Positions 1-38,895 of a DNA stretch of 38,895 bases are shown piece by piece. The stretch lies in assembly GCA_030533315.1 (NCBI GenBank), contig JAUNJL010000019.1, forward strand, positions 1 through 38,895. The letters are read 5' to 3'. The translations under genes were made by a program, and so were the position numbers. How positions within the stretch are numbered: position 1 is the stretch's first letter; each line of letters opens with the position of its first letter. The notes beneath the pieces were generated by a model. The model was given only the letters and a program-made list of their open reading frames with translations, had not been told where the DNA came from and did no database searches. The stretch is from Eubacteriales bacterium. Lineage in GTDB: Bacteria; Bacillota_A; Clostridia; Lachnospirales; Lachnospiraceae.

Positions 1-45
1 AAGAGGACGAAAAAGAGGCCAAAAGAGTGAGGCCATGAAGGATTT

Positions 46-86
46 CACTAAATTTCAAAAAAAATAATTTTTTTTGAAATTTAGTG
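46..86. repeat. Perfect 19-bp inverted repeat with A8/T8 core
   Basis: The arms CACTAAATTTC plus A8 (46-64) and T8 plus GAAATTTAGTG (68-86) are exact reverse complements around a 3-nt loop TAA. It lies directly upstream of the -35 box of the tRNA-Leu promoter. It could be a terminator for whatever lies to the left (two frames run off the left edge and stop at 30 and 38) or an operator. It lacks the GC-rich stem of a classical terminator, so the role is uncertain. Confidence 0.7.
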
Positions 87-115
87 TTGACTTTTTCATC
101 TAAATGAGGTATTAT
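87..115 (+). promoter_or_regulatory. Promoter of tRNA-Leu
   Basis: TTGACT (87-92), a 17-nt spacer and TATTAT (110-115) form a good sigma-A promoter about 40 nt before the tRNA. A second possible -10, TATAAT at 113-118, would give a 20-nt spacer and is less likely. Confidence 0.7.
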
Positions 116-154
116 AATCAAGCAGTCGCAAAGAGCGGCTGGAACATAAGAGAT

Positions 155-238
155 GCAGGAGTGGCGGAATTGGCAGACGCGCAGGCTTCAGGTGCCTGTG
201 GTCGCAAGATCGTGTGGGTTCAAGTCCCATCTCCTGCA
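155..238 (+). tRNA. tRNA-Leu (anticodon CAG)
   Basis: The acceptor stem GCAGGAG pairs with CTCCTGC and is followed by discriminator A. The anticodon stem is CAGGC/GCCTG with loop TTCAGGT, giving anticodon CAG, which reads CUG. The variable arm is long (class II), as expected for leucine, and the T-loop GGTTCAAGTCC is canonical. CCA is not encoded. The length is 84 nt. Confidence 0.95.
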
Positions 239-248
239 TTGGACAATA

Positions 249-282
249 CGAGATCCGAACATCGAAAGGTGTTCGGATCTCG
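249..282 (+). terminator. Hairpin after tRNA-Leu
   Basis: A perfect 13-bp stem, CGAGATCCGAACA against TGTTCGGATCTCG, closes an 8-nt loop 10 nt after the tRNA. The adjacent 3' sequence is only moderately T-rich (a T6 run starts at about 299). It probably ends the tRNA transcript. Confidence 0.6.
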
Positions 283-338
283 TGCGTTATACCAAAAGTT
301 TTTTAGTGTCTCATATTTATTTTTAGCTCCCCATTGTG

Positions 339-367
339 TTGAAAAAAAGGATTCCCTATGATACAAT
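339..367 (+). promoter_or_regulatory. Promoter of carAB
   Basis: TTGAAA (339-344), a 17-nt spacer and TACAAT (362-367). Transcription would start near 374, giving a leader of about 40 nt with AGAAGGGAG as ribosome site. The leader is too short for PyrR-type attenuation. Confidence 0.7.
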
Positions 368-414
368 TTTGAAAATTTAGGACAAGCTTAGAGGAACAAA
401 AGAAGGGAGATTGT

Positions 415-1497
415 ATGAAAGCATTTCTGATATTGGAAGATGGCCATGTGTTTACAGGGACCAGCATCGGCTCTGGAAGAGACGTCATCAGTGAGATCGT
501 CTTCAACACCTCCATGACCGGTTATCTGGAAGTGATGACGGATCCCTCCTACGCAGGACAGGCCGTGTGCATGACCTATCCGCTGATGGGAAATTACGGG
601 ATCTGCTACGATGACCAGGAGTCGGGAAGGTCCTGGATTGATGGCTTTATCGTTCGGGAGCTGTCCCGCATTCCCAGCAATTTCCGAAGCGTAGACACCA
701 TCCAGCATTTCCTGTCCAAGCATGACATCCCCGGTATCGCTGGAATTGATACCCGGGCCCTCACGAAGCGTCTCAGGGAGAAGGGTACCATGAACGGCAT
801 GATCACTACCAATGAGAACTATGACTTGTCTGCGATCATCCCCCGCCTAAAAGCATACAAAACCGGTAACGTGGTGGAGAAAGTGACCTGCCGCGAGAAG
901 GAGATCCTTTCCGGGAAGGGGCCGAGAGTCGCCTTGATGGACTTTGGGGCAAAGCGCAATATTGCCCGTTCCCTTCGGGAGAGAGGCTGTCAGGTGACCA
1001 TTTACCCAGCCCTCACGCCGGCAGAGGAGATTCTTGCCGCCTCTCCCGACGGCATCATGCTCAGCAATGGACCTGGAGATCCCAAGGAATGTACCTCCAT
1101 CATCGGGGAGATCCGGAAATTATACGACGCCCAGGTGCCCATCTTTGCCATCTGCCTTGGCCATCAGCTGATGGCCCTGGCGGCGGGGGGAGATACCCAT
1201 AAGATGAAATACGGACACAGAGGGGGGAATCATCCCGTGAAGGACCTCCAGACTGGCCGGGTTTATATTTCTTCCCAGAATCATGGATATGTGGTAGACG
1301 CCCAGGCGCTGGAGGAGAGGGACGTCGCCCACCCCGCCTTTGTCAATGTGAACGACGGCACAAATGAGGGACTGGCATATGTGGGAAAAAATATTTTCAC
1401 GGTGCAGTTCCACCCGGAGGCCTGTCCTGGACCCCGGGATTCCAGCGATCTGTTTGACCGCTTTATAAACATGATGGGAGGGAGAACACATGCCTAA
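415..1497 (+). CDS. carA: Carbamoyl-phosphate synthase small (glutaminase) subunit
   Basis: CarA hydrolyses glutamine and passes ammonia through a tunnel to CarB for carbamoyl phosphate synthesis, which feeds arginine and pyrimidine biosynthesis in the cytosol. The 360-residue length is normal. The N-terminal half is the CPSase small-chain domain (begins with FLILEDGHVFTG). The C-terminal half is a class I amidotransferase with NGPGDP, the nucleophile Cys247 in CLGHQ, and the His333/Glu335 pair in FHPEACPGP. The ATG at 415 is preceded by AGAAGGGAG. It overlaps carB by 8 nt, so the two are translationally coupled in one operon. No arginine- or pyrimidine-gene neighbours are present to show which pathway controls it. 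Confidence 0.97.
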   Translation: MKAFLILEDGHVFTGTSIGSGRDVISEIVFNTSMTGYLEVMTDPSYAGQAVCMTYPLMGNYGICYDDQESGRSWIDGFIVRELSRIPSNFRSVDTIQHFLSKHDIPGIAGIDTRALTKRLREKGTMNGMITTNENYDLSAIIPRLKAYKTGNVVEKVTCREKEILSGKGPRVALMDFGAKRNIARSLRERGCQVTIYPALTPAEEILAASPDGIMLSNGPGDPKECTSIIGEIRKLYDAQVPIFAICLGHQLMALAAGGDTHKMKYGHRGGNHPVKDLQTGRVYISSQNHGYVVDAQALEERDVAHPAFVNVNDGTNEGLAYVGKNIFTVQFHPEACPGPRDSSDLFDRFINMMGGRTHA

Positions 1498-4400
1498 AAA
1501 GGAAGACATCAAAAAAGTATTGGTCATTGGCTCCGGCCCCATCATCATCGGCCAGGCGGCGGAGTTCGACTATGCCGGGACCCAGGCCTGCCGTTCTCTG
1601 AAGGAGGAGGGGATCGAGGTGGTTCTCCTGAACTCCAATCCGGCCACCATCATGACGGATAAGGACATTGCGGACAGGGTTTACATCGAGCCGCTTACGG
1701 CGGAGGTGGTGGAGCAACTGATCCGAAAGGAGAAGCCGGACAGCGTTCTTCCCACCTTGGGCGGGCAGGCCGGCCTGAATCTTGCCATGGAGCTGGATGA
1801 GAAGGGCTTTTTCAGGGAAAACCACGTCCGCCTGATCGGAACAACCGCCGAGACCATCCGTAAGGCCGAGGACAGGCAGGCCTTTAAGGACACCATGGAA
1901 AAGATCGGTGAGCCGGTGGCGGCCTCCAAGGTGGTGACCACGGTGGAGGAGGGGCTGGCCTTTACCAATTCCATCGGCTATCCTGTGGTCCTTCGTCCGG
2001 CTTACACCCTGGGAGGCAGCGGGGGAGGCATCGCCCACAACGAATATGAGCTGAGGGAGATCCTGGAAAACGGCCTTCGTCTTTCCCGGGTGGGGGAGGT
2101 GCTGGTGGAGCGCTGCATTGCCGGGTGGAAGGAGATCGAGTACGAGGTGATGAGGGACGGAGCGGGCAACTGCATCACGGTCTGCAACATGGAAAACATG
2201 GATCCGGTGGGTGTTCACACCGGAGATTCCATTGTGGTGGCTCCTTCTCAGACCTTGGGGGACAAGGAATATCAGATGCTCCGCACCTCCGCCCTGAATA
2301 TCATTGCGGAGCTGGAGATCACCGGCGGCTGCAACGTGCAGTATGCTCTGAGGCCGGACAGCTTTGAGTATTGTGTCATCGAAGTCAATCCCCGGGTCAG
2401 CCGTTCCTCCGCCCTGGCCAGCAAGGCGACGGGCTATCCCATCGCAAAGGTGGCGGCAAAGATCGCCCTGGGCTACACCCTGGACGAGATCCCGAATGCT
2501 GTCACGGGGAAGACCTATGCCAGCTTTGAGCCCGTTCTGGATTACTGCGTGGTGAAGATCCCGCGTCTGCCCTTTGACAAGTTCATCACGGCAAAGCGGA
2601 CGCTGACGACTCAGATGAAGGCGACCGGCGAGGTCATGAGCATCTGCCATAGCTTCGAGGGAGCCCTGATGAAGGCGATCCGGTCCCTGGAGCAGCATGT
2701 GGACAGCCTGATGTCCTACGATTACACTCAGCTGACCGACGAGGAGCTTCTGGACGAGATGAGGATCGTGGATGACCGCAGGCTCTGGAAGATCGCAGAG
2801 GCCATCCGCAGAGGGATGCCCCAGTCCATGATCCACGACATCACCAGGATCGACCAGTGGTTCATTGACAAGGTGGCCATTCTTGTGGGGATGGAAAACG
2901 CTCTGAAGACCAGAAAGCTGACAAGGGAGCTTCTTTTGGAGGCAAAGCGCTTGGAGTTTCCAGATCATATGGTAGCCAGCCTCACCGGCAGGAGCCTGGA
3001 GGAGATCAAGGGGCTTCGCAGGGAATACGGGATCCGGGCCGCATATAAGATGGTGGACACCTGTGCCGCCGAGTTTGCCGCAGCTACGCCCTATTATTAC
3101 TCCGTTTACGGGGACGAGGGGACGGAAAACGAAGCCATCCCCACCCAGGATCAGAAGAAGATCCTGATCCTGGGCTCCGGCCCCATCCGCATCGGGCAGG
3201 GAATCGAGTTTGATTTCTGCTCCGTGCACTGTACCTGGGCCTTTGCAAAGGAGGGGTATGAGACCATCATTATCAACAATAACCCGGAGACGGTGAGCAC
3301 GGATTTTGACATAGCGGACAGGCTGTATTTTGAGCCTTTGACGCCGGAGGACGTGGAAAACGTCGTCAGCATCGAAAAGCCGGACGGGGCCGTCGTTCAG
3401 TTTGGCGGCCAGACGGCCATCAAGCTGACGGAGGCTCTCACCAGAATGGGCGTCCCCATCCTGGGTACCTCGGCGGAGGACGTGGATGCGGCGGAGGATC
3501 GGGAGCTTTTCGACGCCATCCTGGAGAAGTGCGGGATTCCAAGGCCCAAGGGGCGCACCGTGTACACGGCTCAGGAGGCGAAGGAGGCAGCGGCGGAGCT
3601 GGGTTATCCGGTGCTGGTCCGTCCCTCCTACGTGCTGGGAGGCCAGGGGATGCGGATCGCCGTCAGTGACGAGGATGTGGAGGAATACATCGGCATCATC
3701 AACCAGATTGCCCAGGAGCATCCGATTTTGGTGGATAAGTACCTGATGGGGAAGGAGATCGAGGTGGACGCCGTATGTGACGGGGAGGACATTGTGATTC
3801 CCGGTATCATGGAGCATATAGAGCGTGCCGGTATCCACTCCGGAGACAGCATTTCCGTCTATCCGGCGAAGACCATCAGCCAGGGGGCGAAGGCCACCAT
3901 CGGGGAATATACCCGGCGTCTGGCAAGGGCTCTTCATGTGGTGGGGATGATCAACATTCAGTTTATCGTGTGCGGGGAGGAGGTGTACGTGATCGAGGTG
4001 AACCCCAGATCCAGCCGAACCGTGCCCTACATCAGCAAGGTGACGGGCATTCCCATCGTGCCCCTTGCAACAAAGGTGATCCTGGGACATAAATTAAGGG
4101 AGCTGGGCTATGAGCCGGGGATTCAGCCGGAGGCAAGGCATTACGCCGTGAAGATGCCGGTGTTTTCCTTCGAGAAAATACGGGGAGCGGATATCAGCCT
4201 GGGGCCGGAGATGAAGTCCACCGGAGAGTGCCTGGGCATTGCCGAGACCTTCAACGAGGCTCTTTACAAGGCCTTTTTGGGGGCGGGCGTCCGTCTTCCC
4301 CGGTACAAGAACATGATCATCACCGTCCGGGACGAGGAGAAGCAGGATGCGGTTCCCATTGCCAGGAGGTTTGAGGCTCTGGGCTACCGCATCTATGCCA

Positions 4401-4705
4401 CGAGAGGGACGGCGAAGGCCCTGAAGGAAAAGGGGATCCGGGTGATCCGCACCAACAAGCTGGAGCAGCCGGCTCCCAATCTGATGGACCTGATCTTAGG
4501 TCATAAGATCGACGTGGTCATCGACATTCCTCCCCAGGGAATCGAGCATCAGAGGGACGGATTCGTGATCCGCCGGTGTGCCATTGAAACCGGTGTCAAT
4601 GTGCTTACCAGCCTGGATACGGCGGAGGCGCTGGTGACCAGCCTGGAGAATACGGACGTGCACCACCTGACCCTCGTTGACATCTCGGGGATCCAGGGGA
4701 GGTAA
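1490..4705 (+). CDS. carB: Carbamoyl-phosphate synthase large subunit
   Basis: CarB makes carbamoyl phosphate from bicarbonate, two ATP and ammonia delivered by CarA. The 1071-residue length is typical. The two homologous synthetase halves are visible. Each begins with a KVLVIGSGPI or KILILGSGPI nucleotide-fold motif (about residues 8 and 555) and each carries an ATP-grasp domain with the YPVVLRPAY or YPVLVRPSY strand. The C-terminal roughly 130 residues form the MGS-like allosteric domain (YRIYATRGTAKALKEKG), where UMP, IMP or ornithine usually bind. It starts inside carA with GGAGGGAGAAC upstream. A hairpin at 4938-4981 probably ends the operon. Codon use is GC-rich, and a very long open frame on the opposite strand is a by-product of that. 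Confidence 0.97.
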   Translation: MPKKEDIKKVLVIGSGPIIIGQAAEFDYAGTQACRSLKEEGIEVVLLNSNPATIMTDKDIADRVYIEPLTAEVVEQLIRKEKPDSVLPTLGGQAGLNLAMELDEKGFFRENHVRLIGTTAETIRKAEDRQAFKDTMEKIGEPVAASKVVTTVEEGLAFTNSIGYPVVLRPAYTLGGSGGGIAHNEYELREILENGLRLSRVGEVLVERCIAGWKEIEYEVMRDGAGNCITVCNMENMDPVGVHTGDSIVVAPSQTLGDKEYQMLRTSALNIIAELEITGGCNVQYALRPDSFEYCVIEVNPRVSRSSALASKATGYPIAKVAAKIALGYTLDEIPNAVTGKTYASFEPVLDYCVVKIPRLPFDKFITAKRTLTTQMKATGEVMSICHSFEGALMKAIRSLEQHVDSLMSYDYTQLTDEELLDEMRIVDDRRLWKIAEAIRRGMPQSMIHDITRIDQWFIDKVAILVGMENALKTRKLTRELLLEAKRLEFPDHMVASLTGRSLEEIKGLRREYGIRAAYKMVDTCAAEFAAATPYYYSVYGDEGTENEAIPTQDQKKILILGSGPIRIGQGIEFDFCSVHCTWAFAKEGYETIIINNNPETVSTDFDIADRLYFEPLTPEDVENVVSIEKPDGAVVQFGGQTAIKLTEALTRMGVPILGTSAEDVDAAEDRELFDAILEKCGIPRPKGRTVYTAQEAKEAAAELGYPVLVRPSYVLGGQGMRIAVSDEDVEEYIGIINQIAQEHPILVDKYLMGKEIEVDAVCDGEDIVIPGIMEHIERAGIHSGDSISVYPAKTISQGAKATIGEYTRRLARALHVVGMINIQFIVCGEEVYVIEVNPRSSRTVPYISKVTGIPIVPLATKVILGHKLRELGYEPGIQPEARHYAVKMPVFSFEKIRGADISLGPEMKSTGECLGIAETFNEALYKAFLGAGVRLPRYKNMIITVRDEEKQDAVPIARRFEALGYRIYATRGTAKALKEKGIRVIRTNKLEQPAPNLMDLILGHKIDVVIDIPPQGIEHQRDGFVIRRCAIETGVNVLTSLDTAEALVTSLENTDVHHLTLVDISGIQGR

Positions 4706-4937
4706 AGGGGTGCCTGGGAGATCTGGGGAGGCTCAAGGCTTTTTCCAGAGGGCGCCTGGCCAGGCTGATCTGGAGGGCCTTATGGCCGTCAAGACGCCGC
4801 AGCCCGGGCAGGACCGTGTACTTTCTGGCCTGACCGTGGGAAAATGAGGCAGCCGGCAAAGCTTCCGCTGCCATAGACGACCATCATGGATTTTTTGGTG
4901 TGTGGCCCTTCGGGTGTCTGAAGGGCTGCTGCTACAT

Positions 4938-4981
4938 AGATCCGGCTCACTGAAAACCGCCTGCGGTCAGGAGCCGGATCT
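4938..4981 (+). terminator. Terminator-like hairpin after carAB
   Basis: The outer stem AGATCCGGCTC/GAGCCGGATCT is 11 bp and perfect. An inner stem CTGA..CCGC/GCGG.TCAG extends it, and TTTCC follows. It lies 230 nt after carB, and the short T run makes it moderate. Confidence 0.6.
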
Positions 4982-5043
4982 TTCCATGTGGCGGCTCAGG
5001 CACCTGAGGACTGTCGCTGTCCTTGAAGGAAAATACCGCAGGG

Positions 5044-5078
5044 GAATATGGGAAAAAGTAGTGAATATGGGAAAAAGT
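5044..5078. repeat. Two 16-bp direct repeats, 19-bp period
   Basis: GAATATGGGAAAAAGT occurs at 5044-5059 and again at 5063-5078, ending 11 bp before the uppP -35 box. The 19-bp period is close to two helical turns, as expected for tandem regulator sites, but the binding protein is unknown. Confidence 0.6.
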
Positions 5079-5089
5079 GTAATTTTACG

Positions 5090-5118
5090 TTTACGAAAGG
5101 AATCCCGTGTAATATACT
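5090..5118 (+). promoter_or_regulatory. Promoter of uppP
   Basis: TTTACG (5090-5095), a 17-nt spacer and TATACT (5113-5118). Transcription would begin near 5125, leaving a 120-nt leader before the uppP start. Confidence 0.6.
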
Positions 5119-5130
5119 TAAGAGGATGGA

Positions 5131-5215
5131 GGAGATATCAGCGCTCCCTCCCCTTGTGACAGTGGGATGAGGGACGGCAAGGGCCCGGCCTTTTGCCAAA
5201 GCGGAAGATATTTCC
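5131..5215 (+). ncRNA. Candidate structured leader (three-way junction) of uppP
   Basis: A 9-bp closing stem pairs 5131-5139 (GGAGATATC) with 5207-5215 (GATATTTCC, one G-U pair). It encloses two further hairpins: one of CCCT.CCC with GGG...AGGG (about 5145-5174), and one of GGCAAGGG with CCTTTTGCC (about 5176-5198). It lies entirely between the promoter and the ribosome site. I cannot match it to a riboswitch class I know, so a new cis-regulatory RNA or chance folding are both open. Confidence 0.35.
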
Positions 5216-5244
5216 AGCACAGAGGATACAAGAAAGGGGTATGT

Positions 5245-6147
5245 ATGAGTATCATTGAATATTGGAAGGTTGTATTGCTTGGCATCGTGGAGGGGATCAC
5301 GGAGTGGCTGCCCATCAGCAGCACCGGTCATATGATCCTGGTGGATGAGTTTATCAAGCTGGATGTGTCGAAGGAGTTTATGGATCTGTTTCTGGTGGTG
5401 ATCCAGCTGGGGGCCATTTTGGCCGTTGTGGTCTTGTACTGGGGGAAGCTGTGGCCCTTCTGCTGCAGGACACTTCCCGCTCGCACCAAGGCGGCCATAC
5501 GGCGCAAGCCCAAATGGGCGCAGATCCTTCTTACCTTCGTGGAACGGTTCTGTGACAAGGAAAAATGGATGCTCTGGTTTAAGATCCTGGTGGCCTGCAT
5601 CCCCACCATTGTCATCGCTCTGCCCTTTGACGACCTGATCGAGGAGAACTTCATGAACTACGTGGTGGTGGCCATTGCACTGATCGTGTACGGGGTGCTG
5701 TTCATCCTGATTGAAAACAAAAACAAGGGGCGCATCCCATCCTGCACCAGTACCCAGGAGCTGTCCTTCAAGACCGCTTTCCTCATTGGATGCTTTCAGG
5801 TGCTGTCCGTAATCCCCGGCACCTCCCGTTCCGGCTCCACCATCATGGGTGGGATTCTGATCGGTACCTCCCGCACCGTTGCGGCGGAGTTTACCTTCTT
5901 TTTAGGGATTCCGGTGATGTTTGGGGCCAGTCTTTTAAAGATTCTGAAGTTCGGCTTCTCCTTTACCGGGACAGAGGTGACCATCCTTCTCCTCGGCATG
6001 GCCGTGGCCTTCGTGGTTTCCATACTGGCCATCAAATTCCTGATGGGCTACATTAAAAAGAATGATTTCAAGGTGTTTGGCTGGTATCGGATCGTCCTGG
6101 GAGTCCTGGTTCTGGGGTATTTTGTGGGGAAAAGCCTGCTGGCCTAG
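5245..6147 (+). CDS. uppP: Undecaprenyl-diphosphatase (BacA/UppP family)
   Basis: This integral membrane phosphatase recycles undecaprenyl diphosphate to the monophosphate lipid carrier for peptidoglycan and wall polymers, and its overproduction gives bacitracin resistance. At 300 residues it is slightly longer than the usual 265-275, because of a basic cytoplasmic loop at residues 70-110. Catalytic motifs are intact: [14 protein letters not shown] at 16-29 and PGTSRSG at 191-197. Several hydrophobic helices follow, including residues 135-155, 200-220 and 240-260. I chose the ATG at 5245 (GAAAGGGG at 5232-5239). An in-frame upstream start at 5167 lies inside the folded leader and has no ribosome site. 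Confidence 0.95.
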
Positions 6148-6237
6148 AGGTTGCCTGAAGGACGGAAGGTGATTGTTTGCAGGTGACGGGATACATTCTG
6201 TTTGACGTGGAATAAAATACATGGGAGGTATACATAA

Positions 6238-7734
6238 ATGGGAAAATACATCATGGCTCTGGATCAGGGAACCACAAGCTCCCGCTGCATTCTCTTTGAC
6301 AGAGAGGGGAGGATGTGCAGTGCGGCGCAGAAGGAGTACACCCAATACTACCCGAAGCCAGGCTGGGTGGAGCATGACCCCATGGAGATCTGGTCCTCAC
6401 AGCTGGCGGTGGCGGCGGAGGCCATGGGGAAGATCGGGGCTGATGCAGGGGAGATCCATGCCATCGGCATCACCAACCAGAGGGAGACCACCATCGTCTG
6501 GGATAAGCGCACCGGCAGCCCGGTGTATCCGGCCATCGTGTGGCAGTGCCGCCGGACGGCGGACATGACGAAAAAGCTGGAGGAGGACGGATGGGCCGAC
6601 AGAATCCGCCAGAAGACGGGGCTGATCCCGGACGCCTATTTTTCTGCCACCAAGATCAAATGGATCCTGGACCACGTGCCGGGGGCCAGAGAGGAGGCGG
6701 AGAAGGGAAACCTTCTTTTCGGCACGGTGGATACCTGGCTGATCTGGAAGCTGACCAAGGGGGAGGTTCACGTGACGGACTACACCAATGCCTCCCGCAC
6801 CATGCTTTTTGACATCCACCGGCGTCAATGGGATGAGGAGATCCTGGAGTACCTGGAGATCCCCGCTGGAATGCTGCCTCAGGTGCGCCCAAGCAGCTGC
6901 GTGTACGGCTACGGCAGTGAAAGCCTTATTGGCGGCAGGATCCCCATCGCAGGGGCAGCGGGAGATCAGCAGTCCGCTCTTTTTGGACAGTGCTGCTTTT
7001 CCTCGGGAGACGTGAAGAATACCTATGGGACAGGCTGCTTCCTGCTGATGCACACGGGGGACAAGGCGGTGGAATCCCATCATGGACTTTTGACAACCAT
7101 GGCGGTGAATGCGGACGGAACGCCGGGCTATGCCCTGGAGGGAAGCGTCTTTGTGGCAGGTGCGGCCATCCAGTGGCTGCGGGACGAGATGAAGCTGCTG
7201 GACAGTGCGGCGGCCTCCGAAAAATATTGCCGGTCGGTGCCGGACACCAACGGCGTCTATGTGGTTCCTGCTTTTACAGGTCTGGGAGCGCCTTATTGGG
7301 ATCCCTATGCCAGAGGAGCCATATTGGGATTGACCAGGGGGGCGGGAAAGGCCCATATCATCCGAGCGACGGTGGAGTCCCTGGCATATCAGGTCCAGGA
7401 CGTGATACGGGCCATGGAGAAGGACGCCCAGATGCCCATCAACAGCCTTCGGGTGGACGGAGGGGCCAGCGCCAACGATTTTCTGATGCAGTTCCAGGCG
7501 GATATCTTGGATGTGGGAGTCATGCGGCCGAAATGTATTGAGACGACGGCTCTTGGAGCCGCTTATCTGGCGGGCCTGGCTACCGGTTTCTGGCAGGGGC
7601 CAAAGGAACTGGAGGGGAACTGGTCCTTGGAGAGGGAATTTGCGCCCTCCATCACGGCGGAAAAGCGGGAGAGGCTCCTTACGGGATGGAAAAAGGCGGT
7701 GGGTCAGACCTTCGGATGGGCGAAGGAGGATTGA
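6238..7734 (+). CDS. glpK: Glycerol kinase
   Basis: GlpK phosphorylates glycerol to sn-glycerol-3-phosphate in the cytosol, for glycerol use and lipid precursor supply. It has 498 residues, the normal FGGY-family length. Visible signatures are the N-terminal ATP loop DQGTTSSR (9-16), the NQRETT substrate region (about 82-87), and the C-terminal FGGY signature region with [11 protein letters not shown]. The ATG follows GGGAGGTAT with good spacing. No glpF or glpD is adjacent, so the gene stands alone between uppP (90-bp gap) and a lipoprotein gene. I saw no clear promoter, so it may be read from uppP. Confidence 0.97.
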
Positions 7735-7748
7735 GGGTAAAAGAGGTT

Positions 7749-7778
7749 TACAAAGGCAGACGGCAAAGCCTGTATGAT
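7749..7778 (+). promoter_or_regulatory. Weak promoter of the lipoprotein gene
   Basis: TACAAA (7749-7754) and TATGAT (7773-7778) are separated by 18 nt, and TG lies directly before the -10. The transcript would start just before the hairpin at 7790-7813. Confidence 0.35.
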
Positions 7779-7789
7779 AGAAAGAAAGA

Positions 7790-7813
7790 CTGTCCGCCGG
7801 GTCTGGCGGACAG
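7790..7813 (+). other. Hairpin in the leader of the lipoprotein gene
   Basis: CTGTCCGCC and GGCGGACAG form a perfect 9-bp stem with a 6-nt loop. No T run follows, and it ends 8 nt before the GATGAGGTGA ribosome site. It could be a glpK processing or 3'-end structure, or a 5' mRNA stabiliser. Confidence 0.5.
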
Positions 7814-7838
7814 GAAGCATGATGAGGTGATAAAAAAT

Positions 7839-8687
7839 ATGAAGAACCAATATGCAGTTTTCGCTTTAACCGCAGCCCTGGCCTTGATGGCTGCCGGCTG
7901 CGGGGAGAAGGCGGCTGCGGTGGCGGATCCCACTCCCACGCCGGCGCCCACCGCTACGCCGGCGCCCACCGCCACCCCCACGCCAAGCCCGATCCCCACA
8001 CCGACGGCGGCTCCCAGGATGATCGGGACGAAGACCTCCGGCGCAAAATCCATCTACATAAGCAACAACACGGACAAGCAGTTCCGTCAGATCTACCTGC
8101 AATCCTCCGACAGCGGGGACTGGGGGCAGAACATGGTGCCTCTGGAGGCTTCGGTGAGGCCCTCGGAGAAGTTCCAGATGTATTATATGCCTCAGGGAGG
8201 AGAGGGCGCCACTTATCATATGCGTCTGGTGGATTCCTCTGGGACCTATTACGAGATCTACAGCATAGAGCTTTCGGATATGACAAGCGCCTCCCTGAAG
8301 CTGGATCAGGAGCAGGGGATCGCTTACCTGACCTATATCAGCGCAGCCACTAAGAACGAGAAGAGCACCAGGGATCATTCTTATTCCGGCTATGACGACG
8401 AGACACAGGAGGATCAGGACTGGGAGATCTATTATTATGAGGATTCCAACAGCGCCGATACCAGCACCGATACCGGTACAGGCGCGGATACCGGTACAGG
8501 AACCGGCGCCGACACCGGTACGGGCACCGATACCGGCACAGGCACGGACACAGGCGTGGATACCGGTGCGGATACCGGTGGAGGCAGTGCGGATGACAGC
8601 ATCATCTATTACGATGACAGCAGCGGAGCTGACGACGGCGGCATGGGTGATGAGATCATTTGGGATGAGAACGGGGACTGGTCATAA
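7839..8687 (+). CDS. Putative lipoprotein with Pro/Thr linker and Asp-Thr-Gly repeat tail
   Basis: I do not recognise a named family. The start at 7839 gives a classic lipoprotein signal: MKNQ, a hydrophobic stretch, then MAAGC with Cys21 as the lipidated residue. Residues about 29-60 are an extended Pro-Thr-Ala linker. A compact middle region (about 65-165) contains IYISNNTDKQFRQIYL and reads like a beta-rich domain found in secreted Clostridia proteins. The last third is acidic and low-complexity, with an 18-bp DNA repeat encoding D-T-G-T-G-T units, and ends in D/G/Y-rich sequence. The ribosome site is AGGTGA. It probably sits on the outer face of the membrane. The role is unknown, and any link to glpK is only positional. 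Confidence 0.8.
   Translation: MKNQYAVFALTAALALMAAGCGEKAAAVADPTPTPAPTATPAPTATPTPSPIPTPTAAPRMIGTKTSGAKSIYISNNTDKQFRQIYLQSSDSGDWGQNMVPLEASVRPSEKFQMYYMPQGGEGATYHMRLVDSSGTYYEIYSIELSDMTSASLKLDQEQGIAYLTYISAATKNEKSTRDHSYSGYDDETQEDQDWEIYYYEDSNSADTSTDTGTGADTGTGTGADTGTGTDTGTGTDTGVDTGADTGGGSADDSIIYYDDSSGADDGGMGDEIIWDENGDWS
8467..8585 (+). repeat. Degenerate 18-bp tandem repeat within the lipoprotein gene
   Basis: Units close to GATACCGGTACAGGCACG recur about six times and encode D-T-G-T-G-T/A. Such repeats are prone to copy-number change by slippage in steps of six residues, which would preserve the frame. Confidence 0.8.
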
Positions 8688-8744
8688 GGGAGCCTGCAAA
8701 CGAACAGGAAGCCTGCACAGATCTCTCAGATGTGAATGAGACAG

Positions 8745-9830
8745 TTAGCCCTTCCTTTTGGAATATTTGATGTAATCCACCACCATCATGGCCAGCTTGA
8801 AGGTGAGTGCATCTTCAAAGGTGCGGATGTCCAGGCCAAATTTTTTCTGAAGCTTCTCAAAACGATAGACCAGCGTGTTGCGGTGTACGTACAGCTGCCG
8901 GGAGGTTTCGGACAGGTTCAGATTGTTTTCAAAGAAGGTGCGGATGGTGATGAGTGCTTCCTCGTCCACGGTGTCCAGGGTCTCCTCCTTGAAGAACTCC
9001 TGAATGAACATTTCGCAGATATCCAGGGGGAGCTGATAAATGAGGCGGCCGATCCCCAGACGGTTGTAGCCGAATACGTTTTTGTCAGAATAAAAGATCT
9101 TTCCCACCTCCAGGGAGGTGCGGGCCTCCTGGTAGGCTCTTGGCAGCAGCCTGATCTCCTCTGCAATGTTGCTGTAGCCCACCCAGGCCGCCGTCATGGC
9201 CTCCGTGTTCAGCATGTCCACCAGCATACAGGCGATGCTGAAAAGATCCTCATAGCCCTCCGTGGGAAGGAGCTCCCGGATAATGATGATCCCGCTGTCG
9301 TCCACGGCGGTGATAAAGTCTTTGGTTCTGGCGGAGAAGATGTTTCGGATGGTGGCCAGGGCGTTCTCGTCCTTGTTTTGCTTTGTTTCCACAAGGAAGA
9401 CGGCTCTTTGGACCGATGTGGTGATGTGCAGCTTTTTGGCGCGGTTGAAGGCCTCCACCTCCCCGTAGCTTCCCAGAAGGAGGTTTTGCATGAAGATATT
9501 TTTGTCGTTTTTCTGGGCATAGGCGGTGAGCAGGCTTTCCACCTGGCAGACGGCCAGCTCCCCAATGGTGGCGGCGGAGGTGCTGGTGCCCCATACCACC
9601 AGGATGTAGGAAAGCTGCTGTCCCTGGCTGACCTTATACAGGCAGCAGGTGGAGTTGGAGATGCAGACGGCGGAGCTTTCCTTAAATTCCTCGATCTTCA
9701 TCAGGGAGGGAAGGCTTTTGCAGCAGGTGGAGAGAAACAGGCTGCCGTCTGTGTGGAGAAGGGCAAAATCGAGCCGGCTGATCCCCTTCCAGTCTTCCAG
9801 GCATTTTTGAAGAATTTGCTGTGTTTTCAT
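8745..9830 (-). CDS. PucR/CdaR-family transcriptional regulator
   Basis: This 361-residue protein has the layout of CdaR/PucR regulators: a variable N-terminal and middle sensing region, then a C-terminal helix-turn-helix of the PucR_2 type (about residues 305-350, LYVHRNTLVYRFEKLQ followed by FEDALTFKLAMM). The family typically activates or represses catabolic genes in response to a small metabolite. The ATG at 9830 has AAAGGACT upstream. It is encoded 115 bp after the sugar ABC ATPase on the same strand but behind a strong hairpin, so it may have its own weak promoter. An obvious possible target is the ABC ATPase gene. The ligand cannot be read from the sequence. Confidence 0.8.
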   Translation of the reverse strand: MKTQQILQKCLEDWKGISRLDFALLHTDGSLFLSTCCKSLPSLMKIEEFKESSAVCISNSTCCLYKVSQGQQLSYILVVWGTSTSAATIGELAVCQVESLLTAYAQKNDKNIFMQNLLLGSYGEVEAFNRAKKLHITTSVQRAVFLVETKQNKDENALATIRNIFSARTKDFITAVDDSGIIIIRELLPTEGYEDLFSIACMLVDMLNTEAMTAAWVGYSNIAEEIRLLPRAYQEARTSLEVGKIFYSDKNVFGYNRLGIGRLIYQLPLDICEMFIQEFFKEETLDTVDEEALITIRTFFENNLNLSETSRQLYVHRNTLVYRFEKLQKKFGLDIRTFEDALTFKLAMMVVDYIKYSKRKG

Positions 9831-9907
9831 CCAAGAGTCCTTTCTAAAAATGATCCGGTCAGCGGGGACGGCTCCTGTCTAAGGACGCCCTGCAAACGGG
9901 AATAAAG

Positions 9908-9941
9908 AAGCCCGGGGATATGCTCCCCGGGCTTTATTTTT
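9908..9941. terminator. Strong intrinsic terminator downstream of ugpC
   Basis: The 11-bp stem AAGCCCGGGGA/TCCCCGGGCTT has loop TATGC. On the plus strand it is followed by TTTATTTTTTTTATT. On the minus strand, the direction of ugpC, it is followed by the weaker CTTTATT. It is probably bidirectional and is stronger for plus-strand (antisense) transcripts. Confidence 0.85.
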
Positions 9942-9945
9942 TTTA

Positions 9946-11058
9946 TTAGTTGCAGATAACAAGCTCTGTCTCTTTGTCGAAGAAGTGAGATTTCTCCATA
10001 TCGAAGGCAAACTTGATGGTGTCGCCTGTCTTGGAGGATGTACGAGGATCCACGCGGGCGGTAACCTGTGTGCCGTTTACGTCGAAGTACAGGAATACCT
10101 CGGCTCCAAGAAGCTCATAAACCCGAACGGTGGAGGTCATGGGAGCGCTTGGGGAAGCCTCGATGAACATCTGGGAATCATGGATGTCCTCAGGACGGAT
10201 ACCAAGAACAACGGTCTTTCCAACATAGCCGCCATCCTTCAGAGCCTTCGCCTTAGCGGCCGGGATCACAATGTCATACTCGCCTACCTTGGCGATCAGA
10301 TTGTCGCCTTTTTCTGCGATCTGAGCGTCCAGGAAGTTCATCTGAGGAGATCCCATGAAGCCTGCAACAAACAGGTTGCCCGGCTGCTCATACAGGTGCT
10401 GAGGTGTATCTACCTGCTGAACGATACCATCCTTCATAACAACGATCCTGGTACCAAGGGTCATGGCCTCGGTCTGGTCATGGGTTACGTAGATGATGGT
10501 AGCGCCAAGTCTCTGATGGATCTTGGAGATCTCGATACGCATCTGCACACGGAGCTTTGCATCCAGGTTGGAAAGAGGCTCGTCCATCAGGAATACCTTG
10601 GGATTACGCACGATGGCACGTCCCATGGCAACACGCTGTCTCTGACCACCGGAAAGAGCCTTCGGCTTACGATCCAGGAGCTTCTCCAGGTCAAGGATCC
10701 TTGCGGCTTCCCTCACGGCCTTGTCGATCTGATCCTTGGGAACCTTACGAAGCTTCAGGCCGAATGCCATGTTGTCATATACTGTCATATGAGGATACAG
10801 AGCGTAGTTCTGGAATACCATTGCGATATCGCGGTCCTTAGGCTCCACATCGTTCATAACCTTGTCGCCAATCTTTAATGTACCGCCGGAAATCTCCTCC
10901 AGGCCGGCGATCATACGAAGCGTGGTGGACTTACCGCAGCCGGACGGTCCAACGAAAATGATAAACTCCTTGTCTTCGATCTCCAGGTTAAAGTCCTTTA
11001 CAGCCTGGAAACCATTGGGATATGTTTTATTAATGTGGGATAATGATAAGCTTGCCAT
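9946..11058 (-). CDS. ugpC: Sugar ABC transporter ATP-binding protein (UgpC/MsmK type)
   Basis: This cytoplasmic ATPase powers carbohydrate ABC importers of the CUT1 class. It has 370 residues. Walker A GPSGCGKST is at 37-45, the Q-loop NYALYPHMTV at about 82-91, the signature LSGGQRQR at about 134, and Walker B FLMDEPLSNLDA at about 153. The C-terminal 130 residues form the OB-fold regulatory (MalK/TOBE) domain (VVLGIRPEDI). I took the ATG at 11058 because GGAGGAG precedes it. An upstream in-frame ATG at 11097 has none. No permease or binding-protein genes are adjacent, as for MsmK-type ATPases shared among several sugar importers. A PucR-type regulator gene lies downstream. Confidence 0.93.
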   Translation of the reverse strand: MASLSLSHINKTYPNGFQAVKDFNLEIEDKEFIIFVGPSGCGKSTTLRMIAGLEEISGGTLKIGDKVMNDVEPKDRDIAMVFQNYALYPHMTVYDNMAFGLKLRKVPKDQIDKAVREAARILDLEKLLDRKPKALSGGQRQRVAMGRAIVRNPKVFLMDEPLSNLDAKLRVQMRIEISKIHQRLGATIIYVTHDQTEAMTLGTRIVVMKDGIVQQVDTPQHLYEQPGNLFVAGFMGSPQMNFLDAQIAEKGDNLIAKVGEYDIVIPAAKAKALKDGGYVGKTVVLGIRPEDIHDSQMFIEASPSAPMTSTVRVYELLGAEVFLYFDVNGTQVTARVDPRTSSKTGDTIKFAFDMEKSHFFDKETELVICN

Positions 11059-11390
11059 TTCTTCTCCTCCAAATGTTTGATAGTGTATTGGATGCATACT
11101 TTCTTCATCTAGTGTTAGTATAGCGAAAACCGGGAAAAAGGGCTAGAGAAGAATCGTACAAATATTTCCCCGGTTTCTTGTCATTCTGACGAAAACCCTC
11201 AGGCCCTCTTTTGTGCAATCTGCCAAAGCCGTGGGAGGGGGGAAGGCCCATGGCTGCCGGCGCTGCTCAGGGAACAAAAAACGAAAAGCCCCAGGCCCTT
11301 TTCAGAGCCTGGAGCTTCTCAAAACCGCCTTGCCGTCCCGGTTCTCCGGGGGAGGGGCGGGAGATCTGCATCCCAGCCTCTCGTTTGCCG
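11059..11390. other. Intergenic region with ugpC promoter region and a terminator
   Basis: On the minus strand a good -10 TATACT lies at 11122-11117, but its -35 is poor, so ugpC transcription may need an activator. The rest holds the terminator of the upstream binding-protein gene (11275-11316). I see no gene. Confidence 0.5.
11275..11316 (-). terminator. Terminator of the substrate-binding protein gene
   Basis: Read on the minus strand, AGCTCCAGGC pairs with GCCTGGGGCT (10 bp with one G-U pair), followed by TTTTCGTTTTTTG. In the plus direction the same position is a C-A mismatch, which supports minus-strand function. Confidence 0.85.
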
Positions 11391-12404
11391 TCATTTTTTG
11401 GCGGCGGCCCGGGCGTGATCCGTGGTCACCAGGGCGTCGTAGGGAACCTCCCTCGTGAGCTCCCCGGCATCCTTCAGGATGTCTGTGAGAAGGGTAAAGC
11501 TTTCCTCCTGAAAGATCAGGTTTTCCTTCCAGGTGTCCTGCTCATGATATCGTTTGACGATGGTGGTGAGGGTCTCCAGGTCCGTTTCCGGGAACTGGGG
11601 GGCAATGACCTGGGCAATCTCCTCCGGGGTGTGGGCCTGAACGTAGTCCATACCCCTCTGGAGAGCGTTTGTGAAGCCCTGGATGATGTCCGGGTGCTCC
11701 TCCATATAGCTGGTCCTGGCACTGTAGGAGGTGTAGGGCACGTAGCCGGAGTCCACACCCAGGGAGGCGACCACATACCCTGCCCCTTCCAGCTCAAGAG
11801 CGGTGGCCGAAGGCTCAAATTCCACGCTGAAATCCCCCAGCCCGCCGGAAAAGGCTGCCGCTGTGGAGCCAAAATCAATGCTCTGGTCAATGGTCAGGTC
11901 CTTCGCCGGGTCTATTCCCTGTTTTTTCAGGATATATTCAAAAACCATTTCCGGCATTCCACCCTTTCGCCCGCCCAGCACCAGCTTTCCTTTCAGGTCT
12001 TCCCAGGAAAAGTCTGGCATCTCCTCGCGTGCCACCAGGAAGTTTCCCGCCCGCTGGGTCAGCTGGGCGAAGTTTACCACGGGGTCGGTGGCTCCCTCCT
12101 GGTAGGCGTAGATGGAGGCCTCGCCGCCCATAAAGCCGATGTCCGCATCCCCGGAGATCAGGGCCGTCATGACCTTATCGGCTCCAAAGCCGTTCACCAG
12201 TGTGAGGGAAATTCCCTCATCCTCGAAATAGCCCTCCTCAATGGCCACATATTGAGGGGCATAAAAAATAGAATGGGCCACTTCATTGAGAGTGACCTCC
12301 GTCAGCTCTGTTTTCTCCTTCGTCTTTGCGGAAACCGCCATGGGTGTGCAGACAGCCAGAATGACGGCCATTGCCGCTCCCAGAAGTCTTCTTCCTTTTT
12401 TCAT
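11391..12404 (-). CDS. ABC transporter substrate-binding protein (NMT1/SsuA-like)
   Basis: This 337-residue secreted protein resembles the NMT1/THI5 and SsuA/TauA solute-binding family, which captures thiamine precursors, sulfonates, nitrate or similar small molecules outside the membrane. The signal peptide is residues 1 to about 25 (MKKGRRLLG, a hydrophobic core, then VSA before KTK). A cysteine in the core (LAVC) is not a good lipobox. Family features include YVAIEEGYFEDEGI, ALISGDADIGFMG and a late helix with EEIAQVI. The start at 12404 has GGAGGA upstream, and longer in-frame starts do not. No cognate permease or ATPase flanks it, so it is an orphan here, and the ligand is unknown. Confidence 0.82.
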   Translation of the reverse strand: MKKGRRLLGAAMAVILAVCTPMAVSAKTKEKTELTEVTLNEVAHSIFYAPQYVAIEEGYFEDEGISLTLVNGFGADKVMTALISGDADIGFMGGEASIYAYQEGATDPVVNFAQLTQRAGNFLVAREEMPDFSWEDLKGKLVLGGRKGGMPEMVFEYILKKQGIDPAKDLTIDQSIDFGSTAAAFSGGLGDFSVEFEPSATALELEGAGYVVASLGVDSGYVPYTSYSARTSYMEEHPDIIQGFTNALQRGMDYVQAHTPEEIAQVIAPQFPETDLETLTTIVKRYHEQDTWKENLIFQEESFTLLTDILKDAGELTREVPYDALVTTDHARAAAKK

Positions 12405-12633
12405 GCAAATTCCTCCTGCTTTCCTAAAATACCGGCCAAAGACCTGACCGTTCCGTTGGATAAACGGCTGCCAAAAAGCTATGAGGCTCGATTTTCCCGG
12501 CCCTTCTATCATAATATGCGGGGATGGCCGGATGGTTCCGCCTGATGTGGGAACCGGTTATTTTTGCGGGCTGAAAGGGGAAGGGCGGCATGTGGAAAGG
12601 AAGAGGTGAGAGCTTTTTTCTTCCTAAATGAAT

Positions 12634-12663
12634 TTACCGGAGGGCCTCAAAACCCTCCGGTAA
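12634..12663. repeat. Perfect 11-bp hairpin
   Basis: TTACCGGAGGG and CCCTCCGGTAA flank an 8-nt loop CCTCAAAA. No T run follows on either strand. It may be an accessory terminator or an mRNA end structure downstream of the hydrogenase operon. Confidence 0.5.
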
Positions 12664-12697
12664 GTATGTCCGTACCGGGAGGTCGGTTTCCCGGCAG

Positions 12698-12741
12698 GAC
12701 AAAAGGATCCCCCCGCAGACAAGGGCCTGCGGGAGGATCCT
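12698..12741 (-). terminator. Terminator of the hydrogenase operon
   Basis: On the minus strand the 15-bp stem AGGATCC-T-CCCGCAG with CTGCGGG-G-GGATCCT (one G-U pair) is followed by TTTTGTCC, starting about 10 nt after the stop codon. Confidence 0.85.
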
Positions 12742-12751
12742 CCGATTGTTC

Positions 12752-14476
12752 TTATTCGTGCTCTGTGTGGAGCAGAAGATGAGCCTTGTGGGACAGGGGA
12801 TTTTCCATGTATTCTGAATAAAGCTTCTGGATGTCCGGATTCTCGTGGGAAAAGCGGATGGGCATCTCTCTGTCCAGTCTGTAAAGAGTCTTGCCTCTTT
12901 CAAAGGCCAGCTCCTCTCCGTCGTGGATGGGCTGTCCGCCTCCGCCTACGCAGCCGCCGGGACATGCCATCACTTCCACGAAGTCATACTGTACCTCGCC
13001 TCGCTCCATGCTGTCCAGCAGACGTCTTGTGTTTCCAAGGCCGCTGACAACAGCCGCTCTCACACGGATGCCATTGATCGTGAGTTCAGCCTCAGCCAGA
13101 CCGTCGTTGGCGTTGAAGCCGGTGCTTCTCACTGCCTTGAAGGCCTCCGGATCAGGATTCTCACCGGTGATGATGGAGTAAGCTGTACGAAGGGCAGCCT
13201 CCATAACGCCTCCCGTAGCGCCGAAGATGGCACCTGCGCCAGTACCGTCCCGCATGGGCAGATCTCCCTGGATATCCTCCAGGAAATCAACGTTGATATG
13301 TGCGGAGCGCATCATCCTTACCAGCTCTCTGGTGGTGATTACGATGTCTACATCATGGCCGGCATACTCTCCGTAGAAAAGCTCCATCTCTCTTTCGCCC
13401 TTCTTTGCCACGCAAGGCATCACGGACACGGTCACGATGTCCTCCGGCTTCACCTGGATCTTTTCGGCAAAGTAACTCTTCATCACGGCGCCGAACATCT
13501 GCTGCGGAGATTTTGCCGTAGACAGATATTTCACGAGGTGGGGGTACTGAGACTTGATGAAACGTACCCATCCAGGACAGCAGGAGGTAAACATGGGATG
13601 CTCCTTCAGCTCGCCGCCGGTGAAGCGCTGTACAAACTCGTGAGCCTCCTCCATAATGGTCAGGTCGGCGGAGAACACCGTATCAAAGGCGTAGTCCACA
13701 CCCATCTTCTTCAGGGAATCCAGGATCTTGCCTACGGTGGCCTCCTTGGGATCCATGTTCAGCTGCTCAGCCCAGGAGGTACGCACAGCGGGAGCCACCT
13801 GTACCACCACGGTCTTGGTAGGATCCGAGATGGCCTTCCATACCAGCTCCGTATCGTCTCTCTCCCGAAGAGCGCCCACGGGACAGTGAGTGATGCACTG
13901 GCCGCAAAGGGAGCAGGGAGCCTCCTCGATGCGCTGGTGATGGGCCACATTGACCGTGGTACGGGAGCCGGTGCCTTCCACATCCCATATGGAGAGCTGC
14001 TGTACCTTGTCACAGACCTGGATACAACGCATACACTTGATACATTTTGCGGAGTCGCGGATCAGCGGGAAGTCCATGTTCCAGGGGCGCCTCTCCACCT
14101 CTCTCTTGTAGGGGATGTCGATGATGTTCAGGTCATTTGCCAGCTTCTGCAGGCTGCAGTTTCCGCTTCTGGTACAGCTTACGCACATGCAGTCGTGCTG
14201 AGCCAGGATCATCTCCACGGTGGCTCTTCTGTCCTTGCGAACCTTGGGACTATTGGTGTAGAGAACCATGCCCTCCTTGGCCACGTTGTTGCAGGAGGTG
14301 AGCAGTCTGTTCCTGCCCTCCATCTCAACAACACAGACGCGACAGGCTGCGATCTCGTTGATGTCCTTCAAATAACAAAGCTTGGGGATGGTGATCCCAT
14401 TCTGCCTGGCGGCCTCCATGATCGTTGTATTTTCTTTTACGGATATCTTTTTTCCGTCGATTGTAAGATTTACCAT
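12752..14476 (-). CDS. hydA: [FeFe] hydrogenase catalytic subunit (group A, HndD/HydA type)
   Basis: This enzyme makes or oxidises H2 in the cytosol. It has 574 residues. In order it has: a [2Fe-2S] domain (Cys34, 45, 48, 62), a His-Cys [4Fe-4S] site (His94, Cys98, 101, 107), two ferredoxin clusters (Cys145/148/151/155 and Cys188/191/194/198), then the H-cluster domain with FTSCCPGW (297-304), MPCVAKKGERE (353-363) and EVMACPGGCVGGGGQP, and a C-terminal small-subunit-like tail ending HKAHLLLH. All H-cluster cysteines are present. The start overlaps the stop of the upstream flavoprotein gene by 7 nt, so the two should be made together. The partner implies NAD(P)H as electron donor or acceptor. 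The maturases HydE, HydF and HydG are not in the window. Confidence 0.95.
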   Translation of the reverse strand: MVNLTIDGKKISVKENTTIMEAARQNGITIPKLCYLKDINEIAACRVCVVEMEGRNRLLTSCNNVAKEGMVLYTNSPKVRKDRRATVEMILAQHDCMCVSCTRSGNCSLQKLANDLNIIDIPYKREVERRPWNMDFPLIRDSAKCIKCMRCIQVCDKVQQLSIWDVEGTGSRTTVNVAHHQRIEEAPCSLCGQCITHCPVGALRERDDTELVWKAISDPTKTVVVQVAPAVRTSWAEQLNMDPKEATVGKILDSLKKMGVDYAFDTVFSADLTIMEEAHEFVQRFTGGELKEHPMFTSCCPGWVRFIKSQYPHLVKYLSTAKSPQQMFGAVMKSYFAEKIQVKPEDIVTVSVMPCVAKKGEREMELFYGEYAGHDVDIVITTRELVRMMRSAHINVDFLEDIQGDLPMRDGTGAGAIFGATGGVMEAALRTAYSIITGENPDPEAFKAVRSTGFNANDGLAEAELTINGIRVRAAVVSGLGNTRRLLDSMERGEVQYDFVEVMACPGGCVGGGGQPIHDGEELAFERGKTLYRLDREMPIRFSHENPDIQKLYSEYMENPLSHKAHLLLHTEHE

Positions 14477-16302
14477 AACTTTTCCCGTCCTCCTTTGAAT
14501 ATTCCGTATCCGAAACGGTCACAGCGAAGACATCTGCTGGCCTCCTGCTTAGCTTCCTTTTCGGTCATGCAGTTTTCCACGGCCTCAAAGTCGCATACGC
14601 GCTCACAGCCTTCACGTTCAGTCATGTTGACTCTTCCACACGGTGAACGGTCGGAATGATTGGGGGCTGGAACCTCCACGTCACAGGAGATCACATGGTG
14701 GTAACCAAGATATTCGTCAATGTTTGCGGCAACAACCTTAGAGGCGGCGATGGCCTTGATAACGGTGGCCGGACCGCTGGCGCAGTCTCCCCCTGCGAAA
14801 ACGCCTGGCATATTCTCGAATGCGCAGGTGCTGGTCGTCTGGAGCTTGCCTCTTACAACGGGGATGCCTACCTCTTCAAAATGGCGTGTCTCAATGTTCT
14901 GGCCGATGGCTATGATCAAAACATCGCAGGGGATGTAAATATTATCCTCTCCTGAGGAGCGGGTGCCGGCCCGTCCGTCCTTGATGGCGCTGATCATCTG
15001 CGGGGTCACGTAGATCCCTTTCACGTGGTTGTTCTCGTCCACATGGATGGAGGCGGGAGACTTCAGGGTCTGCATCTCGATGCCCTCTGCCATAGCTGCC
15101 TCGATCTCCTCCGGAAGGGCGGTCATGTCTGCGATCCGGCGGCGGTATACGATGCTGACCTTCTTCGCACCAAGGCGCTTTGCGGTACGCACGGCATCCA
15201 TGGAAACGTTTCCGCCTCCGATGACAGCCACCTCCTTGCCGGTCAGATCCATGGGCGTACCCATTCCCACATCCTGAAGGAACTGTACGGCGGAGATTAC
15301 GCCCTCTGCGTCCTCCCCTTCCATGCCCAGCTTCTTATCCGTGCTGGCGCCCACGGCGATCAGAACGGCGTCATACTCCTTGCGGAGCTGCTGCAGGGTA
15401 ACGTCCTGTCCCACCTTTATGCCGTGTCTCACCTCTACTCCTGTCTTCAGGATGCACTCGATGTCGTCATCCAGGCGATCCTTGGGAAGACGGTAATTGG
15501 GGATACCATAGCGGAGCATACCGCCCAGCTTAGGCAGCATCTCATATACTACGGTCTGATGTCCCATCAGCTGAAGGAAGTATGCGGCGCTCAGTCCTCC
15601 GGGGCCGCCGCCGATGATGGCGATGCGCTTGCCGGTAGAAGGAGCACAGGCGGGTGGCGGAACCTCTCCCGCATGATCCGCTGCCATACGCTTCAGACCG
15701 CGGATGTTCACGGAATCGTCCACCATGTTTCTGCGGCACCTGGCCTCACAGGGATGCTCACAGATAAAGCCGCAGGTGGTGGGGAAGGGATTGTCCTTGC
15801 GGATCAGGCGCACGGCGTCTGCGTACCGTCCCTCTCCCACAAGGGTGATATAGCCAGGGATATCCACGCTGGCTGGACATAGGGCCACGCAGGGCACGGG
15901 CTGATGATATGTACAGGTACAGCGGCCATGCTCCACATGCTCGATATAGTCGTCCCTGTATCCGGTGATCCCCTTGTAAACCATGCTTGCCGCCTCGTAA
16001 CCGATGGCACAGTCAGCGGCTTCCATGATGGAAAGGGCAGTCTCCTCGATCAGGTCCAAGGTCTTCATGGTGGCCTTCCCATCCAGCACGTCGGTGATGA
16101 AATGGTTCAGCTGTCCAAGACCGATTCGGCAGGGAGTACATTTTCCGCAGGTCTGTGCGTGGCACAACTCAAGGAATGCCCTTGCCATGTCTACAGGACA
16201 GAGTCCTGGGGGGCTGGACTCGATTCTTCTTTCCAGGTCCTTGTAAAGCCCCTCCATTACAATCCTGGCTCTGTTGGGAGATATGATCTCTAGTCTACTC
16301 AT
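14470..16302 (-). CDS. Fusion of NuoF-type Fe-S domain and GltD-like NAD(P)H flavoprotein
   Basis: This 610-residue protein probably carries electrons between NAD(P)H and the hydrogenase encoded next to it. Residues about 40-105 match the C-terminal [4Fe-4S] domain of NuoF/HydB (CGKCTPC at 52-58 plus Cys98). The FMN/NADH-binding part of NuoF is missing. Residues about 125-210 hold a Cys-rich dihydropyrimidine dehydrogenase-like [4Fe-4S] region (Cys128 to Cys189). Then comes a glutamate synthase small-subunit-like part: FAD loop IIGGGPGGLSAA (about 229-240), NAD(P) loop VIGGGNVSMDA (360-370) followed by YRRR (387-390, suggestive of NADPH), and GGDCASGPAT near the C-terminus. The ATG follows AGGAAGG. 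It is the first gene of a two-gene operon. Confidence 0.88.
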   Translation of the reverse strand: MSRLEIISPNRARIVMEGLYKDLERRIESSPPGLCPVDMARAFLELCHAQTCGKCTPCRIGLGQLNHFITDVLDGKATMKTLDLIEETALSIMEAADCAIGYEAASMVYKGITGYRDDYIEHVEHGRCTCTYHQPVPCVALCPASVDIPGYITLVGEGRYADAVRLIRKDNPFPTTCGFICEHPCEARCRRNMVDDSVNIRGLKRMAADHAGEVPPPACAPSTGKRIAIIGGGPGGLSAAYFLQLMGHQTVVYEMLPKLGGMLRYGIPNYRLPKDRLDDDIECILKTGVEVRHGIKVGQDVTLQQLRKEYDAVLIAVGASTDKKLGMEGEDAEGVISAVQFLQDVGMGTPMDLTGKEVAVIGGGNVSMDAVRTAKRLGAKKVSIVYRRRIADMTALPEEIEAAMAEGIEMQTLKSPASIHVDENNHVKGIYVTPQMISAIKDGRAGTRSSGEDNIYIPCDVLIIAIGQNIETRHFEEVGIPVVRGKLQTTSTCAFENMPGVFAGGDCASGPATVIKAIAASKVVAANIDEYLGYHHVISCDVEVPAPNHSDRSPCGRVNMTEREGCERVCDFEAVENCMTEKEAKQEASRCLRCDRFGYGIFKGGREKLW

Positions 16303-16341
16303 TATCTTACCTTCCTCTCATACGATTTTTAGAGTAAAACC

Positions 16342-16370
16342 ATTGTAGCATATCTGACAGAATTTGTCAT
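16342..16370 (-). promoter_or_regulatory. Promoter of the hydrogenase operon
   Basis: On the minus strand, ATGACA (16370-16365), a 17-nt spacer and TACAAT (16347-16342), with TGC directly before the -10 (extended -10). The start codon is about 40 nt downstream. Confidence 0.75.
16355..16369. promoter_or_regulatory. Palindrome TGACA-N5-TGTCA in the hydrogenase promoter
   Basis: The inverted repeat TGACAGAATTTGTCA covers the -35 box and upstream half of the spacer, an ideal position for a repressor. The binding protein is unknown. Confidence 0.5.
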
Positions 16371-16426
16371 TAATTTTATGAAATTTGACAAGATTTTTTT
16401 TTAGATAGGAATTTGGATTGTATTTT

Positions 16427-16444
16427 TTGTCAAAAAAATAACAA
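16427..16444. promoter_or_regulatory. Rex-like operator upstream of the hydrogenase operon
   Basis: TTGTCAAAAAAATAACAA resembles the Rex consensus TTGTTAA-N4-TTAACAA with two mismatches. Rex senses NADH/NAD and represses fermentative and hydrogenase genes in Clostridia. It lies about 60 bp upstream of the -35 box, which is a non-classical position for repression. Confidence 0.35.
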
Positions 16445-16678
16445 AAATCCGCTTTTTTATTGTGGAAAATAATCATAGATTTTGTCGGAATCCTTGTGGG
16501 AGATTGACACACTTGTCTGTCCTCTTTTCCATTTTTGGAAAAAAGACTGGCCGGAGTGCAGGAGATGAGGAGGCCAAAAGCCTTCTGGAAGGAGTCTTTT
16601 GGAGACGGTTTTGCAGCCTTGTCCGAGGGTGTCCAGTGATGAAAATTTCTTTTATAAATGACAAAAAGTAAAATATAA

Positions 16679-16707
16679 TTGACATATTGACGCATAAATG
16701 ATAATAT
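16679..16707 (+). promoter_or_regulatory. Promoter of the XRE-led operon
   Basis: TTGACA (16679-16684), a 17-nt spacer and TAATAT (16702-16707). A direct repeat ATTGACAT/ATTGACGC (16678-16693) overlaps the -35 and could be an operator of the encoded XRE protein. Confidence 0.75.
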
Positions 16708-16742
16708 GAGCAAAAGGAAGAAAGAAAGGGGGCGATGGTTCC

Positions 16743-16964
16743 GTGGCAAAAAACATTGCCATCAAGGTGGCAAGGGCCGAGAAGGACATGACGCAAAAGG
16801 CGCTGGCGGAAGCGGTGGGAGTTTCCCGCCAGACCATGAACGCCATTGAGAAGGGAGAATACAATCCCACCATCCGGCTGTGCAGGAAAATCTGCCGTAT
16901 ATTAGAAAAAAGCTTGGACGATTTATTTTGGGAGGAAACAGATGATGAAAAAAATGAAGAATAA
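16743..16964 (+). CDS. Small XRE/Cro-type DNA-binding regulator
   Basis: This 73-residue protein is almost entirely one helix-turn-helix domain of the Cro/CI-like type (TQKALAEAVGVSRQTMNAIEKG at about 18-39 covers the recognition helix). It belongs to the widespread short regulators paired with small membrane proteins in Firmicutes. The start is GTG at 16743, with AAAGGGGG about 10 nt upstream. An ATG at 16735 is in the wrong frame. Its end overlaps the next gene by 23 nt, so the two are coupled. It probably controls its own operon, and the repeat at the -35 box is a candidate site. Confidence 0.88.
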   Translation: MAKNIAIKVARAEKDMTQKALAEAVGVSRQTMNAIEKGEYNPTIRLCRKICRILEKSLDDLFWEETDDEKNEE

Positions 16965-17409
16965 TCTGGATGAGAGGCAGGAGCTGACTCTTTTGAAGGT
17001 GGAGCATGTAGGCTGCTGGCTGGCCTATTGGGGATTGCTGGCCGCCATTTTTCTGCAGATGGCATTTGGAGGGTTCAGCCTTCGAAGTATCGGGGGAGAA
17101 TGGTGCGTGTTTATGTGCCTTTCTCTGTATCTGGCGGCGGCCTGTATCAAAAACGGAATCTGGGACAGAAAACTAAAGCCCAACTTTCGGACAAACCTTG
17201 TGGTCAGCGGTATTGCGGCGGCCGTGACGGGGCTCCTATACTTTGTGATTTCCTACAGGAATTTTCATAATCTGATCGGCTCCATCGCCACAGGCATCTT
17301 TATGTTTTTGCTGGTGGGCGTCGCCTGTGTCACTCTGCTCACGGGACTTTCCAAGGTATACAAAAAAAGGCTGCAAAGGATGGAAGAGTCCCAGGAGGAT
17401 GACTGCTGA
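16942..17409 (+). CDS. Four-helix membrane protein (DUF6773-like)
   Basis: I read this 155-residue protein as a small integral membrane protein. It has a charged start with LDERQELTLLKVE, and hydrophobic segments at about 27-48, 55-71, 86-105 and 112-132, followed by a charged tail. The arrangement (short XRE regulator then a 'DERQ' membrane protein) is common in Lachnospiraceae, and the family name is my best guess. GGAGGAAACAG precedes ATG 16942 (ATG 16945 is also possible). Its stop overlaps the start of the response regulator (TGATG), tying it to the two-component/ABC module. A sensor or accessory role is plausible but not shown. Confidence 0.75.
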   Translation: MMKKMKNNLDERQELTLLKVEHVGCWLAYWGLLAAIFLQMAFGGFSLRSIGGEWCVFMCLSLYLAAACIKNGIWDRKLKPNFRTNLVVSGIAAAVTGLLYFVISYRNFHNLIGSIATGIFMFLLVGVACVTLLTGLSKVYKKRLQRMEESQEDDC

Positions 17410-18104
17410 TGGAAGGACGGGACACCATACTGATCGTGGAGGACGACGCATCCATCAGCGGACTTTTGAAAACGGCGCTGGATAAAGCGGGCTACGAAAC
17501 TCTCCAGGCCTTTTCCGGCACGGAGGCGCAGATGCTTTTGAATATGAAAAAGGAGGAGATTTCTCTGGTGCTGCTGGATCTGATGCTTCCCGGGGTATCG
17601 GGGGAGGCGGTGCTGGAGGAGATACGAAAGCAGGGGAGCCTGCCGGTGATGGTGCTCACGGCCAAAGACGGCCTGGATGACAAGCTGGGACTTTTGAACG
17701 GAGGGGCAGATGATTACATCACGAAGCCCTTTGAGATCAAGGAGGTGCTGGCTCGGATCGGCGTACAGCTGCGCCACGCCAGAAGGGATCAGGAAGGGGC
17801 AAAGACCCTGCTGACTCACAAAAGCATGGAGCTGGACAGGGACGGCTTTGAGGTGCGTATCGGCGGGATGCCCCTTCCAAAGCTCACAAAGCAGGAGTTT
17901 GCCATTTTAGAGCTTTTGCTGAGGCATCCCCGGCAGGTATTTGGAAAAGATGAGATCTTTGAGTATGCCTGGGAGGAGCATTACATGGGCGAGACCAAAA
18001 CTCTGGACGTCCACATCAGCAACATCCGAAAAAAGATCAAGGCCGTCACCAGTGAGGAATACATCGAAACGGTGTGGGGGATCGGCTACCGGCTGCATTC
18101 ATGA
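17409..18104 (+). CDS. OmpR/PhoB-family response regulator
   Basis: This 231-residue two-component regulator has an N-terminal receiver with the acidic pair Glu11/Asp12, phospho-acceptor Asp57 (LVLLDLMLP), Thr85 and Lys106 (TKPFE). Its C-terminal winged-helix DNA-binding domain (about 130-230) has TKQEFAILELLLRHP and the typical VHISNIRKKI recognition helix and VWGIGYRL wing. It is translationally coupled to the membrane protein before it. The presumed partner kinase is encoded at 19962-20876, after the ABC genes. By analogy with bacitracin/lantibiotic modules it would activate the promoter at 18130-18160 in front of the ABC genes. Confidence 0.93.
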   Translation: MEGRDTILIVEDDASISGLLKTALDKAGYETLQAFSGTEAQMLLNMKKEEISLVLLDLMLPGVSGEAVLEEIRKQGSLPVMVLTAKDGLDDKLGLLNGGADDYITKPFEIKEVLARIGVQLRHARRDQEGAKTLLTHKSMELDRDGFEVRIGGMPLPKLTKQEFAILELLLRHPRQVFGKDEIFEYAWEEHYMGETKTLDVHISNIRKKIKAVTSEEYIETVWGIGYRLHS

Positions 18105-18129
18105 GCTTTACCATTTTTTTACCTTTTCT

Positions 18130-18160
18130 TTGCTTTTGATTAGGGAGGGGCTGCTATGAT
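18130..18160 (+). promoter_or_regulatory. Internal promoter before the ABC exporter genes
   Basis: TTGCTT (18130-18135), a 19-nt spacer and TATGAT (18155-18160) with TGC before it (extended -10). The non-optimal spacing suits an activator-dependent promoter, for which the upstream response regulator is the obvious candidate. Confidence 0.45.
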
Positions 18161-18192
18161 AAGGGCAGATCGAAAAAGGAGGAGAAAAGAAA

Positions 18193-19110
18193 ATGAGGGA
18201 GCTGCTGTTGAGCACCAGGGCGCTGACGAAGCAGTATGGCCGCCAAAAGGCGGTGGACCGCGTGGAGCTTCACATTCCAAAGGGCGCCATATACGGTTTT
18301 ATCGGAAGGAACGGGGCGGGCAAAACGACCTGCCTGAGGATGATCGGCGGTCTGGCAAGGCCTACCAGCGGGGAGATCCAGATGTTTGGCCGCAGGGGAA
18401 AGGAATTAAGGCAGATCCGCTCCCGGGTGGGCTGCCTCATCGAGGAGCCGGGATTGTACAAAAACATGAGCGCCCACACAAACCTGAAGATCAAGTGTGA
18501 GCTTTTGGGGATCCGAAAAAAGGGGTACGTGGAAGAGATCCTGGAGACGGTGGGTTTGAAGGATGTGGGGAAGAAAAAGACGAAGCATTTTTCCATGGGG
18601 ATGAGGCAGCGCCTTGGCATCGGCCTGGCCTTGGTGGGAGAGCCGGACCTTCTTCTCCTGGATGAGCCCATCAACGGATTGGATCCCCAGGGGATCGCGG
18701 AGGTGCGGGAAACCATACAGCGGCTTCGGGATGAACGGAACATGACCATCCTGATCTCCAGCCACATTCTGGAGGAATTGTCCAAGATCGCCACAAATTA
18801 CGGGATCATCCATCAGGGCGTCCTTTTGCAGGAGCTGACAGGCGAGGAGCTGATGCGGCGGTGCGGTGAGCGGCTGGAGATCACCCTGGAGGAGCCGAGA
18901 AGGGCGCTTCCGGTGCTGGATCGGATGGGCTTTACCAGCTACCAGGTGACGGATCAGGAGCATATCCACGTCTATGAACGCCTTGAGGAAAGCGCGGCCC
19001 TGAATATGGAGCTGGCAAAGGCGGGGATCCCTGTGAAAGGGATTTCCATCACCAGCGAGGAGCTGGAGCATTATTTTTTGGATCTGACGGGAGGTGACAG
19101 GGGATGCTGA
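18193..19110 (+). CDS. ABC exporter ATP-binding protein (BcrA/lantibiotic-immunity type)
   Basis: This 305-residue ATPase energises the membrane protein encoded next. Walker A GRNGAGKTT is at 38-46, the signature is FSMGMRQRLGIG (about 134-145), Walker B LLLLDEPINGLDP (about 153-165), and the switch His is in SSHILEEL. The C-terminal 80 residues are the short extension usual in BcrA-type ATPases. GGAGGAGA precedes the ATG. It overlaps the permease gene by 7 nt. The setting between a response regulator and a histidine kinase points to antimicrobial-peptide or bacitracin-like resistance, but the substrate is not evident. Confidence 0.92.
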   Translation: MRELLLSTRALTKQYGRQKAVDRVELHIPKGAIYGFIGRNGAGKTTCLRMIGGLARPTSGEIQMFGRRGKELRQIRSRVGCLIEEPGLYKNMSAHTNLKIKCELLGIRKKGYVEEILETVGLKDVGKKKTKHFSMGMRQRLGIGLALVGEPDLLLLDEPINGLDPQGIAEVRETIQRLRDERNMTILISSHILEELSKIATNYGIIHQGVLLQELTGEELMRRCGERLEITLEEPRRALPVLDRMGFTSYQVTDQEHIHVYERLEESAALNMELAKAGIPVKGISITSEELEHYFLDLTGGDRGC

Positions 19111-19961
19111 ATATGATAAGGATGGATCTTTACCGGCTGTTTCGGACGAAAAGCATGTATGTAATCTGGCTGGTGCTGGCGGCAGGTGTGTTTTTTTCCA
19201 CCTATATGTCCACGCTGGATGTGGAATCCATGAAAAAACAGGCCCGGCAGTCAGAGGGGGAGCCGTACATGGCGGCGGAAGGCGAGGGGGCGGGAAACGT
19301 GAATGTGGGTATGACCGTCAGCCTGCCTACCTTGCCGGGAGAGAAGGTTACGGTGGCAGATGAGGTATATGCCAACCTGCAGGCAAAATTTGTGGCCTTG
19401 TTTTTGGTGATCTTTGCCGTGCTGTTTTCCAGCGGGGATATCAGCAGCGGGTATATCAAAAATGTGGGCGGTCAGGTGAGGGATCGGGGAGGTCTGATCC
19501 TTTCCAAGTCGGTGGCCCTCATGGTCTTTACGGGAGTCTCCATGCTGCTGTACCTGGCGATTCAGGCCGCTGCCTGCCGGGTCTTTTTTGGGGATATGCC
19601 TGTGGGGGACGGAAGGGGACTTTTCCGGTACTTCGCTGCTCAGACCCTGCTCCATTGCGGATTGATGCTGATTTGCATGGCGGTTTCCGTGATCATCAAA
19701 AGCGGCGTTCTCAGCATGGTGGCGGCTATCTGCCTGACCATGAATGTGATGATGATTTTTTATGGCTGGGTGGATCTGATCCTCTCAAAGGCGGGGGTGA
19801 AGGATTTCCAAGTGCTTTCTTGCACCGTCACCGGAAGGATGGCCATGATGGCGATGAACCCCACCGACAGGGAATGCCTGCTGGCCCTGGCGTCTGCGGC
19901 AGCCTTTGGCACCGGGGCAGTGGTTCTGTCAGCACTTGTGTTCAGAAAGAGGGATATATAA
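19104..19961 (+). CDS. ABC-2-type membrane protein of the exporter
   Basis: This 285-residue permease has a short cytoplasmic start (MIRMDLYRLFRTKSM), a first transmembrane helix at about 18-36, then an extracytoplasmic loop up to about residue 90, and further helices at about 93-111, 136-156, 180-200, 205-230 and 255-275. It resembles the BcrB/ABC-2 permeases paired with BcrA-type ATPases. GGAGGTGAC precedes the ATG at 19104 inside the end of the ATPase gene. Its stop codon is directly adjacent to the kinase start. The large loop after helix 1 is longer than in minimal BcrB proteins and may contact the peptide ligand. Confidence 0.85.
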   Translation: MLNMIRMDLYRLFRTKSMYVIWLVLAAGVFFSTYMSTLDVESMKKQARQSEGEPYMAAEGEGAGNVNVGMTVSLPTLPGEKVTVADEVYANLQAKFVALFLVIFAVLFSSGDISSGYIKNVGGQVRDRGGLILSKSVALMVFTGVSMLLYLAIQAAACRVFFGDMPVGDGRGLFRYFAAQTLLHCGLMLICMAVSVIIKSGVLSMVAAICLTMNVMMIFYGWVDLILSKAGVKDFQVLSCTVTGRMAMMAMNPTDRECLLALASAAAFGTGAVVLSALVFRKRDI

Positions 19962-20876
19962 ATGAAGCTTCTGGTGATAGGAGTTCTGCTTGGCATCTTC
20001 GCAGTGCAGCAGGCGGCACTTTGGAATTACAGGCGGCAGGTGAAGGACATCTGCCGCCAGCTGGCGTTTTTGATGGAGCAGGAAAGCAATATGAAGATCA
20101 CGTCGGAGATCAATGGGGGAGGCATAGGGGAGCTGACAGAGCTCCTGAATGGATGGGTGGATCGGAGCCGCAGGGAAAAACTGGAGTATCGGAAGAAAGA
20201 GAAAAGGATCGCAGAGACTTATACCAGCCTGTCCCATGATATCCGAACGCCTCTGACTTCCCTGGACGGCTATGTACAGCTTCTAAAGGAAAGCCAGGAC
20301 CAGGAAGAGCAAAAAAAATACTTGGGGATCATGGAGGAGAGGATCCGCAGCCTGAAGGAGCTGCTGGAGGAGCTGTTCACCTTTGCGAAGCTGAAAAACG
20401 AGGATTTTCATTTGGAGTTGTCCTCCTGTGATGTGAATAAAATTTTAAAAAGTATCATCTTTTCCTATTATGACGAGTGGAGCAGCCGGGGGATAGAGCC
20501 GCGGCTTTGTCTGCCGGAAGAGCCGCTTTATATAGAAGGAAATGAGCAGGCGATCCGCCGGACACTTCAAAACATCCTGAAAAACGTTCTGGATCACGGA
20601 AACAATTCCATCTGCATTTTTTTGTTTGCCCAGGGGGAGCATCTTGTCCTGCAGGTGAAAAACCAGGTGGCTCATCCAGAAGAGATCGACGTGGATCAGG
20701 TGTTTGAGCGGTTCTTTAAGGGGGATCCAGCCAGGAGCAAAACCTCCAGCGGACTGGGGCTGTCCATTGCAAGGGAGCTGGTGCAGCGGATGAAAGGAGA
20801 GATCCAGGCCGGCGTGGAGGACGGAAATTTCTGCATAGAGCTCCGTTTTCCCCTGTGTGTTCTCTCTGGCTTGTGA
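19962..20876 (+). CDS. Short sensor histidine kinase
   Basis: This 304-residue membrane kinase has only one obvious transmembrane helix (residues 1-22) and no extracellular sensor domain. The H-box SHDIRTPLTS carries His92. The N-box is QNILKNVLDHG (203-213), the F-box VFERFFKG is at 247-254, and the G2 loop SGLGLSIA is at 263-270. The classical G1 DxGxG motif is replaced by NQVAHPEEID, as is common in this subfamily. The lack of a sensor domain suggests it reads the state of the adjacent ABC exporter. It starts immediately after the permease stop, so it is translationally coupled. It should phosphorylate Asp57 of the response regulator encoded upstream. Confidence 0.9.
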   Translation: MKLLVIGVLLGIFAVQQAALWNYRRQVKDICRQLAFLMEQESNMKITSEINGGGIGELTELLNGWVDRSRREKLEYRKKEKRIAETYTSLSHDIRTPLTSLDGYVQLLKESQDQEEQKKYLGIMEERIRSLKELLEELFTFAKLKNEDFHLELSSCDVNKILKSIIFSYYDEWSSRGIEPRLCLPEEPLYIEGNEQAIRRTLQNILKNVLDHGNNSICIFLFAQGEHLVLQVKNQVAHPEEIDVDQVFERFFKGDPARSKTSSGLGLSIARELVQRMKGEIQAGVEDGNFCIELRFPLCVLSGL

Positions 20877-20903
20877 AAGGCCTTTGGAAGCCTGGATTTT
20901 TTT
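20868..20903 (+). terminator. Weak terminator after the kinase gene
   Basis: GGCTT (20868-20872) pairs with AAGCC (20888-20892) around a loop holding AAAGGCCTTT, and GGA plus T7 (to 20903) follows. The T tract is good but the stem is short. Confidence 0.4.
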
Positions 20904-21001
20904 GAGGGGGGAGCTGCGGCACCGTATTGCGGAAAAAGGAGAAGGATATTATAATAACGTCAGGACGGGAGCGGCAGTACCTGAGAGGTAAAGGAGATTT
21001 T

Positions 21002-21664
21002 ATGGGAAAAAAGATTTATGCGGTAAAAAAAGGAAGGGTACCGGGAATCTTTCTTACATGGAAGGAATGTGAGGAATCGGTGAAGGGCTATCCTGGGGCA
21101 GAATACAAAGGCTTCTCTTCCCGGGAGGAGGGAGAGGCGTATCTATTAGGAGGAGAGACGTCCTCACAGGAGACGGAAGAGGAGCCCATGAGAGGAAAGG
21201 CGGGAAAAGAGCCGCCCAAGATATGGATCCCTTCCCGTGGACTGGTGGCTTATGTGGATGGAAGCTATGATCACTCCCTGAAGAAATATGCCTTTGGGTG
21301 CATCATCCTCACCCCGGCAGGAGAGACCGTGCGTCTGGGGGGCTGCGGAAAGGATCCGGAGGCTCTTGCCATCCGAAACGTGGCGGGGGAGATGCTGGGG
21401 GCGATGCACGCCTTAAGGTGGGCCATGAAGAACGGCTTTCAGTCCCTGCTTCTGAGATATGATTATGAGGGGATCGAAAAATGGGTCACGGGAGCCTGGA
21501 AGGCAAAGAATCTTCTGACGCAGAAATATGCGGATTACATGCGGCGAAATGGCCGGGCCGTGTCCATCTCCTTTGAGAAGGTGCAGGCTCATACGGGAGA
21601 TTATTACAATGAGGAGGCAGATAAGCTGGCAAAGGCGTCTCTGAAGGGGACGCCAGGGTCGTGA
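21002..21664 (+). CDS. rnhA: Ribonuclease HI with N-terminal viroplasmin-like domain
   Basis: This 220-residue cytosolic enzyme cleaves the RNA strand of RNA-DNA hybrids. Residues 1-50 are a viroplasmin/RNase H1 N-terminal hybrid-binding domain (KKIYAVKKGRVPGIFLTW then YKGFSSREEGEAYL). An acidic linker follows. Residues about 77-215 are the RNase H fold with the metal-binding residues in AYVDGSYD, GEMLGAMHAL, LLLRYDYEG and HTGDYYNEEADKLAKAS. I chose the ATG at 21002 (AAAGGAG upstream). An in-frame start at 20927 has no ribosome site and would add a non-family extension. It is a single gene between a kinase operon and an SDR gene. Confidence 0.92.
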   Translation: MGKKIYAVKKGRVPGIFLTWKECEESVKGYPGAEYKGFSSREEGEAYLLGGETSSQETEEEPMRGKAGKEPPKIWIPSRGLVAYVDGSYDHSLKKYAFGCIILTPAGETVRLGGCGKDPEALAIRNVAGEMLGAMHALRWAMKNGFQSLLLRYDYEGIEKWVTGAWKAKNLLTQKYADYMRRNGRAVSISFEKVQAHTGDYYNEEADKLAKASLKGTPGS

Positions 21665-21991
21665 GAGGAAAGTCCTGAAAAAAAGAGTCATCCATCGAAG
21701 CTGCCGTAGGGGGAGGTCGATTTTTAGAATTTTAAGAGTAAAATAAACCAATCTTTGTGCTTCTTGCTTGCTTTTTTGTAGGATGATGGTATAATGTTTC
21801 ATAGAATCCTTTGGTGATGCGGAGATTTTTTGGGGAAAATGCCGAAAATTCACGCATCCGGCGGCAAAAGCGACTCCATGCAGCGCAGCGTTTTCACTGC
21901 TGCGGATCCATAAAAAGGCCATATGGCTCTGGGGTGTGCCCGTGAGTTTGCCTGCCGCACTACATTCACTTCAGACAGGAGGTATATTCCA
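21665..21991. other. Intergenic region with the long leader of the SDR gene
   Basis: After RNase HI there is only a weak ATCGA/TCGAT hairpin followed by T5. The promoter at 21768-21795 leaves about 190 nt of leader before the SDR start. The leader holds a 24-codon frame (21839-21913, from ATGCCG to TAA) and a GCGCAG/CTGCTGCG hairpin. Confidence 0.5.
21768..21795 (+). promoter_or_regulatory. Promoter of the SDR gene
   Basis: TTGCTT (21768-21773), a 16-nt spacer and a consensus TATAAT (21790-21795). Confidence 0.65.
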
Positions 21992-22753
21992 ATGAAACAG
22001 TTGAACGAAAAAGTTGCTATCGTGACCGGTGCCGGTCAGGGCATTGGCAAGGGCATCGCCCGCTGCCTTGCGCAGAGAGGCGTGAAGGTTGTCTGCATCG
22101 GCCGCCGCGCTGAGCCGATCGAGGCGACAGTACAGGAGATCCGTGAGATGGGCGGCGAAGCCTTCAGCATGACCTGCGACGTGGCCGACCGCGCACGTGT
22201 TGCGGAGGTTGTGAAAAAGACGGTGGAGACCTATGGCACGGTGGATATCATGGTCAACAACGCCCAGAGCCTTCCCGGCAGCAAGCCCGTGGAGGAGACA
22301 ACCTACGAGGATATGCACTTTGCCTGGATGAGCGGCACCATCGGCTCGCTGAACTTTATGCAGGAGTGCTTCCCCTACATGAAGGAGCAGGGCGAGGGAC
22401 GCATCATCAACTTTGCTTCTGCGACCGGTATGTTTGGCTACGAGAACCATCTGGCCTATGGCGCCAACAAGGAGAGCGTCCGCGGTGTGACCAAGATCGC
22501 CGGCAAGGAATGGGCCAAGTATGGCATCACCGTCAACTGCATTCTGCCTGGCTCCGAAAGCCCCGCCCAGAAGGTTTGGGCCACCAAGCATCCCGATATG
22601 TATCAGCGCATTTTGGCGCAGCAGCCCATGCGCCGGTTTGGTCAGGCCGAGGAGGATATCGCACCGGTAGTTGCGTTCCTGGCCGGACCGGACAGTGCGT
22701 TCTATACCGCTCAGTGCCTGCTGGTGGACGGCGGGTATTCGGTTGCGCCGTAA
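21992..22753 (+). CDS. Short-chain dehydrogenase/reductase
   Basis: This 253-residue NAD(P)-dependent oxidoreductase is of the classical SDR family. It shows the cofactor loop TGAGQGIGKGIA (about 11-22), the CIGRR region, CDVAD, NNAQ in place of the usual NNAG, the active-site Ser in NFASATG, Tyr-x3-Lys in YGANK, and a C-terminal VDGGYS. The ATG at 21992 has AGGAGGTAT upstream. An upstream in-frame ATG at 21923 lacks a ribosome site. The gene has its own promoter and terminator, so it is monocistronic. The substrate cannot be inferred. Its codon use (many CGC, GGC) differs slightly from its neighbours, which could reflect transfer. Confidence 0.9.
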   Translation: MKQLNEKVAIVTGAGQGIGKGIARCLAQRGVKVVCIGRRAEPIEATVQEIREMGGEAFSMTCDVADRARVAEVVKKTVETYGTVDIMVNNAQSLPGSKPVEETTYEDMHFAWMSGTIGSLNFMQECFPYMKEQGEGRIINFASATGMFGYENHLAYGANKESVRGVTKIAGKEWAKYGITVNCILPGSESPAQKVWATKHPDMYQRILAQQPMRRFGQAEEDIAPVVAFLAGPDSAFYTAQCLLVDGGYSVAP

Positions 22754-22806
22754 GCGCTCAGCTGTCGTGCCCTTGAAGCGTTCCAGTAAAAACAGATAGT
22801 CAAGAG

Positions 22807-22856
22807 AAGCCCTTTCTGATGTAGGATGCCAGAGGTATTGCATCAGGAGGGCTTTT
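22807..22856 (+). terminator. Terminator of the SDR gene
   Basis: AAGCCCT-TT-CTGATG pairs with CATCAG-G-AGGGCTT, and TTTTG follows. It starts 53 nt after the stop codon. Confidence 0.8.
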
Positions 22857-23001
22857 GTTGTGTGAAAATAAGCTCACATGAAAAGCATTGTAAAGTAAAA
22901 AAACAATCACCAAGGGAATGCTCAGAAGGATAAAAAGACGAAAACCGCCAAACGGCGGCATAGATGAGATAATCCAAAACGCCGAAATTTCAGATGAGAC
23001 A

Positions 23002-23039
23002 AAAAAGGCAATCAGAACAAAAGCTCTGATTACCTTTTT
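23002..23039 (-). terminator. Terminator of tRNA-Gly
   Basis: AAAAAGG-C-AATCAGA and TCTGATT-A-CCTTTTT form a near-perfect stem. On the minus strand it ends with CCTTTTTTG, about 55 nt after the tRNA. It would also work on the plus strand. Confidence 0.8.
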
Positions 23040-23094
23040 GATTACTTCTTAATTGTCTGAATCCAGAAACCCTTGGTTTCACTGGGGGTTCAGA

Positions 23095-23165
<71 letters not shown>

Positions 23166-23184
23166 ATCTCCTTTACACTAAGGT

Positions 23185-23213
23185 ATTCTACCACAACTTT
23201 TCCTTTGAGGCAA
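23185..23213 (-). promoter_or_regulatory. Promoter of tRNA-Gly
   Basis: On the minus strand, TTGCCT (23213-23208), a 17-nt spacer and TAGAAT (23190-23185), 20 nt before the tRNA. Confidence 0.7.
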
Positions 23214-23289
23214 GCCCTTTTCTTTGATTATCTCATTTTTTTATTTTTCTTCGTCTCCTTTTTTTCAACCAATATGGTTCATAAAAAAC

Positions 23290-23318
23290 TGGACATCGCC
23301 ATAAAATCCATTTATAGT
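23290..23318 (+). promoter_or_regulatory. Promoter of the Big2-domain protein gene
   Basis: TGGACA (23290-23295), a 17-nt spacer and TATAGT (23313-23318). A leader hairpin follows: CCGTAAA (23362-23368) pairs with TTTACGG (23388-23394), with GGCC/GGCC nested inside. Confidence 0.6.
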
Positions 23319-23430
23319 CACAGATATAACCATATTTTCCCAGGTGCCCTGCTTGTAAAAGCCGTAAATGGCCCCGGCCTTTCTGGTTTTACGGACACTC
23401 CTGAGAAAAGGAAAAAAGGAGGTAAAACAA

Positions 23431-24390
23431 ATGAAACAGAAAAGAACGAAGCTTGTCCGCACATTTTTTCTCGCTCTCCTGCTGACGGCATTGATCCCAT
23501 CGGGAAATATGTTCATCAGTTCTCCTGCGGGTACGGTCCAAGCCGCCGGACTAGCCCGGCCTAAGCTGAATAAGAAGAAAGCTTCCATCCAGCTGAATAA
23601 GACAGTTACCCTGAAGGTGCCTTCCGCCGCCTCCAAGGTAAAGTGGAAGGTGAGCAAGCCCAGCGTTCTGAAGATTCAGAAGCTTAAGGGTGCAAAAAAG
23701 AACACCGCCGTGATCCGGGGCATCAAGAAGGGAAAAGCCACCGTGACCGCACAGATCGGAAAAATAAAACTAAAAGCAACCATCACAGTAAAGCACACGC
23801 ACTCCATCACCATCCCGGCCACCTGCACCGAGCCCGCCAAGTGTTCCTGCGGCGCCACCTTTGGAACGGCCCTGGGACACAACATGGGAGAGGCCACCTG
23901 CCAGAAGCCGTCCACCTGCGCCCGCTGCGGAGTGACAAGCGGAACCATCAGTGAACACAAATTTGACAATACCACGGATCACTGTGTTTGGTGCAACGAG
24001 CTGAACCTGAAGAAGTTTGTTTACTTTGCGCTGACCCACACCTCCACCTCCTCCGATGCAGCCTACGATGTTCATTGGATCGGTATGGCGGCCGCAAATG
24101 TGGGAAGCTCCAGTTTGACGGTGTTAGGAGGAGCTGAGACGGCCTCCCTGTGCCCCACCGCCGGCGCTGCGCCGCTGCCTGTGTATCTTACCAATTCCAG
24201 CAACAAGGTACTGGATGACTACACCCTGCTTCCGAACTATCGGGGAGCCATGTTCTGGGATACCCTGACCACCAACTCCCGCTTCACCTTCTCTCCCACC
24301 GGAACGGTCACCTTCAGAGCAAGGTACGGAGAGACCCTCTATCGCATCACGGTGAAATCAGACGGCAAGTATGATTTTGTACGGGCATAG
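23431..24390 (+). CDS. Secreted protein with Big2 (Ig-like) domain and Cys-rich repeats
   Basis: This 319-residue protein is exported. A basic start and hydrophobic core (residues 9-24) end near VQAAG (about 40). Residues about 45-125 are a bacterial Ig-like Big2 domain (LNKKKASIQLNKTVTLKV, then IRGIKKGKATVTAQIG). Residues about 127-195 hold repeated Cys motifs: TCTEPAKCSCG, TCQKPSTCARCG and HCVWCNE, each followed by a G-H or E-H segment, which look like small zinc-ribbon-like modules. The C-terminal 120 residues (from FVYFALTHTS) match nothing I recognise. I used the ATG at 23431 with AAGGAGG upstream. There is no sortase motif or lipobox, so it is probably released or held by the Ig-like domain. 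Confidence 0.82.
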   Translation: MKQKRTKLVRTFFLALLLTALIPSGNMFISSPAGTVQAAGLARPKLNKKKASIQLNKTVTLKVPSAASKVKWKVSKPSVLKIQKLKGAKKNTAVIRGIKKGKATVTAQIGKIKLKATITVKHTHSITIPATCTEPAKCSCGATFGTALGHNMGEATCQKPSTCARCGVTSGTISEHKFDNTTDHCVWCNELNLKKFVYFALTHTSTSSDAAYDVHWIGMAAANVGSSSLTVLGGAETASLCPTAGAAPLPVYLTNSSNKVLDDYTLLPNYRGAMFWDTLTTNSRFTFSPTGTVTFRARYGETLYRITVKSDGKYDFVRA

Positions 24391-24407
24391 ATTCCAGTGA
24401 TTTCCAC

Positions 24408-24445
24408 AAAGAGCCATTGCCGAAAGCCCGGCAATGGCTCTTTTT
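24408..24445 (+). terminator. Terminator of the Big2-domain protein gene
   Basis: A perfect 15-bp stem, AAAGAGCCATTGCCG with CGGCAATGGCTCTTT, has a 6-nt loop followed by TT. Confidence 0.95.
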
Positions 24446-24555
24446 CCGCGGCTTCCCAGGCTCGCCGAAAGCCTGCTCTGTCCTCTCCCAGGAGCCCTTC
24501 CGAGCCTGGCCATACAGAAAGGACAGGCCGGAGGCCGGATCGCCAAAAAAATTTA

Positions 24556-24583
24556 TTGACAAGGCGCTTTAACGTGATAAAAT
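24556..24583 (+). promoter_or_regulatory. Promoter of proC
   Basis: TTGACA (24556-24561), a 16-nt spacer and TAAAAT (24578-24583). The start codon is 36 nt downstream. Confidence 0.75.
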
Positions 24584-24618
24584 AGAAAAGATATCAGCGG
24601 CAAAAGGAGGATGTTCTT

Positions 24619-25413
24619 ATGAAGATCGGATTCATCGGCTGCGGGAACATGGCTTCCGCCATGATCCGCGGAATTTTGAAAAAGAGACTTTTTTCCCCGG
24701 AGGATATCATAGTCTCGAACCTCACCCCGGAAGGAAGCCGGCGAAGCCGGGAGACCCTGGGCGTACAGACGACCTTGGACAACCGCCAGGTCGTTCTGTC
24801 AGCAGAAAAGGTGGTTCTGGCTGTGAAGCCTCAATTTTATGAAGAGGTTCTTCTGGAGATCCGGGAGCTTCTCACCCCTTCCCACACACTCATCAGCATT
24901 GCCCCCGGGAAAACTCTCTCCTGGCTGGAGGAGGCCTGCGGCCAGCCCATAAAGGCCGCAAGGCTGATGCCAAACACCCCGGCTCAGGTGGGAGAGGGCA
25001 TGACTGGCGTCTGCGCCAATGAAAGGGTGACCCCTGAGGAGATGCAGGAGATCCTTTCCATCACAGACAGCTTTGGCCGCACGGAGGTGGTGCCGGAAAG
25101 GCTGATGGACGCCGTTGGGGCCGTCAGCGGCTGTTCCCCCGCCTTTGTCTTTCTATTCCTGGAGGCCATGGCAGACGGAGCCGTCGCCATGGGTATGCCC
25201 CGGAACCAGGCTTATCAATTTGCCGCCCAAGCGGTCCTGGGAAGCGCCAAAATGCTCCTGGAAACCGGTATGCACCCCGGCCAGCTGAAGGATATGGTAT
25301 GCTCCCCCGCCGGGACCACCATCGAGGGTGTCCGCACATTGGAGAAGGCGGGCTTTCGCAGCGCCGTCTTTGAAGCGCTCCAGGCCAGCGGTGAAAAAGG
25401 AAAAAGGCTGTAG
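24619..25413 (+). CDS. proC: Pyrroline-5-carboxylate reductase
   Basis: ProC reduces 1-pyrroline-5-carboxylate to proline with NAD(P)H, the last step of proline synthesis. The 264-residue length is normal. The N-terminal Rossmann loop is IGFIGCGNMASAMI (3-16). VVLAVKPQ marks the middle of the nucleotide domain, and MPNTPAQVGEGMTG (about 115-128) is the conserved junction. The C-terminal helical dimer domain carries AVSGCSPAFVFLFLEA and CSPAGTTIEGV. AAAGGAGG precedes the ATG. Citrate synthase follows 125 bp later without an obvious terminator or promoter between, so the two may be co-transcribed, linking 2-oxoglutarate/glutamate supply to proline. Confidence 0.96.
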   Translation: MKIGFIGCGNMASAMIRGILKKRLFSPEDIIVSNLTPEGSRRSRETLGVQTTLDNRQVVLSAEKVVLAVKPQFYEEVLLEIRELLTPSHTLISIAPGKTLSWLEEACGQPIKAARLMPNTPAQVGEGMTGVCANERVTPEEMQEILSITDSFGRTEVVPERLMDAVGAVSGCSPAFVFLFLEAMADGAVAMGMPRNQAYQFAAQAVLGSAKMLLETGMHPGQLKDMVCSPAGTTIEGVRTLEKAGFRSAVFEALQASGEKGKRL

Positions 25414-25538
25414 GAGTCCCGCAGCCGGATGGCCGCCCTTCAACGAGGTTCGCCACAAACAGATGGACTTCCCGTCTCTTTTTCAAGGGAGGCAGGAGAA
25501 AACACAAATCTATAAGGATAAGAAATGAGGAAATGCCC

Positions 25539-26927
25539 ATGAGCAAGACAGATAAGAACCCACAGGAGTTTACCCTGTTCACCAAGGAACTCACCGACAG
25601 TCTGGACCGGCTGGAGTCCGAACTGATGAAGAACCACCGCATCGATCCCAACCTCTATGTGGAGTATGACGTGAAGCGGGGACTTCGAGATTCCTCTGGA
25701 AAGGGTGTTCTCACCGGACTGACCGAGATCTCCGACGTCTGCGGCTATGTCATGGAAAACGGGCGGAGCATCCCGGCTGACGGCGCTCTGTATTACCAGG
25801 GGATCAACGTCAGGGATCTGGTCAACGGGCTGGGTAATCGTAAATTTGGCTTTGAGGAGACTATTTACCTTCTCATCTTTGGCAGGCTCCCGGATCAAAA
25901 GGAGCTGGACATGTTCCTGGACGTGCTGTACGAGCTCCAAAGCTTAAGCGGCCGCTTTGTGCGGGACGTCATCATGAAGGCTTCCAATCCCAACATCATG
26001 AATGCCATGCAGCGCTGCGTCCTGACGCTGTACACCTATGACGCAAACCCGGAGGACATTTCTCCCAAAAACGTCCTCCGCCAATCCCTGGAGCTGGTGG
26101 CCAAGCTTCCGCTGATCGCCGTCTACTCCTACCACGCATACCGCCACTTCCGCAAGGACGACACCCTGTTTATCCGAAATCCCCGAAAGGGACTGTCACT
26201 GGCGGAAAACATGCTTCTGATGCTCCGTCCTGACGGCAAGTATACAGAATTGGAGGCCAAGGTATTGGACATTGCCCTGATGCTCCACGCTGAGCACGGC
26301 GGCGGAAACAACTCCACCTTCACCACCCACGTGGTAACCTCCTCCGGCACGGATACCTATTCCTCCACTGCGGCATCCATCGGTTCCCTCAAGGGACCCC
26401 GGCACGGCGGAGCCAATCTGAAGGTTCAGAATATGTTTGAGGATCTTAAGTCCCATATTCAGGACTGGAGCAGCGAAGAGGAGATCTGTGCATACCTGGA
26501 CCGCATTCTGAACAAGGAGGTCTTCGACCGCACAGGACTCATCTATGGAATGGGACACGCCGTTTACACCCTGTCCGATCCCCGAGAAGTCATACTGAAG
26601 GAGTTCGCCAGGGCTTTGGCCCAGGAAAAGGGCCTGACAAAGGAGTTTCAGCTTTACGACACCGTGGAGCGTCTGGCCAGCCGTCAGGTTATGAAGCATC
26701 GAAAGCTCTTTAAAAACGTCTGCGCAAACGTGGACTTTTACAGCGGCTTCGTTTATTCCATGCTTGGCATCCCCCAGGAGCTTTTCACCCCGCTTTTTGC
26801 CATTGCCCGTATGCCAGGATGGAGCGCCCACCGTTTGGAGGAGCTGATCAACGCAGGAAAGATCATCCGTCCGGCCTACAAGTACGTGGGCGTACATACG
26901 GATTTCCTTCCCATGGAAAAGCGGTAA
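25539..26927 (+). CDS. gltA: Citrate synthase
   Basis: The enzyme condenses acetyl-CoA and oxaloacetate to citrate, here most likely to feed the oxidative branch toward 2-oxoglutarate and glutamate in an anaerobe. It has 462 residues, longer than the roughly 370-430 of common forms because of an N-terminal extension of about 60 residues, as in Clostridia-type synthases. The active-site regions are visible: HAEHGGGNNSTFT with the first catalytic His, KGPRHGGAN, GMGHAVYTLSDPR with the second His, and FAIARMPGWSAH near the catalytic Asp region, then RPAYKYVG. ATG 25539 has GAGGA at ideal spacing. ATG 25533, six bases upstream, is too close to it. Confidence 0.95.
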   Translation: MSKTDKNPQEFTLFTKELTDSLDRLESELMKNHRIDPNLYVEYDVKRGLRDSSGKGVLTGLTEISDVCGYVMENGRSIPADGALYYQGINVRDLVNGLGNRKFGFEETIYLLIFGRLPDQKELDMFLDVLYELQSLSGRFVRDVIMKASNPNIMNAMQRCVLTLYTYDANPEDISPKNVLRQSLELVAKLPLIAVYSYHAYRHFRKDDTLFIRNPRKGLSLAENMLLMLRPDGKYTELEAKVLDIALMLHAEHGGGNNSTFTTHVVTSSGTDTYSSTAASIGSLKGPRHGGANLKVQNMFEDLKSHIQDWSSEEEICAYLDRILNKEVFDRTGLIYGMGHAVYTLSDPREVILKEFARALAQEKGLTKEFQLYDTVERLASRQVMKHRKLFKNVCANVDFYSGFVYSMLGIPQELFTPLFAIARMPGWSAHRLEELINAGKIIRPAYKYVGVHTDFLPMEKR

Positions 26928-27073
26928 AACCGGCAGGAGGCGGCGTTCAAGCCCCGTGCCCGTCCGAAGATCCGCTGCCTTAACGTTTTGCAGAACAGGC
27001 AAAAATGAAGATCCAGATATGGGAACATTCACAAAAAAGAGATAAAAACAAAAGGCGAGACTGCAAACGCCGC

Positions 27074-27117
27074 AAAAAAGCTGCCCCCTCCTGTATGGAG
27101 CGCCGGGGCAGCTTTTT
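27074..27117. terminator. Bidirectional terminator between gltA and malQ
   Basis: AAAAAGCTGCCCC and GGGGCAGCTTTTT form a 13-bp stem with A/T tracts on both sides, serving the two convergent genes. Confidence 0.95.
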
Positions 27118-27129
27118 GAAATCTATTTT

Positions 27130-28746
27130 CTATTTCTCCGCCGTTTCTTCTTGTTTTTCAGGAGAGCCATCCGACTTTTCCATCTCCCTCGTCTCTGTCT
27201 CCTCTTCTTTCTCAGGCTCCGCTTCCGTTTTCCAGGAAGCCGGATTGCGTCTGCTGTATCTGGTGGCCAAAACCAGCATCTCCTCCTGAAGATTCTCCGT
27301 GAACTGGTCTTCCTTCATACGCCATTTCCAGTTGTTTCCAAGGGTGGACGGCTGATTGATCCGGGCCTCGTTTGTCAGGCCCAGATAGTCCTGCATGGGG
27401 ATGACGCAGAGAGTGGCCACACTTCCCATGACCGTGGCGATAAGGTCCTTGCAGACCTGCCTGTCGTCCCCCAAAAAATCACGGACGTATTCTCTCACCA
27501 GGCGCCTTTCCTCCGGGTCAATGTTTCGGAACCAGCTGAGGAGGGTTTCGTTGTCATGGGTTCCGGTATACACCACGCAGTTTCTGTCATAATTGTGAGG
27601 CAGGTAGTCGCTGGCATTGCCGGTATCCCGCTTGTCGAAGGCAAACTCGATCACCTTCATGTTGGGGTATCCGCTGTCGGCAACCAGCTTTTCCACCGTA
27701 TCCGTCATGAAGCCCAGATCCTCCGCAATAATATCCTTGTCACCCAGCTGTCTGGAAACGGCATGGAACAGATCCATTCCAGGGCCCTTTTCCCACCATC
27801 CCTTTTCCGCCGTCTCATCTCCAAAGGGGATGGCGTAATATTCGTCAAAGCCTCGGAAATGGTCGATGCGCACAATGTCATACATGGTAAAGCAGTGTTC
27901 GATACGCTTCACCCACCATTCAAAGCCGGACTGCTTATGCACCTCCCAGTTATAGAGAGGGTTCCCCCAAAGCTGGCCGGTTGCGGAAAAGCCATCCGGC
28001 GGGCAGCCCGCCACCTGGGTAGGCTGATTCTTCCCATCCAGCTTAAAGAGCCAGGGGCTGGCCCAGGTATCCGCACTGTCCATGGCAACATAAATGGGAA
28101 TATCGCCAATGATGCGGATCCCCTGCTTGTTGGCATAGGCCTTCAGCTGCGACCACTGCTGATAAAACTTATACTGCATGTACTCCTGGAACTCGATCTC
28201 AAAATACAGCTCCCCCCGGTAATAATCCAGGGCATTCTGCCAGCGAAGACGGATATCCTCCGCCCACTGGCTCCACGGTTCTCCTCCAAAGCGGTCCTTC
28301 ACCGCCATGAAAAGGGCGTAATCCTTCAGCCAATAGGCCTGCTCCTGCTGAAATTTTAAAAACTTTTCGTCTTTGGTAATGTCGCTTCTCTCGTAGGCCT
28401 TCCGAAGGAGCTTGTAACGGCCCTTGTAGAGCTTTTCATAATCGACGTAGTCCGCCCTTTCCCCAAAATCTGCCTCATCACACTCCTCCTCCGTCAGGAC
28501 TCCCTCCTCCACCAGAGCCTCCAGGCTGATAAAGTAGGGATTTCCCGCAAAGGTGGAAAAGGACTGGTAGGGGGAATCTCCGTAGCTGGTAGGACCCAGG
28601 GGAAGGATCTGCCAGCAGCACTGCCCGGCCTTCTTTAACCGGTCCACAAACTCATAGGCGCTTTTGGAAAAGCAGCCGATGCCGTACTTAGACGGAAGAC
28701 TGCTGATGGGGAGCAGCACCCCGCATTCTCGTTTATTTATCTTCAT
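27130..28746 (-). CDS. malQ: 4-alpha-glucanotransferase (amylomaltase)
   Basis: MalQ transfers alpha-1,4-glucan segments between maltodextrins in the cytosol, releasing glucose and longer chains for phosphorylase. It is a GH77 enzyme of 538 residues. The first 500 match the family: GVLLPISSLPSKYGIG at the start, PLGPTSYGDSPYQ, the catalytic aspartate in RIDHFRGFDEY, the acid/base region IIAEDLG, and TGTHDNET. The last roughly 35 residues are an unusual acidic tail rich in Glu and Lys (begins with SWKTEAEPEK) that normal MalQ lacks. AAAGGAG precedes the ATG. The transcript probably begins near 28994 with a long GC-rich structured leader. Confidence 0.95.
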   Translation of the reverse strand: MKINKRECGVLLPISSLPSKYGIGCFSKSAYEFVDRLKKAGQCCWQILPLGPTSYGDSPYQSFSTFAGNPYFISLEALVEEGVLTEEECDEADFGERADYVDYEKLYKGRYKLLRKAYERSDITKDEKFLKFQQEQAYWLKDYALFMAVKDRFGGEPWSQWAEDIRLRWQNALDYYRGELYFEIEFQEYMQYKFYQQWSQLKAYANKQGIRIIGDIPIYVAMDSADTWASPWLFKLDGKNQPTQVAGCPPDGFSATGQLWGNPLYNWEVHKQSGFEWWVKRIEHCFTMYDIVRIDHFRGFDEYYAIPFGDETAEKGWWEKGPGMDLFHAVSRQLGDKDIIAEDLGFMTDTVEKLVADSGYPNMKVIEFAFDKRDTGNASDYLPHNYDRNCVVYTGTHDNETLLSWFRNIDPEERRLVREYVRDFLGDDRQVCKDLIATVMGSVATLCVIPMQDYLGLTNEARINQPSTLGNNWKWRMKEDQFTENLQEEMLVLATRYSRRNPASWKTEAEPEKEEETETREMEKSDGSPEKQEETAEK

Positions 28747-28897
28747 CTCTATATTCTCCTTTCGCAGCTTTCACGGGGCATGGCTCTCGTCTATCTCAGC
28801 AAGGCCCAAACAGCCTCCAGCCAACCAAATGCCATATGCAAAAATCCAAAGGGCCGCCTGACTCTCAGATCGACCCTACACTTTTGCCTTTCCCAAA

Positions 28898-28922
28898 GGC
28901 CGGCACACTTTATGTGCCGGCC
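28898..28922 (-). other. Strong hairpin in the malQ leader
   Basis: GGCCGGCACA and TGTGCCGGCC form a perfect 10-bp stem with a 5-nt loop. On the minus strand TTTGGG follows. It lies about 150 nt upstream of the malQ start, within the predicted leader, so it could attenuate or protect the transcript. Confidence 0.55.
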
Positions 28923-29000
28923 CGGCTGAGCCATCACGGAACCCTTCCGCCTGGAGGGCTCCCTCACCCCCGCCAGGCCGGCAAACGCCCCACTTCATCC

Positions 29001-29029
29001 ATCATGCCACTTTGGAGTCTTTTCGTCAA
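29001..29029 (-). promoter_or_regulatory. Probable malQ promoter
   Basis: On the minus strand, TTGACG (29029-29024), a 17-nt spacer and CATGAT (29006-29001) with TGG before the -10. Confidence 0.45.
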
Positions 29030-29508
29030 TAAAAATCTTTTTAGAATCATATCAGAATTTGTTTCTGCCCATGCCCCTTCCACTACTTGAGAGCCGATAA
29101 AAAACCGCACACCAACCCAGGCTGATCCACCTTCTCTGCAGCCATCGTTCCATTCACAAAAAAGATACCGGCCAAAACAATCCGAAAGGCGGCTGCCCTT
29201 TCAGCGGTCAGCTTTTCTCATGGCGCCGGTCAGCGCAGGCAGAGCCCGTTCCTGACCGTCTTTTAAGGTACTGCATTTAGCAAATCGGATGCGCTGCTCT
29301 TCTGTCAATTTAGGACTATTCCCTTCCGTAAAAATTGCGTCAGAGTCATACCAAACGCTTTGCGGACCGCCCCTGTCAACTGCACCGAAGCGTTATTTCC
29401 ACTGAACATATCTGTGACCGGGGAATGGAAAAAATTGGTTTCTTTTGCCAAAGTATACCTGAAATTTATCCCGATATCCTATATATCACGCTTGAAGAAA
29501 ACAGGATA

Positions 29509-30252
29509 CTAGAAGATCACACGGATATTCTGACTTTCCAGATCGGCTTTTACAGAAACAGGAATCTGTTCATCAGTGATCACAGTTTTTACCTTAGTTT
29601 TTAAATTTAATGGAACAATTCCTCGTTTGAAAAATTTGTCGCTTTCTGTTAATACGACCACTTGTTCAGCCTGACCAGCCATATCACGAACAGCCTGTGC
29701 TCTCATTTGGTCACGGTTTGTGAAACCGATGGAAGACATATAACCATCCGTTCCGATAAAATATAAATCTACGAAAAAATTTTCAGCGCATTGGCGTACC
29801 ATGGGTCCGACCATAACCTGTGCGTCCTGCTGATAAATACCTCCTAAAAGGATAATCTGAAAATTTGATTTGCTCCGGATGTATTCGGCAATAAAAGCGC
29901 TGTTCGTAATGATCGTAAGCTCTTTTTTTAAAGCAACTAACGTATCGGCTAATAAGGCACAGCAACTGCCGCTTTCGATCATAATGGTACTGCCGTCGGA
30001 TACAAGTTCCGCTGCTTTTTGGGCAATTTTTTTCTTTTCCTCATAATGATAGGCGATTCTTCCGTTGATATCATCCAGGCTGCACAAAACAGCAAATCCA
30101 TGTTCGCGTTTTATGATTCCCCTGTGTTCCAAGGCGTCCAGATCTTTTCGGATCGTGACTTGAGAGACGCCCAGCTTTTCCGAAAGTGTAGAAACCTCTA
30201 TTTTATTCTCTTGTGTAAGTAACTCCAAAATCTTATATGAGCGATTTTTCAT
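29509..30252 (-). CDS. DeoR-family transcriptional repressor of the GRE cluster
   Basis: This 247-residue regulator has the standard DeoR layout. An N-terminal winged helix (about 5-57, with LSEKLGVSQVTIRKDLDALE) is followed by a sugar-phosphate-binding domain with EEKKKIAQKAAELV, the IESGSCC phosphate-loop region, and IGTDGYMSSIGFT. Such proteins usually repress sugar-catabolic operons until a phosphorylated intermediate binds. Translation starts at 30252 with AAGGAAG upstream. It is encoded downstream of the GRE activase on the same strand but has its own promoter. One copy of the TTAYGAAYGAAAT element sits just upstream of that promoter and four more lie at the GRE promoter, strongly suggesting what it controls. 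Confidence 0.92.
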   Translation of the reverse strand: MKNRSYKILELLTQENKIEVSTLSEKLGVSQVTIRKDLDALEHRGIIKREHGFAVLCSLDDINGRIAYHYEEKKKIAQKAAELVSDGSTIMIESGSCCALLADTLVALKKELTIITNSAFIAEYIRSKSNFQIILLGGIYQQDAQVMVGPMVRQCAENFFVDLYFIGTDGYMSSIGFTNRDQMRAQAVRDMAGQAEQVVVLTESDKFFKRGIVPLNLKTKVKTVITDEQIPVSVKADLESQNIRVIF

Positions 30253-30290
30253 AATCTGCTTCCTTGTAGCTTATTGTTTTCATATCATAC

Positions 30291-30319
30291 AGCATAACAC
30301 AAGAAGTTAGTCATTTCAA
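30291..30319 (-). promoter_or_regulatory. Promoter of the DeoR gene
   Basis: On the minus strand, TTGAAA (30319-30314), a 17-nt spacer and TATGCT (30296-30291). The DeoR-cluster repeat at 30327-30339 is directly upstream. Confidence 0.55.
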
Positions 30320-30326
30320 TAATTGC

Positions 30327-30339
30327 TTACGAATGAAAC
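30327..30339 (+). promoter_or_regulatory. DeoR operator candidate, copy E
   Basis: TTACGAATGAAAC matches the element repeated at the GRE promoter (12 of 13 bases identical to copy A). It lies just upstream of the DeoR promoter, so it is probably an autoregulation site. Confidence 0.55.
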
Positions 30340-30363
30340 AAAATAATCTTCTTAATGATTTCC

Positions 30364-31278
30364 TTAGAAAAAGGCATTTATATGCGCATTTAAGAAGACT
30401 TGTATATATTCCTGTAAATCCTCTCTGTGTAAAGAAGGAACGTTTTCAAACTCGTAAGAATAGTTCAGAAGATGGTACTTATTCTCACCAAATTGATGGA
30501 AAGGAAGGAGCTGACAACGATTAGCTCCGACAGAATGTAAAGCTTCTGCTAATTTTGCTGCATCTTCTAAAGAATTATTGAAACCTGGAATGACTGGGAT
30601 ACGGGGGAGAACCTCTTTTCCTGCATCTATGGAGTATTTCATATTTGCAAGGGGAAGTTTATTTGTAACGCCGGTGCCGGCTTTGTGAGTTTTGGGATTC
30701 CAATGTTTCATATCAAACAAAATATAGTCTACATATTTTATAACTTTACGAAAAAGTTCAGGCTTTGCAAAACCTGTGGTTTCACAGCAGGTATGAAGTC
30801 CTTGCCTTTTTGAGGCTAGGAGCAGTTCTATAGCAAATTCAGGCTGAGACAGGATTTCGCCTCCCGAAAGTGTGATTCCTCCGCCGCTTTCTTCATAAAA
30901 GACAAGATCCTGCGTGACAATGTCCATCACCTCTTTTATTGTTTTTGAATACCCGTCATTTTCTAATGCTTTTTGAGGACATTCTGAAACACATCTTTGA
31001 CAGCTGCTGCATTTGAGCGGATCAAAGATGATACAGTCCTTTTTAATGGAAACAGCATTGGAGGGACATATCTCAATGCAGTGATGACAGTGAATACATT
31101 TTTTCTGGTTCCATAATATCTGAGGCTTTGCAAGCTGGCTTTCAGGGTTTGCACACCAGCGGCAGCGCAGAGGACAGCCTTTAAAAAAAACTACAGTTCG
31201 GATACCAGGCCCGTCATTGACACTGAATTTTTGAATGTTAAAGATAACGCCAGCTTTATTTTCATCTGCGGCTTTCAT
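30364..31278 (-). CDS. Glycyl radical enzyme activating protein (radical SAM)
   Basis: This 304-residue enzyme uses S-adenosylmethionine to generate the glycyl radical on its partner, here the GRE encoded divergently. The radical-SAM cysteines are Cys35, Cys39 and Cys42 (GCPLRCRWC). A two-cluster ferredoxin insert follows, with CIHCHHCIEICP and CSSCQRCVSECP (about 61-112). GGGITLSGGE is the SAM-binding GGE motif. The extra ferredoxin domain is typical of activases of dehydratase/lyase-type GREs, not of classical pyruvate formate-lyase. GAAGGAGA precedes the ATG. It shares a 193-bp divergent promoter region with the GRE gene. Confidence 0.93.
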   Translation of the reverse strand: MKAADENKAGVIFNIQKFSVNDGPGIRTVVFFKGCPLRCRWCANPESQLAKPQILWNQKKCIHCHHCIEICPSNAVSIKKDCIIFDPLKCSSCQRCVSECPQKALENDGYSKTIKEVMDIVTQDLVFYEESGGGITLSGGEILSQPEFAIELLLASKRQGLHTCCETTGFAKPELFRKVIKYVDYILFDMKHWNPKTHKAGTGVTNKLPLANMKYSIDAGKEVLPRIPVIPGFNNSLEDAAKLAEALHSVGANRCQLLPFHQFGENKYHLLNYSYEFENVPSLHREDLQEYIQVFLNAHINAFF

Positions 31279-31315
31279 GGTAAAATCTCCTTCTGTTAAA
31301 TGATAATATTCTCAT

Positions 31316-31343
31316 ATTGTAACATATTTTCCTGATTTTTCAA
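31316..31343 (-). promoter_or_regulatory. Promoter of the GRE activase gene
   Basis: On the minus strand, TTGAAA (31343-31338), a 16-nt spacer and TACAAT (31321-31316) with TGT before it (extended -10). Repeat copy A (31351-31363) abuts its upstream side. Confidence 0.7.
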
Positions 31344-31350
31344 CAGAAAC

Positions 31351-31456
31351 TTACGAATGAAATTAAATATATTTTTGATAAAAACATATTGACAATATAT
31401 GAATGAAAATGTAGAATAAAATTACAAACGAAGTAATTAAATATTATGAACGAAAT
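31351..31456 (+). promoter_or_regulatory. Four direct repeats (copies A-D) in the GRE/activase intergenic region
   Basis: TTACGAATGAAAT (31351-31363), ATATGAATGAAAA (31397-31409), TTACAAACGAAGT (31422-31434) and TTATGAACGAAAT (31444-31456) share the pattern TTAYGAAYGAAAT. Copy B lies in the spacer of the GRE promoter, C at its start point, D next to the ribosome site, and A between the two divergent promoters. This is the arrangement expected for the DeoR-family repressor encoded at 29509-30252. Confidence 0.65.
31389..31417 (+). promoter_or_regulatory. Promoter of the GRE operon
   Basis: TTGACA (31389-31394), a 17-nt spacer and TAGAAT (31412-31417). Transcription should begin near 31424 within repeat copy C. 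Confidence 0.8.
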
Positions 31457-31471
31457 AAAAGAGGGAGGACT

Positions 31472-33886
31472 ATGGAAAACAAATTACATTTTGGGGCTTT
31501 GACAAGCAGAATGAAAGCGTTTCGTGAAGAGGTTCTGGATGAGAAACCTTATATCGATGCTGAAAGAGCTATTTTAGCTACAGAAGCGTACAAGGAGAAC
31601 CACCATCAGCCAAGGGTTATGGTGAGAGCCATGATGTTGAAAAAAATTCTGGAGGGTATGAGCATCTATATCGAGGATAAGACGTTGATCGTTGGAAATC
31701 AGGCGACCAAAAATGTGAATGCCCCTATTTTTCCGGAGTATACCCTGGAATTTGTATTGAATGAGCTGGATCTGTTTGAAAAACGAGATGGCGATGTATT
31801 TTATATTACTGAGGAAACAAAGCAGCAGCTCCGTGAGATTGCTCCATTTTGGGACAATAATAACCTTCGGGCAAGAGGGGAAGCGCTTCTTCCAGAAGAG
31901 GTCAGCGTGTTTATGGAGACCGGTGTGTTTGGGATGGAAGGAAAGCTTAATGCCGGAGACGCACATCTGGCTGTCAATTATGAGAAAGTCTTGTCCGAAG
32001 GTTTGAAGGGGTATGAAGAACGGGTGAAGAGCCTGATGGCTGCTCTGGATTTTACAATCCCGGAGTCGATTGATAAGAATGTTTTTTATAAGGCGGTTTT
32101 GATCGTTATTGACGCAGTCCATACGTTTGCGCTTCGCTATAGCCGTTTGGCGTCGGAGATGGCCGAAAAAGAAACGGATCAGAAGAGAAAAGAAGAACTT
32201 ATGGAAATCAGCAGGATCTGCGCAAAGGTTCCATATGAACCGGCGGGCTCCTTTAAAGAAGCGATACAGTCCGTATGGTTTATCCAGTTGATCCTCCAGA
32301 TTGAATCCAACGGCCACTCTTTAAGCTACGGACGTTTTGATCAATATATGTATCCATATTACAAAAGCGATCTGGAAAAAGGGATGATTGGAAAAGAGGG
32401 GGCATTGGAGCTGCTTACCTGTTTATGGATCAAAACGCTGACAGTCAATAAGGTAAGATCACAGGCGCATACTTTAAGTTCTGCTGGCTCTCCTATGTAT
32501 CAAAATGTGACTATTGGGGGGCAGACAACGGATAAAAAGGATGCGGTCAATCCACTGAGCTTTTTGGTGCTGCAGTCCGTAGCACAGACAAGACTCACAC
32601 AGCCAAACCTTACAGTGCGCTATCATAAAAATCTGAATAAAGAATTTTTTGATGAATGTATTGAGGTTATGAAACTGGGGTTTGGTATGCCGGCGCTGAA
32701 CAATGATGAAATCATCATTCCTTCCTTTATCAACTGGGGAGTAAAAGAAGAGGACGCATATAACTACAGTGCCATCGGATGTGTAGAAACGGCAGTGCCC
32801 GGAAAATGGGGGTATCGTTGTACGGGAATGTCCTATATCAATTTCCCGAGAGTGCTGCTCTGCGCTATGAATAACGGCGTAGATTTAACCAGCGGAAAAA
32901 GATTCACAAAAGGCTATGGATATTTCAAAGATATGGAGACCTATGAAGATCTGTTAGTGGCATGGGATAAAACAGTAAGGGAAATGACAAGATACAGCGT
33001 GATCGTAGAGAATGCGATTGATAAGGCTTCGGAGCGGGATGTGCCGGATGTTTTGTGTTCAGCGCTTACAGACGACTGTATAGGACGAGGTAAGACCATT
33101 AAAGAAGGCGGCGCAGTGTACGATTTTATTTCCGGTCTGCAGGTAGGCATCGCAAATATGGCGGATTCCCTGGCGGCAATTAAAAAGCTGGTCTATGAAG
33201 AAAAGAGAATTACAAGGGAACAGCTTTGGGAGGCCATTTTAGATGATTTCCAGTCCCCGGAGAATAAAAAGATCCAGGAGCTCCTGATTGAAGAAGCGCC
33301 TAAGTATGGGAACGATAATGATGAGGTAGATCAACTGGTTGTAGAAGCCTATGACTCCTACTTGGATGAAATTAAAAAGTATCCGAACACCCGGTATCAG
33401 AGGGGGCCGATTGGCGGGATTCGTTATGGCGGAACATCTTCGATCAGCGCCAATGTAGGGCAGGGGATGGGAACGGTTGCAACACCGGACGGAAGAAATG
33501 CTTTTGAGCCTTTAGCCGAGGGATGCAGCCCAGCGCATAATGCGGATAAAAACGGGCCTACTGCCGTGTTTAAAAGTGTTTCTAAACTTCGTACAGAAAA
33601 AATCACCGGTGGTGTGCTTCTGAATCAGAAGATGACTCCGCAGATGCTGGCCACAGAAGAAAATAAGCAAAAACTGGAAATGCTTATAAGGGCATTTTTT
33701 AACAGGCTCCATGGCTACCATGTACAGTATAATATTGTATCAAGAGAAACCTTGATTGATGCACAGAAGCATCCGGAAAATCATAAAGATCTGATTGTCC
33801 GCGTGGCTGGATACAGCGCTTTTTTTAATGTGCTTTCCAAAAAAACACAGGATGATATTATCGGAAGAACGGAACAGACACTTTAA
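31472..33886 (+). CDS. Glycyl radical enzyme, YbiW/PflD-like (candidate anhydrohexitol-6-phosphate lyase)
   Basis: This 804-residue radical enzyme has the PFL-like N-terminal domain, the thiyl cysteine Cys437 with Glu439 in GCVETAVPGKWGYRCTG, and the C-terminal glycyl radical loop RVAGYSAFF with Gly780. The Cys-Val-Glu arrangement is that of the dehydratase/C-O-lyase GREs, not the adjacent Cys pair of pyruvate formate-lyase. The GCVETAVPGKWGYRCTGMS segment recalls E. coli YbiW. YbiW and PflD have been reported to open the ring of 1,5-anhydroglucitol- or 1,5-anhydromannitol-6-phosphate, giving 1-deoxyfructose-6-phosphate. The neighbouring aldolase and kinase genes fit that pathway. GAGGGAGGA precedes the ATG. 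The exact substrate is inferred. Confidence 0.88.
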   Translation: MENKLHFGALTSRMKAFREEVLDEKPYIDAERAILATEAYKENHHQPRVMVRAMMLKKILEGMSIYIEDKTLIVGNQATKNVNAPIFPEYTLEFVLNELDLFEKRDGDVFYITEETKQQLREIAPFWDNNNLRARGEALLPEEVSVFMETGVFGMEGKLNAGDAHLAVNYEKVLSEGLKGYEERVKSLMAALDFTIPESIDKNVFYKAVLIVIDAVHTFALRYSRLASEMAEKETDQKRKEELMEISRICAKVPYEPAGSFKEAIQSVWFIQLILQIESNGHSLSYGRFDQYMYPYYKSDLEKGMIGKEGALELLTCLWIKTLTVNKVRSQAHTLSSAGSPMYQNVTIGGQTTDKKDAVNPLSFLVLQSVAQTRLTQPNLTVRYHKNLNKEFFDECIEVMKLGFGMPALNNDEIIIPSFINWGVKEEDAYNYSAIGCVETAVPGKWGYRCTGMSYINFPRVLLCAMNNGVDLTSGKRFTKGYGYFKDMETYEDLLVAWDKTVREMTRYSVIVENAIDKASERDVPDVLCSALTDDCIGRGKTIKEGGAVYDFISGLQVGIANMADSLAAIKKLVYEEKRITREQLWEAILDDFQSPENKKIQELLIEEAPKYGNDNDEVDQLVVEAYDSYLDEIKKYPNTRYQRGPIGGIRYGGTSSISANVGQGMGTVATPDGRNAFEPLAEGCSPAHNADKNGPTAVFKSVSKLRTEKITGGVLLNQKMTPQMLATEENKQKLEMLIRAFFNRLHGYHVQYNIVSRETLIDAQKHPENHKDLIVRVAGYSAFFNVLSKKTQDDIIGRTEQTL

Positions 33887-33950
33887 AAGGGTAGGGTTGG
33901 TGGAACTTAGATTTCACTGAATATTGATATTGGGGTAGGAGGACATAGGT

Positions 33951-34628
33951 ATGAAGTTAATTATTGATGACGCACACATCGACCTGATTCAGAGAGTATA
34001 TGAATTTTATCCCGTAGATGGGGTGACAACAAACCCGTCCATTCTGGCTAAAAGCGGCAGAAATCCGTATGAGGTTTTGAAAGAAATCCGAGAATTTATA
34101 GGGGAGGAAGCTGAACTACATGTACAGGCAGTATCCCGGAATGCTGCCGGAATGGTGGAAGAAGCAGACCGTATTGTAAAGGAGCTAGGAGAAAATACAT
34201 ATGTGAAGATCCCGTCTATTCCAGAAGGATTCAAGGCTATGAAAATGTTGAGGGAAAAGGGCCTTATGATCACGGCGACAGCTATTTATACGCCGATGCA
34301 GGCATTTTTGGCAGCGAAGTGCGGTGCGGCTTATGCAGCTCCGTATATTAACCGGATTGATAATATGGGGTACAACGGTATCCAGGTAGCAAAGAACATC
34401 CACGACATTTTTAAAAACAACGGGTTAAAAACAGAGGTACTGGCAGCAAGTTTTAAAAATTCACAGCAGCTTTTGGAACTCTGTGAATACGGGATTGGTG
34501 CGTCTACGGTAGCCCCGGATGTGATCGAAGGATTGGTGAAGAACCAGGCAATTACCGGTGCAATTGAAGATTTTATCAGTGATTTTGAATGCCTGACCGG
34601 AGAAGGAAAAAACATGAGTAATTGTTAA
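33951..34628 (+). CDS. fsa: Fructose-6-phosphate aldolase-like transaldolase
   Basis: This 225-residue class I aldolase of the FSA/TalC branch cleaves 1-deoxyfructose-6-phosphate or fructose-6-phosphate to glyceraldehyde-3-phosphate and hydroxyacetone or dihydroxyacetone. Family features: DGVTTNPSILAKSG (23-36), Schiff-base Lys86 in TYVKIPS, TATAIYTPMQA (about 107-118) and APYINRIDN. The length matches FSA (about 220), not full transaldolase. GGAGGA precedes the ATG. It lies 64 bp after the GRE gene in one operon. In E. coli, fsaA is next to ybiW and fsaB next to pflD, so the GRE-FSA pairing is conserved. This is strong context for the proposed route. Confidence 0.9.
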   Translation: MKLIIDDAHIDLIQRVYEFYPVDGVTTNPSILAKSGRNPYEVLKEIREFIGEEAELHVQAVSRNAAGMVEEADRIVKELGENTYVKIPSIPEGFKAMKMLREKGLMITATAIYTPMQAFLAAKCGAAYAAPYINRIDNMGYNGIQVAKNIHDIFKNNGLKTEVLAASFKNSQQLLELCEYGIGASTVAPDVIEGLVKNQAITGAIEDFISDFECLTGEGKNMSNC

Positions 34629-34652
34629 AACGTGTAGGGGAGAGTTATACAG

Positions 34653-35546
34653 ATGAAGGTTCTTGTTGTGGACATTGGGGGTACCTATATTAAATATGCC
34701 TGTATGAAAGAAGATATGGAAATTATAGGCCGTGGAAAAATAAAAACACCAACGGAAAACAGAGAGGCTCTGATCGAAGCCATAGGAGGGATTTATGATG
34801 AGATGGAGGATGTGGATGGGATCGCCATATCCATGCCGGGAATTATAGATTCTGAGAACGGTTATTGCTCCATGGGCGGTGCACTGCGTTATAATGATGA
34901 TTTTTATTTAAGACGCAGCTTATATCAGCGTTGTCCTGTAAAAATTTATATGGAGAATGACGCAAAATGTGCAGCAATGGCAGAAGCCGCTGTTGGCAGC
35001 CTGAAGGATGTAGAAGATGGATTTGTCTTGATCTTTGGAACCATGATCGGCGGTGGCTTTATCAAGGATCATAAGCTGCATCGCGGCAAGCATTTTTCTG
35101 CGGGAGAAGTTTCGTATATTAACACGAAGGGGGATGGAATCCCCGGATCTGATGTCGTGTGGGGGAATCGCTGCGGTACACCGAGGCTTTGTAAAATGTA
35201 TGCGGAGAAGAAGAACCTGAAACCTGAAGAAGTCGATGGGATCAAAGTCTTTGAAGGTGTTCATAATCAGGAAGCAGAAGCCATCGAATGCCTGCAGAAA
35301 TATACGAGGGAAATCGCTGTACAGATTTTTAATTTGCAGATGGCTTTAGACCCGGAACGTTTTGCTATCGGTGGAGGTATCTCCGCACAGCCGCTCTTTA
35401 TTGAATATATAAAAAATAATTTAAAGACCTTGTATGCAGAATGTCCCTATCATGTTCCTCATGCAGAGGTAGTAAGCTGTAAATTCCAAAACGATGCTAA
35501 CCTGATTGGGGCGTTACAATGTTTCTTAGCTTATGCGAAGGGATGA
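34653..35546 (+). CDS. ROK-family sugar kinase
   Basis: This 297-residue cytosolic kinase belongs to the ROK family. It has the phosphate loop VVDIGGTYIKYA (about 4-15), the catalytic Asp in YMENDAKCAAMAE, the adenosine loop GTMIGGGFI, and a C-terminal AIGGGIS. The CxCGxxGCxE zinc motif of glucokinase/NagC-type ROK proteins is absent: the region reads AGEVSYINTKGDG. There is no N-terminal DNA-binding domain, so it is an enzyme, not a repressor. As third gene of the GRE operon (24 bp after fsa, GGGGAG upstream) it most likely phosphorylates the hexitol-like substrate, for example 1,5-anhydroglucitol, at O6. The specificity is an inference from context. Confidence 0.88.
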   Translation: MKVLVVDIGGTYIKYACMKEDMEIIGRGKIKTPTENREALIEAIGGIYDEMEDVDGIAISMPGIIDSENGYCSMGGALRYNDDFYLRRSLYQRCPVKIYMENDAKCAAMAEAAVGSLKDVEDGFVLIFGTMIGGGFIKDHKLHRGKHFSAGEVSYINTKGDGIPGSDVVWGNRCGTPRLCKMYAEKKNLKPEEVDGIKVFEGVHNQEAEAIECLQKYTREIAVQIFNLQMALDPERFAIGGGISAQPLFIEYIKNNLKTLYAECPYHVPHAEVVSCKFQNDANLIGALQCFLAYAKG

Positions 35547-35712
35547 CATTAGGAAGAAGGATAGGGGAGCAAAAAAAGGAATAGCAAGGAAATTTAAAGC
35601 GAATACCTTTGCAGCGGCGGAGATTGTTGTGACTTTTCTGATGATTATGTTTCTGAAATTTGATGGGGATATTAGCGAAAAAGAGAATGAAAAACAAGAG
35701 GCAGAGGCTTAA
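35533..35712 (+). CDS. Possible 59-aa membrane peptide at the end of the GRE operon
   Basis: The ATG at 35533 lies 14 nt inside the ROK gene, in another frame, and runs to TAA at 35710. The predicted peptide has a very basic start (MRRDDIRKKDRGAKK), one hydrophobic segment (about 26-41, FAAAEIVVTFLMIMF) and an acidic tail (EKENEKQEAEA), the layout of a single-pass membrane peptide. There is no good ribosome site, so coupling to ROK translation would be needed. It could be a real small protein, the end of a decayed membrane-protein gene, or chance. Confidence 0.4.
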   Translation: MRRDDIRKKDRGAKKGIARKFKANTFAAAEIVVTFLMIMFLKFDGDISEKENEKQEAEA

Positions 35713-35893
35713 AGGCAGCAGGCGGCAAAAATGAAACAGGTACAAATCAGACTACGGGCAATGCAGGAAGGGAATCCATTTGTCAATATAAAAGTTTTGG
35801 CTTCAAGCGGGACAGGGCCCAGAAATACGCCCACTCTTTTTCCTAAACAAAATTGCCGTTATGGCTTTGTATTTTTCCATAACGGCAATCCGT
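35713..35893. other. End of the GRE operon region
   Basis: A short plus-strand frame beginning MKQVQIRLRAMQEGN (35731) runs through the terminator and antisense to the next gene, so I do not call it. Only the terminator at 35852-35889 is clear. Confidence 0.5.
35846..35889. terminator. Terminator between GRE operon and coiled-coil gene
   Basis: A 13-bp perfect stem, ATTGCCGTTATGG with CCATAACGGCAAT (12-nt loop). On the minus strand TTTTGTTTAGG follows (ends the small coiled-coil gene). On the plus strand CCGTTTATT follows. Confidence 0.85.
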
Positions 35894-36130
35894 TTATTCA
35901 CAATCCTGGTCTTCTGCGATCACGGCAAGAATCTCATCAATGCTCTTCCCGGAAGCCAAAACAGCTTTATACAATTCTTCCTTTTTCTCCTCTTTGATCT
36001 TTTCTTCGATCTCTTTTCTCTTTTGGCGAAGATCCTTGAGACTCATCTCTGTCTCTTCGATCTGCCTCTCAATCGCCTCCAGCTGCTCCTCCAGAGAGAT
36101 GTTTACCAGTTTTTTCCGTCCTCTTGCCAT
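35894..36130 (-). CDS. Small charged coiled-coil protein
   Basis: This 78-residue protein starts with a basic MARGRKKLVNISL segment. A long Glu/Lys-rich heptad helix follows (about 14-52, LEAIERQIEETEMSLKDLRQ then KEIEEKIKEE), and the end is a short helical SGKSIDEILAVI. Similar small proteins are common in Clostridia genomes and mobile elements. The basic N-terminus may touch nucleic acid, but no function is known to me. GGAGG precedes the ATG. The promoter has TAAAAT at 36164-36159 with an extended TG. It is a monocistronic gene. Confidence 0.78.
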   Translation of the reverse strand: MARGRKKLVNISLEEQLEAIERQIEETEMSLKDLRQKRKEIEEKIKEEKKEELYKAVLASGKSIDEILAVIAEDQDCE

Positions 36131-36158
36131 AGCAAACCTCCATAATTATTTTTCTCAT

Positions 36159-36164
36159 ATTTTA
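36159..36164 (-). promoter_or_regulatory. Extended -10 element of the coiled-coil gene
   Basis: On the minus strand TGG-TAAAAT, with no good -35 (TGGTAT 17 nt upstream). An inverted repeat AAAAATACC/GGTATTTTT (36178-36228) lies upstream of it. Confidence 0.45.
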
Positions 36165-36247
36165 CCACTAATTACAGAAAAATACCATCCTTTTTCTCAC
36201 GTTTTTCTAAAATCTAAAAGGTATTTTTAAATGTTTGTCTTTCCGTA

Positions 36248-36754
36248 TCACAAATATAAATTCATTAGGTCAAAATCCACATACTCGCCGTTGATTTTCA
36301 AAAAACCAGGGAATGAACCTATTTTTTGAAAACCATACTTTTCATACAATTTGATGGCTCTGACATTATCACTTCTCACCTCCAATGAAATGATCTCTGC
36401 TTGAGCAATATTTTTTGCAAAATCAATGATCCGATCCAGCAGCATACTGCCAATTCCTTTGCCCCACTCTGCTCGCTTTACAGAAACCGCCAGTTCGCCT
36501 CTGTGCTTCAGACGTTCTCTGCTCATACCGCTAAAACTGGCGCTGCCCACAATTTCCCTTTCTCTTTTTGCCACGTACATTACAGATGATGTGGAATCCA
36601 AAAGAGAGGCAATATAATCCCGCTCTTCTTCAATGGAAATCCGCATTCCTTCTGCGCCAAATGTAAGATTCTCTGTTTCTTCGCCAACAATTTTCAGATA
36701 TTCTAATATGCTTTCAGCATCCTCCGGCAATGCCTTTTCAATTTTAATCTCCAT
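36248..36754 (-). CDS. GNAT-family N-acetyltransferase
   Basis: This 168-residue acetyl-CoA-dependent acetyltransferase has a GNAT fold with the acetyl-CoA loop in VSVKRAEWGKGIGSMLL (Arg/Gln-x-x-Gly-x-Gly/Ala type, about 91-107) and the conserved C-terminal LEVRSDNVRAIKLYEKYGF (about 123-141). It resembles L-amino-acid or RimI-like acetyltransferases of Firmicutes, and the substrate is unknown. GAGGTGA precedes the ATG. It is monocistronic within the AT-richer block. Confidence 0.88.
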   Translation of the reverse strand: MEIKIEKALPEDAESILEYLKIVGEETENLTFGAEGMRISIEEERDYIASLLDSTSSVMYVAKREREIVGSASFSGMSRERLKHRGELAVSVKRAEWGKGIGSMLLDRIIDFAKNIAQAEIISLEVRSDNVRAIKLYEKYGFQKIGSFPGFLKINGEYVDFDLMNLYL

Positions 36755-37079
36755 TGTATTTTCACCTCAAAAATCTGATCCATCGATTTTTTTATATTTC
36801 TAACCGCATCTTCCATAAAACATTTTTTATGGCGTGCAAATAGCAGAGTGACTGAAAAAACAATGTTTTACAGTCTTCCCAAAAGCACCTGCTATCCAGA
36901 TGAAACCGATCCGCAGTCGTCAGGACTGGATTGCAGTCAGGGGGGACACAGCAGGAAAGAAAAAAGCTCCATGGGGCCATTGCAGCCTACATCGAGCCTT
37001 TTTTTGCAGTGCTATATAAGTGGGACCTTGCCGGTTGGAGGCGGCATCTTTCATTGTGAAGGACGGCCTCCTCCCGGGA
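36755..37079. other. Intergenic region between GNAT gene and dnaJ
   Basis: No gene is supported. Only small structures are visible: CCATAAAA/TTTTATGG (36813-36833) and GGAGGC/GCCTCC hairpins. This is where composition returns from AT-rich to GC-rich. Confidence 0.5.
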
Positions 37080-38069
37080 TTATTGTCCTCGCTGCTCCTC
37101 CTGAAATGCCGCCTGGTATTCCATCAGCTTTTGGCGGGCCTTGGGATTTAGTCTTTGGGGGACCAGGATCTGGATAACCACATACTGATCTCCCCGCTTT
37201 CCCGGCTCCGTCATGGAGGGAACGCCCTTTCCCCGCAGACGGATCTTGGTCCCGGACTGGGTCCCCTCCTTCAGGCGGCAGAGCACGTCTCCGTAAAGGG
37301 TATGCACCTTGATCTCTCCGCCCAGGACGGCCGTGGCATAAGGAACGTTTACCGTGGTGTACACGTCCATCCCCTTCCGCTCATAGCCCTCTTTTTCAGA
37401 CACCTTCACCTTCAGGAGAAGATCCCCCGGCTGGCCTCCCTGGATGCCCGGACTGCCCTTCCCCCGAAGGCGGATGATCTTTCCTGTATCGACGCCGGCA
37501 GGGATCCGCACCTTCAAGGTTTGGTTCCCGTCCTCCGAGGAAATCTTAAAAAGCTTTTCGCAGCCCAGGGCCGCCTCCTCAAAGGAAACGGTGACCTCCG
37601 TCTGCAGATCCGATCCCCTCCGTTTGCCTTTGCCAAAAAAATCCTCCTGAGAAAAACCGCCGCTGTAATTTCTCTGACGGCCCGTGCCGTCTCTGTAAAA
37701 CCGGCTGCCGGAAAAGCCGCCGCCAAAGCCGCCGAAAAAATCCTTGAGGATGTCATCCATATCCCCGCCCTCAAAATGAAATTCCTGATACCCTCCATTT
37801 TGGAAGGGGCCGCCATAGCCGCCGGAGGAGGCACCCGCCCCGGAAAAGGCGCCGCTGCCAAATTTATCGTACAGCTTTCGCTTCTCCCCGTCACTTAGGA
37901 CGGCATAGGCCTCCGTGATCTCCTGAAACCGTTTCTCCGCTTCTGGATTTCCTTTGTTGGAATCGGGATGGTATTTCTTCGCCAGCCCTCTGTATGCTTT
38001 CTTGATCTCATTCTCCGAGGCATTCCTGGAAATGCCGAGAATCTCATAATAATCTTTTTTTGCCGTCAT
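37080..38069 (-). CDS. DnaJ-family co-chaperone without zinc finger (CbpA-like)
   Basis: This 329-residue J-protein stimulates DnaK ATPase activity. The J domain is residues 5-70 with the HPD motif at 34-36. A Gly/Phe-rich linker (about 73-155) follows, then two beta-sandwich substrate-binding domains (about 160-320). The four CxxCxGxG zinc repeats of type I DnaJ are absent, so it is a type II (CbpA/DnaJ1-like) protein. I chose ATG 38069, since GGAGG lies 9 nt upstream. A GTG at 38078 would abut the ribosome site. A sigma-A promoter at 38209-38181 is followed by a hairpin in the leader. There is no CIRCE element, so HrcA control is not evident. Confidence 0.92.
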
Positions 38070-38134
38070 TTCACTCACCCTCCAAACCCTGTAGCCTTAT
38101 GGTCTCTCAATCTAAAATCCCACCGATATCTTAA

Positions 38135-38165
38135 AATCTCCCCGGCAGAAATCCCGGGGAAGATT
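38135..38165 (-). other. Hairpin in the dnaJ leader
   Basis: On the minus strand AATCTTCCCCGG pairs with CCGGGGAGATT (one mismatch or bulge), followed by TTTTAAG. It lies about 10 nt after the predicted start point and 65 nt before the start codon, so it may be an attenuator or thermosensor-like element, not a terminator of an upstream gene. Confidence 0.5.
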
Positions 38166-38180
38166 CTTTGTTCTATTTGT

Positions 38181-38209
38181 AATATAACACCGTTTTTCTC
38201 TCTTGTCAA
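38181..38209 (-). promoter_or_regulatory. Promoter of the dnaJ-like gene
   Basis: On the minus strand, consensus TTGACA (38209-38204), a 17-nt spacer and TATATT (38186-38181) with TGT before the -10. Confidence 0.8.
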
Positions 38210-38381
38210 CGGACTTTCTTGAGATTCTAAAGATTGACAGAAGCGCAAAGCTCACTCCCTCCGCTGTATGGAAGAGGTCTGCCAAACGCTGCCTTTGCTG
38301 GCGGTCCCCACGGCACAGAAGGACTATGGCCGCATCATTGGACGGTTGACGGGGCCTGTTTTTTATCCTTTCCAAGCGCTT

Positions 38382-38846
38382 TCAGGCCTGTCTTTGGGCG
38401 CCCTTGCTCAGGGTGCTGTTGTGGTATTGGGAGGAGTTTGTGACTTCCTCTCCGAACCAGGCGGGCGGTGCGTAGGCGGTGGCCGCTTCCTCCGTGGGGA
38501 ACTCCACCTCGGCCAGGATCAGGCCCTCGTAGGGTGGGTCAAAGATATCCAGCTCGATGGTCAGATCCCCTCGCTCCGGGAGCTCGTATCGGGTCTTGGA
38601 AAGGAGGATCCCGTCTGTCTTTGGCCGAAGGTGCAGGTATGCCTCCTTTGTGAGGGGCAGGTTGTATTCCTCGCGGACCATCAGGCCCTTGGACTTATAG
38701 GTGAGGTAATAGGAATCATCGGATCTTCGGATGCGGACCACGGGCTCTGTGCAGAGATATCCCTGCTGGATTTTATGGCAGGGGTGGGATGCAAAATCCT
38801 TCGGCAGATTTTTCTTTTCGACTAAAAATTTTCGTTCGATTTCCAT
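38382..38846 (-). CDS. CYTH-domain protein (triphosphate tunnel enzyme family)
   Basis: This 154-residue protein begins with the CYTH signature MEIERKFLV (Glu2, Glu4, Lys6 of ExExK). Paired basic and acidic strands of the tunnel fold follow: VVRIRRSDDSYYLTYKSKG, REEYNLPL, TRYELP, and ELDIFDPPYEGLILAEVEF. Bacterial members hydrolyse inorganic triphosphate or related compounds with divalent metal, though many have no proven role. GGAG lies 7 nt before ATG 38846. In-frame starts at 38858 and 38882 are less well placed, and a GC-rich hairpin (38860-38877) covers them. It is near the right edge but complete. Confidence 0.87.
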   Translation of the reverse strand: MEIERKFLVEKKNLPKDFASHPCHKIQQGYLCTEPVVRIRRSDDSYYLTYKSKGLMVREEYNLPLTKEAYLHLRPKTDGILLSKTRYELPERGDLTIELDIFDPPYEGLILAEVEFPTEEAATAYAPPAWFGEEVTNSSQYHNSTLSKGAQRQA

Positions 38847-38895
38847 ATAAATCTCCATTCCGCCGCCAAGTCGGCGGCACAAATAGTAATGAAAG

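What the first reader, a model, noticed from the sequence alone, without database searches (positions are those of the whole stretch)
29509..35546. Self-contained candidate 'anhydroglycolysis' cluster with its own kinase
Seen: a glycyl radical enzyme with GCVET and Gly780, its activase, an FSA-type aldolase with Lys86, a ROK kinase and a DeoR repressor lie together. Known: E. coli YbiW and PflD are encoded near fsaA and fsaB, and have been reported to convert 1,5-anhydroglucitol-6-phosphate or 1,5-anhydromannitol-6-phosphate to 1-deoxyfructose-6-phosphate, cleaved by FSA to glyceraldehyde-3-phosphate and hydroxyacetone. Inference: here a dedicated ROK kinase replaces PTS phosphorylation, so a free anhydrohexitol imported by another carrier would be the substrate. 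A Gram-positive gut version with a specific kinase would be a distinct variant.
Basis: partly seen in the sequence, partly recalled or inferred. Interest (0 to 1): 0.82.

Follow-up and report, generated by a model that had tools for sequence, protein, structure and literature searches.

The report
Kinase-fed radical pathway for anhydroglucitol
A gut bacterium carries a small gene cluster that looks like the oxygen-sensitive radical pathway known from E. coli for eating the blood-sugar marker 1,5-anhydroglucitol, but with its own sugar kinase in place of the usual uptake-and-phosphorylation system.

Summary
The GRE is YbiW-type (50% identical to E. coli YbiW, 37% to PflD), so most likely a 1,5-anhydroglucitol-6-phosphate lyase. 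The kinase is no chance neighbour. It belongs to a distinct ROK clade that lies in the GRE cluster in 12 of the 14 genomes found to hold both. In the other two it carries the operator of the GRE promoter. A double-operator pattern in 30 GRE-holding genomes hit 12 times: 11 GRE promoters and one unlinked kinase locus; reversed control 0. Related clusters use PTS instead; none of 7 kinase loci showed a PTS by the four query types. 'A dedicated kinase replaces PTS' is well supported by comparison; that its substrate is free anhydroglucitol is inference. 'Self-contained' is too strong: no transporter or hydroxyacetone reductase lies in the cluster, and the genome is not held. In 50 of 79 loci neither kinase nor queried PTS was seen nearby (20 of these are cut short), and kinase remnants show it can be lost. 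Verdict: new variant of a published pathway.

The parts
29509..30252 (-). DeoR-family repressor (247 aa), presumed regulator of the cluster
   Evidence: DeoRC 139 bits and HTH_DeoR 57 bits; 73% identical paralogue beside the unlinked kinase of genome G001
30327..30338 (+). DeoR-type operator copy TTACGAATGAAA between DeoR and activase
   Evidence: 3 matches with up to 1 mismatch in the 38.9-kb window, 0.33 expected, all three in this cluster
30364..31278 (-). radical-SAM GRE-activating enzyme (304 aa)
   Evidence: TIGR02494 340 bits, cut-off 174; Radical_SAM plus Fer4 domains
31351..31362 (+). operator copy TTACGAATGAAA upstream of the GRE promoter
   Evidence: double-operator arrangement at GRE promoters of 11 of 30 other genomes
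31389..31417 (+). sigma-70-like promoter TTGACA-17-TAGAAT of the GRE operon, between two operator copies
   Evidence: 11 of 12 consensus positions, the best of 17 found in 6.6 kb; 14.5 such sites are expected by chance, so this is a consensus match only
31444..31455 (+). operator copy TTATGAACGAAA just upstream of the GRE
   Evidence: one mismatch; starts 93 bp after the copy at 31351
31472..33886 (+). YbiW-type glycyl radical enzyme (804 aa), proposed 1,5-anhydroglucitol-6-phosphate lyase; Cys437, Glu439, Gly780
   Evidence: YbiW 8id7/8yjn 858 bits against glycerol dehydratase 608 and PflD 475; 49.9% to YbiW, 37.2% to PflD; tree
33951..34628 (+). FSA/TalC-type aldolase (225 aa), Lys86
   Evidence: TAL_FSA 174 bits; 10 of the 11 FsaA positions checked are kept, among them Asp6, Thr26, Asn28, Gln59, Lys85, Tyr131, Arg134 and Ser166; the eleventh is Leu107 to Thr (choice of positions recalled)
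34653..35546 (+). ROK kinase (297 aa), proposed ATP:1,5-anhydroglucitol 6-phosphotransferase; GTMIGG and AGEVSY motifs, no zinc motif
   Evidence: ROK 135 bits; nearest solved chains 4htl and 2gup by sequence and fold; clade motif

Best explanation
The cluster is a DeoR-controlled operon for anaerobic use of 1,5-anhydroglucitol (AG) in a gut Lachnospiraceae-like bacterium. Free AG enters by a carrier outside the cluster (unknown). The ROK kinase phosphorylates its O6 with ATP, doing the job that PTS does in E. coli. The activase installs a radical on Gly780; Cys437 then starts ring-opening C-O cleavage of AG-6-phosphate by the YbiW-type GRE to 1-deoxyfructose-6-phosphate. The FSA aldolase splits this to glyceraldehyde-3-phosphate and hydroxyacetone, which an unlinked reductase would dispose of. 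DeoR represses from paired operators around the GRE promoter until a sugar phosphate builds up. Shown here: gene content, YbiW-type GRE, catalytic residues, kinase-GRE linkage, shared operators. Inferred: every substrate, the sign of regulation and its effector, the transport step.
For: GRE type: PDB sequence search puts YbiW (858 bits) far above glycerol dehydratase (608) and PflD (475); at 148 columns that tell YbiW kin from PflD kin the window agrees with YbiW at 82, PflD at 23, neither at 43, and with YbiW at 13 of 14 around the catalytic Cys; it lies on the YbiW side of a 100-support branch. Published role of YbiW: passages of PMC12441222 citing Ma et al. 2024. Aldolase residues kept. Kinase linkage: full-length orthologues near the GRE in 7 of 80 loci and in the window; in 30 of the 80 loci's genomes searched whole, 8 hold an orthologue at 59-77% and the other 22 have no full-length match above 45%; in 272 genomes of one family 8 have the kinase, 45 the GRE, 6 both, Fisher p 3e-4, or 5 of 7 and p 1.5e-3 without the centre genome. 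Regulon: operator pairs in 30 genomes hit 11 GRE promoters and G001's unlinked kinase locus, reversed control 0; G574's unlinked kinase has the same 12-mer as its GRE promoter. PTS alternative in kin: lactose-type EIIC in 21 and mannose-type in 1 of 79 loci, in none of the 7 with the ROK. Kinase kind: nearest the beta-glucoside kinase model and chain, enzymes that act on O6 of glucosides with a blocked C1 (recalled); hexokinases phosphorylate AG (PMC12965863, one passage).
Against: No activity was or could be measured. Of 79 loci, 50 have neither ROK nor the queried lactose- or mannose-type PTS within 6.5 kb; 20 of these are cut short by a contig end and two have a beta-glucoside-type EIIC in range. 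So an adjacent kinase is not needed for the GRE to persist. Kinase remnants beside an intact GRE in L008 and L062 show loss. Three genomes have the kinase but no detected GRE (G440, G503, G972), though the gene lies within 265 bp of a contig end in all three; G972's kinase has no operator nearby and lacks the GTM motif. 18 of 30 GRE-holding genomes do not match the strict double-operator pattern, and G574's kinase matches only the relaxed motif, not the strict one within one mismatch. No transporter was found with the operator in five genomes. Ligand contacts of the GRE could not be read from coordinates; the comparison is by aligned stretches, and 23 of 148 discriminating columns match PflD.
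Confidence: 0.6

Rival explanations
1. The GRE-FSA pathway is right, but the substrate is another anhydrohexitol (for example 1,5-anhydromannitol or an anhydro-allitol or -galactitol) and the kinase serves that sugar.
For: Related GREs at 55-65% identity sit with other partners: allose-type ABC transporter and allulose-6-phosphate 3-epimerase in L128, an Mgl-like ABC transporter in L162, so the wider family may have spread to other epimers. 23 of 148 discriminating columns match PflD.
Against: The window GRE is far closer to YbiW than to PflD; the kinase of its clade is nearest to beta-glucoside kinases, and the PTS of Streptococcus kin is of lactose/cellobiose type, which fits the gluco configuration.
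Confidence: 0.15
2. AG still enters by an unlinked PTS; the ROK kinase serves AG that appears inside the cell free, from hydrolysis of AG-containing glycosides or gallotannins, from 1,5-anhydrofructose reduction, or from dephosphorylation.
For: Many kin keep the GRE with no kinase seen beside it, and some have lost it, as for an optional second entry. No co-regulated transporter was found in five genomes.
Against: The kinase has the operator of the GRE even when unlinked, so it is a regular part of the regulon where present; no glycosidase or anhydrofructose reductase is among the five genes; the upstream neighbour is a 4-alpha-glucanotransferase.
Confidence: 0.13
3. The kinase phosphorylates an ordinary beta-glucoside, cellobiose or glucose, and is only co-regulated with the GRE operon because both sugars occur together.
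For: Nearest named relatives are beta-glucoside kinases, and G001 has a beta-glucoside-type EIIC beside it. Kinase and GRE identities are poorly correlated when G385 is kept (Spearman 0.25).
Against: Score to the BglK model is 150 against a cut-off of 550; the clade has its own motif; kinase and GRE diverge together once G385, whose GRE and activase look replaced, is left out (Spearman 0.73 over 36 pairs; pairs are not independent).
Confidence: 0.1
4. The GRE is a pyruvate formate-lyase or diol/glycerol dehydratase, as automatic annotation names such proteins.
For: The only NCBIfam model passed, TIGR01774 (931 bits), is named formate C-acetyltransferase/glycerol dehydratase family.
Against: Bits to glycerol dehydratase are 608 against 858 for YbiW, to PFL 141; an FSA-type aldolase lies within 6.5 kb of the GRE in 55 of 80 loci.
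Confidence: 0.02

Closest known systems
E. coli ybiW-ybiY / fsaA locus (anhydroglycolysis; Ma et al. 2024 JACS, doi 10.1021/jacs.4c07718, not held and unread; known here through passages of PMC12441222 and recall)
   Same: YbiW-type GRE, activase and FSA aldolase clustered
   Different: No kinase and no DeoR in the 12 kb seen; phosphorylation there is by PTS. Window GRE is 50% identical.
Streptococcus operon DeoR - SorC-type regulator - lactose/cellobiose-type PTS IIA/IIB/IIC - GRE - FSA - GldA-type Fe-ADH, activase divergent (for example L044)
   Same: GRE 72%, DeoR 46%, activase 44%, aldolase of the same family
   Different: PTS in place of ROK; has a GldA-type Fe-ADH, which the window lacks
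E. coli pflD-pflC-frwBCD (anhydromannitol-6-phosphate branch)
   Same: GRE fold, activase, glycyl radical
   Different: GRE 37%, fructose-like PTS partners
Beta-glucoside kinase BglK (ROK family; PDB 4htl, whose entry title says putative N-acetylmannosamine kinase; also 2gup)
   Same: ROK fold, DxGGT, catalytic Asp; ExGY instead of ExGH and no zinc motif in 4htl and 2gup either
   Different: About 30% identity, 150 bits against a BglK cut-off of 550; clade motif GTMIGG/GEVSY

Membership tests
YbiW-type GRE (1,5-anhydroglucitol-6-phosphate lyase) | PFL-like plus glycyl radical domains, catalytic Cys and radical Gly | tested here: met
   PF02901 703 bits, PF01228 121 bits; Cys437, Gly780
YbiW-type GRE (1,5-anhydroglucitol-6-phosphate lyase) | closer to YbiW than to PflD or other characterised GREs | tested here: met
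   858 against 608 (next named other function) and 475 bits; tree with PflD kin, quick method
YbiW-type GRE (1,5-anhydroglucitol-6-phosphate lyase) | active-site stretches shared with YbiW and not with PflD | tested here: met
   13 of 14 columns at 430-458, 82 of 148 overall; ligand contacts themselves not read
YbiW-type GRE (1,5-anhydroglucitol-6-phosphate lyase) | converts AG6P to 1-deoxyfructose-6-phosphate | not testable with these tools
   needs purified, activated enzyme
Anhydroglycolysis operon with PTS | PTS components beside the GRE | tested here: not met
   none found in the window cluster or the flanks scanned; the genome is not held
Anhydroglycolysis operon with PTS | FSA-type aldolase | tested here: met
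   active-site residues
Anhydroglycolysis operon with PTS | GldA-type dehydrogenase for hydroxyacetone | tested here: not met
   no GldA match near the window GRE; GldA match within 6.5 kb of the GRE in 20 of 80 loci
ROK kinase family (PF00480) | Pfam ROK match, DxGGT phosphate loop, catalytic Asp | tested here: met
   135 bits, cut-off 22.9; DIGGT and END motifs
ROK kinase family (PF00480) | ExGH with Cys-rich zinc motif (glucokinase-type ROK; recalled feature) | tested here: not met
   E-V-S-Y and no CxCGxxGC
Beta-glucoside kinase BglK (NF042998) | NCBIfam equivalog cut-off | tested here: not met
   149.9 bits against 550

The most novel reading that the evidence does not exclude
Gut Firmicutes hold a PTS-free branch of anhydroglycolysis with a dedicated anhydroglucitol kinase, a new ROK specificity (GTMIGG/GEVSY clade), in one DeoR regulon with the GRE. 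In at least one genome (G001) it is fed by a stand-alone beta-glucoside-type EIIC without the phosphorylating IIB and IIA domains, working as a plain carrier. A second, independent PTS-free design (L128: allose-type ABC transporter, glucokinase-type ROK, GRE, allulose-6-phosphate 3-epimerase, FSA) extends the chemistry to an allo-configured anhydrohexitol.
Probability: 0.3. Interest if true: 0.72.

Novelty: new variant of a known kind. Interest (0 to 1): 0.56.

Why it matters
1,5-Anhydroglucitol is a clinical glycaemia marker, and its 6-phosphate is the toxic metabolite behind two inherited neutropenias (PMC12441222: start of abstract, reference titles). Gut bacteria that use an ATP-dependent kinase instead of PTS for it would be a separate, genetically recognisable population of consumers. 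The kinase, if it discriminates AG from glucose, would also be a candidate reagent for AG assays. The kinase motif and the operator give a direct way to annotate clusters whose GRE is named formate acetyltransferase by family models.

Tried and rejected
EIIC remnant behind the window's ROK: the frame at 35542-35712 ends like the G001 EIIC C-terminus and was matched by only 13 and 5 of 3000 shuffles, but its score of 42 is inside the range of 60 random 1.2-kb pieces of the window (median 36, 90% 45). Rejected as evidence.

EIIC as a general part of the regulon: the G385 orthologue (56%) has no operator within two mismatches in its intergenic stretch and is unlinked. Of 34 genomes only G001 and G385 have a match above 42%. 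So the EIIC carrier rests on G001 alone.

Transporter hunt by exact operator in five genomes: 15 sites, 7 at GRE or kinase promoters, 8 elsewhere; the reversed control pattern gave 33. In the roughly 3-kb pieces around the 8 I saw no sugar transporter by eye from ORF starts; no family search was run on them.

ROK label on the GRE tree: patchy, 8 changes, as low in 106 of 500 shuffles, so it is not a clade marker and no single origin is claimed. The tree used the quick method with long branches flagged.

Operators by the strict motif: none near G574's kinase or G972's. G574 was accepted only after relaxing the motif, and because the identical 12-mer is in its own GRE promoter.

The kinase model (pLDDT 78, under 50 at 149-173, which holds the GEVSY loop) was used only to name nearest folds.

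Papers: Ma et al. 2024 is not held and was not read. PMC12441222: passages and two parts of its reference list. PMC12507026: one passage, in its reference list. PMC12965863: one passage. All others only as search listings. The word anhydroglycolysis is in no held paper; I use it from the finding and recall. Searches for a kinase route listed none, but most subscription papers are missing, so absence from print is not claimed.
Full report
OBSERVATION. The five genes are present at the coordinates given and of the types named. Cys437, Glu439, Gly780 and the aldolase's Lys86 are as stated. DeoR and activase are divergent from GRE-FSA-ROK. The GRE-FSA gap is 64 bp and the FSA-ROK gap 24 bp. The flanking genes that were scanned are unrelated: 4-alpha-glucanotransferase upstream, DnaJ downstream; short ORFs between were not scanned. 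No PTS or sugar transporter was found next to the cluster; the nearest gene with a sugar-transport type domain is a MalK-like ATPase about 18 kb away. The window ends 3.3 kb after the ROK, and no genome is held for it, so a carrier outside the window cannot be excluded.

WHICH GRE. Against all PDB sequences the best hits are 6xs4 (873 bits) and E. coli YbiW (858), then glycerol dehydratase (608), with PflD at 475. Identity is 49.9% to YbiW and 37.2% to PflD. I took the 148 alignment columns in which YbiW and three Orbaceae relatives agree and differ from three PflD-type enzymes that agree. The window has the YbiW letter in 82, the PflD letter in 23 and another in 43; in the stretch around the catalytic Cys it is YbiW-like in 13 of 14. 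In a tree of 94 GREs the window lies among 90 rows parted from PflD and three kin by a branch with 100 support, with the E. coli YbiW group next to the mainly Firmicutes clade (quick method, long branches flagged). YbiW turns 1,5-anhydroglucitol-6-phosphate into 1-deoxyfructose-6-phosphate and PflD does the same for the manno epimer, according to passages of PMC12441222 citing Ma et al. 2024. The original is not held; the further steps (FSA cleavage to glyceraldehyde-3-phosphate and hydroxyacetone, reduction by GldA) are recalled. The window aldolase is 35% identical to FsaA and keeps 10 of the 11 FsaA positions checked; the exception is Leu107 to Thr.

HOW KIN PHOSPHORYLATE. Of 79 with a near-complete GRE (L075, a fragment, was dropped), 7 have a full-length orthologue of the window ROK within 6.5 kb, 21 a lactose/cellobiose-type EIIC (one of them, L031, at only 32% identity), 1 a mannose-type PTS and 50 neither. 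Of the 50, 20 have a contig end inside the range, and L020 and L063 have a beta-glucoside-type EIIC in range, so 50 is an upper bound. None of the 7 ROK loci matched a lactose-, mannose-, fructose- or beta-glucoside-type EIIC query. L008 and L062 have ROK fragments (residues 209-292 at 62%, 137-218 at 50%). An FSA-type aldolase is within 6.5 kb in 55 of 80 loci and a GldA-type dehydrogenase in 20 of 80: L008, L009, L015 and 17 Streptococcus loci.

IS THE KINASE PART OF IT. Whole-genome searches of 30 of these loci's genomes show a gap: 8 hold an orthologue at 59-77% identity, and the other 22 have no full-length match above 45%. In searches of whole groups, 9 further genomes have the kinase: 6 hold a YbiW-type GRE, 5 of them in one cluster. 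The other 3 (G440, G503, G972) show no GRE, and the kinase lies within 265 bp of a contig end in each. Over all 17 kinase-positive genomes, 14 have the GRE and 12 of these 14 have both in one cluster (in L015 with GldA between); 8 of the 17 were reached through the GRE, so that part is biased. Group by group: 272 genomes of G015's family, kinase 8, GRE 45, both 6 (Fisher p 3e-4; without the centre 5 of 7, p 1.5e-3); 299 of G001's family, kinase 2, GRE 10, both 2, centre included; 98 relatives of G004, kinase 2; 98 of G025, kinase 1; 391 of G001's class, kinase 2. Kinase and GRE identities rise and fall together (Spearman 0.73 without G385, 0.25 with it; pairs not independent).

SHARED OPERATOR. 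The motif TTACGAAYRAAA occurs 3 times in the window with up to one mismatch, all in the cluster's intergenic stretches, against 0.33 expected. Two copies whose starts are 93 bp apart flank a TTGACA-17-TAGAAT promoter. Within 250 bp upstream of the GRE it is exact in 29 of 77 sequences (76 loci and the window; 4 loci with too little upstream DNA dropped) and within one mismatch in 62 of 77, against 3 and 14 of 329 AT-matched background pieces. In genome G001 the kinase is on another contig than the GRE: a DeoR paralogue (73% to the window's), the ROK and a stand-alone EIIC share a locus, and 4 of the 8 operator matches in its 16 kb (0.44 expected) lie between DeoR and ROK. A pattern of two operators with 65-90 bp between them, searched in 30 GRE-holding genomes, gave 12 hits in 12 genomes: 11 directly upstream of the GRE and 1 at that kinase locus; 18 genomes had none, and the reversed control gave none in all 30 (positions compared). 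In G574, also split, the strict motif is absent near the kinase, but the 12-mer TTTCAAATGAAA stands once in 12.2 kb, directly before the kinase, and the same 12-mer is in its activase-GRE intergenic stretch. This is the strongest evidence that the kinase serves the GRE pathway.

WHAT THE KINASE IS. Best named model is beta-glucoside kinase BglK for the window and for each of four orthologues, at 150-175 bits, far under that model's cut-off of 550. Nearest solved chains are 4htl and 2gup by sequence and fold. All 10 orthologues aligned (window, seven loci, G001, G385) have GTMIGG instead of GTGIGG and [AS]GE[VI]SY instead of ExGH, and no zinc motif; AGEVSY is in 112 of the 120 listed of 1776 homologues. 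From recall, glucokinase-type ROK enzymes use the His of ExGH and a second Glu near the anomeric hydroxyl, so their loss would suit a sugar without that hydroxyl; this is inference, and beta-glucoside kinases share it. Hexokinases phosphorylate AG promiscuously (PMC12965863, one passage), so the reaction is chemically ordinary.

TRANSPORT. Not found for the window. G001's EIIC matches only positions 91-452 of the 618-residue beta-glucoside PTS model, so it lacks IIB and IIA. It is behind the kinase and under the operator. An orthologue in G385 is unlinked and has no operator. A carrier uncoupled from phosphorylation is possible but rests on one genome.

VERDICT. It overreaches in 'self-contained'. 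The pathway is published; the kinase-fed form with its regulon is a new variant as far as the sources I could see go (searches; Ma et al. unread).

Noticed in passing
L128:443-12634 (genome G168): A GRE 58% identical to the window's lies in a cluster with an allose-type ABC transporter (substrate-binding protein above the NCBIfam cut-off, ATPase and permease under theirs), a glucokinase-type ROK unrelated to the window's clade, activase, D-allulose-6-phosphate 3-epimerase (above cut-off) and FSA. This suggests a PTS-free route for an allo-configured anhydrohexitol: GRE to 1-deoxyallulose-6-phosphate, epimerase to 1-deoxyfructose-6-phosphate, FSA.
   Followed up: partly
L130:9105-15408 (genome G385): Same five-gene order as the window with ROK 80%, FSA 86% and DeoR 76% identical, but GRE only 65% and activase 55%: GRE and its activase appear to have been replaced as a pair.
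   Followed up: partly
L162:642-11112 (genome G045): A 60% identical GRE lies near an ABC transporter whose ATPase is most like MglA (666 bits, under the cut-off of 828); its other neighbours were read by eye only.
   Followed up: no
L052:9980-19832 and L050:1590-12397: Each carries a YbiW-type and a PflD-type GRE within about 10 kb; in L052 a FrwC-like EIIC (48%) precedes the PflD-type one.
   Followed up: no
L019:4359-12415 (Atopobium minutum): YbiW-type GRE with mannose/sorbose-family PTS EIIAB-C-D and no FSA match within 6.5 kb.
   Followed up: no
window 12752-16302: [FeFe]-hydrogenase large subunit next to a NuoF-like flavin/Fe-S protein, as in electron-bifurcating hydrogenases (the comparison is recalled).
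   Followed up: no
window 7686-9905 and 11211-12545: Three long ORFs without a Pfam match at 1e-10, on either side of a MalK-like ATPase and after an FGGY sugar kinase.
   Followed up: no
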